Assembly: GCA_902547755.1 (NCBI GenBank)
Contig: CACCPA010000001.1
Location: forward strand, 62,001-126,000
Length of the DNA stretch: 64,000 bases
Origin: Halieaceae bacterium
Lineage (GTDB): Bacteria; Pseudomonadota; Gammaproteobacteria; Pseudomonadales; Halieaceae
Direction of reading: 5' to 3'
The notes below the pieces were generated by a model. The model was given only the letters and a program-made list of their open reading frames with translations, did no database searches and was not told the origin of the DNA. Shown piece after piece: positions 1 through 64,000 of the stretch (its first letter is position 1; the number at the start of each line of letters is the position of its first letter). The translations under genes were made by a program, and so were the position numbers.

Positions 1-1002
1 ACGCCGTGGAACTGGCCCATGAACCAGGTCACCTGCAAGGTGGCTCCAGCACTGGCAGTAGGTTGCACGATGGTGCTCAAGCCCAGCGAAGTAGCACCGC
101 TGTCATCGTATATCTTCACCGAGATCATGCATGAGGCAGGAGTTCCAGCAGGGGTCTACAATATGGTCAATGGCGACGGACCCGGGGTGGGAACAGCGCT
201 TTCTAAGCACCCTGATGTCGACATGATGTCGTTTACCGGATCAACACGCGCAGGCTCGCTGGTGGCACAGAATGCAGCGCCGACGGTTAAGCGAGTCACT
301 CAGGAGCTTGGGGGTAAGTCACCCAATATTATTCTCGATGATGCCGATCTTGACGCGGCGGTGACGGGTGGTGTGCTCCACATGTACAACAATACCGGAC
401 AGTCCTGTAACGCGCCTTCGCGTATGTTGGTGCCACGTAGCCGATTGGCCGAGGCCGAGCAAATCGCAGCAGCAGTGTCAGAGACCATCGTAGTTGGAGA
501 CACGGCGAGCCAGGAGACGAACATGGGCCCCGTGGTTTCCAAAGTACAGTGGGACAAGATTCAGGGCCTCATCCAGAAAGGCATCGATGAGGGTGCGAAA
601 CTGGTGTGTGGTGGTACGGGTCTCCCCGATGGTGTAGATGCCGGACATTATGTTAGGCCGACGGTCTTCTCAGAAGCTAACAACGACATGACCATCTCCC
701 GCGAAGAGATCTTTGGACCGGTTCTGACCATGATTCCTTATGATTCAGAGGAAGAGGCCATTCGCATCGCTAACGACACGCCGTACGGCCTCGCAGGTTA
801 TGTCCAGAGTGGCGACATGGATCACGCCCGATCAGTGGCGTCTCGGATCCGTGCTGGCAATATCCATATTAACGGTGCGAGTGGAGGCCCTGATATTCCC
901 TTTGGTGGCTACAAGCAGTCCGGTAATGGCCGAGAGTGGGGAGCACATGGCTTCACAGATTACCTCGAGATCAAGGCGATCGAAGGCTACGACGCCGCAT
1001 AA
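1..1002 (+). CDS. NAD(P)-dependent aldehyde dehydrogenase, 5' end cut by window
   Basis: C-terminal two thirds of an aldehyde dehydrogenase, which oxidises an aldehyde to the acid with NAD(P)+. The reading frame is open from base 1 (TPWNWPMNQV), so the gene starts left of the window and the ATG at 19 is internal. Visible family motifs are the FTGSTRAG coenzyme segment, the catalytic-base glutamate in QELGGKSP, the catalytic cysteine in NNTGQSCNAPSR, and the EEIFGPV segment near the C-terminus. Glycerol kinase follows after 32 bases in the same direction and may be cotranscribed, which would suit a glycerol or glyceraldehyde-type substrate, but the substrate cannot be read from the sequence. 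Confidence 0.93.
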   Translation, partial: TPWNWPMNQVTCKVAPALAVGCTMVLKPSEVAPLSSYIFTEIMHEAGVPAGVYNMVNGDGPGVGTALSKHPDVDMMSFTGSTRAGSLVAQNAAPTVKRVTQELGGKSPNIILDDADLDAAVTGGVLHMYNNTGQSCNAPSRMLVPRSRLAEAEQIAAAVSETIVVGDTASQETNMGPVVSKVQWDKIQGLIQKGIDEGAKLVCGGTGLPDGVDAGHYVRPTVFSEANNDMTISREEIFGPVLTMIPYDSEEEAIRIANDTPYGLAGYVQSGDMDHARSVASRIRAGNIHINGASGGPDIPFGGYKQSGNGREWGAHGFTDYLEIKAIEGYDAA

Positions 1003-1034
1003 GAGCAAAACAGCAATGGTAGGGAGTGCGTGGT

Positions 1035-2531
1035 GTGACTGACCTCATTTTAGCGATTGATCAGGGCACCACGGGCTCAACCATTGCGCTGATGGACATC
1101 GATGGCAGGTTGCTGACTTCGGTGAATCATGAGTTGCCGCAGATATTCCCGCAGCCAGGATGGGTTGAGCACGACCCTGAGAGCATCTGGCAGTCCGTAT
1201 TAAAAGGCGTAACCGCCATTTTTTCCGATAGGGAATACGCGGTTTCTCAGTTGGCTGCGATTGGCATCACCAATCAGCGAGAGACGGCGGTACTGTGGGA
1301 TTGTCAGACGGGAGAGGCGGTACATAACGCCATCGTCTGGCAGTGCCGGCGAACCACCGATGTCTGCGAAGCTTTAAAATCCGCGGGTCACGAAGCACTC
1401 ATCAAGTCCAAAAGTGGACTTGTGCTCGATCCTTACTTCTCCGCGACTAAGTTCAAGTGGTTACTGGATAACGCGCCAACCGCCAACGCGCTTTTGGCCG
1501 AGGGCCGTCTGCTAGCCGGCACTATCGACACCTATCTCATGTGGCGTCTCAGCAACGGTAAAGTGCATAAAACCGATGTATCGAATGCCTCGCGTACCTC
1601 GTTGATGTCACTTGAAACCCTAGATTGGGACGCGGAGTTACTCGATATCTTCGGTGTGCCGCGTGACATTCTCCCGGAAATTTGCCCTTCCAGCGGCCGT
1701 TTTGCCGTGACGGCTGGTGTTCCGGGTTTGCCTGATGGGTTACCTGTGTCTGGCGTCGCTGGAGATCAGCAGTCCGCCTTATTCGGACAGGCCTGCTTTG
1801 AGCCCGGCGATGCGAAATGCACCTTCGGTACAGGATCCTTCATCCTAATGAACGCGGGCACTAGCCCCATCGCTTCTGATACGGGTCTACTAAGCACCGT
1901 GGCCTGGCAACTCGAGGGGCAGGATGCGGTTTATGCGCTAGAGGGCGGTGCCTTTGTTTGCGGGGCTGCAGTGCAGTGGCTGAGGGATCAATTGGGTATC
2001 ATCGAGCAGGCGGAAGATATTGAGGCACTGGCTGAGAGCGTGGAAAGTGCAGGTGGCGTGGAATTTGTACCGGCACTTGCTGGATTGGGCGCCCCTTATT
2101 GGGCGCCAGAGGCTCGCGGCGTCATGTCTGGGCTGACACGTGGCTCTGGAAAGGGCGAGATCGCGCGTGCAACGCTAGACGCTATGGCGCTTCAAAATGT
2201 CGATATTCTCATGGCGATGGAAGCCGATATTGGTCAACCGATGACCGCCTTGAAGGTTGATGGCGGCGCGTCGGCAAATAATCTTTTGATGCAACTTCAA
2301 TCAGATTACCTCAATCGACCGATTACCCGACCTGAGGTTATCGAAACGACCGTAGCAGGTGCCTGCTTCTTGGCCGGTCTAGGTGAGGGCGTGTGGGCAA
2401 GCGCTGACGAGATTTCACGTGTGTGGCGTTCAGATCGGGCCTTCGAGGTTAGATTGACTGATGCTGAGCGTGCCGAGCGAATGACCTCCTGGCAGTTGGC
2501 GGTAGATCGCACACTGCACACGCTCTCCTAG
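1035..2531 (+). CDS. glpK: Glycerol kinase
   Basis: ATP:glycerol 3-phosphotransferase of the FGGY sugar-kinase family, making sn-glycerol 3-phosphate in the cytoplasm. The N-terminal phosphate-binding loop reads AIDQGTTGST and the C-terminal half carries the KVDGGASANNLLMQ and GACFLAGLGEG signatures. At about 498 residues it is full length for GlpK. The frame is open from GTG at 1026, but AGGGAG at 1021-1026 lies 8 bases before GTG 1035, so 1035 is preferred. No glycerol facilitator or GlpD is adjacent. It follows an aldehyde dehydrogenase closely, so the pair could serve glycerol and glyceraldehyde use; that link is inference. Confidence 0.95.
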   Translation: MTDLILAIDQGTTGSTIALMDIDGRLLTSVNHELPQIFPQPGWVEHDPESIWQSVLKGVTAIFSDREYAVSQLAAIGITNQRETAVLWDCQTGEAVHNAIVWQCRRTTDVCEALKSAGHEALIKSKSGLVLDPYFSATKFKWLLDNAPTANALLAEGRLLAGTIDTYLMWRLSNGKVHKTDVSNASRTSLMSLETLDWDAELLDIFGVPRDILPEICPSSGRFAVTAGVPGLPDGLPVSGVAGDQQSALFGQACFEPGDAKCTFGTGSFILMNAGTSPIASDTGLLSTVAWQLEGQDAVYALEGGAFVCGAAVQWLRDQLGIIEQAEDIEALAESVESAGGVEFVPALAGLGAPYWAPEARGVMSGLTRGSGKGEIARATLDAMALQNVDILMAMEADIGQPMTALKVDGGASANNLLMQLQSDYLNRPITRPEVIETTVAGACFLAGLGEGVWASADEISRVWRSDRAFEVRLTDAERAERMTSWQLAVDRTLHTLS

Positions 2532-2880
2532 TGCATGACAGGAAAAGACTCTCTATCTTGCCCTCGTGGTCGACACAGGTGGCGGCAGATTAGGCCTGAT
2601 AGCCTCGCTTTGCTCCGAGGCGAAGTTGTCATGCGTCAGCGTTGTGAGCGTTGCGGAAAGGAACGAACCAAGGCGCGATAGAACTCTATTCGAAGCCCCA
2701 CTCGCAGTTCCTTCACCAAAACCACCGGCAGGTAGTAAGAAGTTGCGTGCAGCCCTGTGCCTGTTCAAGGCCAATGGGGGGGGTGCGGACAAAACCAACC
2801 CCAGCGTGTACTATTTTCGATGCTCACAAGTGCATCAAAATAGCGATCAAAACACAGGCTGAGATCCTAGGGGGACTGCC
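2532..2880. other. Gene-free region (349 bp) upstream of aminotransferase
   Basis: No convincing coding sequence. Short overlapping open frames on both strands have Pro/Arg/Ser-rich composition, no domain signal and no good ribosome sites. The only structured element is the long palindrome at 2811-2843. A run of eight G residues lies near 2776-2783. The region probably holds the promoter and control site of the aminotransferase gene, whose own ribosome site is the AGGGGG about 5 bases before ATG 2881. Confidence 0.5.
2811..2843. promoter_or_regulatory. Long imperfect palindrome, candidate operator or leader hairpin
   Basis: Left arm CTATTTTCGATGC (2811-2823) and right arm GCATCAAAATAG (2832-2843) are complementary except for one unpaired C, with the 8-base spacer TCACAAGT. 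It ends 37 bases before the aminotransferase start. No T-run follows, so it is not a standard terminator. It could be a dimeric-repressor operator or a leader hairpin. No regulator gene is adjacent. Confidence 0.45.
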
Positions 2881-4227
2881 ATGACATCCATGTTGTATCC
2901 GACGACAAACCCATCAGCAGCGGAGCAAATGGTCGTTGCGCGCGGTGAAGGGCCGTATATTTATGACCGCTCAGGTAAGCGCTATCTTGAGGGCATGGCC
3001 GGTCTTTGGTGTACCTCACTGGGTTACGGCAATGAAGAGATTATCGAAGTGGCGACGCAACAGATGCGTGAGCTCAGCTTTAGTCATATGTTCGGCGGTA
3101 AGACCCATGACAGCGCCATGATGCTGGCTGACAAGCTCGCCGGCATGGTGCCGATGAAGAATGCTCGTGTGTTTCTAGGTAACAGTGGGTCAGACGCTAA
3201 TGACACACTGATCAAGATGATTCGTTATCACGCCTCGGCGACCGGTCAGCCGCAACGTACGAAAATCATTGCGCGAGATAAGGGGTATCACGGTGTTACG
3301 GTGGCGTCGGCCTCGCTGACAGGTATACCCACTAACCACAATCATTTCCAGCTGCCGTTCGACGCCTTGGGCGTTATCCGAACCGGATCCCCTCACTTTT
3401 ATCGCTCAGCCAATCCGGGTGAGAGCGAGGCGGAATTCGTCGCGCGACGGGCGAGCGAGCTCGATGAGCAAATAGTTGCTGCCGGTCCAGAGACGGTTGC
3501 TGCGATGATTGCCGAGCCGGTGTCGGGGGCGGGTGGTGTACTGATTCCGCCTACGGGCTATTATGAGGCCATTCAGGCAGTTCTGGATAAATACGGTATC
3601 GCGCTTTGGGATGACGAAGTCATCTGCGGGTTTGGCCGTCTGGGAACGGATTTTGGTGCCAATGCCATGGGGATGCGTCCTGAAATGATGGTGTTTGCAA
3701 AGGCCCTGAGTTCGGCGTACGTGCCCGTCAGCGCTGCGGTAGTCAGTAGTGATTTCGTCGAGGCGGTTGAGAGCGCCGCATCGGACATGGGTGTATTCGG
3801 TCACGGTTACACCTACAGCGGACACCCGCTTGGATGTGCAGTCGCCCACAAAGTGCTGGAGATTTATGAGCGGGATAATGTTTTTGAGCGCGCAGCGCAG
3901 GTCGGCGAGTACCTTCAGGAGCGGCTGAGCGCGTTTGGTGATCATGCGCTGGTGGGCGAGGTGTCTGGAAAGGGAATGATTGGTGCACTCGAGCTGGTTT
4001 CCAATAAGACCACGGCGAAGCCATTTGAAGGCATGGCTGTAGGCCAATATTGTGCGAAAGCGGCTGAAGCCGCAGGACTGATTGTTCGGCCATTAGGCGG
4101 TAATCGTGTTGCCCTTTGCCCACCACTGATTCTTCAGCGGGAGCATGTCGATGAACTCATCGATAAATTAACTATTGCCGTTAATGCGACGCTAGATTTT
4201 GCCAAGCAAGAGCAATTGCTGACATAG
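2881..4227 (+). CDS. Class III (omega-type) aminotransferase, PLP-dependent
   Basis: Fold-type I class III transaminase of 448 residues, normal for the family. The PLP-phosphate segment is NSGSDAND (101-108). The pyridine-nitrogen aspartate lies in DDEVICGFGR (about residue 245) and the Schiff-base lysine is K274 in VFAKALSSAY. Members transfer amino groups from beta-alanine, taurine, GABA, putrescine or other omega-amines to pyruvate or 2-oxoglutarate; the sequence alone does not choose between them. A palindrome lies 37 bases upstream and a glycosyltransferase starts 17 bases downstream, with no obvious functional link. Confidence 0.92.
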   Translation: MTSMLYPTTNPSAAEQMVVARGEGPYIYDRSGKRYLEGMAGLWCTSLGYGNEEIIEVATQQMRELSFSHMFGGKTHDSAMMLADKLAGMVPMKNARVFLGNSGSDANDTLIKMIRYHASATGQPQRTKIIARDKGYHGVTVASASLTGIPTNHNHFQLPFDALGVIRTGSPHFYRSANPGESEAEFVARRASELDEQIVAAGPETVAAMIAEPVSGAGGVLIPPTGYYEAIQAVLDKYGIALWDDEVICGFGRLGTDFGANAMGMRPEMMVFAKALSSAYVPVSAAVVSSDFVEAVESAASDMGVFGHGYTYSGHPLGCAVAHKVLEIYERDNVFERAAQVGEYLQERLSAFGDHALVGEVSGKGMIGALELVSNKTTAKPFEGMAVGQYCAKAAEAAGLIVRPLGGNRVALCPPLILQREHVDELIDKLTIAVNATLDFAKQEQLLT

Positions 4228-4244
4228 GTGAGTAAGTCAACGCA

Positions 4245-5327
4245 GTGAAAGTACTTCATGTCGAAGCGGGGCGTTATCTCTACGGTGGCGCTCAGCAGGC
4301 TGTCTGGCTCAATGAGGGGCTTGCCCGCAGAGGTGTAGAGAACGTTCTCGTCTGCCCTACAGGCTCCGATATTGCGACGGCCCTAGCGGGGAATGCACGC
4401 GTTCACGCCGTTAAGATGTCCGGTGATCTTGATCTAGGTTTAGTGCCCCGGCTTATGCGAATCCTAAAAGCAGAGAGGCCGGACCTCGTCCATATTCACA
4501 GTCGGCGTGGTGCCGATATCTATGGCGGGCTAGCAGCGCATATCGTGGGGATCCCGGCGATTCTCTCGCGACGGGTCGATAATAAAGAGTCTTGGCTCCT
4601 GTCGCCTTTCAAATATGCGCTCTACGGCCGCGTGATTGTTATTTCAAAGGCAATCGGCAGCGTATTGGTGTCATGCGGGGTTGATGCATCAAAAATTAAA
4701 ACCGTGCGAAGCGCCGTCAATGCCAATGCTTACAGCACAGAGGTCGATAAAGACTGGTTCGCGTCCGAGTTTTCCCTGCCGAGTAACGCGAAAACGCTTG
4801 GGGTTATCGCGCAACTTATCCCGCGAAAAGGCCACAAATATCTACTCAATATCCTGCCTCACTTACTTGAGGCGCATCCCCAGCTTCAGGTGCTCATTTT
4901 TGGCCAAGGTCCCCTAGCGACAGAACTGACGGGCCGCGTCGCTCAACCGGAGTTTGAAGGACGAGTAAAAATGGCGGGATTCCGTAATGATTTACACCGT
5001 GTGTTTCCCAACCTCTATGCGGTCGTTCATCCCGCTGAGCGTGAAGGTTTAGGGGTGGCGTTATTGCAGGCATCAGCGTCTGGTGTGCCCGTCGTGGCGG
5101 CAAAGGCAGGCGGTATCCCTGAGATTATCCTCGATGATGTGAATGGCATCACCTTTGACATAGCCGATGAGGCAGGGCTCTTGAGCGCGTTAGACACCTT
5201 ACTCGCTAATCAAGAGCTTCGCGATAGGCTGGGCGCAGGTGGTAGTCATCTAGCTCATTCAGAGTTTTCTATCGATGCCATGGTCGAGGGAAATTTGAAC
5301 GTATACCAGTCACTTCTGGGCAGCTAA
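4245..5327 (+). CDS. GT4-family glycosyltransferase
   Basis: Retaining glycosyltransferase of the GT-B fold, 360 residues, cytoplasmic or membrane-associated. The N-terminal domain opens VLHVEAGRYLYGGAQQ with the glycine-rich acceptor loop. The C-terminal nucleotide-sugar domain shows VIAQLIPRKGHK and the EREGLGVALLQAS segment. In most GT4 enzymes the latter is an E-x7-E motif; here the second position is Q. Start is GTG 4245. Its stop overlaps the convergent pspF stop by 4 bases. Likely acts in envelope glycan assembly, but no polysaccharide cluster surrounds it and the substrate is unknown. Confidence 0.88.
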   Translation: MKVLHVEAGRYLYGGAQQAVWLNEGLARRGVENVLVCPTGSDIATALAGNARVHAVKMSGDLDLGLVPRLMRILKAERPDLVHIHSRRGADIYGGLAAHIVGIPAILSRRVDNKESWLLSPFKYALYGRVIVISKAIGSVLVSCGVDASKIKTVRSAVNANAYSTEVDKDWFASEFSLPSNAKTLGVIAQLIPRKGHKYLLNILPHLLEAHPQLQVLIFGQGPLATELTGRVAQPEFEGRVKMAGFRNDLHRVFPNLYAVVHPAEREGLGVALLQASASGVPVVAAKAGGIPEIILDDVNGITFDIADEAGLLSALDTLLANQELRDRLGAGGSHLAHSEFSIDAMVEGNLNVYQSLLGS

Positions 5328-6334
5328 GAGCGCAGTGAGCGACTTCGGAGTCCGTGTTTTCGCATGAGCCCTCTGATTTGGTCGTAGCTCAACCCCAGCA
5401 ATGCTGCCGCTTGTTTTTGATTGTTGGCTGTTTGGTCTAGCGCCTGCGCCAACCATGACGCTTCCTGTTGCTCGAGTGCTTTTCGCAGATCGCTGGGGAG
5501 TTCCGAATACAACGCGTTTGTTGACGGAGTTTCTGGAAGCGGTGATTCAGATATCTCGGTCTGCTCATTTGGCCAGGGGTTGATGACCAGGTCAGCAATT
5601 TGCTCCCCGTCTTCACCTTGTCGATGGAGCGAACGCTCGATGACGTTTCGAAGTTCACGGACATTGCCCGGCCATTGGTAGCTATATAGTTCGTTTCTAG
5701 CGCTTGGCGAAAATCCCGGGAAATGATGCCATCCTGACTCGGCGGCGAAACGAACAGCAAAATGCTCTGCGAGCAGCGCGGTGTCACCGTCTCTCGCACG
5801 CAGCGGCGGCATATTCACGACGTCGAATGTGAGTCTATCTAATAGGTCCCATCGAAATTCGCCTTTGGCGGCCATTGCCGGAAGGTCCGCATTGGTCGCG
5901 GCTACGATACGGACATCGACTTTAACCGTTTGGCTTCCGCCGATGCGCTCTAATTCACCGTATTCGATGACTCGAAGTAACTTCTCTTGAAGTGCCAGTG
6001 GCATCGTACCCAACTCATCAAGGAAGAGGGTCCCCCCTTCAGCCCGTTCAAACCTGCCTTTATGACTTCGGCGAGCGCCCGTAAAGGCACCGGGCTCATA
6101 ACCAAACAATTCGCTATCGAGCAGATTTTCCGGTAGCGATGCGCAGTTCAATTTGATGAAGGGTCCCTGCCACCGTGAAGATAAGAAGTGGAGCCGATTT
6201 GCTGCGATTTCTTTGCCGGTGCCACGCTCTCCCGAGACCAGGATAGACCGATCAATACCTGCGAGATTGGATATGTGATCAAGCGCAGTATTCAGCGCTT
6301 GGCTTTCCCCAATGACGGTTTGCATCGTTTCCAT
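5324..6334 (-). CDS. pspF: PspF, sigma-54 activator of the psp operon
   Basis: AAA+ enhancer-binding protein of 336 residues with no N-terminal receiver or sensor domain, as in PspF. Visible are the Walker A GERGTGKE, the sigma-54-contact loop GAFTGA, Walker B GGTLFLDEL, and a C-terminal Fis-type helix-turn-helix (NNQKQAAALLGLSYDQIRGL). PspF remodels sigma-54 RNA polymerase at psp promoters and is held inactive by PspA until envelope stress. It is divergent from pspA across 198 bases that hold a sigma-54 promoter and an upstream inverted repeat, the textbook arrangement. Confidence 0.94.
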   Translation of the reverse strand: METMQTVIGESQALNTALDHISNLAGIDRSILVSGERGTGKEIAANRLHFLSSRWQGPFIKLNCASLPENLLDSELFGYEPGAFTGARRSHKGRFERAEGGTLFLDELGTMPLALQEKLLRVIEYGELERIGGSQTVKVDVRIVAATNADLPAMAAKGEFRWDLLDRLTFDVVNMPPLRARDGDTALLAEHFAVRFAAESGWHHFPGFSPSARNELYSYQWPGNVRELRNVIERSLHRQGEDGEQIADLVINPWPNEQTEISESPLPETPSTNALYSELPSDLRKALEQQEASWLAQALDQTANNQKQAAALLGLSYDQIRGLMRKHGLRSRSLRS

Positions 6335-6387
6335 GGGTCAAGTATAGGTAATAAATACTCTTGTGGAAGGGTTTTATCACTCTTATT

Positions 6388-6404
6388 AAGGTAAAAATTA
6401 CCTT
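6388..6404. promoter_or_regulatory. Inverted repeat, candidate PspF upstream activating site
   Basis: AAGGTAA (6388-6394) and TTACCTT (6398-6404) form perfect 7-bp arms around AAA. It lies about 75-90 bp upstream of the sigma-54 -24 element, a usual distance for an enhancer site, and between pspF and pspA. Assignment to PspF is by position and symmetry only; the AT-rich stretch between it and the promoter could bind IHF. Confidence 0.55.
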
Positions 6405-6477
6405 TAAAGTAGTTGAGATAACGTACCAATAATAAAAATTCTACCTAGGCCATTATTTTTACTCGTTTTTATTGAAG

Positions 6478-6493
6478 TGGCGCACAAATGGCA
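6478..6493 (+). promoter_or_regulatory. Sigma-54 promoter of the psp operon
   Basis: TGGCGCACAAATGGCA matches the sigma-54 consensus TGGCACGNNNNTTGCA, with the -24 GG and -12 GC at the exact required spacing. Transcription should start near 6504, about 29 bases before pspA. The presence of pspF directly upstream supports it. Confidence 0.85.
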
Positions 6494-6532
6494 GCAACGA
6501 CTCAGGTTTAACGCAATAGTAGGAAAAGAGAC

Positions 6533-7207
6533 ATGGGCATTTTTTCGAGGTTATCGGACATCGTGAATTCCAATCTGAATGCGATGTGTGACAGCGCAGA
6601 AGATCCAGAAAAGATGATTCGTCTGATCATCCAAGAAATGGAGGATACGTTAGTTGAAGTACGATCCGCCTCCGCGCGCATATTGGCTGATAAAAAGACG
6701 CAGGAGCGGCAGTTGCGGTCGATGAAAACTCAGGCCACGACTTGGGAGGACAAGGCGAAGTTAGCCTTATCCAAAGATCGTGAGGATCTTGCGAGGGCCG
6801 CGCTCCATGAAAAGCGACGCGTTGAGGCCGAGGCTGTAGCGCTTGAGGGCGAGCTGGAGTTGGCGGATGAACACATCGAGCAGCTACACCACGAGGTAGC
6901 TCAGCTCCAAACAAAGCTTGATGATGCCCGTGCGAAGCGCAAGGCGATTCTGATGCGCGCAGATTCTGTTTCACAGCGCCGCAAAACACAGACCCAGATT
7001 CATAGAAACCAACTTGACGATGCATTTGAGCGTTTCGAACGCTTTGAGCGTCGCGTCGATGGAATGGAGGGTGAGCTTGAAGCGATGAACTTGGGTCGAG
7101 GCAAGCCAAGCCTCGCTGATGAAATCGACGCACTGGCTGCGGATGACATGTTGAGCGAGGAGCTCGAGGTACTGAAGCAGTCAATGGAGGTCGAAAAGAA
7201 TGCGTAA
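6533..7207 (+). CDS. pspA: PspA, phage shock protein A (membrane-stress effector)
   Basis: PspA/IM30/ESCRT-III family protein, 224 residues. It begins MGIFSRLSDIVNSNLNAMCD, the amphipathic N-terminal helix, followed by the family EDPEKMIRLIIQEME segment and a long charged coiled coil. It inhibits PspF when unstressed and binds damaged inner membrane to limit proton leakage. First gene of the operon behind a sigma-54 promoter, with ribosome site AGGAAAAGAG. Its end overlaps the next gene by 8 bases, so the two are probably translationally coupled. Confidence 0.96.
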   Translation: MGIFSRLSDIVNSNLNAMCDSAEDPEKMIRLIIQEMEDTLVEVRSASARILADKKTQERQLRSMKTQATTWEDKAKLALSKDREDLARAALHEKRRVEAEAVALEGELELADEHIEQLHHEVAQLQTKLDDARAKRKAILMRADSVSQRRKTQTQIHRNQLDDAFERFERFERRVDGMEGELEAMNLGRGKPSLADEIDALAADDMLSEELEVLKQSMEVEKNA

Positions 7208-7868
7208 TACATCAGCGCAGTTAGCCGCCTTATTCATGAGTTCAGTGGCGCTCTCCACATACGCAGAGGTTGAGCGTGAATTGAGTATTGATGATTTTGA
7301 CCGTGTGACGGTGTCTCAGGGAATTAATCTGAATCTTGTGATGGGGTCAGCCACCTCGGTCACTGCCGTTGCAGACAAAGACAGCGATCTAGATCGACTC
7401 GAGATCGAAGTAGACGAAGATGTATTGGAAATTCGACGGGGCTCATGGGTTTCCGGCCTTTTCAGCATGGGTATGTCACATGGGAGCGTCACGGTCAACG
7501 TGGTCGCAAACGAGTTGCGGGCTGTTAGCTCGAGCTCGGGTGCGAACGCAGACCTAAGTGATATCACCTGTAGTGATTTGCGGTTGGAAGCATCTAGCGG
7601 TAGCCGAGTAGAGGTGTCGGGTCGCTGCGACACGGTCGTTATTGATGCCTCCAGTGGCGCTAATGTCGACAGCAGCGATCTACTGACAACCGATGCAGCG
7701 GTAGAGGCGTCGAGTGGAGCAAGTATCCGCGTGTTCGCCAGCGAGAGCTTTAGCGGTGATGCATCGAGTGGGTCAAGCATTAGGGTATACGGGAATCCAG
7801 AGGTGGCCGAGTCAGAAACCTCCTCGGGTGCCAGTATCGATCTGCGCAATCATGCGCAAACGATTTAA
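7200..7868 (+). CDS. Exported GIN-domain (DUF2807-type) beta-helix protein in the psp operon
   Basis: 222 residues with an N-terminal signal peptide ending near ALSTYA. It then resembles the putative auto-transporter adhesin head GIN domain: an F/V-R/V-x-G-I-x-L start (VTVSQGINLNLVMG) and repeated turns of the type SSGA/SSGS at least six times, typical of a right-handed beta-helix. Its ATG overlaps the pspA stop by 8 bases. I infer a periplasmic or outer-membrane-facing protein made in step with PspA. It is not one of the classical psp genes, so a role in sensing or buffering envelope stress is only a suggestion from context. Confidence 0.8.
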   Translation: MRNTSAQLAALFMSSVALSTYAEVERELSIDDFDRVTVSQGINLNLVMGSATSVTAVADKDSDLDRLEIEVDEDVLEIRRGSWVSGLFSMGMSHGSVTVNVVANELRAVSSSSGANADLSDITCSDLRLEASSGSRVEVSGRCDTVVIDASSGANVDSSDLLTTDAAVEASSGASIRVFASESFSGDASSGSSIRVYGNPEVAESETSSGASIDLRNHAQTI

Positions 7869-7888
7869 ACACCTCTAGGAGCATTTTG

Positions 7889-8272
7889 ATGGAAGGTATG
7901 TTTGCCATTGGTATGGGTTATGTCGCTCTTCTGTTACCAGCGATACTTCTTTTCACCGTGCTTAACGCGAGGCACAAGAGCCTTGAAAAGCGACTTGATG
8001 CATTAGTGCAGATGGCGAGGATTTCAGGTGAAGTTGTAGGCGTTGATGAGATTAGTCAGCCACTAGCTCAGGCGCCCTCACGCCGAAGCGTACAGCAATG
8101 GGGAATTATTTTGACTGTGACAGCTATGGGTATCGCAATTGCTGGTATTTTGATGGGTGAGGAAGGCATTATCGGTTTCGCGATTGCCATGAGCGGGCTG
8201 GGCATCGGTTTGATTCTCGCCCAAGTCTGGTCGGATCGAATCGCCGAGAACCCACCAAAGGCAGCATTATGA
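7889..8272 (+). CDS. Small inner-membrane protein of the psp operon, unknown function
   Basis: 127 residues with one N-terminal membrane segment, a charged linker (HKSLEKRLDALVQMA) and two hydrophobic segments at the C-terminal end rich in Gly and Ile. It resembles DUF6249-type small membrane proteins, but I am not certain of the family. AGGAG at 7877-7881 sits 7 bases before ATG 7889, so that start is preferred over the in-frame TTG at 7886. Lying between the GIN-domain gene and pspB, it is likely part of the stress-induced operon. Confidence 0.75.
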   Translation: MEGMFAIGMGYVALLLPAILLFTVLNARHKSLEKRLDALVQMARISGEVVGVDEISQPLAQAPSRRSVQQWGIILTVTAMGIAIAGILMGEEGIIGFAIAMSGLGIGLILAQVWSDRIAENPPKAAL

Positions 8273-8306
8273 TCTATTGCTGCCACCGACAGTGCTGGAG
8301 AGGTTT

Positions 8307-8552
8307 GTGAGCTTTTTAGAATTTATGTTTGTACCGATGATCCTGCTGATCACGGTTGTGGTTCCGATCTGGATTACTCTGCACTACCGAAGCTTGAATA
8401 ACTCAAGTAGAGCGCTCACTGACGATGATCGACAGAGCCTCGATGAGATGCTCGAAGCGGTGGATCGCATGACGGATCGCATCACCAATTTAGAAGCCAT
8501 CTTGGATGCTGATCATCCCAACTGGCGGAATGAGAAGGAAGACAATCGATGA
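8307..8552 (+). CDS. pspB: PspB, phage shock protein B
   Basis: Small bitopic inner-membrane protein. One membrane segment leads into VVPIWITLHYRS, followed by a cytoplasmic coiled coil and the hallmark ending LEAILDADHPNWR, closely matching the known PspB C-terminus. With PspC it recruits PspA and so releases PspF. The frame is open from TTG 8277 (91 residues), but GGAG at 8297-8300 lies 6 bases before GTG 8307, giving an 81-residue product nearer the usual 70-80, so 8307 is preferred. The stop overlaps the next ATG by 4 bases. Confidence 0.88.
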   Translation: MSFLEFMFVPMILLITVVVPIWITLHYRSLNNSSRALTDDDRQSLDEMLEAVDRMTDRITNLEAILDADHPNWRNEKEDNR

Positions 8553-8836
8553 GTTACAGACGCCGAAAGCATTATCGTAGTTTTGACCATGGCCGCAGAA
8601 ACGGCTGGGGACTGGGCCTTTACCGAAACCCGATTGATGGATGGTTTGGTGGCATTTGTGCTGGGCTCGCTGGGTACTGGGAGGTGCCGACCTGGCTGAT
8701 TCGTCTCTCCGTCTTCGCACTCTTCCTGTTCACGGGAGCTCTCGTTTTTTGGCTCTATATCGCGGCGTGGGTGCTCATCGGTAAACGTTCCTCTCGATGG
8801 GTCAGTGATGTTTATGAGGGAGAGTTCATTCGATGA
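8549..8836 (+). CDS. PspC-domain protein, short copy
   Basis: 95 residues carrying the PspC core: an arginine-rich N-terminus, LYRNPIDGWFGGICAGLAGYWEVPTW broken here only by my reading of sub-motifs GWFGGICAGLA and WEVPTW, then one strong membrane segment (FALFLFTGALVFWLYIAAW). It lacks the cytoplasmic/periplasmic C-terminal helix of the next gene. It is a tandem duplicate of the downstream copy and overlaps both neighbours by 4 bases (ATGA junctions). It may pair with PspB or modulate the full-length PspC. Confidence 0.88.
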   Translation: MSYRRRKHYRSFDHGRRNGWGLGLYRNPIDGWFGGICAGLAGYWEVPTWLIRLSVFALFLFTGALVFWLYIAAWVLIGKRSSRWVSDVYEGEFIR

Positions 8837-9300
8837 GTCACAAAGACCGAAATCATTACCGCAGTTTTGACCAAGGCCGAAAAAATGGCTGGGGAATAGG
8901 GCTCTATCGGCATCCCTCGGATGGTTGGTTTGGCGGGGTATGTGCCGGGCTTGCTGAATACTGGGAAGTGCCAACCTGGGTCACTCGTCTCTCTGCATTT
9001 GCGCTCTTCCTGTTCACAGGATCGGTTATCTTCTGGTTCTACATTGCGGCATGGATACTGATTAGTAAACGCCCCTCTCGGTGGGGTGGTGAGACTTATG
9101 AAGGAGAGGTCATCAAGGACTATGATGAGGATCGCCACGAATACCGCAGACGCTCTGCCTTTCGTTACTCTGAGGCGCCCTCAACGCGCATGGCGAAGGC
9201 CCACGATCGCGTGAGAGAAGCTGAACGAAAGATCGCTGCTATGGAACGTTATGTGACGTCGAGCCGATACGACTTAGACACGGAGTTCTCCAAGCTCTAA
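8833..9300 (+). CDS. pspC: PspC, phage shock protein C
   Basis: 155 residues. The N-terminal two thirds are a near copy of the preceding protein (GWFGGVCAGLAEYWEVP, then a membrane segment). The extra C-terminal part is a helical region ending RKIAAMERYVTSSRYDL, which is the conserved tail of PspC proteins in marine gammaproteobacteria. With PspB it senses inner-membrane stress and binds PspA. I take this copy as the orthologous PspC because it keeps the tail. Confidence 0.9.
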   Translation: MSHKDRNHYRSFDQGRKNGWGIGLYRHPSDGWFGGVCAGLAEYWEVPTWVTRLSAFALFLFTGSVIFWFYIAAWILISKRPSRWGGETYEGEVIKDYDEDRHEYRRRSAFRYSEAPSTRMAKAHDRVREAERKIAAMERYVTSSRYDLDTEFSKL

Positions 9301-9360
9301 CGCTCTGGAACCTTGTTGCCGGCAGACCTCAGGTAAGGATAGAAGGAGTTTTTTGAAAGC

Positions 9361-9462
9361 TTGGGTTTTGTGTTTGGACTTGTAGCGTTTGTTCGCGTAG
9401 AGAAGCTGGTTAAGACGCTGAAGGAGAAAAATATTCTCGAGGCAGACTACAAAGATGAGTAA
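9361..9462 (+). CDS. Probable 33-residue small protein at the end of the psp operon
   Basis: Short open frame beginning LGFVFGLVAFVRVEKLVKTL and ending EADYKDE. It has a hydrophobic start, a basic amphipathic middle and an acidic tail. AAGGAG at 9343-9348 precedes TTG 9361 by 12 bases; GTG 9370 is an alternative start. The layout (short hydrophobic segment, RVEKL, KTLKEK, acidic DYKDE end) looks like a genuine bacterial small protein rather than random sequence, and it sits 60 bases after pspC in the same direction. Function unknown. Confidence 0.5.
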   Translation: MGFVFGLVAFVRVEKLVKTLKEKNILEADYKDE

Positions 9463-9482
9463 ATCTTACGGCTTAGTCAGTC

Positions 9483-10982
9483 TCATTTCTCAGTAGCTAG
9501 TAGGTGCTGCCCCGGGTAGCGCCCCTCGACTTGTTCTCCATCTGTCACAACGGGTCGTCCAGCCACCAGTACGTCGGCAATACCGACAGACGGCTGGTAG
9601 GGATCACCGTATCCCGCCCTCGCAGCAATTGTAGCGGGGTCGAAAATGACAAGATCTGCATCCGCCCCCACTTGGATGCGGCCTTTTTTGTCAAATGAAC
9701 TGGAGGCTTGTGACAGCCACTGCGCCGGTAAAAGCGTTATACGCCGCAAGCCATCCATGAGGGGCATCACCTCCAGATCTCTCACATAGCGCCCCAAAAA
9801 GTGTGCGTAGGTACCAGCGATATTGGGGTTGGTTTTCACCTCGAGATCAAACGCGGGAAGTGCATCGGTCGATACCATCATGCCCGGCCACTTGAGCGCT
9901 TCGAGCAACCATTCTTCCTTGACGTAGTGATGGTTGATCGAGCTGGTGGGAAACTCTCGCTGATAGCGAAGAAAACGCTCTTCATCGAGCCACTCGCCCG
10001 TTGGCACCCACTGGACATCCTCATAATCGATATCAAAGATGGCACGCCAGTCGCGGTTCACAAATACATCCGCAGCGATCGATGTACCTCCCGCTAAGTA
10101 GGACAGTGTTTCGGTAGTAATGGGTGCTCCACGCGCGTTGGCGGCATCGATCTTCGAGAGCCAGATACCAATGCCGCCCATGGCTGAGTGGGTAATATGG
10201 CAAATCATGGTGGCAACCTTGTGTGCCTCCGCGAGTGCGATGACCTCATCTAGTCCCGTTGGATCGCCAGGCATACCACGTCGAACATACACGTACACCG
10301 GTGTGTCGTACTCTGCCGCTGTCTCGAAGATCATACTGAGCTCGCTTTCGGTGACGGCTTCGGTCATGTAATCAAGCAAGACGCCAATACCCAGACCGCC
10401 AAGTTCTAGTCCGTTACGGAGATGTTTTCGCATCTCGTCAACTTGAGCGGGAGTCGCCCTTTGGCTCCATATGCCGCCACCCAACGAAATGAAGCCGTCT
10501 TCGCTAAAGAAGTAGCCCTGCGTCGAGTTATCCATCACCAGACCGCGAATCGCGAAGTGGCCGACTGACGAGCCATAGTGGAGTTGCGCCCCTGCCTCGT
10601 ATTGGTAACCGTAGTCCGTCGGTGGATAAGAGCCTGCTTCGAGGTCGAGTTGAGTTGTGATTCCATCGAGAACGCTGAGGTGCTCACCCAGCCGCGTTGG
10701 TGTATGGGAGTGGATATGGATAAATCCGGGTGAAACGACCAGCCCTTTGGCATCGATGCGGCGATTGCCCTTAAGACGGGCTGTGGATATGCGAGCTATT
10801 TTTCCCTGTCGAATTCCAATATTGGCGATCGCGTCGTAATTTGTCTCAGGGTCCATGACCCGACCACCCTCGATGACCGTATCGAATACCTCTGAAGTGA
10901 TTGTTTTCGCCTGAGGTGCGGAGCCGGTTAGCGCGAAAATAAGTGCGACAGCGTAAATCTGGATGGTGTATCTGATGGCCAT
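9483..10982 (-). CDS. Secreted amidohydrolase, N-acyl-D-amino-acid deacylase-like
   Basis: 499 residues with a signal peptide (cleavage near GSAPQA) followed by an amidohydrolase-superfamily fold. The beta-strand 1 metal motif is GFIHIHSHTP (about 87-94). Further histidines lie in ICHITHSAMGG and SINHHYV, and the C-terminal composite domain contains DADLVIFDP. It resembles the D-aminoacylase subfamily, which hydrolyses N-acylated D-amino acids, but periplasmic or secreted members also act on other amides, so the substrate is open. It is divergent from the alpha/beta hydrolase at 11079. Confidence 0.87.
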   Translation of the reverse strand: MAIRYTIQIYAVALIFALTGSAPQAKTITSEVFDTVIEGGRVMDPETNYDAIANIGIRQGKIARISTARLKGNRRIDAKGLVVSPGFIHIHSHTPTRLGEHLSVLDGITTQLDLEAGSYPPTDYGYQYEAGAQLHYGSSVGHFAIRGLVMDNSTQGYFFSEDGFISLGGGIWSQRATPAQVDEMRKHLRNGLELGGLGIGVLLDYMTEAVTESELSMIFETAAEYDTPVYVYVRRGMPGDPTGLDEVIALAEAHKVATMICHITHSAMGGIGIWLSKIDAANARGAPITTETLSYLAGGTSIAADVFVNRDWRAIFDIDYEDVQWVPTGEWLDEERFLRYQREFPTSSINHHYVKEEWLLEALKWPGMMVSTDALPAFDLEVKTNPNIAGTYAHFLGRYVRDLEVMPLMDGLRRITLLPAQWLSQASSSFDKKGRIQVGADADLVIFDPATIAARAGYGDPYQPSVGIADVLVAGRPVVTDGEQVEGRYPGQHLLATEK

Positions 10983-11078
10983 TCTTTATTCTCGTTGCGC
11001 TTCGGTTTTTGGAGAGCTCGCCGCCTTGTCATCGGGCGATCATAGTCACTAAATTTGTGTTTGTCGTGGAGCCGTATC

Positions 11079-11900
11079 TTGCAGACATTATCTGATTTCT
11101 CTGATGCCTCAGATTCCGCCGAGCACGTCGTATTCTTGCATGCGAACGGTTTCCCGCCGGGAACGTATGCCTCCTTTCTGAGTGCTATTAGCTCACTGGG
11201 ACGCATTTCCACAATTGAACATCGACCCCTGTGGATCAAGGAAGCACCCAAGTTTTTAGATTGGGACGTGTACGCTGACGATACGATAAAAACGCTAGAA
11301 CGAGAGACGACGAGCCCAGTCTGGTTGGTGGGCCACTCGATGGGTGGAGCGATAAGCTTACTGATCGCTAGAAAAGCCCCTCATCTCGTCAAGGGAGTGG
11401 TGGGCTTGGATCCTGTCACTATCAACGCTCGTTTCCTCGCTTTCTCACGCTTGGCGTTTCGTCTTTGGCCAGATAAACCCAAGATGATACGAGGTGCATT
11501 GGGGCGACCACATCAGTTTGAAAGTCATCAAGCGGCATTCGAGTTCTATCGAACGAAGCGGGCATTTTCAGGCATCGCGGACAAGGAGTTGATGGACTAC
11601 GTTCTAGCGGCTCATGCACCATCCGAGATCGGTGTGGATCTTAGATATTCTGGTGCCTGGGAAGCGTGTGTCTACCGCTCCCCACCCAATCTATGGAGGT
11701 GCTTTGATCGCATTCATAAGCCTGTTCACATCCTGGGAGGAGGGCAGTCTTACGTGATTGTTCCCAATGTGGCAGAACGGCTTAAACAACTTAGAAACGT
11801 GAAATTCGAGTCGATTGATGCAGGTCATTTGATGCCCATGGAGAAGCCTCAAGAGACCGCCTACTTTGTCACAGAATGTATTTCTCGCCACGAAACATAA
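11079..11900 (+). CDS. Alpha/beta hydrolase
   Basis: Cytoplasmic alpha/beta-fold hydrolase, about 273 residues. The oxyanion-hole region is FLHANGFPPGTY, the nucleophile elbow is GHSMGG, and the late histidine is in DAGHLMPMEKP, completing a Ser-Asp-His triad layout. The frame is open from TTG 11055, but GGAG at 11068-11071 lies 7 bases before TTG 11079, so that start is preferred. Likely an esterase or C-C hydrolase; the substrate cannot be told. Polyphosphate kinase follows 57 bases downstream. Confidence 0.85.
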   Translation: MQTLSDFSDASDSAEHVVFLHANGFPPGTYASFLSAISSLGRISTIEHRPLWIKEAPKFLDWDVYADDTIKTLERETTSPVWLVGHSMGGAISLLIARKAPHLVKGVVGLDPVTINARFLAFSRLAFRLWPDKPKMIRGALGRPHQFESHQAAFEFYRTKRAFSGIADKELMDYVLAAHAPSEIGVDLRYSGAWEACVYRSPPNLWRCFDRIHKPVHILGGGQSYVIVPNVAERLKQLRNVKFESIDAGHLMPMEKPQETAYFVTECISRHET

Positions 11901-11957
11901 ACCTCACTCGTCGCTCCTGTTAAGATCCCGTTATGCAGGCACCTGAACTACTTACTC

Positions 11958-14099
11958 ATGATTAATCCGATCGAAGGGAGATTAGCGGATCTCGATGAGC
12001 GGCTCTTTATGCCGCGAGAGTTGAGCTGGCTATCGTTTAATGCTCGGGTGTTACAGGAAGCCGCCAATGAGTCGGTACCAGTGATTCAGCGTCTTCGATA
12101 CTTGGGTATTTTCTCTAGCAATCTCGATGAATTCTTCCGCGTGCGTGTCGCCGAGATAAGACGTCTGATTACCGTGTCTACCGGTGGTAAACGGCAGCGG
12201 GCTAAGGAGCTACTGGAGACCATTCAAGAGCAGGTAGCTCATCTCCAGCAGGAATTCGACGCAACGCAATCGAAGGTAATGGCTGAGCTTAAAAAGCGGC
12301 ACATCTATATCATCGATGAGACCCAATTGAGTCGCGCTCAGTTAGCCTATGTCGAAGAGTACTTCACCAAGCACGTACTCCCCTCGCTCGAACCTATTTT
12401 GCTCACCGATGAATTGGCCATTCCCGCACTGGCTGATGAATCGCTCTACTTGGCAGTCGACATGCAGACTACTGAGGGAAATCAATATGCGGTCATGGAG
12501 GTGCCTTCGGATGTGGTGGGACGATTTGTTTCCATCCCAAGAGGGCGAGATGCGCAGGGTAAAGTCTTTATTCTGCTCGATGACGTAATTCGTGCTTGTC
12601 TGCCTCGTGTATTCCGTGGGGTATTCAACATAGAGTCGGCGAGTGCCTACTGCTTCAAGTTCTCGCGCGATGCCGAGTTGGAAATCGAGACATCGATTAA
12701 CGAAAGTCTTATTGAGAAAATGGCGTCGAGCCTGAAGCAGCGTCGCAAGGCGGACGCGGTTCGCTTTGTTTACGATGCAACTATGCCAGAGATGTTACTC
12801 GAGCAGCTCCGAAAGCGACTTGGGTTTGGTCGTTATGACAGCCTGATTCCGGGCGGGCGATACCACAACTCAAAGGACTACATTGGTTTTCCCAATGCAG
12901 GAGCAAAGTATCTGGAATTCAAGCCTCTGCCACCCATTCGAATCGCTGAGCTCGATCAGGCTGACAACATTTTTGACGCGCTTCGAGACAAAGATTACCT
13001 GCTGTATTACCCCTATCACCCATTTGATTACGTTGTTGACGTGCTCAAGACTGCGGCGATTGATCCCTCAGTCACTTCGATTAAGGTCTGTCTGTACCGT
13101 GTGGCCTCCAACTCCCAGATCGTCGATGCGTTAATCAACGCGCAGTACAACGGTAAACGTGTGCGAGTAGTGGTGGAGCTAGCTGCCCGTTTTGATGAGC
13201 AGGCCAACATTGCGTGGTCGGAGCGTCTGACTGAGGCTGGTATTGAGGTCATTTTTGGCATCCCGGGCTTGAAGGTTCACAGCAAGTTATTCCTGATTGA
13301 TCGCATGGAAAATGGCCAGTTGGTGAGATACAGCCACGTGGGTACCGGCAACCTCAATGAAAAGACGGCTAGGTTATACACCGATTTCACTTTGCTGACA
13401 GCGGATCCCGAGATCTGTGAGGACGTCAACGAGGTCTTTGAGTTTCTGAAGTACAACTATCGACAGCCCGACTATAAACACTTACTGGTGTCTCCGCACA
13501 CGTCACGAGTCGGCATCATGCGGCTTATCGATGAGGAGATAGCCAATGCCCGGCAAGGTTTCCGGGCGCAGTTATTTTTCAAATGTAACAACCTGGTAGA
13601 TCGTCAGTTAACGCTCAAGCTCTATGAAGCTAGCCAAGCCGGTGTCGAGGTGAAGCTGATTGTCCGTGGGATGTGCTCATTACTGCCTGGCGTCAGCGGT
13701 ATCTCCGAAAATATTAAGGCCATCAGCATCATAGACCGTTTCCTTGAGCACCCCCGAGTTTATGTAGCTCATAACCGTGGCGACCCAAAATACTACATTG
13801 CCTCGGCGGACTTGATGACCAGAAACATCGACTACCGAGTTGAAGTAATTTGCCCAGTCAAGGACGCGGCTGCGCAGCGAACGTTGCAAGATATTCTTGA
13901 CCAGCAATGGAACGACAACTGTAAGGCTCGGGTGATTGACGCTTATCAATCGAACAATATGGTTACATCAGAGGGCAAAGCGACGCTCGTTCGCTCACAA
14001 GAAACGATTCACCGTTATCTTGAGACGGGTAAGCTGCCGCGTATGCCAAAGTCATCTATGCGCAAGCCGTCGATTCGGCGGCGGCGAGGTAAGTCGTAA
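11958..14099 (+). CDS. ppk: Polyphosphate kinase 1
   Basis: Reversibly polymerises the gamma-phosphate of ATP into inorganic polyphosphate. At 713 residues it is the normal PPK1 length, with N, head, C1 and C2 domains. It opens RELSWLSFNARVLQEA with LGIFSSNLDEFFRVRVAEI. The phospholipase-D-like catalytic half shows the phospho-accepting histidine in KVHSKLFLI (H441), SHVGTGNLNE, and the second histidine in AHNRGDPKYYI (H605). No ppx or PhoU is adjacent. The start ATG 11958 has only a weak ribosome site. Confidence 0.96.
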   Translation: MINPIEGRLADLDERLFMPRELSWLSFNARVLQEAANESVPVIQRLRYLGIFSSNLDEFFRVRVAEIRRLITVSTGGKRQRAKELLETIQEQVAHLQQEFDATQSKVMAELKKRHIYIIDETQLSRAQLAYVEEYFTKHVLPSLEPILLTDELAIPALADESLYLAVDMQTTEGNQYAVMEVPSDVVGRFVSIPRGRDAQGKVFILLDDVIRACLPRVFRGVFNIESASAYCFKFSRDAELEIETSINESLIEKMASSLKQRRKADAVRFVYDATMPEMLLEQLRKRLGFGRYDSLIPGGRYHNSKDYIGFPNAGAKYLEFKPLPPIRIAELDQADNIFDALRDKDYLLYYPYHPFDYVVDVLKTAAIDPSVTSIKVCLYRVASNSQIVDALINAQYNGKRVRVVVELAARFDEQANIAWSERLTEAGIEVIFGIPGLKVHSKLFLIDRMENGQLVRYSHVGTGNLNEKTARLYTDFTLLTADPEICEDVNEVFEFLKYNYRQPDYKHLLVSPHTSRVGIMRLIDEEIANARQGFRAQLFFKCNNLVDRQLTLKLYEASQAGVEVKLIVRGMCSLLPGVSGISENIKAISIIDRFLEHPRVYVAHNRGDPKYYIASADLMTRNIDYRVEVICPVKDAAAQRTLQDILDQQWNDNCKARVIDAYQSNNMVTSEGKATLVRSQETIHRYLETGKLPRMPKSSMRKPSIRRRRGKS

Positions 14100-14123
14100 G
14101 GTGCTGCCCGGTTTCCCGGGGAA

Positions 14124-14411
14124 CTAACGTAGGTCGTCGGTACGAACGTTGAAGAAAGGTCTCGTAACCCCATCGTTTTCCAGCATCAGAAACTCGCTTC
14201 CGTCAGGGTTGGAAAGCACCACTTCAATTGGCTGAAATAAGGGTCGGCGCACGACCTTAACAAACCAGCCGAACTGCTGCTTTTGGTTGAGCGCGATTTT
14301 CTGCTCGTTAGTAATCACACTGGAAAAGTCGGCAGGAATAGGAGGCATGCGCGTGCGGCGTTCCGCTAAGCTCTGCGACTGTGCATTGTTGATGGGCTCA
14401 ACGGCGCTCAT
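14124..14411 (-). CDS. Small conserved-looking protein, unknown function
   Basis: 95 residues with no signal peptide or membrane segment. The N-terminal third is polar and probably disordered. The rest is a compact domain-like stretch (FGWFVKVVRRPLFQPIEVVL, then a D/G turn and a beta-rich end). I do not recognise the family. It is convergent with ppk, separated by 24 bases, and separate from the WYL gene upstream. Codon use and the lack of overlap with a better frame support coding. Confidence 0.7.
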   Translation of the reverse strand: MSAVEPINNAQSQSLAERRTRMPPIPADFSSVITNEQKIALNQKQQFGWFVKVVRRPLFQPIEVVLSNPDGSEFLMLENDGVTRPFFNVRTDDLR

Positions 14412-14530
14412 ATCGACCTCTATTCGTTACTCCGACGCACAGAATAGCAACTTTGCATGCTCGGCCAATCCGACTGCTATTCAAATCGTGAGCCACGTCA
14501 CAAATTTGACGCTAGGGCTAGCGTGCGTTG

Positions 14531-15406
14531 CTAAATCAGCCAGGTATTTACGGCGTCTTGATTCGTCAGAACGAGTTGCTGAGCTCTTGGGTCCTCAAGC
14601 AACGGACCTATATTGACGTTCAAGAGTTGCAGTAGATAGGGCGCGAGTTTGGCTCTAACCGGGAGTTCAAGACGGCCTTCAATCATGTTGTAGTCGTGAG
14701 CAATGACTTCCTGTTGTTCCAGCGACAGCCGTGAGTCTGGCTCAATCTTCAAAGTCACAATGTGCTGCCAATCCTCATCCTGCTCTGCGAGGCGAGGACT
14801 CTCGTCCATCAGGTCAGCTTCGTCGCGGAATCGACTTAGTACGAAGTCTCTGAAGTCTTGGTTTTTTTCACACCATGCCCGCACGTGCCAGCGATAACCC
14901 GTCCACACCAAGGTGTGCGGTACGATGATTCTGCCTTCTCGGTCAGGGTTATTGAGTGAAACGTAATCGACATCAATGCGCCGATGTTCTGTCATGGCTT
15001 GGATGATCGGTCTCAGGAGCTCTGCTGGTAGTTCGCGCGACGGCGCATTGACCACTTCTACACTGGCAGCAGCTACGGGAAGGTGACCGAGAATCCTCTG
15101 AACATCGCTTTTTTGCGCTGCAAGTTGCAAGTACTCGGAGGCGAGTCCGCGCGTCAAAATTGGAGCGAAGTCCTCGGAAGGTGAGTAGTGTTTTGCGACC
15201 GCATCGTAGACAAGATCACCACAGTTGAGCGCGCGTCGATAGTTGCTCAGGTCTTTATTGGCTTGTTGGCGACCAATGCCAAAGGTGTCGCATAACTTTC
15301 GCGTGGTAAGCCGACCCTCCCATAGCGAGATAAGCTCGATGTAGCGGTAGCGGAGCAATTGCTCCCAGCGCTGGTTAGTTTGATCGGTCAGATTAGTCTC
15401 GGACAT
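14531..15406 (-). CDS. WYL-domain transcriptional regulator (BrxR/CapW-like architecture)
   Basis: 291 residues: an N-terminal winged helix (YIELISLWEGRLTTRKLCDTF), a central WYL domain with IDVDYVSLNN and VPHTLVWTGYRWHVRAWCEK, and a C-terminal extension (QDFRDFVLSRF, then a dimerisation-type tail). This order matches the BrxR/CapW family of ligand-responsive repressors found with BREX and CBASS phage-defence loci and also as orphans. No defence genes lie next to it here. Its target is unknown; autorepression is usual for the family. Confidence 0.85.
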   Translation of the reverse strand: MSETNLTDQTNQRWEQLLRYRYIELISLWEGRLTTRKLCDTFGIGRQQANKDLSNYRRALNCGDLVYDAVAKHYSPSEDFAPILTRGLASEYLQLAAQKSDVQRILGHLPVAAASVEVVNAPSRELPAELLRPIIQAMTEHRRIDVDYVSLNNPDREGRIIVPHTLVWTGYRWHVRAWCEKNQDFRDFVLSRFRDEADLMDESPRLAEQDEDWQHIVTLKIEPDSRLSLEQQEVIAHDYNMIEGRLELPVRAKLAPYLLQLLNVNIGPLLEDPRAQQLVLTNQDAVNTWLI

Positions 15407-15415
15407 GGCCCTACG

Positions 15416-16762
15416 TTAAAGGCTCGCGAGTATCTCCTCAATATGCTGAACCGTCGTTCGTGGATTGACGATGCAAAAACGCAGCACTGTCTCGCCGTTG
15501 TGCTTTGTGGGCGTGACGAACGACTGACCGGTGTCGAGTTGATGATCACTCCATTTTGCATAGTCTTCGGAGTTCCAACCTTTTCTTCGGAACACACAAA
15601 TCGATAGGTTTTGCTCTGTAACCAGCTCAAGATCAGGGTGTCGCTCAATCCGCACGGCGGTCTCTTGTGCGACAGCCAGCGTCTGCTCAACCGCATCGGC
15701 ATAAGCTTCCGTTCCATGCGTGGCAAGGCTGAACCACAGTGGTAGACCTCGTGCTCGCCTGGAAAGGTGGTGTGCGTAGTCGGAGACATTCCAGACTCCG
15801 TCATAGACGACCTCAAGGTAGGCCCCTTGTTGCTGGTGTGCCTCGCGGGCCAATCGGGGGTTCTGATAAATCAAAGCGCAGCAGTCAAAGGGCGCGAATA
15901 ACCATTTGTGTGGGTCTACGATGAAGCTGTGCGCCAGTTCAATGCCATTGAACGCCTCCCGAACGCTCGGTGCAGCGAGACCTGCGCCACCATAGGCGCC
16001 GTCGACATGCATCCAAACATCGTGGACATGACTAACGGCGCCAATACCCTGCATATCGTCAATGACGCCAAGATTTGTGGTGCCGGCCGTGCAGGCCACG
16101 GCAAACAGACGTTTACGGTCTATTTCTGATAGTCCTACCATTGCTTCTTCAACGTCCTGGCCTGTCAGCCGATCTCCGCCCACTTCGAGAAGGTCTACGT
16201 CCATCACGTAGGTGGCTTGCTTGATGGAGGCATGCGCGCCTTTCGATGAGATGACTAGGCCGCGCAAAGGCTCTAAATCCGGCTTGCCCCTTCGCCATTG
16301 GTGTCTTGCAGCAACCAGTGCCGAGAGGTTTCCCGCGGTTCCACCACTAACAAAAGCACCTCCTGCGTTTGGACCGAAGCCCGCTAAGTCAGCTATCCAT
16401 CGCAGTGCTTGATTTTCGGCGAAGGTTGCACCTGCACTCTCCAGCCAGGAACTGCCGCAAATACTGGAGGCGCCCACAATCAGGTCAAAAAGAGTGGAGG
16501 CTTCAGTGGGTGCAGCCGGCACAAAGGCCAGGAATTTTGGATGGTCAGTGGAAATGCAGGCAGGTGCGAGGACATCAGTAAACAGCCTCAGCGCCTCAAG
16601 ACCACCCAAACCCTTATCGGTGATCGTTTGGCCGGCCATCGCAGTCAACTGCTCGGGTGTCATCGGGGCGTCGATTTCGGGTGGATCCATGCGCATGCGC
16701 TCGACGCTGTAGCGAACGATAGCTTGCTGCAGTACTTCCATGTCCTTTGTGATTTCGTGCAC
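15416..16762 (-). CDS. PLP-dependent group II amino-acid decarboxylase
   Basis: 448 residues of the aromatic-L-amino-acid/glutamate decarboxylase family. The cofactor aspartate lies in HVDGAYGGAGLAAP and the Schiff-base lysine in VDPHKWLFAPFDC; FVSGGTAGNLSAL is the substrate and phosphate region. It converts an amino acid to its amine with CO2 release. It is the last gene of an apparent minus-strand unit after a 117-residue unknown and a Bcr/CflA exporter, with 85 bases between it and the exporter. Product export by the neighbour is possible. The substrate may be aromatic or acidic and is not resolved. Confidence 0.9.
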   Translation of the reverse strand: MHEITKDMEVLQQAIVRYSVERMRMDPPEIDAPMTPEQLTAMAGQTITDKGLGGLEALRLFTDVLAPACISTDHPKFLAFVPAAPTEASTLFDLIVGASSICGSSWLESAGATFAENQALRWIADLAGFGPNAGGAFVSGGTAGNLSALVAARHQWRRGKPDLEPLRGLVISSKGAHASIKQATYVMDVDLLEVGGDRLTGQDVEEAMVGLSEIDRKRLFAVACTAGTTNLGVIDDMQGIGAVSHVHDVWMHVDGAYGGAGLAAPSVREAFNGIELAHSFIVDPHKWLFAPFDCCALIYQNPRLAREAHQQQGAYLEVVYDGVWNVSDYAHHLSRRARGLPLWFSLATHGTEAYADAVEQTLAVAQETAVRIERHPDLELVTEQNLSICVFRRKGWNSEDYAKWSDHQLDTGQSFVTPTKHNGETVLRFCIVNPRTTVQHIEEILASL

Positions 16763-16847
16763 GCCATTACCCCCATAAAGCTTTAAGCCGGAAGCTTACC
16801 AATGCGATGGGGCCGATCGAATACCCTTGTAGGTTTAATTTTACGGA

Positions 16848-18065
16848 TTAGGCCGCGTGGTGACGAAATCGGTGGATGAGGGCACTTCCCAAGAGCGCGC
16901 CCACTGAGCAAAGCAGCATGAGCGCCACCGGCTCTAGGAGTCTTCCCGCGTACAAGAGGCCTGCAATAGCTCCAACGGACGCGGAACTGAGCGAGTGCAC
17001 ACAGCCATAGACGGCGGAGGCGCCACCGGCTTTATGCGGGTATAGAGAAACAGCGCCCATTGAGGCGTTGGCCGAAATCAGACCGATGCCAAAGAAAAAT
17101 AGGATGGACAGGATGGCAAATCCGACCGTGGACGAGGGCAGATAAAGCGTTAAACAGAGCACCAGTGCGTTGGCGCCCAAACATACAAAGGTGCCTCGAT
17201 GCAGGGTTTTATCTTGTCCCCACTTCATGACCAATCGAGAACTTAGCAAGCTACCAACAACAAACCCAATCACAGTCATGGCAAAGGCGAGACCAAAGTA
17301 TTCCGTTGGGACTTGAAAGACGTCTTTAAGAAAAAAGGAGACCGTCGAAAGATAGATAAACAGGCCACAAAACGACAAGGTTCCAGCAATTTGATAGCCC
17401 AAGAACTTGGGGTTGCCAAGGCAGTCCCTAAAAGAGATCGCAATATCTCTCAAAGTGAGCTTGCCCTTGCTGTCACCGCGCGGGCCGCTGCTCCCCGATT
17501 GCAGTGACGACAAGCCTAGGTAAACGAGCACGGCGAAAACTGATTGGGCTACAAAGGTAAAGCGCCAGCCAAATTCGACTGTGATGTATGCGCCGAGCGT
17601 TGGCGCAATGAGTGGCACACTCGCCATAGCAGCACCGGTCAAGGCCATCATTTGCGCGGCTCTATCGCCTTCGAAGCGATTACGTATGAGTGCTCTCGCA
17701 ATAACAGCCCCGCTGGCTGCCGCGGCGCCCTGCGCGACTCGAGCTAACCACATGTACTCGATATTCCAGGCGAGCGAGCTCAAGAGTGAAAAAGTGATGT
17801 AGGTCAGTGTGCCAACTCGGATGACCGGGAGTCTTCCAAATTGATCGGAGAGCGGTCCGAAAATTATCTGGCCGCAGGCTACGCCCAGCATGAAAAGACT
17901 GAGTGTTAGCTGGCTTTGTGAGATAGAGCTCCCGAGCTCCTCCGTCATAGTGGGGATAGCGGGCAGATAGAGATCCGTCGATATCGGCACAAACGCCAAT
18001 AACCCCGTCAGTGTGGCAAAGGTAATGACGTCCCTACGAGTAAATTTACTGGCGCGCGAGGTCAA
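16848..18065 (-). CDS. MFS transporter, Bcr/CflA drug-resistance family
   Basis: 405 residues with about 12 membrane segments. Motif A after TM2 reads GPLSDQFGRLPVIR. The N-terminal motif FVPISTDLYLPAIPTM is diagnostic of the Bcr/CflA subfamily of proton-driven exporters. Its start overlaps the stop of the 117-residue gene by 4 bases, so the two are coupled. The decarboxylase follows. The cargo could be an amine made by that enzyme or a toxic compound. Confidence 0.92.
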   Translation of the reverse strand: MTSRASKFTRRDVITFATLTGLLAFVPISTDLYLPAIPTMTEELGSSISQSQLTLSLFMLGVACGQIIFGPLSDQFGRLPVIRVGTLTYITFSLLSSLAWNIEYMWLARVAQGAAAASGAVIARALIRNRFEGDRAAQMMALTGAAMASVPLIAPTLGAYITVEFGWRFTFVAQSVFAVLVYLGLSSLQSGSSGPRGDSKGKLTLRDIAISFRDCLGNPKFLGYQIAGTLSFCGLFIYLSTVSFFLKDVFQVPTEYFGLAFAMTVIGFVVGSLLSSRLVMKWGQDKTLHRGTFVCLGANALVLCLTLYLPSSTVGFAILSILFFFGIGLISANASMGAVSLYPHKAGGASAVYGCVHSLSSASVGAIAGLLYAGRLLEPVALMLLCSVGALLGSALIHRFRHHAA

Positions 18066-18415
18066 TTAATGGTCGGTACTTCTAACGGTATCACCGGGCA
18101 GGTTTCGGGAATAAAAAACTGACCGTTTTCCATGTCCATGAAGTCCAGACCAATGGCGCTACCGTTCGTTAGCACGGCTACTCGGATCATATAAGCAGTA
18201 TTGGCGTGCTTTATTTCGACCATCTGGAACATGGTAACGCCGGCACCCGCTTCTTCCGCCATGCGGACAGCTGTGTGCTCCATGTAAGTTTTCGCTTGTC
18301 CGGGTTCCATGGGGGTTAAGGATTGCTGCAATACTTCGCTTAAGCGAGATTCGATGGCGGATCTGTTTTCGTCAGCCATCAACGTGGCTGATACAAACGC
18401 TCTATCTGTGTTCAT
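18062..18415 (-). CDS. Unknown 117-residue cytoplasmic protein
   Basis: No signal peptide or membrane segment. The N-terminal half is helical (NRSAIESRLSEVLQQSL) and the C-terminal half beta-rich (VTMFQMVEIKHANTAYMI, VLTNGSAIGLDFMDM). I do not recognise it. The start ATG 18415 has a GGGGGAA ribosome site on the minus strand, directly preceded by a perfect hairpin at 18427-18443. It overlaps the Bcr/CflA exporter gene by 4 bases, so it probably works with that exporter or shares its control. Confidence 0.75.
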   Translation of the reverse strand: MNTDRAFVSATLMADENRSAIESRLSEVLQQSLTPMEPGQAKTYMEHTAVRMAEEAGAGVTMFQMVEIKHANTAYMIRVAVLTNGSAIGLDFMDMENGQFFIPETCPVIPLEVPTIN

Positions 18416-18426
18416 TGCATTCCCCC

Positions 18427-18443
18427 TTGGGAGTGACTCCCAA
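18427..18443 (-). promoter_or_regulatory. Perfect 7-bp hairpin or operator next to ribosome site
   Basis: TTGGGAG and CTCCCAA flank a 3-base centre. On the minus strand the repeat ends right at the GGGGGAA ribosome site of the 117-residue gene, about 11 bases before its ATG. It could bind a dimeric repressor or, as RNA, influence ribosome loading for the three-gene unit. There is no T-run, so it is not a terminator. Confidence 0.45.
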
Positions 18444-18542
18444 ATGCGGCGGCGAGTGTAGCATCAAGTCTAATGCAATGCGCTAATGTCAGCATGGAAA
18501 AGCCGTGATAGACTTCGCGCCCTGTCGATTGTGACAGCCGCT

Positions 18543-18619
18543 CCGCCCGTAGCTCAGCTGGATAGAGCACCAGGCTTCGAACCTGGGTGTCGGGAGTTCG
18601 AATCTCTCCGGGCGGGCCA
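18543..18619 (+). tRNA. tRNA-Arg (anticodon TCG)
   Basis: 77 nt with a perfect 7-bp acceptor stem (CCGCCCG with CGGGCGG), discriminator G and encoded CCA. The D-arm is AGCTCAGCTGGATAGAGC, the anticodon stem CCAGG/CCTGG encloses CTTCGAA giving anticodon TCG, and the T-arm GGGAG/CTCTC encloses TTCGAAT. It reads CGA arginine codons. A terminator hairpin follows 10 bases downstream. Confidence 0.97.
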
Positions 18620-18629
18620 CATACCAAAG

Positions 18630-18651
18630 CGCCTCCGTCAGGGGGCGTTTT
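18630..18651 (+). terminator. Intrinsic terminator of tRNA-Arg
   Basis: Stem CGCCTCC (18630-18636) pairs with GGGGGCG (18641-18647) with one G-T pair and loop GTCA, followed by TTTT. It lies directly after the tRNA. Confidence 0.8.
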
Positions 18652-18798
18652 GCTATTTAGGATCTGAAAAGAGTTCGAACTACCGAGTTCGAGTCGAACG
18701 CAGTCAGATGGCGGAGTAAGAGCCTCGTATGGCGCCCTTGAAACGACAACTCGCCATGGTGTCTACTGAACGCCTCTTTACCAGCTTAGGTAGTGGCC

Positions 18799-19665
18799 AT
18801 GTGTGAGGAGCACACGATTAAAGACGAGCAGGATCAACCAAGCTATTTGACACGCCGTGAGTTCAACACCCTTGCAGCGGGCGCCACCGTGGCGTTTTCG
18901 TTTCCCGCGCTGGCTAATCCATTAAAAACGGTAGCCCAGGACGTCGACATTCCCACTGCCGATGGCGCGTGCGATGCGCTGTTTGTGCATCCAGCCGAGG
19001 GGAGCCACCCCGCGATACTGATATGGCCCGATATTATCGCATTGAGACCCTCGTTTCGCGCGATGGCGATGCGGCTGGCGGAGAGCGGTTATGCCGTGCT
19101 GTGCATCAATCCCTACTACCGAGATGCGCGATCACCTGTGGTCGAGATTGGAGAAAGCTTTAGGGACGATTCAACGCGCAAGAAGATCTATCCTCTGTAT
19201 CAGAACCTCTCGCCTCAAACACACGTGCGCGATGCGCGTGCGTTTGTCGATTGGATTGATACCCAATCCGCGGTCGATACAAGTCGGCCCATTGGCACCA
19301 TGGGTTATTGCATGGGTGGCCCCATGGTTATGCGCGCTGCTGCTGAGAGGGCGGATCGAATAGGAGCGGCTTGCGCTTATCATCCGGTATCGCTGGCAAC
19401 TGAGGGCGAAGATAGCCCGCATTTGCTCATACCCAAGATCAATGCAGCTTGCTTGATTGCGCTAGCTGAGAACGATGACGACCAACACCCCGATGACAAA
19501 GACGTGTTGCGGCAGGCTTTTACCGCCAATGAGTTGTCGGCTGAAGTCACTGTCTTCGAGGGTGCGCTCCACGGTTGGTGTGTCTTGGATTCCCGTGTGT
19601 ATAACGAGGCACAAGCTGAGGTTGCTTGGTCTAAAACGCTCGCATTATTTGATCGCGCGCTTTAG
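18799..19665 (+). CDS. Dienelactone hydrolase family protein with Tat signal
   Basis: About 288 residues. The N-terminus has a twin-arginine signal (LTRREFNTLAAG, then a hydrophobic stretch ending ALA), so the folded enzyme is probably exported to the periplasm. The alpha/beta-hydrolase core has a cysteine nucleophile in GYCMGG, as in dienelactone hydrolases, and the late histidine in ALHGWCV. The frame opens at GTG 18793; ATG 18799 fits the TAGG ribosome site at 18787-18790 better. Substrate unknown; family members hydrolyse lactones or esters. A SRAP gene follows in the same direction. Confidence 0.88.
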   Translation: MCEEHTIKDEQDQPSYLTRREFNTLAAGATVAFSFPALANPLKTVAQDVDIPTADGACDALFVHPAEGSHPAILIWPDIIALRPSFRAMAMRLAESGYAVLCINPYYRDARSPVVEIGESFRDDSTRKKIYPLYQNLSPQTHVRDARAFVDWIDTQSAVDTSRPIGTMGYCMGGPMVMRAAAERADRIGAACAYHPVSLATEGEDSPHLLIPKINAACLIALAENDDDQHPDDKDVLRQAFTANELSAEVTVFEGALHGWCVLDSRVYNEAQAEVAWSKTLALFDRAL

Positions 19666-19710
19666 ATACGCCATGAGGCTAATAACGAGAACGGTCGAGC
19701 TCGCCTAACC

Positions 19711-20322
19711 ATGTGTGGCCGCTACACGCTAGTAGCCTCAAATAAGCCTGATCTGGCGAACCTGAATTTGGATATTCCTGATCGTTACAATATCGCGCCG
19801 CAGGCCGACGTGCTGGTGGAAACAGATCAAGCGGAATTTGCCGTCATGTCTTGGTCCTTCTCACCCGCATGGGCTAAAACGCCAATGAATCTTTTTAATG
19901 CCAGAGCTGAGACCTTAACTGAAAAGCCATCATTTAAAGGCGCGCAGCGTTGCGTGTTTATCGCCGACGGCTGGTATGAGTGGCAGCGGACGGTGTCTCC
20001 TAGCCGGCCTTGGTATCACCACTCTGACGGTAAACTCCTGCGCTTTGCGGGTATTTACGAGCCTACCAGTGGCTGCGCCATTGTGACTATGGGTGCGCAG
20101 ACCGGAATTGCCCATATTCATCACCGACAGCCGCTCCTATTGTCTGCAGATGCATCTGATCAGTGGTTAAACGGAGCACCTGCCGGTGACTGCATGACGG
20201 ATATCACCGTCGATTTTCACCGGGTTCGTTCGGCCGTCAATAATGCCAAGGTGGATGACCCGACGCTTGCTCACCCGCTTGATGAATCAATAAGCGAGCC
20301 CGAGCAGGGCGCACTGTTTTAG
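19711..20322 (+). CDS. SRAP-domain protein (YedK/HMCES family)
   Basis: 203 residues beginning MCGRYTL. Cys2, exposed after removal of Met1, forms a thiazolidine crosslink with abasic sites in single-stranded DNA and shields them. The segments RYNIAPQADVLV, FNARAETL and the glutamate in GWYEW match the family active site. The usual C-terminal H-D-R-M-P box is here IHHRQPLLL, a variant. Cytoplasmic DNA-repair role. There is no SOS box I can point to. Confidence 0.93.
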   Translation: MCGRYTLVASNKPDLANLNLDIPDRYNIAPQADVLVETDQAEFAVMSWSFSPAWAKTPMNLFNARAETLTEKPSFKGAQRCVFIADGWYEWQRTVSPSRPWYHHSDGKLLRFAGIYEPTSGCAIVTMGAQTGIAHIHHRQPLLLSADASDQWLNGAPAGDCMTDITVDFHRVRSAVNNAKVDDPTLAHPLDESISEPEQGALF

Positions 20323-20544
20323 TTGGCCTTCTTAACGTAATTTTTTAGCTCAACTAAGAGCCGAGTTACCTCCCGCAAATTACTGCTTCGACGTGGTCGA
20401 GATAGACGCCTTCAGAAACTCTGAATTTCAGGGAGAACTACCATAAAAACGTTGTGGTAGCGGGGATTTAGGGTTGATACCATCGCGGCAATAATAAATA
20501 AAAACCGAGCTTGTGATTCGGCAACAAAAGGAGGGGGAGAATCG

Positions 20545-21045
20545 GTGTTGAGCAACCACTCATTACCGGTCAAAGCAATGAAGGCCTCTGTAGAGAAAAC
20601 TGTTGAACAGACCGCAGCCAAGCACGCCGTATCGCAAGGCGGTCTACTCCCATGCCTACATGAAATTCAGGCAGAGTTGGGTTACATCCCCAATGCGCAC
20701 TTGGAAAACATCGCTACCGCGTTTTCACTCTCGACAGCAGAAGTTCATGGCGTCGTCACTTTCTATCACGATTTTAGAACGTCACCATCTGCTCCTCAGA
20801 GTATTCAGATTTGCTGTGCCGAAGCCTGTCAGGCATCCGGATCTCGCGAATTGGAGGCTGGCGTTGCAGGCGTTTTGGGTGTTGAGTTTGATGAGACCCA
20901 CCCGACCGATAACTATCGCCTTGAGCGAGTTTATTGTCTGGGTAATTGTGCTTGCGGCCCCTCAGTACGCATCAATGACGACGTTTACGGGCGTGTTGAT
21001 CTTGCGAGCCTACCTCAGCTAGTGACTGAGGCGGTGCAGTCATGA
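20545..21045 (+). CDS. fdsG: NAD-dependent formate dehydrogenase gamma subunit (NuoE-like)
   Basis: 166 residues, the thioredoxin-fold [2Fe-2S] subunit. Cluster ligands are visible as CCAEACQ and CLGNCACG. It passes electrons between the FdsA clusters and the FMN subunit FdsB. Start GTG 20545 follows the strong ribosome site AGGAGG; TTG 20548 is an alternative. It overlaps fdsB by 4 bases. First gene of the fdsGBA-fdhD operon. Confidence 0.93.
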   Translation: MLSNHSLPVKAMKASVEKTVEQTAAKHAVSQGGLLPCLHEIQAELGYIPNAHLENIATAFSLSTAEVHGVVTFYHDFRTSPSAPQSIQICCAEACQASGSRELEAGVAGVLGVEFDETHPTDNYRLERVYCLGNCACGPSVRINDDVYGRVDLASLPQLVTEAVQS

Positions 21046-22616
21046 CAATCACGGTTTATATCTCGCAAGATACGACAGCGGTCGCCGTCGGTGCTGAGCG
21101 CGTCGCGACAGCCTTCGTTCAGGCGGCGCTCAATGCAGAGTTAAATTACACACTGGTGAGAAATGGATCGCGCGGTGCGTTCGGTTTGGAGCCCCTGATC
21201 GAGATCGAAATGGGTGCACAAGGGCGATTGGCTTTTGGTCCTGTCTCTGTGGCTGACGTTCCTTCACTCGTTACTGCGATTACCGTCGGTGGGTACGAGC
21301 GTCATTCAAATTACTTGGGCCCGGTGAGCACCATTCCGTGGTTGGAAAACCAGACCCGCATTACGTTCAAGCGCTGTGGTGAGGGTGCCCCCACTGATCT
21401 CGCTAACTATCGCGCACTTGGTGGATACCGCGGACTTGAACACGCGCTGACACTGTCGCCGCAAGCCATTGTCGATGAGATCAAAGTGTCGGGCCTGCGA
21501 GGACGAGGTGGTGCCGCATTCCCAACGGGTATCAAGTGGCAGACAGTTCTCGATGCTCAGGGCGAACAAAAATACATTGTTTGTAATGCCGATGAGGGCG
21601 ACTCAGGTACCTTCGCTGATCGATTGCTGATGGAAGCAGATCCCTATCAGCTGATTGAGGGTATGACGATCTCAGGCTTGGCTGTTGGTGCCACGAAAGG
21701 CTTTATTTATCTGCGATCTGAATACCCCCGCGCACAGAAAATGCTGGAGCGAGCCATCGATGTTGCAATGGCGGAGGGCTACTTGGGAGCAGATCTCTGC
21801 AGAAGCGGGCAGCGCTTCGAGTTAGAGGTCCGAATGGGTGCCGGTTCCTACATTTGTGGTGAGGAGACAGCTTTGCTCAATAGCCTCGAGGGAAAACGTG
21901 GGGTTGTGAGAGCAAAGCCACCGTTGCCTGCCATTGAAGGGCTTTTTGGTAAGCCGACTGTGGTAAACAATGTCCTGACCCTGGCGTCTGTTAGCTCGAT
22001 ATTGGCCGATGGTGGCGCTGAGTACGCGCGGCACGGCGTTGATCGTTCAAAGGGAACCATGCCGTTACAACTCGCTGGCAACACCAAAAACGGTGGTTTG
22101 GTTGAAGTTCCCTTTGGCGTTTCGCTTACTATAGTAATTAACGAATGGGGCGGTGGCACCCGCTCAGGGCGTCCGGTTCGTGCAGTACAAGTGGGCGGTC
22201 CGCTGGGTGCTTACCTGTCTAGCGATCAGCTGGACGTGCCCCTGACGTACGAAGCTCTGGCCGGGCTTGGCGGAATGCTAGGACACGGCGGTATTGTTGT
22301 TTTTGACGACACTGTGGACATGGCTAAACAGGCTCATTTCGCGATGGATTTTTGCGCAAAGGAGTCGTGCGGTAAGTGCACACCTTGCCGAATCGGAGCG
22401 GTTCGCGGCAGAGAAGTACTGGAGCGGGTGGTCGATAGCACCGCGTCATCGAACGACTTAATTTTATTGCGTGAGCTTTGCGAGACGATGGAGCAAGCAT
22501 CGCTCTGCGCTATGGGCGGTTTGACGCCTTTGCCAGTCAAGAGCGCTATGGATAACTTCCCTGAGGACTTCGGGGTAATAGACAACCAGTATGAGGTGGC
22601 CGCGTGCACAGTATAG
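21042..22616 (+). CDS. fdsB: NAD-dependent formate dehydrogenase beta subunit (NuoF-like)
   Basis: 524 residues. A NuoE/thioredoxin-like N-terminal part precedes the NuoF module: the NADH/FMN-binding GRGGAAFPTGIKW and CNADEGDSGTF, the SLBB region, and [4Fe-4S] ligands ESCGKCTPCRIG plus a late cysteine in SLCAMGG. It reduces NAD+ with electrons from formate. The 4-base and 13-base overlaps with fdsG and fdsA show a tightly coupled operon. Confidence 0.95.
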   Translation: MTITVYISQDTTAVAVGAERVATAFVQAALNAELNYTLVRNGSRGAFGLEPLIEIEMGAQGRLAFGPVSVADVPSLVTAITVGGYERHSNYLGPVSTIPWLENQTRITFKRCGEGAPTDLANYRALGGYRGLEHALTLSPQAIVDEIKVSGLRGRGGAAFPTGIKWQTVLDAQGEQKYIVCNADEGDSGTFADRLLMEADPYQLIEGMTISGLAVGATKGFIYLRSEYPRAQKMLERAIDVAMAEGYLGADLCRSGQRFELEVRMGAGSYICGEETALLNSLEGKRGVVRAKPPLPAIEGLFGKPTVVNNVLTLASVSSILADGGAEYARHGVDRSKGTMPLQLAGNTKNGGLVEVPFGVSLTIVINEWGGGTRSGRPVRAVQVGGPLGAYLSSDQLDVPLTYEALAGLGGMLGHGGIVVFDDTVDMAKQAHFAMDFCAKESCGKCTPCRIGAVRGREVLERVVDSTASSNDLILLRELCETMEQASLCAMGGLTPLPVKSAMDNFPEDFGVIDNQYEVAACTV

Positions 22617-25462
22617 TCGAGTTTTACCAGCCACAAGCAGACTTTGGCACACCCAGTTCAAAGTCCATTGAGCTTGTGACCTTGTCTATCGATGGGCGGG
22701 ATATTTCAGTCCCTGTCGGCACCTCAGTTATGCGCGCAGCTTTTGAGGCTGGCATTAAGGTCCCGAAACTCTGTGCTACCGATACGCTTGAGTCCTTTGG
22801 ATCCTGTCGGGTCTGCTTGGTCGAAATTGAGGGAAGACGGGGCTACCCCTCGTCGTGTACCACGCCGGTAGAGGCGGGGATGACCGTCACGACTCAGAGC
22901 GATCAGTTGGCGAAAATTCGGCGCGGTGTGATGGAGCTCTACGTCAGCGATCATCCACTGGATTGCCTCACTTGTCCTACGAATGGCGACTGTGAGCTAC
23001 AGTCGACGGCAGGTGAGGTGGGCTTACGCGATGTACGTTATGGATTCGCGGGTGAAAATCACACCCAGCTTGAGAAAGACGAGAGTAGTCCGTATTTCAC
23101 GTTCGATACGTCCAAATGCATTGTTTGCTCACGTTGTGTGCGCGCCTGTGAGGAGACTCAGGGAACATTTGCGCTGACCATTTCAGGGCGTGGCTTTGAT
23201 TCTCGCGTTAGCGTAGGGCCTGAGACCAACTTTTTAGAGTCAGACTGTGTCAGTTGCGGTGCCTGTGTCGCAGCCTGTCCTACGGCCACGTTGACCGAAA
23301 ACAGCATCATCGAGAGCGGAATACCTGAGCACTCAGTGACAACAACCTGTGCTTACTGCGGTGTCGGCTGTGGCTTCAAGGCTGAAATGAGAGGCCAAGA
23401 AGTGATTCGCATGACGCCGTGGAAAGATGGTAAAGCGAATGAGGGCCATGCCTGCGTCAAAGGTCGTTTTGCCTTTGGCTACGCGACCCACAAGGATCGC
23501 ATGACCGAGCCCATGATTCGCGATTCGATTGATGATCCATGGAAGCGTGTTAGCTGGGACGAAGCACTGACGTTTGCTGCCAATCGGTTGCGTGCGATTC
23601 AAAAAAAATACGGCACCAAGAGCATAGGTGCTATTTCGTCATCACGCTGTACGAATGAGGAAGTGTGGCTGGTCCAGAAAATGGTGAGGACTGGATTTGG
23701 TAATAACAACATCGATACCTGCGCTCGCGTCTGCCACTCCCCAACTGGCTATGGTCTGAAGCAAACCTTGGGTGAGTCCGCTGGAACACAGGACTTTGCT
23801 TCCGTTGCCGACGCTGACGTGATTGTTGTGATGGGAGCCAACCCCACAGAAGCGCACCCGGTATTTGGGTCGCGCCTGAAGAAACGACTGCGAGAGGGTG
23901 CTCACCTTATCGTTATCGATCCTCGTCGCATTGAAATCGTCGGTGCGCCGCATGTGCGATCTGATCTCCACCTACCGGTTCGTCCCGGGGCGAACGTGGC
24001 GCTGTTGAATGCTATCGCGCACACCATCGTGGATCAGGGGCTAACGGATCAACGCTTTGTTGATTCACGCTGTGACAAGGTAGCGTTCAGCAACTGGCTG
24101 ACATTTATTCAACAACCTGAGAACTCGCCAGAGGCCATGGAGGCCCATACCGGGGTACATGCGGATGATGTGCGCGTGGCGGCTCGTCTTTATGCCACAG
24201 GCGGAAATGCCGCCATCTACTACGGGTTGGGCGTTACCGAGCACAGTCAGGGTTCGACGACCGTTATGGCTATCGCAAACCTGGCGATGTTGACTGGGAA
24301 TATTGGCCGACGAGGTGTCGGAGTGAACCCACTTCGCGGGCAGAACAATGTTCAAGGTTCCTGCGACATGGGCTCATTCCCGCACGAGCTGCCGGGCTAT
24401 CGACCAGTGAGCGATGACGCTGTTCGTGGGAGTTTTGAAGCCGCCTGGGGCGTGACATTGGATCCTGAACCTGGGCACCGCATTCCTAACATGTTCGAAG
24501 AAGCCTTGTCTGGAGCCTTTAAAGGCTTGTACTGCCAAGGCGAGGACATTGCTCAGTCAGACCCCAATACACAGCATGTCGAAGCCGCACTTGAGTCGAT
24601 GGAGTGCCTGATTGTTCAGGACATCTTCCTTAACGAGACCGCGAAGTTCGCGCACGTGTTCCTGCCGGGATCTTCATTCTTAGAAAAGGACGGCACCTTC
24701 ACCAACGCTGAAAGACGTATTTCGCGGGTGAGAAAGGCCATGGAGCCTCTTGCCGGAAAAGCCGATTGGCAGTCGACGCTGGGTCTGGCTCGAGCGCTTG
24801 GCTGTGATTGGGACTACGAGAGTCCCGAACAGATCATGCGCGAGATATCTGCACTGACGCCTACGTTTGCAGGTGTGACCTACGAGAAAATTGAGCGCTT
24901 GGGCAGCATCCAGTGGCCTTGCTGGGACGAGGAATCCGAGGGAACACCGACCATGCATGAGGAATCGTTCACGCGTGGTTTAGGACAATTTATTGTCACG
25001 GAGTACGTGCCAACGGATGAGCGATGTTCACGTCGTTTCCCACTCATCATGACAACGGGACGCATACTCAGTCAGTACAACGTGGGTGCGCAGACTCGTC
25101 GTACCGAGAATTCTGCTTGGCACGAGGAAGATGTTCTGGAAATTCATCCGGAAGACGCGCTGGAGCGGGGTATCTGCGAAGGCGACTGGGTCGGTATTTC
25201 GAGTCGTATGGGTGATACGGTTCTTCACGCCAGACTGTCGCAGCGCGTGCGCCCCGGTGTTGTTTATACGACCTTCCACCATCCTGTCTCCGGTGCAAAC
25301 GTTATCACTACTGATAGCTCGGATTGGGCAACGAACTGTCCAGAGTACAAGGTGACAGCCGTGCAGGTGACCCGGGTTACTCAGCCGTCTGACTGGCAAG
25401 AGCGTCAGAAGAGCTTTGATGTGAAACAGCAGCGTTTGGCGAAGGACTCTGTCATTGGCTGA
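22604..25462 (+). CDS. fdsA: NAD-dependent formate dehydrogenase catalytic alpha subunit
   Basis: 952 residues, oxidising formate to CO2 at a molybdenum (or tungsten) bis-MGD centre. In order: an N-terminal [2Fe-2S] ferredoxin domain (GSCRVCLVEI), a His-Cys3 cluster (HPLDCLTCPTNGDC), two [4Fe-4S] clusters (CIVCSRCVRAC, CVSCGACVAACP), and the Mo-proximal cluster CAYCGVGCG. The metal ligand is C377 in ARVCHSPTGYG, a cysteine, so no selenocysteine is needed. Start is GTG 22604, overlapping fdsB by 13 bases. No tungsten or molybdate transporter is nearby. Confidence 0.95.
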   Translation: MHSIVEFYQPQADFGTPSSKSIELVTLSIDGRDISVPVGTSVMRAAFEAGIKVPKLCATDTLESFGSCRVCLVEIEGRRGYPSSCTTPVEAGMTVTTQSDQLAKIRRGVMELYVSDHPLDCLTCPTNGDCELQSTAGEVGLRDVRYGFAGENHTQLEKDESSPYFTFDTSKCIVCSRCVRACEETQGTFALTISGRGFDSRVSVGPETNFLESDCVSCGACVAACPTATLTENSIIESGIPEHSVTTTCAYCGVGCGFKAEMRGQEVIRMTPWKDGKANEGHACVKGRFAFGYATHKDRMTEPMIRDSIDDPWKRVSWDEALTFAANRLRAIQKKYGTKSIGAISSSRCTNEEVWLVQKMVRTGFGNNNIDTCARVCHSPTGYGLKQTLGESAGTQDFASVADADVIVVMGANPTEAHPVFGSRLKKRLREGAHLIVIDPRRIEIVGAPHVRSDLHLPVRPGANVALLNAIAHTIVDQGLTDQRFVDSRCDKVAFSNWLTFIQQPENSPEAMEAHTGVHADDVRVAARLYATGGNAAIYYGLGVTEHSQGSTTVMAIANLAMLTGNIGRRGVGVNPLRGQNNVQGSCDMGSFPHELPGYRPVSDDAVRGSFEAAWGVTLDPEPGHRIPNMFEEALSGAFKGLYCQGEDIAQSDPNTQHVEAALESMECLIVQDIFLNETAKFAHVFLPGSSFLEKDGTFTNAERRISRVRKAMEPLAGKADWQSTLGLARALGCDWDYESPEQIMREISALTPTFAGVTYEKIERLGSIQWPCWDEESEGTPTMHEESFTRGLGQFIVTEYVPTDERCSRRFPLIMTTGRILSQYNVGAQTRRTENSAWHEEDVLEIHPEDALERGICEGDWVGISSRMGDTVLHARLSQRVRPGVVYTTFHHPVSGANVITTDSSDWATNCPEYKVTAVQVTRVTQPSDWQERQKSFDVKQQRLAKDSVIG

Positions 25463-26255
25463 ACATGCGCACAATGACGTGAGCGAGGCCGATCCCTCCG
25501 TGGTATCGGTAAGTCGCAGACTGCAAGAGGATGGTGCCTTCGTCGAAAACTTCGACGCGGTTGTCGCCGAAGTTCCCATCGCAATGTCATTCAACAGTAT
25601 TTCGTATGCAGTCATGATGGCCACCCCTTGTGACTTGGAAGACTTCATTCGTGGATTCGCCATTGGCGAGGGGATCGTCGACAGTGCGCGAGCGATTTTT
25701 GACATTGACATAGAGTTCGGTGACGTCGGCGTCGCCGTAAATGCCACTGTCTCTAACAAAACGGCGCGCCGGTTAAAGGCTAGGCGCCGATCCATGGCCG
25801 GCCCGAGTGGATGTGGTCTCTGCGGCATCGAGTCGATCGAGCACATTACGAGAGAGATATTGCGGCTGCAGGCGGCCAATCTGCCGAGCCAGGCTGCACT
25901 CGATAAAGCACTCAGCGATATGCGACATAGACAAGTGGTGTCTCAGTCCACATCAGGTACACACGCGGCCGTCTGGTGCGATATAGATGGCAATATCGTG
26001 TCACTGAGAGAAGACGTGGGCCGGCACAATGCACTCGATAAACTCATTGGCTGGCATAGTTTGAAACCGGCTGACGGTTTCGTGCTGGTGAGTAGCCGTG
26101 CAAGCTATGAGATGGTGGCAAAAGCCGCAACGGCCGGCATTGGCGTACTTGCGGCGGTTTCGGCACCGACCTCTATGGCCATAGAGACAGCGAGGGCCGC
26201 TAACCTCAAGCTCATCGCGTTTGCATCAAACGGCCGGCACGCACTTTATTCCTGA
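25455..26255 (+). CDS. fdhD: FdhD, formate dehydrogenase accessory sulfurtransferase
   Basis: 266 residues. It transfers sulfur from a cysteine desulfurase to the Mo-bis-MGD cofactor before insertion into FdsA. The catalytic cysteine pair is in GPSGCGLCGIES, and the C-terminal REDVGRHNALDKLIG and SSRASYEMV motifs are diagnostic. The start is TTG 25455, overlapping the end of fdsA by 8 bases. In related operons this gene is called fdsC. The small fdsD gene that often follows is absent here. Confidence 0.95.
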   Translation: MAEHAHNDVSEADPSVVSVSRRLQEDGAFVENFDAVVAEVPIAMSFNSISYAVMMATPCDLEDFIRGFAIGEGIVDSARAIFDIDIEFGDVGVAVNATVSNKTARRLKARRRSMAGPSGCGLCGIESIEHITREILRLQAANLPSQAALDKALSDMRHRQVVSQSTSGTHAAVWCDIDGNIVSLREDVGRHNALDKLIGWHSLKPADGFVLVSSRASYEMVAKAATAGIGVLAAVSAPTSMAIETARAANLKLIAFASNGRHALYS

Positions 26256-26266
26256 GTAGCCTCGCG

Positions 26267-26971
26267 TTAGTCGCGGTCAGGACTCACTGATTCATCGAAA
26301 CGTTGGTTTTTTAGGAAGGGAGCGATCAATAGTCCCGTTAGCGTCATCGGATAGTGGGGCGATCCCCCAATGCCAATATTGTCTGAGGGGCGCTCACCCT
26401 TCACTTTGTGAAACGTGCCGAAAAGAATGTCCCAGACAATAAATTCGCCCCCGTAATTGCAATCACCGATCTTTTTATCTGGGTAATGGTGGTAACGATG
26501 GTTATCGCCGATAGAGAACAGGTACTCCCAAAACTCCGGTGTTAAATCGATATTTGAGTGCTGAAAAAGCCCAATACTCAACTGCATAAACACTGCCACC
26601 ATTACGATTTCCGCGGACGGTTGCAGCAGGGCGAAGGGCGCGGCAAAAAGTATCGCTTGCACAATGACCTCGACCGGGTGGCTGCGGATGCCGTTTAGCC
26701 AATACAGGCGTTTCACTGAGTGGTGAGTGGCATGAAAACGCCATAGAAATGCGTTCTCGTGAAGCGCACGGTGCAGCCAGTAGCGAAAGAAGTCCTTAAT
26801 CAGAATAAACAGCATGACTTGCACAGCACTAGGAAGCTCGCTAGGCCAAAATTCATGACCATAGGGTTCAAGCGTCTTGACAAGTGATACCAAAAACAAC
26901 ACTTGAATCAGGTACTTTGCGAAACCATTCCAGAACGCGTTAGAGATAAACATCATGACGTCAACGGTCAT
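26267..26971 (-). CDS. Sterol desaturase / fatty-acid hydroxylase family protein
   Basis: 234-residue membrane di-iron enzyme. The histidine boxes are HRALHE, HATHHS and NHRYHHYP, with hydrophobic segments between them, as in the FA-hydroxylase superfamily. It probably hydroxylates or desaturates a lipid, hopanoid or carotenoid; the substrate cannot be read. It is convergent with fdhD, 11 bases away. The 27014-27343 membrane-protein gene lies upstream in the same direction with 42 bases between, so the two may be cotranscribed. Confidence 0.9.
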   Translation of the reverse strand: MTVDVMMFISNAFWNGFAKYLIQVLFLVSLVKTLEPYGHEFWPSELPSAVQVMLFILIKDFFRYWLHRALHENAFLWRFHATHHSVKRLYWLNGIRSHPVEVIVQAILFAAPFALLQPSAEIVMVAVFMQLSIGLFQHSNIDLTPEFWEYLFSIGDNHRYHHYPDKKIGDCNYGGEFIVWDILFGTFHKVKGERPSDNIGIGGSPHYPMTLTGLLIAPFLKNQRFDESVSPDRD

Positions 26972-27013
26972 GTCGTTCCCGCCTTCCAGCTAATCGCGAC
27001 TGAAGCGCATTAG

Positions 27014-27343
27014 TCATTCAAGTGGTGCAGCAAAGAGCCCATAGACAACAGGGATAAGAGCTAGGGTTGCGATCGACGTAATCGATGCACCGGCATCGGT
27101 AGCTTCGAACCCTAACCATATTGAGATGATAAGCGTCAAGGGAAACAGCGTGTGCGCAATGACAGCCCGCAACCACGTGCCCTCCAACCAATAGGAGGCG
27201 CGGTCTAATCGTCGCAAAAACACATTCAGGGGTAGGATCAATAAATAATGACCCAGCTCCTCGATTAGGTTCAGCGGCGCTCCCGCCCAGCGCGCTAGGC
27301 GGCTTGCAAAGACCTCATTAGAGGGGAGTTCTTGGTTTCGCAT
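27014..27343 (-). CDS. Small membrane protein, unknown
   Basis: About 109 residues with two C-terminal hydrophobic segments (AVIAHTLFPLTLIISIWLG, then IATLALIPVVYGLFA) after an amphipathic start. I do not recognise it. The frame opens at TTG 27376, but ATG 27343 (MRNQELPSNE) is the first conventional start and is used here. It may be cotranscribed with the sterol-desaturase-type gene and is divergent from the TetR gene, so TetR control is possible. Confidence 0.65.
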   Translation of the reverse strand: MRNQELPSNEVFASRLARWAGAPLNLIEELGHYLLILPLNVFLRRLDRASYWLEGTWLRAVIAHTLFPLTLIISIWLGFEATDAGASITSIATLALIPVVYGLFAAPLE

Positions 27344-27459
27344 CGATATTGTTCTTATGGTACGCGTCAGTGCCAATCAGTGCCGGAGAATACAGCATCC
27401 GATCGTTCTGTCACAAAAATAGTCCTCCCCAGTCTTGGACGTTGCAGTCGAGCAGGCTC

Positions 27460-27480
27460 TATACTGATTGCGTATCGCAA
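27460..27480 (+). promoter_or_regulatory. Candidate -10 box with overlapping TetR-type operator
   Basis: TATACT at 27460-27465 is a good -10 element; TTGGAC at 27435-27440 could be the -35 with a long 19-base spacer. The palindrome TTGCG-TAT-CGCAA (27468-27480) falls on the expected start of transcription. This lies between the divergent membrane-protein gene and the TetR gene, where a TetR repressor normally binds. Assignment is by position and symmetry. Confidence 0.45.
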
Positions 27481-27594
27481 AATGAGGAGTGAGTTGGCCG
27501 CAATGTGTTATCGCGGTCAGTGCATTTCGTTTTCATCGTAAGTCTTAAAATGCAAGGTAGTTGTGAGTAGCGTTACACGCAGATTGAAGAAAAG

Positions 27595-28212
27595 ATGAGT
27601 TCAGTTGCCCAATTATCTGATGGCAGACGACTGCGCTCTGAGCGGAGTCGTCAAGCGATGATCAACGCCGCCTTAATCTTGATCGAGGAGGGTAACTTTG
27701 CGCCCACGGCTAAGCAGATCTCGGCGCGCGCCGGTGTAGGTATCCGTTCCTTCTTCCGCCAATTCGTGGATATGGACCAGTTCTTTGCCGCGGTGGACGA
27801 GCACACGGTTGGGTCTTTTTGGGAGAGTTTTCTTCACGAGGGAGACCGAGAGGGGGAACTGAGTGAGCGTCTAGATTCGATTGTGGCAACCTATGCCAAG
27901 GCATTTGAAGAGCATCGTTCACTGTTACTCTCGACAAAGTCTCTGCGCTGGAGTTCTCGGGTTTTGAAGGAGAACTATGAGCGCTACCAACAGATGTCCA
28001 GAGCCAACAAAGAGCGATGGCTGCCAGAAATAAGTCAGCTTCCTTCGGACGAAAGAGAGTTGGCCGACGCGTATTTGTCGTTCGAGATGTGGCATCGTCT
28101 GCGTGACATTCAAGCTTTGTCATGCAGCGCCGCACAGACTGCCGTTCTGAAGGCCCTGACACGACTGCTTAATCCCAAGGGCGAAGTCTTTACTCATCGC
28201 GGTAGTTATTGA
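27595..28212 (+). CDS. TetR/AcrR family transcriptional regulator
   Basis: 205 residues. The N-terminal helix-turn-helix (RSERSRQAMINAALILIEEG, then PTAKQISARAGVGIRSFFRQF) is typical TetR. The C-terminal helical domain would bind a ligand I cannot identify. It is probably autoregulated through the palindrome at 27468-27480 and may also control the divergent 27343/26971 genes or the DsbA-type gene downstream. A terminator follows at 28234. Confidence 0.9.
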   Translation: MSSVAQLSDGRRLRSERSRQAMINAALILIEEGNFAPTAKQISARAGVGIRSFFRQFVDMDQFFAAVDEHTVGSFWESFLHEGDREGELSERLDSIVATYAKAFEEHRSLLLSTKSLRWSSRVLKENYERYQQMSRANKERWLPEISQLPSDERELADAYLSFEMWHRLRDIQALSCSAAQTAVLKALTRLLNPKGEVFTHRGSY

Positions 28213-28233
28213 AAAGCAGACTGAAAGGAACTT

Positions 28234-28264
28234 GATGTGGCATATTATGTGCCATATCTTTTTT
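28234..28264 (+). terminator. Intrinsic terminator of the TetR gene
   Basis: GATGTGGCA (28234-28242) pairs with TGCCATATC (28250-28258), nine pairs including one G-T, loop TATTATG, followed by six T (28259-28264). It isolates the TetR gene from the DsbA-type gene. Confidence 0.75.
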
Positions 28265-28328
28265 GGGACGATTTATACATCTGTTTTATCCATGCTCAAA
28301 CCAATAACAACACTACCCCGGGGGCGTC

Positions 28329-29699
28329 ATGTCACAGCAATTTAAGGAGCAAGGCGGAGCGGCAACCATGGACCCATCGCCATTGGCGCGTCGTCTGACC
28401 TCGAATCTTGCCAGTTACTTGAAAAGCGAAAAAAAGCTGATAAAACGCCGAGTGAAAGCGGAAAAGGCGAGAAAAAAGGAGGGTCGACCCCATGTCGTTG
28501 ATTACTTTCATCAAGTGGAAGATGGCTACAGTCACCTCGCGAGTCAGGTGCTGGAACAGTTTGCCCAGCGCTATGACATTGAATTGCGATGCCACATCGT
28601 TCGTGGCCCTGAAGGTAAGAATGCGCCCGACGCTGCGTTGCTGCTGAAGCTCTCGCAATACGATTCGGCGCTCATCGCCAATGAGTACGGACTGAACTTT
28701 CCAAGAGGCAGTAATCCTCCCAGTCCAGAGACCGTAAGTCAGGCAAATGCATTGTTAGCAAACGTGCCTCAAGCGGAGCTCCCAAGGCTCATGGCAACAG
28801 TGGGCGACGCGCTGTGGTCTGGTGATGAGGCGGCACTCGCCACACTGACTGATCAGCATGGTTGTGCCTCACCCGAGGATACCGAGGCGCGGTTGAATGC
28901 AGCCACGGGCCTGCGCGCTCAGCTGAAACACTATTCCGGTGCTATGTTCCACTATGCAGGTGAGTGGTATTGGGGGGTCGATAGGCTTCACTACCTGGAG
29001 GCGCGCCTCGCAGACCTAGGTGCAGACCACCAGTCAGATCAGCCTTACATGACGCAATGTCCCGATGTGTCGGTCGAGGGCGTGGACAATGCATCCGATC
29101 TGACACTCGAGTTTTTTCCCTCGCTGCGCAGCCCTTATACCTCGATTGTGTTTGATGAAACCATCCAGCTTGCAGAAAAGGCGGGCGTCAAATTGTCGAT
29201 GCGCCCGGTCTTGCCGATGGTGATGCGTGGTGTGCCTGCTACTCGTGAAAAGGGTATGTATATCTTCTCTGATACCGCCCGAGAGGCCCGCAGGCGCGGC
29301 GTTGCTTACGGCAACATGTATGACCCCATCGGTAACCCGGTGAGGCGCTGCTACTCGCTGTATCCCTGGGCCGTCAGTAAAGGAAAGGGGAATGAACTCC
29401 TATCCAGCTTCTTAAAACATGCATTCGCGCTGGGTGTTAACACCAATAACAATCGCGGTCTCAAGCGAGTTGTCGAGTCCGCTGGTCTGAGCTGGAGTGA
29501 GGCGAAAACACATCTGGGTGAGACGGAGTGGGAGGCATTACTCGAAACGAATCGTCTCTCAATGTACGAGGGCGGTTTGTGGGGCGTTCCCAGCTATCGA
29601 CTGATTGATGCCCAGGGACAAACCCACTTAGAAATTTGGGGCCAAGACCGGCTTTGGTTAGTCGCCAGGGAAATCCGTCGGCTTCATTGCGTGAGCTAG
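28329..29699 (+). CDS. Large two-domain DsbA/HCCA-isomerase-like protein
   Basis: 456 residues. The C-terminal half is a DsbA-type thioredoxin fold of the 2-hydroxychromene-2-carboxylate isomerase class: LEFFPSLRSPYTSIVFDE, PVLPMVMRGVP, ARRRGVAYGNMYDPIG, YEGGLWGVPSYRL. The N-terminal half looks like a diverged second copy (VVDYFHQVEDGYSHLASQV). No CxxC motif is present, so it is not an ordinary disulfide oxidoreductase; relatives use glutathione. No signal peptide, so it is cytoplasmic. A GST and a single-domain relative lie just downstream. Confidence 0.82.
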   Translation: MSQQFKEQGGAATMDPSPLARRLTSNLASYLKSEKKLIKRRVKAEKARKKEGRPHVVDYFHQVEDGYSHLASQVLEQFAQRYDIELRCHIVRGPEGKNAPDAALLLKLSQYDSALIANEYGLNFPRGSNPPSPETVSQANALLANVPQAELPRLMATVGDALWSGDEAALATLTDQHGCASPEDTEARLNAATGLRAQLKHYSGAMFHYAGEWYWGVDRLHYLEARLADLGADHQSDQPYMTQCPDVSVEGVDNASDLTLEFFPSLRSPYTSIVFDETIQLAEKAGVKLSMRPVLPMVMRGVPATREKGMYIFSDTAREARRRGVAYGNMYDPIGNPVRRCYSLYPWAVSKGKGNELLSSFLKHAFALGVNTNNNRGLKRVVESAGLSWSEAKTHLGETEWEALLETNRLSMYEGGLWGVPSYRLIDAQGQTHLEIWGQDRLWLVAREIRRLHCVS

Positions 29700-29780
29700 C
29701 GGGTCAACGGCAGCATTGATTTAAGAAGCCTCACTGACGGCAACTCACGGCCAGAGCAGCGTTACCACGTGAGTATGGGG

Positions 29781-30422
29781 TTACCCGAAGCCCAGCGCTT
29801 TTGCTTCTTTTGCCAAAATAGTGGCAACAGCAGGCTCACCCCGAACGGCCTTAATGTGTGCTGCGAACTTAGGGTACGTGTCGCTGCACACCTCATAGCC
29901 TGCATAGCTCGCGTTCACAAATGGGGTTACCAACGTCAAGTCGGCGACAGAGAACGTACCAAACATATAACCCTCACTGGGTAACTGTCCGTCGATATAG
30001 CTCAGGAGAGGCGGTAGTTTTTTATCTATGATCGTGGTGATCAGTGCCTCGTCGGGGTCTTGCTTGAAAGCACGTGGGCGCATAAAGCGCTGAAAAAAGA
30101 TTCCCGCAGCAAGCTCGGCTACCGGTCCGGATGCGAAATCATCGTACCAATCGGCCATTGCCTTATCCGCGAGATCAGTCGGGTAAAAAGGAACATCCGG
30201 GTAGGCGGACTCAAGGTAGCGGCAGATCACTTTGGAATCGCCAAGCGTCAGGTCGCCGTCCACGAGCGTCGGAATCTTGCCCAGCGGATTGAGCTTTTTA
30301 TAGTCCTCGTCACCGGTAAAAGGCATTTGCGTGACCATTTCATACTCGAGACCTTTGAGCTCAAGGGTAATCAATACTTTTCTGACAAATGGAGAGCCGT
30401 GAACGCCGTGGACTTTTAGCAT
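29781..30422 (-). CDS. Glutathione S-transferase family protein
   Basis: 213 residues. The N-terminal thioredoxin-like domain has GSPFVRKVLITLELKGLEYE and the glutathione-binding cis-proline region NPLGKIPTLVDGDLTLGDS, which also carries the ES/DS glutathione contact. The C-terminal domain is all-helical. A serine in the active-site loop (GSPF) is the likely catalytic residue. It conjugates or reduces electrophiles with glutathione. It lies between two DsbA/HCCA-isomerase-like genes, all of glutathione-related families, suggesting a small detoxification group. Confidence 0.92.
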   Translation of the reverse strand: MLKVHGVHGSPFVRKVLITLELKGLEYEMVTQMPFTGDEDYKKLNPLGKIPTLVDGDLTLGDSKVICRYLESAYPDVPFYPTDLADKAMADWYDDFASGPVAELAAGIFFQRFMRPRAFKQDPDEALITTIIDKKLPPLLSYIDGQLPSEGYMFGTFSVADLTLVTPFVNASYAGYEVCSDTYPKFAAHIKAVRGEPAVATILAKEAKALGFG

Positions 30423-30581
30423 GAATACCTCATTTCTTTTTGCTATCGCTGATCATCTTTCAGTTTTTAGAATGTAGCATCTTTGACGAGCGGATGAAGT
30501 GGCCTTAGGGCTTGCATCGATTGAGTGCAACGATGAGCATTGTATGGCTGTATTTCTATATTGAGTTTTGAGGATACTTCC

Positions 30582-31187
30582 GTGGCGCAGCTAACATTCT
30601 TTTATGACCTTTCTTCTCCTTGGACTTATCTCGCGTTCAACAACGTTCAAGAGGTCATTGCAGAGACGCAGGCCACGGTGTCATGGCGTCCCTTTCTGGT
30701 GGGTGGTGTGTTCAATGCGGTCAATCAAAGTGTTTACGCTGCGCGCTCTAACCCAACGGACCTCAAAGTCATCCATAACTTCACTTGGCTTCACGAGTGG
30801 GCGCGTCTCGCGAACTTACCGTTGGATTTCCCGACAGAACATCATCCGGTGAAGTCCGTGTTACCCATGCGCATGTGCTGCGCACTTGAGCACGATCAGG
30901 AGATCCTCAAGGCTTTCACACAAGCCGCGTTTGATGCCTATTTTGCTGACGGTCGAAATATTGATGACCATCTGGTGATGGCCGATGTCGCGAAAAGTGT
31001 TGGTCTTGATGGTGAAGCGTTGTTAAGTAGGGCGGTTGAGCCGGCGATTAAGGATCGCTTGCGCGCCAATACAGAAGAAGCCATCGCAGAGGGCGCCTAT
31101 GGTTCGCCCACCATGATCGTAAACGAGTCTCAGCTTTACTTCGGTAACGATCAGTTGCCGCTGGTGCGTCAGGCGCTCGCTGGCTAA
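30582..31187 (+). CDS. DsbA family / HCCA isomerase-like protein
   Basis: About 201 residues of the 2-hydroxychromene-2-carboxylate isomerase/kappa-GST group. It starts AQLTFFYDLSSPWTYLAF, where the serine after DLSS replaces the CxxC of true DsbA, and ends with GAYGSPTMIVNESQLYFGNDQL, the conserved cis-proline and C-terminal motif. The frame opens upstream at 30540, but AGGAT at 30571-30575 places GTG 30582 as the start. It is divergent from the GST gene. Likely a glutathione-dependent isomerase of aromatic breakdown. Confidence 0.88.
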   Translation: MAQLTFFYDLSSPWTYLAFNNVQEVIAETQATVSWRPFLVGGVFNAVNQSVYAARSNPTDLKVIHNFTWLHEWARLANLPLDFPTEHHPVKSVLPMRMCCALEHDQEILKAFTQAAFDAYFADGRNIDDHLVMADVAKSVGLDGEALLSRAVEPAIKDRLRANTEEAIAEGAYGSPTMIVNESQLYFGNDQLPLVRQALAG

Positions 31188-31198
31188 GGCTGATCAGC

Positions 31199-31885
31199 CT
31201 AGAAAAGCTTGTACCGTGGGCCTCGCGGCTTAGGGACGGTGTGTGTTTCGGGAAGCTGGCACAAGCGTTCCATTTTGTTGATGCTTCCGTCCGCGTATTC
31301 CCAAATGAGGATTTCACCATCGCGATACCGCCGAACAACCTTTGGTCCCCAACCAAACACATAAAAGTTTAGGATCTCCTCTTCCCAAATCATTGAAGCA
31401 GAAGTTCTCATGCAAAAGTCTCTGCCACCGGCTGTGAACAGTACGTTGCCTTCTGTGTCATTAGTGTTCAGCCCGCCGGTGCTGTTTGGCCCGTAGTCAT
31501 GAATGACGCCCTCGGCAGTGACGACAACACGCTTGCCACATTGCTCCACGCGCTCGATATGACCTGCCCTCGCGCCCTCTATCGCTCGCCATAGACCACG
31601 AATATCGTCGGCACCCTCTGACAGTGGTTCGGTACAGTCCCTGAGGACGGGTAGTGGAAACTGTGAGTAGCCACAGCCTGGGGTATTGCCTTTGGGAATG
31701 TCGCTCGCAGTCATGCCACTGCCATCTAAGACCGGAAGTTCACAGTAATTGATCTGTGAGCCGTCGCCCGCCAAGGTCGCGGGGTCGATCGTCAGCGGTG
31801 GGCGCGGCGATAAGTAGGCGAGCCAGAATAGACCCGCAACAATAAGGGAAAAGCCACCGAGTGTGTATTTGAGGACGCGGAACAT
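31199..31885 (-). CDS. Membrane-anchored exported protein, unknown
   Basis: About 228 residues. A single N-terminal membrane anchor (YTLGGFSLIVAGLFWLAYL) precedes a periplasmic domain with six or more cysteines (INYCELP, TPGCGYS, LRDCTEP, VEQCGKR, RDFCMRT, ERLCQLP), which suggests disulfides. I do not recognise the family. The frame opens at 31978, but ATG 31885 follows an AGGAG ribosome site and gives a clean membrane-anchor start. The DUF2855 gene ends 46 bases upstream in the same direction. Confidence 0.7.
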   Translation of the reverse strand: MFRVLKYTLGGFSLIVAGLFWLAYLSPRPPLTIDPATLAGDGSQINYCELPVLDGSGMTASDIPKGNTPGCGYSQFPLPVLRDCTEPLSEGADDIRGLWRAIEGARAGHIERVEQCGKRVVVTAEGVIHDYGPNSTGGLNTNDTEGNVLFTAGGRDFCMRTSASMIWEEEILNFYVFGWGPKVVRRYRDGEILIWEYADGSINKMERLCQLPETHTVPKPRGPRYKLF

Positions 31886-31931
31886 AACGTGACTATCTCC
31901 TGAGTTGTGAGGCTCCTGGGGTGTCAGGCTA

Positions 31932-33035
31932 TTAGGGTCGTAGGATGATGCCTTCTTCGGCACCCACGTTACCGTCAAGCATGTCGCGGATTTTTTCTGT
32001 CATTGCTTCGGGTCCATGCGACTCCGACAATTGAATCCAACCACTTGCTGCCATGAGAAAGTCGATCATTGCAGCCCCCATTTGGCGCATCATTGCGCCT
32101 GAGCCTATCCGCTCACGCAACACAGCGATTTGATCGGGCGCAGACCAGAACACGGGTTTGGCGCCGGGCAGATCACGGTTTGCTCCAAAGGCGCCCGCAT
32201 TCCAGTGCGTTTTACCTACCGCGCCCGAATAGGGGATCGTATCGCCCAGACGCGTGTGAAGTGCTGCGACCACGTCGGCGTTACCAGCAACGTCAAAAAT
32301 CAGCGTAGCGGGCCCCACGGGTATGAGTGGCACCTCATCGTAGGTGAGAACCGTGTCGTAGCAGTCCAAGCTTTTCACGAATGCCGTGTTCTTCGGGGAG
32401 GTAAGGCCGATTGTTTCGATTTTTTCCGAGAAGTGCTTGCGCATCAGATACCCAAAGCCCATGGCTGTTTTTGCTGACGCAGAGGTAACCACAATGCGCT
32501 TTGCGCCGTAAAAGTCATGATCCTCGCAGTAGCTTTGCATCAGGAATGAGGTGCCAAATAAGGGCCTAAACAGCATGATGGCCTCTTCAAACTCGGCGGC
32601 ATAGCCTGGCTCCGCTTTGGTGAAGGCGTATTCGTTATAAAACGGTGGCACAACAGCTCGACATTTACGGGTATCAGTAAACCCGCTGTGACTGACGTCG
32701 CCCGGGATCATCGTTATATGAGAGGCAATGGGCAGGAATCCGTAGATCCGATCACCGACGGTGATATCCGGATGGTTCGACTGAACGATGTCTCCATAGC
32801 CCCAGCAGGGCAGGTTCGCGTAGCCGTCACTGGCGGGATAAATATCGAGATAGCGGATTAACCCTGCCTTGCCCGCGAAGCCATAGCTGATGGAATTCGC
32901 TGTCATCGCAATCTTGTCTATTCGGACACGGATCTCGCCATCGACTAGGTCCTTGTTCGGTTCGGGCTGCATTTCAACGCGCGACTGTCGGAAATCTTCG
33001 ATATCGAGAGAAAGTGTGTAGGCTGAGTTAGTCAT
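31932..33035 (-). CDS. DUF2855 family protein
   Basis: 367 residues resembling the DUF2855 family, which has a medium-chain dehydrogenase/reductase-like fold: an N-terminal GroES-like half (GEIRVRIDKIAMTANSISYG, VGDRIYGFLP) and a nucleotide-binding-like half (KRIVVTSASAKTAMGFGYLMR). The catalytic function is not established. The frame extends upstream to 33242, but ATG 33035 fits the family start and lies about 27 bases after a good promoter (33069-33097). The 31199-31885 gene is probably cotranscribed. Confidence 0.83.
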   Translation of the reverse strand: MTNSAYTLSLDIEDFRQSRVEMQPEPNKDLVDGEIRVRIDKIAMTANSISYGFAGKAGLIRYLDIYPASDGYANLPCWGYGDIVQSNHPDITVGDRIYGFLPIASHITMIPGDVSHSGFTDTRKCRAVVPPFYNEYAFTKAEPGYAAEFEEAIMLFRPLFGTSFLMQSYCEDHDFYGAKRIVVTSASAKTAMGFGYLMRKHFSEKIETIGLTSPKNTAFVKSLDCYDTVLTYDEVPLIPVGPATLIFDVAGNADVVAALHTRLGDTIPYSGAVGKTHWNAGAFGANRDLPGAKPVFWSAPDQIAVLRERIGSGAMMRQMGAAMIDFLMAASGWIQLSESHGPEAMTEKIRDMLDGNVGAEEGIILRP

Positions 33036-33068
33036 ACCGAAGGTCACAGGTTGTTCTAGCGAGTATCG

Positions 33069-33097
33069 ACGATAGGTTATGGCATAAATAGTGTCAA
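33069..33097 (-). promoter_or_regulatory. Sigma-70 type promoter of DUF2855 gene
   Basis: On the minus strand TTGACA (33092-33097) and TATCGT (33069-33074) are separated by exactly 17 bases. This predicts a start near 33062 and a leader of about 27 bases before ATG 33035. Confidence 0.6.
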
Positions 33098-33393
33098 TAA
33101 AGGATGGCGAGCGTTTAAACGTGGAGCAGGGACGAATCAAGGAGGCGAACCGTGAGGCGGATAGAGCCGCGATCCTACCGTTTCGGCGTGTTTGCGATGG
33201 GTTAAACTCGACACCGTGATGTTTCCTCTTATACTTCAGCACCGGCGAGTTTGGGCGCGACCGTTAAGATACAAAGAATGTGGGCCTATGGCGCGGAACG
33301 AAAAATAACTCAGGCACCCATAGACCAGTTGATAAACAGTAAGCGAGCAACCCAGCACGGAGCCCTCCGGACAAGCTTTGAACCACGCAGAAC

Positions 33394-33424
33394 GCGTTAA
33401 ACAAATAGCGCGTTGAACAAATAG
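33394..33424 (+). repeat. Tandem 16-bp repeat upstream of psd
   Basis: GCGTTAAACAAATAG (33394-33408) and GCGTTGAACAAATAG (33410-33424) differ at one base and are spaced by 16 bp. The second copy abuts the ribosome site of psd. It could be a direct-repeat binding site or a small duplication. Confidence 0.5.
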
Positions 33425-33440
33425 AAAGGTACACGAACCG

Positions 33441-34130
33441 ATGAACATGATGGACGCAGTCATTCTGCCGATGCACCCAGAAGGGCGTAAATTTGTGGCA
33501 ATTTTTGCCGTGATTGCTTTTGTTTTGGGTCAGATTTGGGAGCCCTTGTTTTGGGTGGGGTTGGGTGTCACGGTCTGGTGTTATTACTTCTTCCGAGACC
33601 CCGAGCGAGTCGTGCCCCAAGGTGAGAGTTTCATCATTTCTCCTGCGGACGGTGTGGTATCGCTCATTCAAGAGGTGACACCGCCCGCTGAGATGGGGTT
33701 GGGTGACGAACCACTGACCCGTGTGTCAGTGTTTATGAATGTTTTCAATTGTCACGTAAACCGAGCGTGTATTGAAGGCACCGTGACGAACGTAACTTAT
33801 CACCACGGGAAGTTTTTAAACGCTTCTCTCGATAAGGCGTCTGAGCACAATGAGCGCAATTCCATCACGATTTCCAGAGATGACGGTCTCACTATCGGTA
33901 TTACACAGATTGCGGGGCTCGTTGCTAGACGCATCGTCTGTTTTGTCGAGCAAGGCGCCACACTAAGTGCCGGTGACCGCTTTGGACTGATTCGCTTTGG
34001 TAGCCGACTCGACATTTATCTTCCGAATGGCGTGGGCCCAGCCGTATGTCTTGGCCAGAAAACTGTAGCGGGTGAAACTATTTTGGCGCACTTGGACCAA
34101 CCGAAGGCCCGCCTCGGGGTCGCCAAGTGA
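33441..34130 (+). CDS. psd: Phosphatidylserine decarboxylase proenzyme, short (archaeal-type) form
   Basis: 229 residues. Makes phosphatidylethanolamine from phosphatidylserine. An N-terminal hydrophobic stretch (about 18-48) anchors it in the inner membrane. SPADG (68-71) and VFNCHVNR carry the conserved Asp and His. The self-cleavage site is G187-S188 in IRFGSRLDI, where Ser188 becomes the pyruvoyl group, in place of the LGST of long Psd enzymes. It overlaps pssA by 4 bases, forming a two-gene PE synthesis operon. A tandem repeat lies directly upstream. Confidence 0.92.
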
Positions 34131-34882
34131 CCGAGCCACTTGACCGTGATCTGACGCAAGCCAAGGGCCGTGTTCGGCCACTGGCACTGTTACCCAACTT
34201 TATGACGTTGGGTGCGGTTTGCGTAGGTCTGACCTCGGTGCGCTTTGCACTGGATGGTCGAATCGACATGGCGGTGATTGCCCTTGTGGTCGCCATGATT
34301 CTTGATGGTCTTGATGGCCGTCTTGCGCGCGCCCTCAATTCGGCCTCTCGTATTGGGAAGGAATTGGATACGTTGGCAGACTTTTTTAATTTCGGCATCG
34401 CACCCGGCCTCATTCTGCATTTGGCGTTGTTCAGTGACTCGACCCGAGTTGACTTCACCTGGGTGGCGATTATGGTTGTCGCCGCCTGCTGCGCTTACCG
34501 ATTGGCACGGTTTAATGCCAACGCGGACACCGATCCAGCCCAAACGTTTGAGGGCGTGCCGGCGCCAACACTCGCCTTACTAACGCTCATGCCGGTTTAT
34601 CTTTACCTGCTTGAGTTTGGTTTTGTCACACAGTCACCCGGCTTGATATCAGCCTATCTGATTTTTTGCGGTTTTCTCGCCGTATCGCAGGTACCAACGG
34701 TGTCACTCAAATCGTTCAAAATCCCCTCGGCTTACATGTTTATTGTCGTTCCTATGATGATCATGCACATGGCAAGCCTGTTGATTTACCCGTGGGAGAC
34801 GCTCACGGTGATGAGTCTGCTGTATCTTATTTGTATGCCTATTTTTGCGATTCGGCATCGCTCACTGACCGAAGAAGACTGA
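34127..34882 (+). CDS. pssA: CDP-diacylglycerol-serine O-phosphatidyltransferase
   Basis: 251 residues of the multi-pass CDP-alcohol phosphatidyltransferase family. The signature D-G-x2-D/A-R-x8-G-x3-D-x3-D is seen in [12 protein letters not shown] and [10 protein letters not shown]. It makes phosphatidylserine, the substrate of the upstream Psd. Start GTG 34127 overlaps the psd stop. About eight membrane segments. This is the membrane-type (subclass II) enzyme, not the phospholipase-D-like E. coli PssA. Confidence 0.93.
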
Positions 34883-35098
34883 GCGCGAGCTACTTGAGCT
34901 AGCCCAAAACTTTGCGTTATGCACTAGCAATAGGACTCAGCGTGAAAGAGGTCCTAGGAGGGCGTATTTTAAAGTAGTCACTTTTTTACGTAGGGTCTAA
35001 AATTTCGCGAGCTTCTGGGGGCATACGGTGAATACTTCATCGTTGGCGTCACATTAAAAACAAGAAAACAACGCACAGACAAAAAAGTAGGTAACAAA

Positions 35099-36250
35099 AT
35101 GATTGCACGTCATATTTTTGATTCTGACCACGATGTGTTCCGCGATGCGGTACGAAAGTTCTTAATGGATGAAGCCTACGAGCAGCACGCGGAATGGGAA
35201 AAAGAAGGGCAGATCGATCGCAACTTTTGGTACAAGGCGGGAGGGCAGGGCATGTTGTGTCCGGGTGTTGCCGAGGAGTACGGCGGTGTCGGCGCGGACT
35301 TCCGTTACAACATGGTGATTGCGGAAGAGGTATCCCGTTTGGGTTTAACTGGCATCGGGTTTTCGCTACACAATGATGTCACAACACCCTACTTAACTAA
35401 CGTATCTAATCAGGCGCAAAAAGAAAAATTTCTCCCCCGCTGTGTTTCAGGCGATTGCATTGTCGCTATCGCAATGACCGAACCCGGCACAGGTTCCGAC
35501 TTGCAAGGCATCAAGACGTCGGCTGTTGATAAAGGTGATCACTACCTTCTGAATGGATCAAAGACCTTCATCACCTGTGGTCAACAGGCCGATATCGTGC
35601 TGGTGGTTTGCCGAACCAATCAGGATCCGGCTGCAGGCGCTAAGGCGTTTAGTATTCTCATTGTTGAAGATGGCATGCCGGGTTTTGAGCGCGGTCGCAA
35701 TCTCGATAAGTTGGGTCAAAAAGCGCAGGACACGTCCGAACTATTTTTCAACGACGTCAAAGTGCCGAAAGAGAATTTGCTGGGCGAGGAGGGTATGGGT
35801 TTCATCTACCTCATGCGAGAACTACCTCAAGAGCGTCTGAGTATTGCTGTATCGGCCATGGCGAGCTGCGAGGCGGTAACAGAGCAGACAGTCAACTACG
35901 TGAAGGAGCGCAAAGCCTTCGGTAAGAGCATTGCTGAATTTCAGAATACACAGTTCACGCTAGCGCAGTTGCAAGCTGAGGTGACCTCTATGCGGGTCTT
36001 CATTGACCGATGCGCCGAGTTGCTGCTCGAGAAAGAATTGACGACGGTCGATGCGTCCAAAGCAAAATTGTTGGCCACGGAACTTCAGGGGAAAGTCACT
36101 GACCAGTGTGTTCAGCTACACGGTGGTTACGGTTACATGTGGGAATACCCGGTGACGCGCGCCTACGCGGATTCACGAATTCAACGTATCTACGGTGGCA
36201 CCAGTGAAGTGATGAAGCTCATTATTGGTCGAGACTTACTGTCCGATTAA
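35099..36250 (+). CDS. Acyl-CoA dehydrogenase, LCAD/IVD-like
   Basis: 383-residue FAD flavoenzyme catalysing alpha,beta-dehydrogenation of acyl-CoA. FAD segments are AMTEPGTGSDLQG and FITCGQQADI. The helix ASCEAVTEQTVNYVKERKAFG places a glutamate (E258) where long-chain and isovaleryl-CoA dehydrogenases carry the catalytic base. The later position that is Glu in other members is Gly here (IYGGTSEVM). Electrons pass to ETF. It stands alone, with 216 bases upstream and a terminator downstream. Confidence 0.93.
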   Translation: MIARHIFDSDHDVFRDAVRKFLMDEAYEQHAEWEKEGQIDRNFWYKAGGQGMLCPGVAEEYGGVGADFRYNMVIAEEVSRLGLTGIGFSLHNDVTTPYLTNVSNQAQKEKFLPRCVSGDCIVAIAMTEPGTGSDLQGIKTSAVDKGDHYLLNGSKTFITCGQQADIVLVVCRTNQDPAAGAKAFSILIVEDGMPGFERGRNLDKLGQKAQDTSELFFNDVKVPKENLLGEEGMGFIYLMRELPQERLSIAVSAMASCEAVTEQTVNYVKERKAFGKSIAEFQNTQFTLAQLQAEVTSMRVFIDRCAELLLEKELTTVDASKAKLLATELQGKVTDQCVQLHGGYGYMWEYPVTRAYADSRIQRIYGGTSEVMKLIIGRDLLSD

Positions 36251-36265
36251 CGGATAGATAGCAAA

Positions 36266-36295
36266 CAAAAAGGGCAGCCTAAGCTGCCCTTTTTT
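36266..36295. terminator. Bidirectional intrinsic terminator
   Basis: AGGGCAGC (36271-36278) and GCTGCCCT (36283-36290) with loop CTAA, flanked by five A and five T, between the convergent acyl-CoA dehydrogenase and cyclase genes. It can serve both strands. Confidence 0.9.
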
Positions 36296-36313
36296 GTGGG
36301 TTATTGAAGAGCG

Positions 36314-37267
36314 CTACCACATGGCCACGGGGTTAATGATCATTTGAACTGCCCCTTTCAGACGCGCCTGGCCAAGAACAAACATGAACTCGTGAACGCC
36401 TTCATCGGCTAATCGTCCCGTATTCATTGTCTCGAGGATGTAAATACCGTGCTGTTTCAGGAGAACGACGTGGTCGTAAAAGATTTTGTCACCCGCACGC
36501 GGTGGCACGGCGCCCAAGCCCCAAGTGTCAGCACCCACGGCCATGGGTTTGAGCCCAGCTAGAAAGACTGAGGCTTCGTTGGTAATACCCGGGATACTTC
36601 CCGCCCACAGTGAGGGGTTTTGTTTGAGCGTCGCATCGGTATAGCCAGTGTGCAGTAAGACAACATCGCCTTCACCAACCGTGACTCCCTGAGACTTCAT
36701 GGCAGCTTTGATGTCGTTTGACGTGATGGGTTGTCCGGCTTGAAGCGAATCAACACCCATTTGCTTGGCAATATCGATCATTACACCGCGCCCGACCATG
36801 GGCGGGATGCCGCTAATGTCGAGTTTCGTAAGGCCGGTGATAATGGAAAAATCTTTGCCTTGGTTACAGTTGTAGAACTCGCCGGCCTCACCCATGTGCC
36901 CTAAGCCGTCGAGCTGTGGTCCCGTACCAAGCCACATCTGTAAGACGTCATCGTTTGAGCTGGCTTCCCAGCCCACACCTAAGTCCGCGTTGAACTGCTG
37001 GTTTGGTTGAACAACCTGGAGTTGGGTATAGCGAGGCGGATAGGCTGGCATGCCTGGCTCGATAACGATACCAAGTGGGTGGCTAATGCCTTTTTTGACG
37101 AGTTTTGCAGCCGCCGCTGTGCGTTCAGGGGTCACTCGATTTGCAGCACCGACTTGGTCATCGGCGCCCCAAGGCGACGGAACGCATTCATCCGCGGATA
37201 CGGCGGAAGTAGCGACGATCAATACCAGGGCAAGACTGGTTCTAGCGAGATTGACGATAAAGCTCAT
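36314..37267 (-). CDS. Exported cyclase family protein (KynB-like fold)
   Basis: 317 residues with a signal peptide ending near AVSADE. The rest matches the putative cyclase/metal-dependent hydrolase family: WGADDQVGAANRVTPE near the start, GPQLDGLGHMG as the metal-ligand region (in place of H-x-G-T-H-x-D in KynB), and VLLHTGYT later. Likely a periplasmic hydrolase of lactones or formamides. Residues of the metal site suggest the same subfamily as other gammaproteobacterial cyclases lacking the first His. It is divergent from the CoA-transferase gene. Confidence 0.85.
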   Translation of the reverse strand: MSFIVNLARTSLALVLIVATSAVSADECVPSPWGADDQVGAANRVTPERTAAAAKLVKKGISHPLGIVIEPGMPAYPPRYTQLQVVQPNQQFNADLGVGWEASSNDDVLQMWLGTGPQLDGLGHMGEAGEFYNCNQGKDFSIITGLTKLDISGIPPMVGRGVMIDIAKQMGVDSLQAGQPITSNDIKAAMKSQGVTVGEGDVVLLHTGYTDATLKQNPSLWAGSIPGITNEASVFLAGLKPMAVGADTWGLGAVPPRAGDKIFYDHVVLLKQHGIYILETMNTGRLADEGVHEFMFVLGQARLKGAVQMIINPVAMW

Positions 37268-37556
37268 GATGATTCCTTTTATTGTTGTGAGTCGCTTTGT
37301 TTGTCGACGAGATAGACAATCTGATCACCAAAAATGGTCACTGCCTCGTCACCATCACAACATAACGCGGGTCACCGCGAGGGCCAAGTGGTGATAGTGA
37401 TGCTAGTCCCAACTGATGGTCTGCCTATGAATGGTAATTGGACCTGACTCCGTGAGATGTAGTCGAGTAATTAACGCATCTTTGTACGCTGTTTACGGAT
37501 TGCATCAGGTCACTCTTGGTGCGAGCATCGTTGCCTTCGCAAGTAAGGGGTAGGTA

Positions 37557-38690
37557 ATGAGCAAGGGTGCGCTAGACGGAATTAAAGTGGTCGAAATAGC
37601 AGGGATTGGACCAGGTCCTTGTGCGGGAATGATGTTGGCAGATATGGGGGCAGAGGTAACTGTCATAGATCGCCTAGTGTCGGACCCCGAGACGGCCGCA
37701 GCCTTTGCAAAATACACCATCTTTAACCGCGGCAAAAAGTCAGTTGCATTGAATTTAAAGGACCCTGATGCTGTCGATGCACTTCTTAAGTTAATCGATA
37801 CCGCAGACGTGTTGATTGAGGGGTTTCGGCCCGGTGTCATGGAGCGGCTCGGCCTCGGTCCTGAGGTGTGCTGCGAGCGCAATCCAAAGCTGGTCTATGG
37901 CCGCATGACAGGGTGGGGACAAACCGGCCCGTTATCGCATGCGGCAGGACATGACCCGAACTACATTGCCCTCACTGGCGCGCTTTGGGCCGGGGGTAGT
38001 CATGAGCACCGACCGACAGCGCCGCTGACCCTTATCGGCGATCTGGGGGGTGGCACCATGATGCTGGTATTTGGTGTGTTGAGCGCCATTATCCACGCGC
38101 AAAAAACCGGCGAAGGTCAGGTGGTGGACGCAGCGATTACCGATGGCGCCGCTTATATTTCGACGCTGTTGTGGGGGATGCACAACTCTGGACAAATGAC
38201 CGACGTTCCGGGTTCGGGATGGGCTGACTTTGGTTCTCCTTGGCACGATACCTACCTGTGCTCGGATGGTGAATACGTCACTGTGTGTGCGCTGGAGCCT
38301 CAGTTTTACGCGTTGCTCATTGATGGATTAAACCTCAATGACGACCCGCTCTTTGCCAACCAGTGGGATAAAGAGCAGTGGCAGGTGGGCAAAGAAAAAT
38401 TCCGCAGCATTTTCGCCGCTAAAACTCGTCAAGAGTGGTGTGAAGAGTTTGAAGGAACCGATGTTTGTTTCGCACCGGTGCTTAACTTTTCAGAGGCCCT
38501 CGAACATCCACATAACGTCGCTCGTGAGACCTTTTTTACCCGAGACGGGATTGCCCAACCAAGCCCCGCGCCGAAGCTCAGTGCAACGCCAGGGGCGGCC
38601 GGCACAGTACCGACACCAGGGACGCATACCGCTGAAGTGTTGGAGGCTTTAGATCTCGATTCTGAGACACTTAAGAAGTTGGTTGGTTAA
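37557..38690 (+). CDS. CaiB/BaiF family CoA-transferase (2-methylacyl-CoA racemase-like)
   Basis: 377-residue class III CoA-transferase/racemase. It starts LDGIKVVEIAGIGPGPCAGMMLADMGAEV, and the catalytic Asp/His region reads AAGHDPNYIALTG, both diagnostic. The alpha-methylacyl-CoA racemase branch fits the HDPNYIAL wording best; it would convert (R)- to (S)-2-methylacyl-CoA for beta-oxidation. Gene order with a semialdehyde dehydrogenase 42 bases downstream suggests a shared catabolic operon. Confidence 0.9.
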   Translation: MSKGALDGIKVVEIAGIGPGPCAGMMLADMGAEVTVIDRLVSDPETAAAFAKYTIFNRGKKSVALNLKDPDAVDALLKLIDTADVLIEGFRPGVMERLGLGPEVCCERNPKLVYGRMTGWGQTGPLSHAAGHDPNYIALTGALWAGGSHEHRPTAPLTLIGDLGGGTMMLVFGVLSAIIHAQKTGEGQVVDAAITDGAAYISTLLWGMHNSGQMTDVPGSGWADFGSPWHDTYLCSDGEYVTVCALEPQFYALLIDGLNLNDDPLFANQWDKEQWQVGKEKFRSIFAAKTRQEWCEEFEGTDVCFAPVLNFSEALEHPHNVARETFFTRDGIAQPSPAPKLSATPGAAGTVPTPGTHTAEVLEALDLDSETLKKLVG

Positions 38691-38732
38691 CAAAATAACG
38701 GCGGGATATGCGCGCTGGCGGGGGGGATTCTT

Positions 38733-40193
38733 TTGAAGGAACAACTATCGGATCACGGTCTTTTAAAGACACAGGCCTTCATCAATGGTCATTGGATTGA
38801 TGCCCACGATGGAGCAACTATTGATGTAAGGAATCCAGCGACCGGTGAGGTCCTTGCCAGTGTCGCTAAAGTTGGAGCTACTGAAACTGCGCAGGCTATT
38901 GAGGCTGCCCAGAAGGCAATGGAGAGTTGGCGGAATTTGCCGGCCAAGGCTCGCGCTAACATTCTCCGAGACTGGTTCAATATCATCATGGCCCATCAGG
39001 AAGATCTTGCGAGAATCATGACCCTTGAACAGGGCAAGGTCGTTGCTGAGAGCCGCGGTGAGGTGGCGTACGGCGCATCCTACATTGAGTGGTTTGCCGA
39101 GCAGGCGAAACGCATCGATGGTGACGTGATACCCGGCCCCAGCCCAGACAAGCGTATTGTGTGCATCAAGCAGCCCGTAGGTGTCTGTGCTGCCATTACC
39201 CCTTGGAACTTCCCCAATGCCATGATTACGCGCAAGGCAGCGCCCGCGCTGGCAGCGGGGTGCTCGATTGTGATTAAGCCTGCGAGTGAAACGCCCCTAT
39301 CGGCTCTAGCCTTGACTGAGCTTGCCAAGCGAGCGGGTATTCCCGACGGTGTATTGAACGTCGTTGTAGGTAGCTCTGGCGATATCGGAAGTGAGCTGAC
39401 GTCAAATCCTATCGTGCGGAAACTCTCGTTCACTGGGTCAACCGAAGTGGGGAAATTACTTGAGGCTCAGTGCGTCCCAACCTTGAAGAAAACGTCGATG
39501 GAGTTAGGCGGGAACGCGCCGTTCATTGTCTTTGAGGATGCAGATCTTGATTCGGCGGTCCAGGGCGCGCTCATTTCTAAATACCGGAACAGCGGTCAGA
39601 CCTGTGTCTGTTCCAACCGGATTTTGGTGCAGGCGTCTGTTGCAGACGCATTCGTTGAAAAACTGGTTTCTGCGACGTCGGCGCTGCGTCTCGGTAACGG
39701 TCTTACCGACGGTGTCGACTTGGGCCCGTTAGTCAATAATCGCGCCGTTCATGACGTCGATGCCTTAGTGAGAGCCACTGTGGAGGCCGGTGCTATGGTC
39801 GCCCTTGGCGGGGCACCTAGTGAAATGGGTGGGAATTTCTATCAGCCGACCATTCTCACTCATGTTACGCCCGACATGGCTGTGTTCCGGAATGAGATAT
39901 TTGGTCCCGTAGCGCCCGTAACTGTGTTCCAGACGGAGGAAGAGGCGATTGCTCTGGCGAACGACACGGAGTTCGGGCTGGCGAGTTATTTTTACACGCG
40001 TGACATTGGTCGTGTATGGCGAGTTAGCGAAGCGCTGGACTACGGTATTGTAGGCGTCAACGAGGGCATCATTTCGAACGAAATGGCACCCTTTGGTGGC
40101 GTGAAAGAATCTGGTTCCGGTCGCGAGGGCTCTAAGTACGGAATTGAGGACTACCTCGAGATCAAATACGTGCTGATGGGTGGGCTGGCATAA
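38733..40193 (+). CDS. gabD: NAD(P)-dependent succinate-semialdehyde dehydrogenase
   Basis: 486-residue aldehyde dehydrogenase of the GabD type. Motifs are ITPWNFPNAMITRK, FTGSTEVGKLL, catalytic Glu in MELGGNAPF, and catalytic Cys in SGQTCVCSNR, where the C-x-C doublet is characteristic of GabD (redox-switch cysteine pair). Start TTG 38733 follows GGGGG. It oxidises succinate semialdehyde to succinate. No GABA transaminase is adjacent, though the class III aminotransferase at 2881 could feed it. Confidence 0.9.
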   Translation: MKEQLSDHGLLKTQAFINGHWIDAHDGATIDVRNPATGEVLASVAKVGATETAQAIEAAQKAMESWRNLPAKARANILRDWFNIIMAHQEDLARIMTLEQGKVVAESRGEVAYGASYIEWFAEQAKRIDGDVIPGPSPDKRIVCIKQPVGVCAAITPWNFPNAMITRKAAPALAAGCSIVIKPASETPLSALALTELAKRAGIPDGVLNVVVGSSGDIGSELTSNPIVRKLSFTGSTEVGKLLEAQCVPTLKKTSMELGGNAPFIVFEDADLDSAVQGALISKYRNSGQTCVCSNRILVQASVADAFVEKLVSATSALRLGNGLTDGVDLGPLVNNRAVHDVDALVRATVEAGAMVALGGAPSEMGGNFYQPTILTHVTPDMAVFRNEIFGPVAPVTVFQTEEEAIALANDTEFGLASYFYTRDIGRVWRVSEALDYGIVGVNEGIISNEMAPFGGVKESGSGREGSKYGIEDYLEIKYVLMGGLA

Positions 40194-40202
40194 CAGCCCA
40201 CC
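40179..40202 (+). terminator. Hairpin spanning the gabD stop, possible terminator
   Basis: GGTGGGCTG (40179-40187) and CAGCCCACC (40194-40202) are perfect 9-bp arms with a 6-base loop that contains most of the stop codon region. No T-run follows, so termination is uncertain; it may protect the mRNA end before the convergent GH3 gene. Confidence 0.4.
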
Positions 40203-40225
40203 GATCAATCGACCCTCCCGGTGTT

Positions 40226-43168
40226 TTACTCTGCTTCGAATCGCACGTTATCGATTCGGAAGTGCGTCCCATCATGGTCCCGAGCCCAGATGACAATGCC
40301 CGTGTTCACGTTAGAGATCACCAGCGCTGTTGAGGTGAATGCGGACATGGGGACTTTCACGGTTTGCCAGTCATTTCCAGGTTGCACGGTTAAGTCGATG
40401 TGCGCTGATGTGCAGGGATAGAAGCAATCAAGTTTGACGCGGTAATCATTGGGTCCCTCGATATGCTTCAAGTCCAGAACAAAATGACCGCCCGCGTAAT
40501 CGCTCAGATCGACACCCGTTGACGACTCTGTGAACAGTGCAGCATAGGCAGCTGCGGGTTCATGTCTTATTTCCAGCACGGGTCCGCGTTCCTCATCACT
40601 GAGGTAAGACCAACTGATGCTTGGGCAGGCTTCACCATTGTCATTGATACACAGGTCGTAATTAATTGCGGAGTCAAAAGCTCGCGTACCTAAGTCAAAA
40701 GTTGCGGTGAACCCACCATTCTCAAAGACCCAAAAAGGATCGGCGTTTGGATTGCCTCCTCCCGTTCCACCCCCCGAGCCAGAATCCTCGACAATGCCCG
40801 ACTCAGTATTATTCGGGTCTTCTGTCAGCGTAGGGAGGTCCTGAGTGTCCGCATAACTCAAACCAGAGCCACGATCAAATAGGACAGCGGAAACGGGCGC
40901 TTCTGCATTTGCAGGGTTGATAGCGCCACCCGGCCAGCTGAAGCTAAGACGACCGGTCATATCATGCGCCGCATTTCCCTGAGTATTGGTAAACAGCACA
41001 TCAGAGATGCCGACGGCTTCAGTACCCGGTAGCCAGCTCGCTACGAAAGCATCAGATAGGTTTAGCTCCGGATTTATAAACATGGGTCTACCACTCATCA
41101 ATAGAGTGATAACGGGGATGCCCGAGTCTCTGAGGCCCTGTACTTGGTTCAAGACACCACTCGCACCCCAGTCAAGATTTTGAAGATCGCCGTTCCCCTC
41201 GGCATATGGCTGTTCTGCCAGAACAACGACGACCGCATTGGGTGTACTCGTGAAACTGCCGGTGGCCGAATAGTCTAGAGTGCCTCCCGCCGCTTCAACG
41301 GTATCCGTGAAAGCATCCCGAATGGTTGTTGCGCCTGGAAAATCGGCATTTGTCGTCCCTGTTCCCTGCCAGGTGACAGACCAGCCACCAGCTTGCAGTG
41401 GCACGCTGTCGGCCGCACTACCGACGAGCAAAATGCGTTGGTCTGGACGAAGTGGTAAGACCTGACCGTTATTTTTTAAGAGCACCTGCGAGCGGCGAAC
41501 CGCTCTCCTCGCAACTTCGCGATGAGCAGCGCTACCGACAACCTCGACGGGTTGTCTGGCTGGATCAAAGTTGCGATCGATAAGCCCCAGTTTTTGTTTG
41601 AGCTCAATGATGCGTGTCACGGCCTCGTCGATGCGGGCTTCTGAAACCTGATTTGTCTCAACCTGATTGATTAGGTTGTTTCTGAACGAAAGCCATTGCG
41701 TCGGCACCATCACCATATCAATGCCGGCATTGATCGCCTGAGCGCAGCTGGTATCCGAGCATCCCTGGACCTGCCCGATGCCGTTCCAGTCGGAAATGAC
41801 CATGCCGTCGAAGCCTAATTGTCCGCGAAGAACATCGGTGAGTAAGGACTTAGATCCGTGGACTTTCGCGCCATTGACGCTGTTAAAGGTGGCCATGACC
41901 GTATCCACAGCGGCATCAAATGCGCCTGTGTAGCCCGATCCGTGCTGAGCTAAGAGGTCCGCAGTACTCAGCTCGGTGTTTCCTTGGTCTCTGCCTGCGG
42001 TGGTGCCACCGTCGCCTATAAAGTGCTTTGCTGTGGCCGCGAGGCCTTCGCCTTCGATTCCTTCAACCATGGCTCGGCCATAGGCTTCCACAAGATCGGG
42101 GTCATCTGAATAGCTCTCGTAGGTCCGACCCCATCGGTAGTCTTTTGCTTGTGCAAGCGTTGGCGCAAACGTCCAGTCAATGCCCGTTGCGGCCACTTCT
42201 CGTGCTGTTGCTACTGCAATTTCACCGATCAATTGGGGATCGTTAATGGCCCCCAAGCCGATGTTATGCGGAAAAATCGTGGCGCCGCGGACGTTGTTGT
42301 GGCCATGAACCGCATCAGTTCCCCAGATGATGGGAACACCTAAGCTACTGGATGAAGTTTTAAGCGAGGCTGTTCTTAGCGATCTGGCGTAGGCGAGCCA
42401 CTCTTCGGGTGTGGCTGCGCGATTGCCATTCGGATGACTACCACCGCCATTTAGCACACTCCCAATACCGTACTCAGTGATTTCTTCTGGAGTGATATAG
42501 GCAATCTCTGGCTGAATCATTTGACCCACTTTCTGGGCAAGCGTCATGGCTTCGACAATTTCGGTTGCGCTTGCACTGAACAAATCGAACTGCGCTGCTA
42601 CTACGGTGACTGTACGAGTCACCTGACTCGAGTTTCCTGCCGCGTCCGTGGCCGTATAAGTCAAGGTATAAACACCGGGTTCGGATCCAACGGAGCCGCT
42701 GACAACCACGTCGATAGTGCCGTCGGTATCATCTGTTGCGGTAGCACCCGGATCATTGAATGTCTGCTCGGTCGTAATCTCAACTGAGCCCTCGCCTAGC
42801 AGCGTGATCACAGGTGGCGTGGTATCGACAGCCAGTACCGTGACTTCGCGGGTGATCTGACTCGAATTGCCTGCGGCATCGGTTGCTGTGTAGGTGATGG
42901 TGTAAACCCCGGGTTCAGAACCGACTTCACCGCTCACGACAACATCGACTGAGCCGTCAACGTTGTCTTGCGCGGTCGCTCCTTGCTCTTCGTAGGCCTC
43001 ACCTTCGTTGATTTGTACTGCAGCTTCACCATTGAGTGTTATCACCGGTGCCGTTGTATCGGGTGTCACAACGGTCGGAGGTGGAGAGGAACCGCCGCCA
43101 CCGCCGCCGCAAGCACTTAGAAGCGAGAGGCAGAGGGTGAAGCAGAGTAGCGAGCGTGTTGGAATCAT
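40226..43168 (-). CDS. GH3 beta-glucosidase lipoprotein with Ig-like and ExoP domains
   Basis: 980 residues. The lipobox is LSLLSAC with Cys20, then a Gly/Pro linker. Two tandem DUF5011-type Ig-like domains (about 38-113 and 117-192) share SGSVGSEPGVYT and YTATDAAGNSSQ. The GH3 catalytic part has KHFIGDGG (381-388) and the nucleophile D460 in VISDWNG. The C-terminal region (about 800-980) matches the ExoP galactose-binding-like domain. It removes glucose from beta-1,3-glucan oligosaccharides at the cell envelope. The frame opens at 43285 but ATG 43168 gives the lipoprotein signal. Confidence 0.92.
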   Translation of the reverse strand: MIPTRSLLCFTLCLSLLSACGGGGGGSSPPPTVVTPDTTAPVITLNGEAAVQINEGEAYEEQGATAQDNVDGSVDVVVSGEVGSEPGVYTITYTATDAAGNSSQITREVTVLAVDTTPPVITLLGEGSVEITTEQTFNDPGATATDDTDGTIDVVVSGSVGSEPGVYTLTYTATDAAGNSSQVTRTVTVVAAQFDLFSASATEIVEAMTLAQKVGQMIQPEIAYITPEEITEYGIGSVLNGGGSHPNGNRAATPEEWLAYARSLRTASLKTSSSSLGVPIIWGTDAVHGHNNVRGATIFPHNIGLGAINDPQLIGEIAVATAREVAATGIDWTFAPTLAQAKDYRWGRTYESYSDDPDLVEAYGRAMVEGIEGEGLAATAKHFIGDGGTTAGRDQGNTELSTADLLAQHGSGYTGAFDAAVDTVMATFNSVNGAKVHGSKSLLTDVLRGQLGFDGMVISDWNGIGQVQGCSDTSCAQAINAGIDMVMVPTQWLSFRNNLINQVETNQVSEARIDEAVTRIIELKQKLGLIDRNFDPARQPVEVVGSAAHREVARRAVRRSQVLLKNNGQVLPLRPDQRILLVGSAADSVPLQAGGWSVTWQGTGTTNADFPGATTIRDAFTDTVEAAGGTLDYSATGSFTSTPNAVVVVLAEQPYAEGNGDLQNLDWGASGVLNQVQGLRDSGIPVITLLMSGRPMFINPELNLSDAFVASWLPGTEAVGISDVLFTNTQGNAAHDMTGRLSFSWPGGAINPANAEAPVSAVLFDRGSGLSYADTQDLPTLTEDPNNTESGIVEDSGSGGGTGGGNPNADPFWVFENGGFTATFDLGTRAFDSAINYDLCINDNGEACPSISWSYLSDEERGPVLEIRHEPAAAYAALFTESSTGVDLSDYAGGHFVLDLKHIEGPNDYRVKLDCFYPCTSAHIDLTVQPGNDWQTVKVPMSAFTSTALVISNVNTGIVIWARDHDGTHFRIDNVRFEAE

Positions 43169-43322
43169 AGTTTTAAGCCCTGAGCGGATCGCGCAACGGT
43201 GCCTACAAGCGGTTGGCAACTCAATGCTAATGGGATTAAACGGACCCAAAAAGCGACGCATGTTCGTTGTAGATTGTTGGACCATCAGTCGTTAGCCTGT
43301 GCGGCAGGATAGTGGGGGCTGT

Positions 43323-43742
43323 ATGGAACGCACAGGTCAGTGCCTCTGTGGGCAAATAAAACTAACCACCAATGACGACAATGCTGAATTGGATGTGTGC
43401 CACTGCGAAGACTGTCAGTTGCAGTCGGGCAGTGCCTACGCGCCGTTTCTCGCAGTAGCGCTCGATAATTTGAGCGTTGATGGGGACCCAAAGTGTCATG
43501 CTGATGGCGATACGGTGAGTAGTCGCACGGTACGCCGATACTTCTGCAGTGATTGTGGGTCTCCAGCCTATGTGATTGTGGAACGTGCCCCAACGACCGC
43601 CTATGTATTCTCAGGGTTGCTAGAACAGACATCGGACTTGCGGCCAAAGGTTCATGGGTGGACGATAAACAAACACGCGTGGGTCGAGATTACAGAGGGC
43701 GGACTGCAATACGACATGGATCCGGGGCTTTCACCCCGCTAG
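43323..43742 (+). CDS. GFA family zinc-binding protein (glutathione-dependent formaldehyde-activating-like)
   Basis: 139 residues. Zinc-ligand cysteines are in CLCGQIKL, CHCEDCQLQSG and YFCSDCGSPAY, the pattern of the GFA/CENP-V family. Members bind glutathione or zinc; formaldehyde activation is shown only for some. GTG 43299 is also in frame, but ATG 43323 follows a GGGGG ribosome site. It is divergent from the GH3 gene. Confidence 0.9.
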   Translation: MERTGQCLCGQIKLTTNDDNAELDVCHCEDCQLQSGSAYAPFLAVALDNLSVDGDPKCHADGDTVSSRTVRRYFCSDCGSPAYVIVERAPTTAYVFSGLLEQTSDLRPKVHGWTINKHAWVEITEGGLQYDMDPGLSPR

Positions 43743-43867
43743 CATTAGGAGCTGGTGACGGTATGATGCGGCACGGGGCGGGAGCGCATCGCGACCGTTT
43801 TACCTAACGTGTCAACACTCATGAAGAGGCAATCAACAACACAAGCCAACAATAAGAGGTTAATTCG

Positions 43868-45157
43868 ATGACGGATTCAGACGCTCGCGTCGCCGCCTAT
43901 TTGCAGCAAGCGGCGCAGGAAGCATGGAATGTTAAGGGAATAGGGGACGACCTTCCTCGCCGCAAAATCGAGCGAGTCGGCATCATCGGTGCCGGGACGA
44001 TGGGCGGCGGTATTTCAATGAACTTCGCATCAGCCGGTCTTCCTGTGACTATCGTTGAGACAAAACAGGAGGCGCTTGATCGCGGGCTAACAACGATCCG
44101 CAACAACTATCAGCGTAGCGCTGATCGTGGACGCTTCCCGCAGGAAGAAGTCGATATTTGCATGAACTGCTATACCCCCTCGTTGGACCTGTCTGCTTTG
44201 GCTGACTGCGATCTCATTATCGAGGCGGTATTCGAAGACATGGACATTAAGAAGTCCGTCTTCAGTCAACTCGATAAGATTGCTAAACCTGGCGCCATAC
44301 TTGCCACCAATACGTCAGCACTCAATATCGACGAAATCTCTTCGGTCACGACGCGACCAGAGGATGTGATTGGCCTGCACTTCTTTTCTCCGGCGAACGT
44401 AATGCGCCTACTTGAAATTGTGCGGGCCGAAAAGACTGCAGACGATGTCGTCGCGACCTCGGTGGACCTTGCTCGTCACATTGGCAAAGTGGCGACCTTG
44501 GTTGGGGTGTGCCCGGGTTTTGTAGGCAATCGAATCTTATTTGCGCGTCAATATCAGGCAAACGCCCTAATCTACGAGGGCATTATGCCTTGGGATATTG
44601 ACGCCGCTTTCAACGAGTTTGGATTCAAAATGGGACCTTTCCAAATGTCCGATCTAGCCGGTTTGGACATTGGCTGGAAGAAAGGCGCGAAGACAGCTAA
44701 CTCCATTCGCGATGCGCTCTGTGAGCTCGATCGGCGTGGTCAAAAGACGGGCGCTGGCTATTACGATTACGACGAAAATCGAAAAAATCTACCGTCTGAA
44801 ATCACTGCAGAAATCATTCGTGATATTACCGGTGCGGGCGATGCGACCCTGTCACCGGAAGCCATTATCGATCGTTGCGTGATACCCATGATCAATGAGG
44901 CTCTCGCTATTCTGGAAGAGAACAAAGCGCAGAGACCCAGCGACATTGATGTTGTCTGGATCAACGGCTATGGCTGGCCTTTGGATAAGGGTGGCGTCAT
45001 GTATTACGCCGATATGTTGGGTGCCGAGAAAGTGCTCGCTGTCATGAAAGACCTAGCCGCTAGTGATGAGTCCATTCGTGTATCACCGTTGCTCGAAGAG
45101 CTCGTATCCACAGGTGGTCGGTTTGTCGATATCGATACCGGTGGATTGAAGGTTTAG
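43868..45157 (+). CDS. 3-hydroxyacyl-CoA dehydrogenase
   Basis: 429 residues. After a 35-residue N-terminal extension comes the NAD-binding domain [13 protein letters not shown], then the catalytic-region [16 protein letters not shown] and PGFVGNRI, then two helical dimerisation domains as in the FadB/FadJ C-terminal half. The crotonase half of FadB is absent, so it oxidises 3-hydroxyacyl-CoA to 3-oxoacyl-CoA on its own. Not part of the glucan locus in function; it may belong with the acyl-CoA dehydrogenase at 35099. Confidence 0.92.
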
Positions 45158-45190
45158 GCGCAGCGCCGATTTCCTCGAGGTAGCCACAGT

Positions 45191-46345
45191 GTGAACCAAG
45201 CTCAGACTCAAACCGGATCATTCACGCAGTTCTTCTCACGAACGGTGACAGACTCGGATCGTTTATTCTGGCTACTGAATGCGGGAGGCTGGATTGGTCT
45301 CTCGGTCGTTACGCTGGTGAGCCTGTCTCTTCCGTATGATCAGTTGGAATTCGCTTACATTGCACACAACCTCATCCAGTCCGTGGGGGGCTTTCTCCTG
45401 TGCGCGCCTCTAAGGACAGCCATTAAGCAGTCATGGTCATGGAGCCCCTGGAATAGGGTGCTAGTTGCAAGTGCACTCACCGTTATTGGTGCCGCAGTGT
45501 GGACGGCTTTTCGCCTGCAGTTGCTCATGATTTTGACCGATGAGACAGGCTTGTGGGGTGATTTTGGCGGCTGGTTTTTCGCATCACTTTTCGTTTTTCT
45601 CGCGTGGGTTCTGCTGTACCACCTCGTAAAGTTTGCACAGCTACTGCAGGGAGAGAAGGAAACGCTGCTGGTGCTTGAGGCGGGTCGACGAAAAGAGGCG
45701 TTTAAGCTGGTCTCGGCCGAGTCGGCCGCGCGGGAAGCGCAGTTGAAATTACTTCGTTATCAGTTAAACCCACACTTTCTATTCAACACACTTAACTCAA
45801 TCGCATCGCTGGTGAGCACTAAGCGCAGCCACGATGCGCAGAGCATGATTGCGGAGTTGTCGACCTTTCTTCGATTCTCTCTCGAGTCCGATAGAAACAT
45901 CACAATCCCGCTGCGGGATGAAATCGAAGCGCTCGATCTCTACTTAAGAATCGAGCAGGTTCGCTTCTCTGACCGCTTGATCGTTGAGCAAGAGATCGAT
46001 CCTCGTGCGCTTCCAATACAGGTCCCCAGTCTGGTGCTTCAGCCGCTAGTGGAGAATGCAATCAAGCACGCTATCGGCCGAGCCGAAGAGGGTGGGCACA
46101 TTCTCATTACGGCAAAGCTCTCGGATCAACAATTGGTATTAAGTGTTGAAGATAGTGGCTCAGGGGAAGATGTAAAACAGCCGGAACTCTCAGATTTGTT
46201 CGAGACACCGGGGTTTGGACTGCGCAGTACGGCGGAGCGTCTAGAAAACTTGTACGGTGATGGCTTCAGCTTCAACGCATCGACTTCTCGATTAGGTGGA
46301 TTGAAACTTGCGTTACACTTGCCTGCCAGAGGTAACCAAAAATGA
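45191..46345 (+). CDS. LytS/AlgZ-type sensor histidine kinase
   Basis: 384 residues. Four N-terminal membrane segments (about 27-148) are followed by the His_kinase domain with the phospho-accepting H195 in QLNPHFLFNTLNS, and a HATPase region with PLVENAIKHAI and FGLRSTAERL. No separate extracellular sensor domain is visible. Start is GTG 45191. It overlaps the response regulator by 4 bases, forming a two-component system directly upstream of the GH16 gene, which makes it the likely regulator of the glucan locus. Confidence 0.92.
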   Translation: MNQAQTQTGSFTQFFSRTVTDSDRLFWLLNAGGWIGLSVVTLVSLSLPYDQLEFAYIAHNLIQSVGGFLLCAPLRTAIKQSWSWSPWNRVLVASALTVIGAAVWTAFRLQLLMILTDETGLWGDFGGWFFASLFVFLAWVLLYHLVKFAQLLQGEKETLLVLEAGRRKEAFKLVSAESAAREAQLKLLRYQLNPHFLFNTLNSIASLVSTKRSHDAQSMIAELSTFLRFSLESDRNITIPLRDEIEALDLYLRIEQVRFSDRLIVEQEIDPRALPIQVPSLVLQPLVENAIKHAIGRAEEGGHILITAKLSDQQLVLSVEDSGSGEDVKQPELSDLFETPGFGLRSTAERLENLYGDGFSFNASTSRLGGLKLALHLPARGNQK

Positions 46346-47127
46346 CAGAACCGCTGCGAGTCTTGATCGTCGATGACGAGCCGTTGGCACTCGATTACAT
46401 GGAGACCCTATTGGCGACCTTGCCGGATGTGCAGTTGGTGGGGCGCTGCCGCAGTGGGCGAGAGGCATTGGCCAAGCTTCAACAGCAGGCGGTCGATCTC
46501 ATGTTTTTGGATATTCAGATGCCGGCTCTCAATGGCCTAGATGTGGTGAAGCGCTGTCAAAGTGACGTGATGCCCGTCGTAGTTTTTGCCACCGCTTACG
46601 ATGAATATGCAGTTCGCGCTTTCGAAGCCAACGCGGTTGATTATTTGTTGAAACCATTCGAGGCGGAGCGTGTTCGTGAAGCCGTACTGCGTGCGCGAGA
46701 CCGTTTGCTTTCGGTGGCGCTGCAGAGTGGAAAGGAAGCGGCGGTAGCAGCCATTGCAGGTCTTGAAGGTGGTAGTGAGTTGCTTGCAGGTGATATCCAA
46801 GAGCGACCGACGCGGTTGCCGATCAAAGACGGACCGCATACGCATTTAGTTGAACTCGAGACAATCGATTGGATCGATGCCGCTGGGGACTACATGTGTG
46901 TGCACGCTGGTAATGAAACCTACATCCTTAGGTCTACCATGAAGGAGCTCGAAAAGAAGCTCACATCAGAGTTTGTAAGAATTCACCGATCTACCATTGT
47001 TAATCTCAACAAGGTTCGCTCGGTCGATGCTATCCCCAAGGGCGAGTGCCTGCTCCACCTTGATAATGACGTCAGTCTGAAAGTAAGTCGAAACTACCGA
47101 TCTGCTGTCCAAGACCTCATGGGATAG
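46342..47127 (+). CDS. LytTR-family response regulator
   Basis: 261 residues: a receiver domain with D11-D12-E13, phospho-acceptor D57 in LMFLDIQMP and the lysine in LLKPFEAER, then a C-terminal LytTR DNA-binding domain (about 155-260) with WIDAAGDYMCVH and FVRIHRSTIVNL. It is the partner of the kinase before it. LytTR proteins bind imperfect direct repeats upstream of their targets. GH16 begins 133 bases downstream and carries a motif (47167-47178) shared with the receptor/GH3 intergenic region. Confidence 0.93.
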   Translation: MTEPLRVLIVDDEPLALDYMETLLATLPDVQLVGRCRSGREALAKLQQQAVDLMFLDIQMPALNGLDVVKRCQSDVMPVVVFATAYDEYAVRAFEANAVDYLLKPFEAERVREAVLRARDRLLSVALQSGKEAAVAAIAGLEGGSELLAGDIQERPTRLPIKDGPHTHLVELETIDWIDAAGDYMCVHAGNETYILRSTMKELEKKLTSEFVRIHRSTIVNLNKVRSVDAIPKGECLLHLDNDVSLKVSRNYRSAVQDLMG

Positions 47128-47166
47128 GGCGTATTTAAGCGCTTTCCCACTTGTCTTGCTGTAAGT

Positions 47167-47178
47167 CCCTATCGTCGC
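47167..47178 (+). promoter_or_regulatory. Shared motif CCCTATCGTCGC upstream of GH16
   Basis: CCCTATCGTCGC lies 82 bases before the GH16 start. Eleven of its twelve bases match CCCTACCGTCGC at 59212-59223, between the TonB receptor and second GH3. A CCCTATC in the opposite direction at 47123-47129 forms an inverted pair with it. I propose it as a common regulatory site, possibly of the LytTR regulator; this is inference. Confidence 0.45.
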
Positions 47179-47260
47179 GTTTGTATTAAGTGCTGTTCTT
47201 CTATGTGGGATAAAGCAATCTACTAAATCTAACGAAATATTCAATTAATTGGGGTTACTC

Positions 47261-50200
47261 ATGTTTGATCGCTTGTATCGTCATGGCCGTCTCGTTGGCA
47301 TCGGCCTTGCTGCAGCTCTTCTAAACGCCTGTGGCGGGGGTAGTGCAACTGCTCCGGACGCTGAGCCGTTCTATCTGGAGGAAGAGGAAGAGTGGAGCTT
47401 GGTTTGGTCTGATGAATTCGACGGTAGCGCCGTAGATTCTGGTAGCTGGACGTTCCAACTAGGAGATGGTAGTGATAACGGGCTGCCAGGTTGGGGTAAC
47501 TACGAACTTCAGTATTATCAAGCTGATAATGCGTCTATCCAGGAAGTCGATGATACGACTGCGCTCGTGATTGAAGCTCGCCAGGAAGATGCCGGTAACA
47601 GTGCGTACACCTCAGCGCGCATGCGATCAGTTAACAAGTTTGATTTCAAATATGGCCGTGTTGATGTCCGTGCCAAGGCAGCGCCAGGTGACGGTATGTG
47701 GTCAGCGGTCTGGATGATGCCAACAGACACAACCTATGGCACATGGGCTGCCGGTGGTGAGATCGACATCATGGAAGTGGTGAATGCGGGCACTGATAAT
47801 CAGGGCGTATTCATGGCGGCTCATTACGGTTTCGAGTGGCCCCTAAACCAAATCACGAGCGAAGACGCCGATGTAGATGATGCCACCGACTGGCACACTT
47901 ACTCACTTGAATGGTCTGGCGATTACCTACGTTGGTTTGTTGACGGTGAGCACCTAAGAACCGTAAGTAAAGACGTTTACTACAGCTACTACTTCAAGGA
48001 CAACACAGACGGCTATCAGCTTGCGAGCAATCCCGCTGCGCCGTTTGATCGTGACTTCCACCTCATTGTGAACCTTGCTGTGGGTGGTATCGGCCCAGGT
48101 GTTGAGCTAGACCCATCCTCCGTTCCCGGTGAAATGGTTGTCGATTACATCCGTGTGTACGAGTGCTCATACGACACCGGGAACGGCGTGGGTTGTAACA
48201 GCTTTGCAGACCGCTCGATCGAGTCGCCGGATGCGCAAAGCCCTGAAGTCGTTACGACAGACATCTACACAGATTCAGTTGGTCCTCTAACGTGGACCTT
48301 CCTTACAGGTGACGTGACACGTGACTTGCAGGCGGCCGTTGGCTACAACAACGAGGGCGCGATAGATATCGGCGTCTCGGAAGTGGCTGTTGAAGGTCGG
48401 GGTAATGTCCTTGATGTGATGAGTGATGGCGGCGGTAACGTGCTTGTCAACGCTACTGACGGAAAGATCATCGACATCTACGGTCATCGCGGTGGTGGTG
48501 AGTTGAAGTTCGATATGTATATCGACAGTTCGATGACTGCACCGGACAGTACTATAGCGGTCAAAATTGACAGCGGATACCCAGCACTCGGTAGTATTTC
48601 GCTGAGCGTTGCGGACATGCCGAAGAACGAGTGGTTCTCATACAGTGCATCTATCAATCAGATTCTAGCCACCCGTGGCCGCGGCGAGCGACCGCTCGCT
48701 CTGGGTGCCGTTCAAAATCTCGTGGTCATTGAGCCAAGTGCGGCCGCCCACGTGCAGTTGGACAATATCCGCTTAGTGTGTGGTACGCCTAACGGAGATT
48801 GCGGAATCGCAGCACCCGCTCAGTCTACAGATGATCTCGTTATTACCGTGCTGGATGAGAACGGAGAAGCAGGGTCAGCATGGTCGCCAGGAATCTGCGC
48901 GGTCTCTGCTGAAAATGCTTTCGCCGAGGATTATTGCGATGGGAACACGGCTAACCAAGTGACTTGGTCGGTGGTTCCAACCGGCGATGATGATATTGGC
49001 GTGAATGCGGTAAGAATCGACTTTGGTGATGGCGTTGGTGGCGCATGGTTCATCAAAGATGATCAGGGCCTCGACCTCAGTGACTCAGCGGGCGGCACAT
49101 TGAAGTTTGATATTCAGTTGCCTCCGGAGACAGTCACCGATGGCGTCATCTTCAAGGTTGAGAATGAATATCCGCAAGGTACAGGTGCTATCCCGCTTGA
49201 CTTGGAAGGGTACATTCCTGGAACTTGGAAGAGCTTTGAAATACCAATCGCCGATCTACTTGCTTCCACAAACGCGGAGCAAAACAACCCTCCGGGTGGT
49301 CGGTTAAGTCTTGCTGCAGTTAAGGCCTTTCTAGTTCTCTCTCCAAATGGTGAGCAAGGCGGAAAGTCTATCAAGGTTGCAAATGTCCGGTTGGAGCGCT
49401 TGGCCGGAGAAGAGGTCGAGGACACTGGCATTCTCGGAACATGGATGCTTGCGCCAGAGGCCGGTTCACTCGGTGTAGGCCCAGCGGAATTCGATGTCTC
49501 ATGGTGGAATGGTGACGACGGCGTGATCGCATTACGCGCTTGCTCGTACGATGATGAGTATGTCTTTGGCCGTGATGGTTCATTCCGAAACGTCTTGGGT
49601 GACGAAACCTGGGTAGAAACATGGCAGGGCGTTGAAGCCGATGGTTGCGGGGCACCAGTTGCACCCCATGATGCATCGATTGACGCTACGTTTGAGTACG
49701 ATGAAGGTGCACAGACGCTGACCATCAATGGTCAAGGCTCTTACATGGGGTTACCTAAGGCTGTAAATGGCGCTGAGATCGCATCAGTCGGTGATGCACC
49801 AGGAAGCATTGTTTACAACGCCTACGAGCAAGACGATGGTTCGTTGCTGGTGACTGTTGAGGCCGGTGCAGGCGTTTGGTGGAACTACAAGTTCATCAAG
49901 ACAGCTGAGCCACCACCCCTATCACCTTTTGCGGGGACGTGGGTCGTTGCGCCTGAAGCGGGCTCGTTGGGTGTTGGCCCAGCAGAGTTTGATGTTTCTT
50001 GGTGGAGTGGTGATGATGGTGTGATAGCTCTGAGAGATTGCTACTACGACGATGAGTATATCTTTAATCCTGATGGCTCCTATCGTGTTGAAATGCAGGG
50101 AGAGACGTGGGTCGAGGCCTGGCAGGGCGGAAGCGATTCGTGTGATGCACCCGTGGCTCCTCACGATGGCTCGAATGACGCAACTTGGAGTCATGATCAG

Positions 50201-50896
50201 GAAACTGGAACACTGACCCTGTCTGGTCAGGGGGCCTACGTCGGTCTCTCAAAGGCAGTTAATGGTGCGGAGCTAGCGTCTCCCGCTGATACGCCCGCGA
50301 GCATCACTTACAACGCGCACCCGCAAGAAGACGGTTCGATGTACGTCACTGTCGAAGCCGGTGAAGGCGTGTGGTGGAACTATAAGATTGTGAAGATCGC
50401 CGAACCCGCGGGTCCATCGCCGATCGCTGGTACCTGGTACATGGCGGATTCTGATGGATCGTTAGGTGTAGGCCCTACTGAGTTTGATGTCTCATGGTTC
50501 AGTAACGACGCAGGTGTAACCACGCTGCGTGCGTGTTACTTCGATGACGCTTATGTGTTTGGTGACAACGGGTCATTCGAAAACGTGCAAGGTGATGAGA
50601 CTTGGCTCGAGCCCTGGCAAGGTGTGGAATCCGAAGGTTGTGGTGCTCCAGTAGCACCGCATGATGGCTCTGCCGACGCGACGTTCGTCTATGACGGTGA
50701 TGCCCAGACATTGACGCTCAACGGTGCCGGCGCCTACATTGGCCTTCCAAAAGCGATCAATGGTGCTGAGATCGGATCAGTAGCGGACGTGCCCGCTAGC
50801 ATCTCCTACAACGCCTACCTCAACGATGATGGCACTATGTCGGTCACGGTCGAAGCAGGTGATGGCGTTTGGTGGAACTACTTACTGACACGCTGA
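47261..50896 (+). CDS. GH16 laminarinase (endo-beta-1,3-glucanase) lipoprotein, multidomain
   Basis: 1211 residues. The lipobox LLNAC gives Cys24, so it is a surface or periplasmic lipoprotein. The GH16 domain (about 46-305) has the catalytic E167-I-D169-I-M-E172 motif (GEIDIMEVV) of laminarinases, and LNYELQYY-type subsite residues (GNYELQYY). Two ExoP-type galactose-binding-like domains follow (about 325-510 and 520-715). Three tandem repeats of about 155-165 residues (from 726, 892 and 1057) end the protein. The frame opens at TTG 47249 but ATG 47261 is the start with a ribosome site. Endo-hydrolysis of beta-1,3-glucan is the expected activity. Confidence 0.93.
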   Translation: MFDRLYRHGRLVGIGLAAALLNACGGGSATAPDAEPFYLEEEEEWSLVWSDEFDGSAVDSGSWTFQLGDGSDNGLPGWGNYELQYYQADNASIQEVDDTTALVIEARQEDAGNSAYTSARMRSVNKFDFKYGRVDVRAKAAPGDGMWSAVWMMPTDTTYGTWAAGGEIDIMEVVNAGTDNQGVFMAAHYGFEWPLNQITSEDADVDDATDWHTYSLEWSGDYLRWFVDGEHLRTVSKDVYYSYYFKDNTDGYQLASNPAAPFDRDFHLIVNLAVGGIGPGVELDPSSVPGEMVVDYIRVYECSYDTGNGVGCNSFADRSIESPDAQSPEVVTTDIYTDSVGPLTWTFLTGDVTRDLQAAVGYNNEGAIDIGVSEVAVEGRGNVLDVMSDGGGNVLVNATDGKIIDIYGHRGGGELKFDMYIDSSMTAPDSTIAVKIDSGYPALGSISLSVADMPKNEWFSYSASINQILATRGRGERPLALGAVQNLVVIEPSAAAHVQLDNIRLVCGTPNGDCGIAAPAQSTDDLVITVLDENGEAGSAWSPGICAVSAENAFAEDYCDGNTANQVTWSVVPTGDDDIGVNAVRIDFGDGVGGAWFIKDDQGLDLSDSAGGTLKFDIQLPPETVTDGVIFKVENEYPQGTGAIPLDLEGYIPGTWKSFEIPIADLLASTNAEQNNPPGGRLSLAAVKAFLVLSPNGEQGGKSIKVANVRLERLAGEEVEDTGILGTWMLAPEAGSLGVGPAEFDVSWWNGDDGVIALRACSYDDEYVFGRDGSFRNVLGDETWVETWQGVEADGCGAPVAPHDASIDATFEYDEGAQTLTINGQGSYMGLPKAVNGAEIASVGDAPGSIVYNAYEQDDGSLLVTVEAGAGVWWNYKFIKTAEPPPLSPFAGTWVVAPEAGSLGVGPAEFDVSWWSGDDGVIALRDCYYDDEYIFNPDGSYRVEMQGETWVEAWQGGSDSCDAPVAPHDGSNDATWSHDQETGTLTLSGQGAYVGLSKAVNGAELASPADTPASITYNAHPQEDGSMYVTVEAGEGVWWNYKIVKIAEPAGPSPIAGTWYMADSDGSLGVGPTEFDVSWFSNDAGVTTLRACYFDDAYVFGDNGSFENVQGDETWLEPWQGVESEGCGAPVAPHDGSADATFVYDGDAQTLTLNGAGAYIGLPKAINGAEIGSVADVPASISYNAYLNDDGTMSVTVEAGDGVWWNYLLTR
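49436..50893 (+). repeat. Three tandem C-terminal repeats in GH16 protein
   Basis: Repeat units begin at 49436, 49934 and 50429 with the wording GTWxxAPEAGSLGVGP or close to it. Each has FDVSWW or FDVSWF, two cysteines (ALRAC or ALRDC, and GCGAP or SCDAP), APHD, KAVNGAEx, and a GVWWNY ending. The protein level is much better conserved than the DNA. They are probably carbohydrate-binding or structural modules; I do not recognise a named family. Confidence 0.85.
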
Positions 50897-50914
50897 TAGC
50901 AAACCTTGTGAAGA

Positions 50915-50941
50915 AGCCGGGCAATAGCCCGGCTCTTTTTT
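50915..50941 (+). terminator. Intrinsic terminator of the GH16 gene
   Basis: AGCCGGGC (50915-50922) and GCCCGGCT (50927-50934) with loop AATA, followed by C and a T-run. It lies 18 bases after the GH16 stop. Confidence 0.92.
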
Positions 50942-51087
50942 ATCTAGCGATAAATGTCATGGGTTCGCGAAGTCACTTGGTATTGCGCCTAGGAAAAAGG
51001 TCGGTTAGAGACGGGTGTATTAGCACTCTCTTAATCAAGCCCTTCAAAAACCGAGGCGGTGATCATCGTTGAAACAACGAGAGCAGA

Positions 51088-52578
51088 TCAGACCTTGGCG
51101 TGTTGGATCAACGTATTCACAAACGCCCCATGCTGCGGCAGCTTGGCTACAGTTTGAGCGACCTCGTGCTGAATACCTGTAAGGAAAGCGGTCATTTGCT
51201 CGGAGGACATCGCCTGTGCAATGTTGTGGTATCCCCGAGGTGTGAGCCCTTGACCCATCATCACCTGCACCCAAGAATTCTCTGCAAAGACGTCGTCTTG
51301 TGGCTTGAAGACGCGGGCTGAACGTTCAAACAGCTCCATCCGATGTTTTAGCGAGTCCGGCAATTCCATGTTTCGACAGTGATCCCAGAAGGGGTCACCA
51401 TGACGCTCGTTCAGCGCATAATGCAGAACAATAAAGTCTCTAATGTGCTCGGCTTCAGATCGCATTTTGGTGTTGTACTCGCGTACCGTGCTCGCCTCGA
51501 TCGAAAGGTCCGGAAACATCAATAGCAACCACATAATGCCGTTCTGAATGAAGTGGATACTCGTTGACTCCAAAGGTTCGATAAATCCACTCGACAAGCC
51601 AATGGCGATGCAGTTTTTATTCCAGTACCGCTTTCGTTGGCCCGTTGTGAAACGTATGGGGCGTGGATCAATAAGTGTTTTCTCTGGCACGTTTTGGAGC
51701 AGCAGCTCGCGGGCCGTCTGTTCATCCATGAAGTCATTGCAGTAGACCAGACCATTGCCGGCACGATGTTGCAGCGGTATCCGCCACTGCCAGCCCACTT
51801 TATGGGCAATCGCTCTGGTATACGGCTTGGGGTGCTCTGATAGTTCGCTCTGGACGGCCCATGCGCGATTGGCGGGTAACCAGTGGCTCCAATCATCGAA
51901 TCCTGTTTCCAACGTACCTTCGGATAGCAGTGCTCTAAATCCCGTGCAGTCGATGAAGAGATCGCCCTCAATGCGGTGACCATTGTCGAGCACCAGTGCC
52001 TCAATAAAACCATCGTGGGGGCAGGTGTCGACTTGGTTAATCTTTCCCTCAACGCGAGTAACCCCAGAGGCCTCCGCCATTTTGCGCAGGTACATGCCGT
52101 ATTTTGACGCATCGAGGTGATAGGCGTAGTTGAGCTTGTTTTCACTGGTGATAGCAAAGCGTTCCGCCTCGGCAGCTTTTAGCTCGGGACAGTACTCGCT
52201 GTACTGCTCGGCGAGTCCCAGTTCTTGTGCGCGCAGCCAGAAATGATGGAACCCGGCCGCCCACGAGCCTTTCCCGGTATCGCCAAATGAATGGAAGTAG
52301 TTTTCGCCCTCTGTTCGCCAGTTCTCAAACCGAATACCTAACTTAAAGGTACCGCTGGTCAGCTTGATGAAATCGGGTTCGGGTATTTGAAGCAGTCGAT
52401 TGATAGTCAAGATCGTGGGTATGGTTGCTTCACCGACCCCCACAGTACCAATCTCTTCAGACTCCACCAGGGTGACGGAAAGCTTTCGCCCAACCAGACG
52501 CGATAGGGCGGCCGCAGCCATCCAGCCGGCGGTACCGCCTCCGGCTATTACTACACGTTCAACCTTCCGTTCAGACAT
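51088..52578 (-). CDS. Flavin-dependent (tryptophan) halogenase family protein, copy 1
   Basis: 496 residues. The N-terminal FAD motif is GGGTAGWMAAA, followed by GEATIP (49-54). The catalytic lysine is K79 in TFKLGIRF, the W-x-W-x-I-P motif is W263-Q-W265-R-I-P268, and FIEPLES (332-338) carries the conserved glutamate. All key residues of PrnA/RebH-type halogenases are present, so FADH2-dependent chlorination or bromination is plausible; a flavin reductase is not encoded nearby. Last gene of the cassette behind the TonB receptor. Substrate unknown. Confidence 0.9.
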   Translation of the reverse strand: MSERKVERVVIAGGGTAGWMAAAALSRLVGRKLSVTLVESEEIGTVGVGEATIPTILTINRLLQIPEPDFIKLTSGTFKLGIRFENWRTEGENYFHSFGDTGKGSWAAGFHHFWLRAQELGLAEQYSEYCPELKAAEAERFAITSENKLNYAYHLDASKYGMYLRKMAEASGVTRVEGKINQVDTCPHDGFIEALVLDNGHRIEGDLFIDCTGFRALLSEGTLETGFDDWSHWLPANRAWAVQSELSEHPKPYTRAIAHKVGWQWRIPLQHRAGNGLVYCNDFMDEQTARELLLQNVPEKTLIDPRPIRFTTGQRKRYWNKNCIAIGLSSGFIEPLESTSIHFIQNGIMWLLLMFPDLSIEASTVREYNTKMRSEAEHIRDFIVLHYALNERHGDPFWDHCRNMELPDSLKHRMELFERSARVFKPQDDVFAENSWVQVMMGQGLTPRGYHNIAQAMSSEQMTAFLTGIQHEVAQTVAKLPQHGAFVNTLIQHAKV

Positions 52579-52585
52579 TGCTTTT

Positions 52586-53605
52586 TTACCGTTTCAATGA
52601 ATTTGTCAGTTCGGCCCGCAGCTGACGAGCTAAGGAGTCCGAGACGCTGTCGAGTCGCCCCCAGCTGGCCTCGGGCAAGTGCTCGAGGTGCTTTGTGTCT
52701 TCGGCGAATACATAGTGGTCAAACAGCGATTTTAGCGCGTTGCGCTGATGAAGTGGCAGGGAGCGGATGCTCAGAAAAGCATGTTTTAAGGCCTCAGTGG
52801 GTGAGCCATAAACGCCCGGCGTCTCCTGCCACCAGAAATTCACCAGTCCATTGATGGCTGACAGCGATTCGACCTGATGCCACCACATATTGGGTATGTA
52901 GATAACGTCGCCTGGTTCTAACGTAGTTACAACCGCATTACGCTCCGCCTCGGCAAATCGCGGAAATTGCTCGTAGTCAGGGTTTTCGAAGTCCACCATG
53001 CTGATGGGTTGGCCTGCGGGAGTAAGATCCCAGGGGCCAACGTACAGGTTGGCTACTTGATCTGGTGGAAATAAGGTGAATCTGCGCTGCCCGATGACAC
53101 AGCCTGCAATATTACGTGGGAAGTCAAAGTGCGCGGCGACTCTGGATTGGTTGCCAATCCACAGGCTAGTCATGACGGCTGGAAGGGTCATAGGCAGTGG
53201 ATGTGCTTCGTTAAAGCCAGGTAACCAGACACTAGTTTGCGTTGAACCCACGTAGAGCGAAGGTGGGTCTGGTCGGTCCTTTAGTGATAGTAGCTTGTTA
53301 AATACCTGATCAAGCCGGGTATTTACCTGCACGAAATTAAAACCAGAGACGTCCTCATTGTAAAAGAAGCGACCCTTGGACTCTGGTTCTGCCAGAAAGG
53401 CACTGATGGGCCTGCCCTGATAGAAGCTAGCCAGGTACTCGAGCGCTTTTTCGTTACTCTCCGCAGCGTGTTGAACAACGGGCCATTCCTTCAGATACCC
53501 TCGCGCAACCCAAGGCGTTTCCGAAGTCAGTAAGGCTTCTGATGGCGGCGATCCGGCTGGTAGATCTACTTCGGTAATCAGGGGCGCGTTGTTGCAGTCG
53601 GGCAT
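52586..53605 (-). CDS. JmjC/cupin-8 domain protein, Fe(II)/2-oxoglutarate type
   Basis: 339 residues of the cupin_8 family. The iron ligands are H159-F-D161 in AAHFDFPRNI and H243 in WWHQVE, a full HxD...H triad, so hydroxylase activity is possible. PGDVIYIPNMWWHQV is the typical cupin signature. It lies 7 bases upstream of halogenase 1 and downstream of sapC in the same direction. Homologues occur in the same gene company at TonB-dependent receptors in other proteobacteria; the substrate is not known to me. Confidence 0.9.
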   Translation of the reverse strand: MPDCNNAPLITEVDLPAGSPPSEALLTSETPWVARGYLKEWPVVQHAAESNEKALEYLASFYQGRPISAFLAEPESKGRFFYNEDVSGFNFVQVNTRLDQVFNKLLSLKDRPDPPSLYVGSTQTSVWLPGFNEAHPLPMTLPAVMTSLWIGNQSRVAAHFDFPRNIAGCVIGQRRFTLFPPDQVANLYVGPWDLTPAGQPISMVDFENPDYEQFPRFAEAERNAVVTTLEPGDVIYIPNMWWHQVESLSAINGLVNFWWQETPGVYGSPTEALKHAFLSIRSLPLHQRNALKSLFDHYVFAEDTKHLEHLPEASWGRLDSVSDSLARQLRAELTNSLKR

Positions 53606-53611
53606 AACGCT

Positions 53612-54328
53612 TTAACCCATAACCTTCTGATTCTTAAGGTCGATCAGGCGCTTGAGCTGTGACTGGGATGCAACCATCATATAGGCGGGCAGCAGATGAC
53701 CACGGCGATGTAAGTCTGTCACTGCCTCCTCATTGAGCACCTGCAGTTTTTCATCATCCACTGCATAAAACCCTTCCAGTGCGTGATCCTGTCCGTTACG
53801 CAGGGTGATTTTGAGTGTTATGGGCGTGATGAGGCCATGCTGCGCTAGTGCCTCAGCGAACTGGGGCGTCGTCGTATGCCCTACGTGAATTCCTTCGAGC
53901 ATCGTAGCCAAGCGATCAAGATATTCAGTGGTTCCCCCAAACTCTAGAAAAAGTGGCTCTCCCTCAGTTTCACTAATGTTGGGATGGTCCATGTCGATGG
54001 CAACCACACGGGCAGGCTCTTCAGTGTCCGTATTGCCGTCTACGGCAATCATCAGCGGGCCTCGCTGAATCAGCATGGGGATGTACTGGCTGTGCCATTG
54101 CGCATCGTCAATGAAGAGATTCTCCCCTTGCTCAAATCCGAAGAGGGCAATGGGCTGGAAAGTGTTCTCCTCTGGATTTTTGTAAAACATAAGAGGGAAG
54201 TTGCTTTGCAGCGCACGCATCTCACTTGTGTAAACAGGAGAGAACATGATCTCATCCGAGCCGCAGGGGACTTGTTTTATCCGCACCTGCGCATGCTGAA
54301 CATTGTTTAACTTCTGAATATTACTCAA
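53612..54328 (-). CDS. SapC family protein
   Basis: 238 residues resembling the SapC family (named from a Campylobacter S-layer export gene but found widely without S-layers). It has PVYTSEMRALQSNFPLMF near the start, DDAQWHSQYIPMLIQRGP in the middle and a helical C-terminus ending LIDLKNQ. There is no signal peptide, so it is cytoplasmic. It sits between halogenase 2 and the JmjC protein with gaps of 6-10 bases. Its role in the cassette is unknown. Confidence 0.87.
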   Translation of the reverse strand: MSNIQKLNNVQHAQVRIKQVPCGSDEIMFSPVYTSEMRALQSNFPLMFYKNPEENTFQPIALFGFEQGENLFIDDAQWHSQYIPMLIQRGPLMIAVDGNTDTEEPARVVAIDMDHPNISETEGEPLFLEFGGTTEYLDRLATMLEGIHVGHTTTPQFAEALAQHGLITPITLKITLRNGQDHALEGFYAVDDEKLQVLNEEAVTDLHRRGHLLPAYMMVASQSQLKRLIDLKNQKVMG

Positions 54329-54338
54329 TGTCTATCCT

Positions 54339-55901
54339 TTAGATCGCCGCGAAGTCTTTTTCTTGCACCTGATTCATTAAAAACCTATTGGGTGGAAGGT
54401 GCTGGCTGTATCGTTGCGCTTTCTTTTTTGCCTCGGCGAAGAATTGTATTGCGGTTTCTCTCTGGTGTTGATTATTTCTGAGCTGCGAGGCGGTTACCTT
54501 GGACTCAAAGCCCATGCCGTAAAGCACGTATTGATAACTCGCGGACGGAAACATTTCATCACTTCGTCTGTCGTCATAATACCAAGGCGCCCGTGATCGC
54601 CACAGTAGAAGATTCTCCGCCAATGTTTCGGGCATAGATTCAGCGTCCCGGTTATCTTGCCAATATTGGGAGTCGGTTCGCTGAGACAGCGCATAGTGAA
54701 GCTTCAGGAAGTCGATAATTTGCTCCCAGCGACTGGAGAACTCACGATTGAAGCGCTTAGCTACCACCGCCATTGTCGCTCTATCATTTGGTAACTTTTC
54801 TGCTATCGCTGATGCGCTGAGTTCGATCAGAACTAGCGCGGAGGCTTCGAGCGGCTCAATAAAGCCTGCTGATAGGCCAACTCCCACGCAATTTTTGACC
54901 CAAAAGCGTTCGCGATAGCCGGGCTCAAAGCTGAGTAGCCGGGGAGCTAATCCGTCCAGTCCAAGGGCTCGTCCGATAGACTTTAGGTACTGGTCAAGAA
55001 CCTCTTCCGTTTCTGCGGCCGACTGATAGTCGGTTGAAAATACGTGACCTACACCTCGCCGATGCTGGAGTCCAATATCCCAAACCCATCCATTGCGCTT
55101 CGCTGTGGAGTGCGTTGTTGCAGCAATTGGCGCATCGTCATTGTCGTAGGGCACTTGAACGGCTAGGGCGGCGTTATTGAAGAGATATTGGCGCTGGGAC
55201 TTCATCGAAACACCATAGTGTTCGCCAAGTAGCATGCTTTTGAAGCCGGTACAGTCGATAAACAGATCACCCTCTATGTCGCCGGCGTGCTCTGTTTTTA
55301 TCGCGCTGATGTAACCATGATCATCACAGAGAACCGCGGTTACATCGGCTTCGATATGGGTTACACCGAGCCTCGACACGGCATTCTCTGTCAATAACGC
55401 GGCAAACTTACCGGCGTCGAGGTGGTACCCATAATTGACGGTATAGGCATAGTCCGGAACGCCAATTTGTTTTGGTGCACGTCCGAGCTCGCAGACCGCA
55501 TATTGTGGTGTTACAGCCTGGGCAAACGAAAGCTCACCGGCTTCACCATTCAGCCAATGTTCAGCAAGATTCACCGTGTCAAAGCCCTCAGGCAGCGAGA
55601 AGGGGTGGTAATAGGGCTCATCGCCTAGGTTGATCCAGTCTTTGAACCAGGTTCCCTGCTTCATTGAGGCGTCGCATTGCCTGATGAAGTCTGCTTCGTC
55701 GATACCGATATTCTTGAGCGTGGTTCGCATAGAGGGCCATGTGCCTTCACCTACACCCACTGTTGGCACGTTCGGTGATTCGACCAGCGTGATGCAGAGG
55801 CCACTGTTGCCCGCCTGGAAACGAGCCGCAAGAATATTGGCTGTTAGCCATCCGGCTGACCCGCCTCCCACAATAACAACTTTTTGAATTCTCTCGCTCA
55901 T
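54339..55901 (-). CDS. Flavin-dependent (tryptophan) halogenase family protein, copy 2
   Basis: 520 residues. FAD motif GGGSAGWLTA, then GEGTWPS where copy 1 has GEATIPT. The catalytic lysine position is K81 in ASMKQGTWF, and FIEPLEAS is present. The W-x-W-x-I-P motif reads W272-V-W274-D-I-G277, with Gly replacing Pro. It is diverged from copy 1 across the whole length rather than a recent duplicate. It is the first gene of the cassette and follows a hairpin terminator after the TonB receptor. Catalytic competence as a halogenase is plausible but less certain than for copy 1. Confidence 0.88.
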   Translation of the reverse strand: MSERIQKVVIVGGGSAGWLTANILAARFQAGNSGLCITLVESPNVPTVGVGEGTWPSMRTTLKNIGIDEADFIRQCDASMKQGTWFKDWINLGDEPYYHPFSLPEGFDTVNLAEHWLNGEAGELSFAQAVTPQYAVCELGRAPKQIGVPDYAYTVNYGYHLDAGKFAALLTENAVSRLGVTHIEADVTAVLCDDHGYISAIKTEHAGDIEGDLFIDCTGFKSMLLGEHYGVSMKSQRQYLFNNAALAVQVPYDNDDAPIAATTHSTAKRNGWVWDIGLQHRRGVGHVFSTDYQSAAETEEVLDQYLKSIGRALGLDGLAPRLLSFEPGYRERFWVKNCVGVGLSAGFIEPLEASALVLIELSASAIAEKLPNDRATMAVVAKRFNREFSSRWEQIIDFLKLHYALSQRTDSQYWQDNRDAESMPETLAENLLLWRSRAPWYYDDRRSDEMFPSASYQYVLYGMGFESKVTASQLRNNQHQRETAIQFFAEAKKKAQRYSQHLPPNRFLMNQVQEKDFAAI

Positions 55902-55962
55902 ATGAAATGGCTGATTAGGTTTCGATATCGAGTGTAAGACTTTGTTGTTCCTACAAAAACAA

Positions 55963-55985
55963 AAAACCGCCCAGCGGGCGGTTTT
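55963..55985 (-). terminator. Terminator or attenuator after TonB receptor
   Basis: AAAACCGCCC (55963-55972) and GGGCGGTTTT (55976-55985) are perfect 10-bp arms around AGC. On the minus strand the stem is followed by a T-rich tract. It lies 24 bases after the TonB receptor stop and before halogenase 2, so it would reduce read-through from the receptor into the cassette. Confidence 0.88.
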
Positions 55986-56008
55986 CAGAAATTGGGATTC
56001 CGCAGAGT

Positions 56009-58960
56009 TTAAAGGTTATAGCGGAAACCAACATTGTAGCGGGCACCTATCTGGCCAACGCTGTAGGTTTGGTACGTACTACGACCGTGACCTCGGAATG
56101 TCTCATTAGTGATGTTAATGCCTTCGACATAAACCACGAGACCGTCGGAGACTTCATAGGTGATATTGCCATCCCATTGCTCGTACTCTGTCTGATAGCC
56201 GGGCTTGATATCACCGCCAGTAAAGTATTCATCACGCCAGTTGTAAGCAATTCGCGCCTGCATGCCGTAATTATCATAGAAAATTACGAAGTTGCGCGTG
56301 TCTGACAATCCGGCAAGGGCAAACTGACTACCCGACTGCTCGTTGACGTAGACTGCAGAGCCATCAGCGAGAGTCATGTTAGCTATGAAGCCTACACCGG
56401 TATCCCAGAAGTTGTGCTGCCAAGCCAGCTCCCAGCCATCGATACTTTCTTCTTGATCGGTGTTTGTCTGGGTATTGACGTTAAACGGTATCGGATCGTC
56501 GCGGCCAACCACCCCCGTGATGACCTGATTCTCCACATCAACACCAGGCTGATCAGCGAAGTTTGCAAAGATGTAGCCACGGATCTCCGCGTTACCCGGG
56601 TACGCACCATTCTGCGCCTGAAGCGCCGCTGCTGCTTCCTGGTAGAGTGGGCCAAGACCTGGACTCGCGAGCTGATCATTGAGGATCACGTTTTCGAGCG
56701 TTCCGCCACCAATCCAGTTTCGCACTTTCTTATCGAAATAGCCTGCGGAGATGTAGCTAGCATCGCCGTAGTAGTACTCGACCGACAGATCGAAGTTATC
56801 GGCTTCATATGGAAGCAGACCTGGGTTACCAACCGAAGCGATAGCCTCGCCGGGAATACCCTGGTCAACTCGAGTAATGGTGGGCAGATTCAAGGTTCCA
56901 ATCAAAGACCCATATCCTGCTCTTGCAATGGTTTGACTTGCCGAGGCGCGCAGAACTATGTCGTCTGTTAGCTCGATATCAAAATCGATCGATGGGAGAG
57001 TAAAGTCGTATTCACCCTCCAGTGCAGAGGGTACTGAGCCTTCTGCTCGAATGATTTCAAACTCGTTGGTTGAACGCCATTCGACGCGATCATAGGCCAG
57101 TGCTGCCGTGCTCGATACGACCTCAGTCTCTTCGTATCGGACACCCGCTCGGATGTTGAAGGGGCGATTGATAATCTCACCCGAGAAGTTCAGTTGCAGG
57201 TAAGCCGCGACAGACTCTTCCTCGAACTCGTTAGCACTGTCCGGAGTAGAGCTTGGGCAGAATCCGGTTCCACAATCGCCACCCGTGCTCGCTTGTGCGA
57301 GGTGAAGTGGGTTGCTTTCTGGGAGTCCCTGCAAGAATTCCGCGCGCTCCACGAGGTCTTCCATGCTCGCCATGAAGAAGTTCATGTTCATCTGGTCCCC
57401 ACCAGCGAGCTCGCTGTAGACACCTGCAAGCGAGGCTGGAACGACGAGATCAGCAACGCTGCCAAATGCGGACGCTTGGTTCTGTCCCCATGTATTTCGC
57501 TGAACATTAGAGCCCGCGTCGTAGTTATCCACTACGGTCTGAGCTGCGCCAAAGTCAACGATTAACGTATCTGTAAGCTCGAATGAACCGTCAAACTGCG
57601 TTTGCTCGATGTTCATGTCCGCCCAGTAGTTGTTAAATACTGAACCTGAGATTTGCAGATCATCTGGCGAGATGGGCTCGGCCATCTCGACTGTCAAAAT
57701 TGGCAGTTCGTTGCGGTAATCCACAGACGTCAACTGGCGACCATAAATCGACATAGAAACTTGTGCCGAGCTGCCATACACGCTGTTTGGGTTGCGCGTC
57801 GCTTGTGAGTCATGGTAGTCGAGCGCTAGGCTTAAGCGATCCGTCGGGTCCCACTGTACGTTGAAACCAAGCGACTTTCGCTCGTTAATAGACGCGTCAG
57901 AGAACGCACCCATTGATAAGTCTGGCTGGTTGTTTGTCTCTGTGTAAACCAGAGGGCTCACCACGCCATTTTCATTAATCCAGTTACCCGATTGGCCAGT
58001 AGGGCTAAACCACGCAGAAACACTGTTTTGCGTGTGGCGAAGGTCCAGCTCAGCGTAGGTGTAATCAAGCGTCGCAGTCAGCGTCTCGATCGGGCTCCAC
58101 TGCAATGTGACTTGCGCGTTAGTTCGATCACGCTGCCACTCGTCAAGTGCGTAGGTCTGCTGCTGTGGAAGGCCAACGATGTCTCCTTCTGATGGGCTGT
58201 TGACTTGCTGCCCATTATCAGGGACGCCAATGCCATCCCGCTCGAGCCAGTTACCGTTACTTGCACCGGCTTGTCCTGAATGGCGCTCTTGGAAGCTTCC
58301 CGTTATCGAGATGCCTACTGTGTCGTCCATGAAGGTCTGAGAGACCAAAAACGCGATTTCTGGCGTCCACTCGTCACCTGTGCGCGAGCTCTGGTCTTTA
58401 ACGCCTTTGGCGCTGAATGAGGCTTTCAGGCCAGGATTATCCAGAGGCTTTGCGGTGAGGACGTTGATCGTTGCACCGATACCGCCTGTGGGAACCGACG
58501 CATCTGCTGTTTTGTATACCTCAACACCCGAAACGCTTTCTGATGCGATATCGCCAAAGTCGAAGGAACGACCCAGACCGCTGTGGGTTGGCATTTGACG
58601 GCCATTCAGCGTCACCAGATTAAAATCAGCACCGAAACCACGAACCGTGACGCGAGCACCTTCTCCACGGTCCCGATCGATAGCAACACCGGTAATTCGC
58701 TGCAATGCTTCTGCAAGGTTGGTATCGGGGAAGTCACCGATATCCTCCGCAGTGATGGCATCCACAACACCTGTTGCGTCTCGCTTGGTGTCCATCGCGC
58801 GCTTCAGGCTCGATCGGATACCTGTGACTACGACTTCTTCCATTACCTGATCATTAGCGTTTTCGCTTTGCTGCGCAGCGACTGGTGCGGCAGCAACCGC
58901 GCCCAGCGCAACAGACACTGCGAGCGATACGCGTTTTTTAGCAAACAAGTGACGATCCAT
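56009..58960 (-). CDS. TonB-dependent outer-membrane receptor
   Basis: 983 residues. A signal peptide (cleavage near APVAAQ) is followed by the TonB box region EEVVVTGIRSSL and a plug domain (EDIGDFPDTNLAEALQRITG, ARVTVRGFGADFNLVTLNG). The remainder is the 22-strand barrel, ending GARYNVGFRYNL with an aromatic-rich last strand. It belongs to the TonB receptor class with a TonB-box VTGIRSSL start that is typical for oligosaccharide uptake in marine gammaproteobacteria and caulobacters. Divergent from the second GH3; laminarin oligosaccharide is the expected cargo. Confidence 0.93.
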   Translation of the reverse strand: MDRHLFAKKRVSLAVSVALGAVAAAPVAAQQSENANDQVMEEVVVTGIRSSLKRAMDTKRDATGVVDAITAEDIGDFPDTNLAEALQRITGVAIDRDRGEGARVTVRGFGADFNLVTLNGRQMPTHSGLGRSFDFGDIASESVSGVEVYKTADASVPTGGIGATINVLTAKPLDNPGLKASFSAKGVKDQSSRTGDEWTPEIAFLVSQTFMDDTVGISITGSFQERHSGQAGASNGNWLERDGIGVPDNGQQVNSPSEGDIVGLPQQQTYALDEWQRDRTNAQVTLQWSPIETLTATLDYTYAELDLRHTQNSVSAWFSPTGQSGNWINENGVVSPLVYTETNNQPDLSMGAFSDASINERKSLGFNVQWDPTDRLSLALDYHDSQATRNPNSVYGSSAQVSMSIYGRQLTSVDYRNELPILTVEMAEPISPDDLQISGSVFNNYWADMNIEQTQFDGSFELTDTLIVDFGAAQTVVDNYDAGSNVQRNTWGQNQASAFGSVADLVVPASLAGVYSELAGGDQMNMNFFMASMEDLVERAEFLQGLPESNPLHLAQASTGGDCGTGFCPSSTPDSANEFEEESVAAYLQLNFSGEIINRPFNIRAGVRYEETEVVSSTAALAYDRVEWRSTNEFEIIRAEGSVPSALEGEYDFTLPSIDFDIELTDDIVLRASASQTIARAGYGSLIGTLNLPTITRVDQGIPGEAIASVGNPGLLPYEADNFDLSVEYYYGDASYISAGYFDKKVRNWIGGGTLENVILNDQLASPGLGPLYQEAAAALQAQNGAYPGNAEIRGYIFANFADQPGVDVENQVITGVVGRDDPIPFNVNTQTNTDQEESIDGWELAWQHNFWDTGVGFIANMTLADGSAVYVNEQSGSQFALAGLSDTRNFVIFYDNYGMQARIAYNWRDEYFTGGDIKPGYQTEYEQWDGNITYEVSDGLVVYVEGINITNETFRGHGRSTYQTYSVGQIGARYNVGFRYNL

Positions 58961-59413
58961 GTTTGGAGTAACCCCGACTAGTTATTGGTTAGAAATATTG
59001 TGCAGACGCTAACATCCCACGAGCGCCAACGGTAGGACAGGTGGCATGAGACAAGTCGGGATATCGGTGCGGTAAATGGGAAGCTCGTGCGTCGCATGCA
59101 ATTTTGCGGAACAATGCTGGCTCTGTTACGCGTGAACTACCGACATTTTAGGGCCCATAAAATAAGAGTAAGTGCGACTCGCGACGGTATCCATTTGACC
59201 TCTTTTGGCGACCCTACCGTCGCAAAAATCGTGCATCGAGGAGGGTTGAGGCAGTATTTTTAAGTCTTCACCGCATAGTGGCATAGGGCCTTATACTTGC
59301 CGACGATATTGGCGTGCTTCCCTGGGATTGGCTGCTAGATGTTTTGAGTAGGGCAGCGTTGTGGACGAGGCGATACTGAAAAGAATATGAGGAAAGCTGT
59401 GCAGGGGAAAAAC
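58961..59413. other. Divergent regulatory region between TonB receptor and GH3
   Basis: About 450 bases without a gene; short open frames here are shadows. It must hold promoters for both the receptor (minus) and the GH3-symporter pair (plus). The structure I see is the motif cluster at 59181-59223 plus a further CCTACCGT (minus strand) at 59029-59036, 65-76 bases before the receptor start. No clear -35/-10 pair could be fixed for either gene. Confidence 0.6.
59181..59223. promoter_or_regulatory. Inverted repeat of the CCCTAyCGTCGC motif
   Basis: GCGACGGTA (59181-59189) and TACCGTCGC (59215-59223) form a perfect 9-bp inverted repeat with a 25-base spacer. The plus-strand arm extends to CCCTACCGTCGC, matching the GH16 upstream motif at 11 of 12 bases. 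A dimeric or paired-site regulator of the glucan locus is the simplest reading. Confidence 0.5.
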
Positions 59414-61906
59414 GTGCGATCACTCTATACATTGATGGGCTTACTTTTATCAGGTGGCGCCTTAACTGGCTGCCAAGGCCCAACTGCGGGGAACGATGTC
59501 GATCTGAGCTGTGCGTCGGTGGCGTCAGATCGTGCAGCGATGGTTTTCTGTGCGACCTCGATTGTTGAGCAACTATCGGTTGAGCAGAAAGTTGCGCAAA
59601 TGATTCAGGGCGAGATTCGTGGCCTCACGGCAGACGAGGTAAAAAAATACGGTTTGGGGAGCGTTCTGAACGGTGGTGGCGGGTTTCCGGGAGGGGACAA
59701 ATACGCCACTCCTCAGGATTGGGTTGATCTCGCTGATGCCTATTACAGTGCTTCGATTGACGCCTCTGAAGGGAGCGCAGGCATTCCGATCGTTTGGGGA
59801 ACCGATGCGGTACACGGACACAACAATGTCATGGGTGCGACGCTTTTCCCGCACAATATTGGTCTGGGGGCAACGCGTGATACAGAGCTGGTGGCCAGGA
59901 TCATCGGTGCGACCGCGAGAGAAGTTAAGGCTACAGGAATCGATTGGATCTTTGCGCCAACCGTGGCGGTTGCAAAAGATGCGCGGTGGGGACGCACCTA
60001 CGAGTCGTTCAGTTCTGACCCAGACATTGCGGCCAGTTTCGTGGCGCCCATCGTCGAGGCGATGCAGGATGAAGGCGTTGCCTCAACGGCGAAGCACTTC
60101 ATCGGGGACGGCGGCACATTACGCGGTGATGACCGTGGCGAGACAAGCTTGCCACTCGAGGACTTGGTGGCCATCCACGGGCAGGGGTATGTAGAGGCGA
60201 TCGATAAAGACGTGATGAGCGTCATGTCCTCATTCAATAGCTGGTACGGCGAGAAGATTCACGGTAGCAAAGCCATCCTGACCGACCTTCTTCGTGATGA
60301 CATGGGTTTTGAGGGCATGGTCGTCAGTGACTGGAACGGTGTTGGTGAGGTACTTGGTTGTACCAACGATAACTGTGCTCAGGCGATCAATGCCGGAGTA
60401 GATATGGTGATGGCGCCAGGAAACTGGAAGCCTCTTTACTACAACATGCTCGATCAAGTCGCGACCGGCGAAATTTCGATGGCGCGAATCAACGAGGCGG
60501 TCGAGCGGATTTTGGTCATGAAAATGCGGGCTGGGTTATTCACCCGTGGACTCCCCTCCGAATTTGCAGATGACTTTTCAGATCAAATCGGCCACGCAGA
60601 TCACCGCGGCATCGCTCGTGAAGCCGTGAGGAAGTCGCAGGTATTGCTGAAAAACCAAGGTGGCGTTCTTCCAGCATCGCCCTCAGAGAGGTTCATCATT
60701 GCCGGTCCCGGTGCCGATAATATTGGGCAGCAGAGTGGTGGCTGGACTGTCAGCTGGCAGGGGACGGGTAATACCAATCAGGACTTTCCTGGAGGCACCT
60801 CGATTGCGGCAGGGCTGACTGCGCAGATCGAAGCTGCTGGTGGATCGGTGACTTCAGATACGGCTGCGGATGCTGATGTCGCGATCGTCGTTTTTGGCGA
60901 GTCTCCGTATGCGGAAATGCAGGGTGACATTTATTCCGTTACCTGGTACGACAAGCGAGGTGAACGGGCTCTAATAACGTCGCTCAAGGCACGCGGTATT
61001 CCTGTTGTGGCGGTTTTCTTAACGGGTCGCCCAATGTGGGTCAACGACATACTGAATGATAGTGATGCCTTCGTCGTATCCTGGCTGCCCGGCAGTGAAG
61101 GCCAAGGAGTGGCTGACGTCTTACTGGCTGACGCGCAAGGCAACCTACAGTTTGATTTTGTGGGCAAGCTACCCATGCCGTGGCCAGCGCTCGACGTAAA
61201 CGCGACCAATCGCGATTTACCCGTGGACGAATTTATTTTCCCGATCGGTTATGGGTTGTCGGTGAAAGATGAATTGGCCTGGTCGGAGTTGTCCGAACAG
61301 TTAATCGGTGCGGATAACAGCTTGGATCAAGAGGTCTTCAAGGGTGGCCCCAGAGGAAATTGGCAGCTCTTCACTGGCGATCCCAGCGATTGGGCGGTCG
61401 AGGTCACGGGTAGTGAGTCGCAGTCTTCGACTGGCAGCGTTGTCGTTCAAGCCATTGACCGAGTTGTTCAAGAAGATGCCCGACGTGTGGCCTTCACGGG
61501 AGCTGATCAGAGGCTCTCCGTCGTCTACATGCAGTCTCAGTACCCTACAGATCTCACTGACTTAGATGAGGCGGGCGGTGCGCTTGTTCTCGATTTCAAG
61601 GTGGTAGAAAAGCCGACAGCCCCCGTGAATTTGCGCATGGATTGTAAGTACCCGTGCTCTGGGTCGGTCCGATTCACCAAGGTTTTACTAGATGCGCCAG
61701 TGGGGGAGTGGACTCAAAAGTCGGTACCAACAGCCTGTTTTGCCAACGAGGGCTTGCAACTGTCTCAAGTAAACACAGCTTTTGTACTCGCAACTGAAGG
61801 TGATATAACGCTCGATATCTCGGAGATCAAACTGACCACGACGCCGGCGATTCGCTCGATCGTATCGTGTGCAGACTTAGTCAACGACACAGACTTGTTG
61901 AACTAA
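59414..61906 (+). CDS. GH3 beta-glucosidase lipoprotein with ExoP domain
   Basis: About 830 residues. Lipobox LTGC with Cys20 from GTG 59414, which has AGGGG 6 bases before it; ATG 59387 is a longer alternative. GH3 motifs are GTDAVHGHNN, KHFIGDGG and the nucleophile D306 in VVSDWNG. The C-terminal ExoP-type domain has DCKYPCSGSV. It lacks the Ig-like pair of the GH3 at 40226, and the catalytic parts are closely related. It releases glucose from beta-1,3-gluco-oligosaccharides. The symporter gene follows after 30 bases. Confidence 0.92.
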   Translation: MRSLYTLMGLLLSGGALTGCQGPTAGNDVDLSCASVASDRAAMVFCATSIVEQLSVEQKVAQMIQGEIRGLTADEVKKYGLGSVLNGGGGFPGGDKYATPQDWVDLADAYYSASIDASEGSAGIPIVWGTDAVHGHNNVMGATLFPHNIGLGATRDTELVARIIGATAREVKATGIDWIFAPTVAVAKDARWGRTYESFSSDPDIAASFVAPIVEAMQDEGVASTAKHFIGDGGTLRGDDRGETSLPLEDLVAIHGQGYVEAIDKDVMSVMSSFNSWYGEKIHGSKAILTDLLRDDMGFEGMVVSDWNGVGEVLGCTNDNCAQAINAGVDMVMAPGNWKPLYYNMLDQVATGEISMARINEAVERILVMKMRAGLFTRGLPSEFADDFSDQIGHADHRGIAREAVRKSQVLLKNQGGVLPASPSERFIIAGPGADNIGQQSGGWTVSWQGTGNTNQDFPGGTSIAAGLTAQIEAAGGSVTSDTAADADVAIVVFGESPYAEMQGDIYSVTWYDKRGERALITSLKARGIPVVAVFLTGRPMWVNDILNDSDAFVVSWLPGSEGQGVADVLLADAQGNLQFDFVGKLPMPWPALDVNATNRDLPVDEFIFPIGYGLSVKDELAWSELSEQLIGADNSLDQEVFKGGPRGNWQLFTGDPSDWAVEVTGSESQSSTGSVVVQAIDRVVQEDARRVAFTGADQRLSVVYMQSQYPTDLTDLDEAGGALVLDFKVVEKPTAPVNLRMDCKYPCSGSVRFTKVLLDAPVGEWTQKSVPTACFANEGLQLSQVNTAFVLATEGDITLDISEIKLTTTPAIRSIVSCADLVNDTDLLN

Positions 61907-61936
61907 CAAAAGCAGAACAATAAGAAGGAAACCCAT

Positions 61937-63517
61937 ATGACAACCATTGATATGCTAATTGTGGGGCTGTACGCCGTCGGATTGTTTGGCCTAGCACAGT
62001 GGGTGTCTCGCGACTCGGGTCAGGCCAAAACCACTGAAGACTATTTTCTCGCAGGAAGATCCTTGCCGTGGTGGGCAATTGGCGCCTCGTTGATAGCAGC
62101 CAACATCTCAGCAGAGCAGATTATCGGGCAGTCGGGTCAGGGCTACGTGGTCGGTTTGGCGATCGCCGCCTATGAATGGCAGGCGGCTATCGTGTTACTG
62201 GTGGTTGCTAAGTACTTTTTGCCTATATTTTTGAAGCGCGAAATTTACACCATGCCGCAGTTCCTGCAGACCCGATATGGCACAGGGGTGAAGTCCTTGA
62301 TGTCTTTCTACTGGATCGTGCTCTATACCGCGGTCAATCTAACGGCTGTGCTGTGGTTAGGCGGTCTGGCAATTGAGAGCCTGACAGGTGTCAGCGTGAT
62401 GCCCGCCATGATGGCGCTTGCTGCTTTCGCGGTGCTGTACTCGCTTTACGGCGGTTTGAAGGCCGTTGCTCTGACGGACATCATTCAGGTTGTGATTCTC
62501 ATTATGGGCGGATTTGCCATTACATGGCTCGCGTTGGATGCTGTCGGGGCAGGTCAGGGCGCCTTTTCAGGATTGGCTCGGCTCGGTGAAGAAGTGCCGG
62601 GTCACTTCACAATGATTCTCGATGAAGCACATCCTAACTACAGCGATCTTCCCGGCATCTGGACGCTTCTGGGCGGTCTTTGGGTGCTGCATTTCTCCTA
62701 TTGGGGTTTTAACCAATACATCATTCAACGCGCCCTGGGTGCCGAAAGTCTCGCTGAGGCCCAGAAGGGCCTCGTATTCGCCGCGTTTTTGAAGCTACTA
62801 ATCCCCGTCATCGTGGTTGTGCCGGGCATTGCGGCCCTTGTGCTCGCACAGGATGGCGCTTTGGCGGCCGAGGTGCTTAATGACAAATCGGACCGGACCT
62901 ATGGCGAGCTGATGAAACTGGCACCGGCAGGCTTGCGGGGTCTTGTCTTTGCGGCTTTGATAGCGGCGATTGTGTCCTCGTTAGCATCGATGATGAATTC
63001 TATTGCCACCATCTTCACCATGGACATCTACCGCCAATACGCGGGTCGTGAACGTGATGAGTCGCATTATGTGATGGTTGGACGGGTCGTCGCATTCGCC
63101 GCCATGTTGATTGCTCTCGTGCTTGCTAGACCGTTTTTGGGTGGTATGGAGAGTGCCTTTCAAACCATTCAGGAATACACCGGCTTTATTGCCCCAGGTG
63201 TGGTGACGATTTTCCTCCTGGGCTTCTTCTACCAACGAGCCAATGAGGCCAGTGCCTATGCAGTTTTGATTGGCTCGGTGATCGCGAGTCTTATTCTCAA
63301 GGTGATGATGCCGGATATGCCCTTTGTTTTAAGGATATGGCTCGTTTTCCTCGCCAACATTGTTCTGGGTGTTTTGGTTGCAAAGCTGACTCGAGAGCCT
63401 CAGGCTGGACAGCCGGTATTGCTCAGCGATATTGGATTTGGCACGACCCAGGGATTTAATGTGGCGGCTATTGCTGTGGCGCTTATTCTCGTCTTGATTT
63501 ACGCCGCTTTTTGGTAG
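61937..63517 (+). CDS. Sodium:solute symporter (SGLT-like)
   Basis: 526 residues with 13-14 membrane segments of the SSS family. It shows WVSRDSGQAKTTEDYFLAGRSLPWW, the typical SGLT start, ANISAEQIIGQSGQGY at the sodium site, and the mid-protein YSLYGGLKAVALTDIIQ. It follows the GH3 gene by 30 bases with AGAAGGAA as ribosome site, so it is in one operon with it. Likely imports glucose or glucose-containing sugar released by GH3 with Na+. A terminator follows. Confidence 0.93.
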   Translation: MTTIDMLIVGLYAVGLFGLAQWVSRDSGQAKTTEDYFLAGRSLPWWAIGASLIAANISAEQIIGQSGQGYVVGLAIAAYEWQAAIVLLVVAKYFLPIFLKREIYTMPQFLQTRYGTGVKSLMSFYWIVLYTAVNLTAVLWLGGLAIESLTGVSVMPAMMALAAFAVLYSLYGGLKAVALTDIIQVVILIMGGFAITWLALDAVGAGQGAFSGLARLGEEVPGHFTMILDEAHPNYSDLPGIWTLLGGLWVLHFSYWGFNQYIIQRALGAESLAEAQKGLVFAAFLKLLIPVIVVVPGIAALVLAQDGALAAEVLNDKSDRTYGELMKLAPAGLRGLVFAALIAAIVSSLASMMNSIATIFTMDIYRQYAGRERDESHYVMVGRVVAFAAMLIALVLARPFLGGMESAFQTIQEYTGFIAPGVVTIFLLGFFYQRANEASAYAVLIGSVIASLILKVMMPDMPFVLRIWLVFLANIVLGVLVAKLTREPQAGQPVLLSDIGFGTTQGFNVAAIAVALILVLIYAAFW

Positions 63518-63534
63518 GCGTGCGGGTACGGAAT

Positions 63535-63562
63535 AAAAAAGGCCCCGTACGGGGCCTTTTTT
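63535..63562. terminator. Bidirectional intrinsic terminator
   Basis: AAAAAAGGCCCC (63535-63546) and GGGGCCTTTTTT (63551-63562), 12-bp arms with loop GTAC. It serves the symporter on plus and the convergent aldehyde dehydrogenase on minus. Confidence 0.93.
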
Positions 63563-63590
63563 GTGTCTTACTTTATCGTTCGTCTGAACC

Positions 63591-64000
63591 TTACTTTAAG
63601 CTCTTTTTGGTCAGCGCACGATAAACTTTATCTTTCCAGCCTGTGTAAGGTGGAGCCAGATACTTGTTCATCGTGAAGTTCGCCTGATGGAACACAGGAC
63701 GCATTTTCGAGCAGGAGTTGAAGCCCTCTTTGCCATGATAATGGCCCATTCCACTGCCACCCACACCACCAAAGGGCAGATCGTGCTGTGACACGTGCAG
63801 TAGCGCATCATTAATCGAGACACCACCCGACATAATGTGGTCGATGTAAAGATTAGATAGCTTCTTGTTTCGCGTGAAGGGGTACATAGCCAGCGGTCGG
63901 TCACCCGAGTTCACATGCTCAATCACCTCTTCCGGAGTCTCATAGGTGATGACCATCAAGAGGGGACCAAAGGTTTCTCGGTTTCGGATGATCATCTCGG
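63591..64000 (-). CDS. Aldehyde dehydrogenase, coniferyl-aldehyde type, 5' part outside window
   Basis: C-terminal 136 residues of an aldehyde dehydrogenase. The frame is open to the right edge: before the internal Met at 63995 a Glu codon is visible, matching a REEIFGPLL-type segment (here E-MIIRNRETFGPLLMV). GGVSINDALLHVSQHDLPFGGVG and the KMRPVF tail fit the coniferyl-aldehyde dehydrogenase (CalB) branch. It ends in a basic tail. The catalytic Glu and Cys lie outside the window. Confidence 0.9.
   Translation of the reverse strand, partial: EMIIRNRETFGPLLMVITYETPEEVIEHVNSGDRPLAMYPFTRNKKLSNLYIDHIMSGGVSINDALLHVSQHDLPFGGVGGSGMGHYHGKEGFNSCSKMRPVFHQANFTMNKYLAPPYTGWKDKVYRALTKKSLK

Follow-up and report, generated by a model that had tools for sequence, protein, structure and literature searches.

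Free tryptophan is not a substrate of the halogenases BrvH and Xcc4156, which brominate indole or its derivatives and prefer bromide (PMC5945002, PMC7336383). Both enzymes have an open active site, and peptides have been proposed as their substrates (PMC5945002, PMC7336383). The low activity of BrvH led its authors to doubt that indole is the natural substrate (PMC5945002), and the native substrates of both enzymes are stated to be unknown (PMC7336383). The brvH gene has another halogenase gene upstream of it (PMC5945002). MibH is cited as a model for both enzymes (PMC8269204, PMC7336383), and in MibH-type lanthipeptide halogenases, the tryptophan is halogenated inside a peptide. The qhp operon provides a precedent for the action of a cytoplasmic flavoprotein on peptidyl tryptophan before export: QhpG modifies a tryptophan of QhpC in the cytoplasm, before QhpC is exported to the periplasm, and acts within a complex of maturation proteins during cysteine tryptophylquinone biogenesis (PMC7876137).

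We analyzed a window of 64,000 nucleotides (the whole stretch of DNA under study) in which genes for two putative halogenases, a SapC protein, and a Cupin_8/JmjC-type oxygenase follow the gene for a TonB-dependent receptor. The SapC family is named for the S-layer loci of Campylobacter; the SapC in the window belongs to the same Pfam family, but it is accompanied by redox enzymes and a receptor. The oxygenase is most similar to FIH and JMJD5, which are protein hydroxylases, but it is bacterial and is encoded in a receptor operon. Similarly, BrvH and Xcc4156 were published as single enzymes, while here the halogenases are part of a receptor cassette. The words "TonB" and "SapC" are both absent from the main text of each of the three papers PMC5945002, PMC8269204, and PMC7336383.

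We propose that the four genes downstream of the receptor gene form a modification operon that is dedicated to one outer-membrane receptor. We give this reading a probability of roughly 0.4.

A halogenase cassette behind a receptor gene

The features of the locus are:

56009-58960, minus strand: TonB-dependent receptor of the TIGR01782 type (604 bits; cut-off 310), first gene of the cassette
55962-55986, minus strand: terminator-like hairpin with 11 pairs and a T run, in the gap between the receptor and halogenase A genes; candidate attenuator
54339-55901, minus strand: halogenase A (PF04820; 403 bits; cut-off 21), with a GWVWDIG motif
53612-54328, minus strand: SapC (PF07277; 217 bits; cut-off 28.9)
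52586-53605, minus strand: Cupin_8/JmjC-type oxygenase, similar to FIH and JMJD5 (PF13621; 222 bits)
51088-52578, minus strand: halogenase B (PF04820; 618 bits; cut-off 21), with a GWQWRIP motif
50915-50934, plus strand (the strand scored): terminator-like hairpin in the space where the GH16 and halogenase B genes converge
47249-50896, plus strand: flanking GH16 protein for glucan degradation (profile match)
59387-61906, plus strand: flanking GH3 glucosidase with an Exop_C domain (profile match)
61937-63517, plus strand: flanking sodium:solute symporter (profile match)
40226-43285, minus strand: second flanking GH3 protein (match to a custom profile built for this analysis)

The cassette is transcribed in the order receptor, halogenase A, SapC, cupin_8, and halogenase B. 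The enzyme genes are just 6 to 10 bases apart, and a gap of 107 bases follows the receptor gene. By eye, the receptor has a Sec-type signal sequence, and no signal peptide is apparent in the cassette enzymes. These results agree with a preliminary description of the locus, which had recognized the two halogenases, the JmjC/cupin-8 protein, and SapC as one minus-strand cassette downstream of a TonB receptor, with GH3, GH16, and a sodium symporter nearby; profile matches place all of these genes as described.

The genome assembly is 2.1 Mb and 72% complete, and the two PF04820 genes and the one SapC gene that we found in it are all in the cassette. The preliminary description had also reported no flavin reductase. 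This is correct for the cassette itself, but the genome contains two Flavin_Reduct genes, one of them about 9 kb past the end of the window.

A TIGR01782 receptor together with glycosidases and a sugar transporter identifies this as a carbohydrate utilization locus of the kind known as CUT loci or PULs. The receptor, GH3, GH16, and symporter, and the LacI regulators in related loci, are typical of such loci, while the enzyme cassette is an extra component. Our searches of the open-access literature on TonB-receptor carbohydrate loci did not bring up the cassette by name, and searches for SapC with halogenase, or for tryptophan halogenase with TonB, found nothing about it among the papers listed. 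Two candidate papers were set aside: PMC11337851 describes rebH/prnA-like transcripts, and "SapCa" in PMC4911050 is a clay. Just before the GH16 gene (45191-47127), there also appears to be a LytS/LytR-like pair of sensor kinase and response regulator, as judged by reading the translations.

The cassette and its receptor in other genomes

We surveyed 172 loci, including the window. The survey was seeded by SapC or by halogenase B, never by the receptor, and drew on three sources. A search of 185 genomes from the class for SapC gave 31 loci besides the window's own. A SapC profile matched at least 137 of 398 genomes of the phylum, and 60 high-ranking places were taken, with a few skipped. Finally, GTDB contigs had 581 confirmed loci with halogenase B, of which we took the best 80; these are the most window-like and favor the window's gene order. 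Among these best 80 loci, the halogenase B nearest to the window's is from a Luminiphilus assembly (74% identical) and the next is from a Halieaceae assembly (62%), which makes it probable that the host belongs to this group.

We defined a cassette as SapC plus a halogenase or cupin_8, as detected with custom profiles. The 172 loci contain 123 cassettes: 69 have the form found in the window, 34 lack halogenase A, and 20 have other forms. A receptor of the window's kind is upstream on the same strand in 114 of the 123 cassettes (counts that are not all independent, as there may be near-duplicate records such as L106/L123). The receptor gene is within 400 bp in 107 cases and 0.6-2.6 kb away in 7. 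As for cassettes without an adjacent receptor, 4 are at the end of a contig and 5 are exceptions. Two of the exceptions, L095 and L165, agree in their length and in the coordinates of their genes, so they probably represent a single short contig. This leaves L047, L105, and L188, which have room upstream yet no receptor. The association with the receptor is far beyond chance, and this survey bears out the preliminary description's statement that the set recurs behind TonB receptors.

Genomes with several cassettes have several receptors. Two or three cassettes were fetched from each of 12 genomes, and 28 of these 29 cassettes come with a receptor of their own. The sets have diverged strongly: identities between the cassettes of one genome are 23-53% for the receptors and 24-47% for the SapCs.

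These multiple sets bear on a different explanation, that the enzymes make a small halogenated and hydroxylated indole or peptide, which could be a ligand of the receptor, a signal for it, or a companion of glucan uptake. This is the idea of the preliminary description in its small-molecule form. Relatives of halogenase B do brominate free indole and its derivatives in vitro (PMC5945002, PMC7336383), and receptors do import small molecules. On the other hand, a shared diffusible product would make one enzyme set per receptor superfluous, and the low activity of BrvH speaks against indole (PMC5945002). Also, we saw no conserved precursor ORF of 20-95 amino acids in the gap after the receptor gene or within 800 bp on either side of 96 cassettes. 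The largest cluster of such ORFs included 12 loci and was antisense, and the largest same-strand cluster included 6 loci. In this respect the cassettes differ from the MibH-type systems. Nor did we find NRPS or PKS among the eight window genes and the ten neighbor representatives that we scanned, which are a subset of the neighbors. We consider a small-molecule product to be somewhat unlikely.

In a tree of 184 distinct receptors, the window's receptor belongs to a clade of 117 members, of which 113 are linked to the enzymes. The unlinked control receptors are mostly from seven cassette-bearing genomes, and the unlinked status of some is uncertain because it was judged from only 1.5 kb of downstream sequence. 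There are further receptor clades that are associated with halogenases in other gene sets. For instance, in L239, L263, L272, and L246, receptors from other clades are followed by halogenases, and in some cases by cupin_8, and SapC was not detected in these four loci.

Co-divergence of the receptor with the cassette proteins speaks in part for a dedicated operon, but it is uneven. Across 96 loci, the correlation of distances with those of the receptor is 0.74 for SapC, 0.62 for cupin_8, and 0.56 for halogenase B. Across the 59 loci with halogenase A, it is 0.75 for SapC, 0.73 for cupin_8, 0.82 for halogenase B, and 0.66 for halogenase A. We compared these to neighboring genes, using subsets of 15 to 37 loci each. 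SapC and halogenase B had correlations with the receptor of 0.79 and 0.85 in the GH3 subset (GH3 itself, 0.43), 0.78 and 0.80 in the MFS subset (MFS, 0.52), 0.80 and 0.84 in the GH1 subset (GH1, 0.58), and 0.85 and 0.89 in the LacI subset (LacI, 0.70). Cupin_8 ranged from 0.55 to 0.76 in these subsets, and was only partly above the control genes. In the DUF6445 subset (17 loci), the correlations were 0.90 for SapC, 0.85 for DUF6445, 0.81 for cupin_8, and 0.49 for halogenase B. Co-divergence of the receptor with the enzymes exceeds that of the neighboring genes only partly, and genetic linkage alone may account for it.

The neighboring genes are more variable than the receptor. GH3 was found in 61 of the 172 loci and GH16 in 31; SapC and cupin_8 occur with two halogenases in 62 loci, of which 33 have GH3 and 22 have GH16. 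The other large clusters of neighbors are LacI regulators (44), DUF6445 (24), MFS sugar transporters (22), and GH1 (18). (These counts are affected by our choice of genes, which drops some overlapping genes.) From its GH16 and GH3 genes, which fit β-glucan, a laminarin setting for the locus in the window is plausible. The cassette itself does not look laminarin-specific: GH3 and GH16 are at a minority of the loci, with GH1, MFS, and LacI genes elsewhere, which weakens the laminarin role in the preliminary description.

Could the client be another protein associated with the receptor, such as a surface lipoprotein, a part of the TonB system, or a secreted glycosidase? Two of the cassettes without receptors, L047 and L105, are in GH16 loci, and SapC proteins that lack the enzymes are often near giant proteins (see below), which implies that the clients of SapC need not be receptors. 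However, none of the other genes that we found is as constant as the receptor, and the receptor shows stronger co-divergence with SapC and halogenase B than GH3 or GH1. We think that another protein client is unlikely.

Similarly, the sugar-locus context, with its LacI regulators, MFS and SSF transporters, and GH1, GH3, or GH16 enzymes, would fit a cassette whose task is to degrade or detoxify compounds, halogenated or aromatic, that come with algal glucan, and whose only connection to uptake is shared regulation. But the carriers are not solely marine, as they include Massilia, Duganella, and Sphingomonas Leaf strains; we identified no degradative partner among the neighbors; and detoxification would not explain one set per receptor. 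We consider this very improbable.

The enzymes and their possible targets

Both halogenases in the window have the catalytic lysine and glutamate. Across the loci, at the two main positions (behind the receptor or behind cupin_8), the lysine is present in 191/191 proteins and the glutamate in 190/191. For PF04820 proteins at other positions, each is present in 35/37. The receptor-proximal and cupin_8-proximal halogenases form separate clades, with few strays.

The nearest solved relatives of halogenase B are Xcc4156 (6y1w; 55% identical over 486 columns), then 9luq and BrvH, which aligns over nearly its full length. The preliminary description had named an occluded halogenase pocket as a result that would speak against it. 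For halogenase B we see no sign of this: it aligns without gaps to the short loops 149-157 and 428-438 of Xcc4156, and these are the two loops that close the site in other tryptophan halogenases. An orthologue of Xcc4156 (90%) is itself encoded in a cassette of receptor, SapC, cupin_8, and halogenase, without halogenase A. We chose 12 regions around such relatives; 11 of them contain a cassette, and one contains a halogenase alone. Placing the Xcc4156 orthologue in a receptor operon offers a candidate substrate for these halogenases.

The solved relatives of halogenase A are 2pyx, 9ltb, and 9lu2. The PDB entries 9luq, 9lu2, and 9ltb indicate that such enzymes are under study by others; we found no paper on them in the open-access literature.

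The preliminary description suggested that the enzymes act on a dedicated compound, which could be a peptide, a tryptophan derivative, or a protein. A dedicated and possibly protein substrate is reasonable given that the relatives spare free tryptophan, act on indole, have an open site, and have no known native substrate. As to the specific substrate, the receptor is our candidate.

It is also conceivable that at least one of the two PF04820 proteins is a monooxygenase instead of a halogenase, in which case hydroxylation would be all that the cassette does to its target. The GWxWxIP motif is intact in halogenase B but is changed to GWVWDIG in halogenase A, and most receptor-proximal halogenases have GWxWDIG as well (aspartate in 72/80 and glycine in 66/80). 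The window halogenases score 33 and 42 bits against the NCBIfam model for QhpG, a peptidyl-tryptophan monooxygenase, far below its cut-off of 240 bits; the receptor-proximal halogenase has the higher of these weak scores. The presence of a JmjC-type oxygenase, and in some copies of the 2OG-oxygenase-like DUF6445, would also suit a hydroxylating cassette. But the lysine and glutamate of halogenases are retained, and relatives of halogenase B brominate (PMC7336383), so we consider purely hydroxylating activity to be quite unlikely.

The cupin_8 protein has an Fe(II)-binding triad (HxD...H; H159, D161, and H243) that is invariant in 66 aligned rows. Although its closest solved relatives are FIH and JMJD5, C2orf60, which is a tRNA-modifying enzyme, is also among its solved relatives, so it is uncertain that the target of cupin_8 is a protein. 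In L045, L047, L069, L073, and L074, a second cupin_8 gene adjoins halogenase B in the opposite direction.

Of the 24 DUF6445 genes in the survey (L163:12790-13611 and 23 related genes), 19 are no more than 300 bp behind a halogenase. DUF6445 has a conserved pattern, HxD...H...RLT, which resembles that of 2OG oxygenases. This suggests that DUF6445 is another 2OG oxygenase. We did not find DUF6445 in the window's genome assembly.

The receptor, SapC, and a proposed order of events

To consider which residues of the receptor might be modified, we examined its AlphaFold2 model (pLDDT 88.0), which has a long-stranded barrel, with 22 strands by eye, and an N-terminal plug. The short turns of such receptors are usually periplasmic. 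If so, then by eye, W317 and W628 would be at the outward ends of strands, and D189, T199, E201, D887, and R960 would be near outward loops. These residues may serve as a platform for glycans, as the face that is modified, or as both, and none of them singles out a target.

Some residues mark the main clade: W317 is present in 98% of its members versus 16% of receptors outside it, and W628 in 90% versus 6%. N281 is asparagine in all 113 linked members of the clade and in 2% of 50 unlinked outsiders. Shared ancestry explains such clade-specific residues. W317 is retained in four clade members without adjacent enzymes and in 35/37 receptors without halogenase A; L093 and L170, which have tyrosine instead, both lack halogenase A. 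W327 is tryptophan in 52/62 receptors with halogenase A versus 11/37 without it, but this contrast is due to one clade, as elsewhere 11/14 receptors without halogenase A keep W327. In two other enzyme-linked clades (6 linked and 6 not; 8 linked and 3 not), no tryptophan separates the groups, and the tryptophan content is 1.38% in linked receptors and 1.36% in unlinked ones. Overall, no receptor tryptophan follows the presence of the enzymes consistently. This counts against the receptor as the substrate. That reading is still the simplest one, and the link of the cassette to the receptor is itself established.

The hairpin behind the receptor gene is a recurrent feature. Hairpins with a T run are found in 60 of 106 gaps between receptor and enzyme genes, as compared to averages of 1.4 (maximum 3) when gaps were resampled and 1.4 (maximum 5) when windows were drawn at random. 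In the region as a whole, there is no excess of terminator-like sites (7 versus 7.7 in shuffles).

If the four genes do form a modification operon, then the receptor gene would be transcribed first, and the hairpin would pass only part of the transcription on to the enzyme genes. Restricted read-through would leave the receptor in excess over the enzymes. The enzymes would remain in the cytoplasm, where the receptor exists only as a precursor, still unfolded and bound for Sec export. SapC might bind this client and present it; halogenase A and/or halogenase B would halogenate (probably brominate) or oxidize an aromatic side chain; and the FIH-like cupin_8 enzyme would hydroxylate another residue. 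The receptor, probably modified on its outward face, would then import glucan fragments. This resembles the order of action in the qhp operon, but the halogenases are below the QhpG cut-off, and the client of QhpG is a small enzyme subunit rather than an outer-membrane receptor.

More broadly, the cassette might belong to a widespread system by which bacteria add halogens and hydroxyl groups to their own outer-membrane nutrient receptors ahead of export. Each receptor would have one diverged enzyme set, SapC would handle exported surface proteins in general, and the receptor would be the substrate of Xcc4156-type enzymes. This is possible, but we hold it tentatively. If so, α-, β-, and γ-proteobacteria would have halogenation as a protein modification of their outer-membrane receptors. 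It would matter for glycan uptake and perhaps, we speculate, for recognition by phages or bacteriocins. The SapC family would gain a testable role.

SapC also occurs without the enzymes, in 39 of the 172 loci. ORFs of at least 1,200 amino acids are found in 16 of these 39 loci, as compared to 8 of the 133 other loci. All 19 giant ORFs in the solo loci are on the same strand as SapC, and eight of them adjoin it. In the remaining 23 solo loci, there is no giant ORF within the stretch that was fetched. Pfam scans of six giants identified two TPS exoproteins and one ESPR/PATR autotransporter, and the other three had no family match. As with SapC from Campylobacter, solo SapC is found with exported surface proteins (three of the six scanned). 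One protein from a giant locus has a LEPR.LLSADP-like start, and another has a similar start; we take this to resemble a known surface-protein motif. These neighbors suggest that SapC handles exported surface proteins. The AlphaFold2 model of SapC is confident (pLDDT 95.5) but has no convincing match among solved structures, so this proposed role is drawn from the neighbors.

The loci in which giants share a strand with solo SapC are L033, L034, L036-L043, L049, L053, L056, L059, L060, and L198. Some solo SapC loci also contain genes for ShlB, SecA-like, or PqqD-domain proteins. For instance, the genes at L034:3380-5560 and L039:4654-6870, which are near SapC, encode a SecA-like protein and a protein that has weak PqqD-like, daptide-protease-like, and RND-adaptor-like matches.
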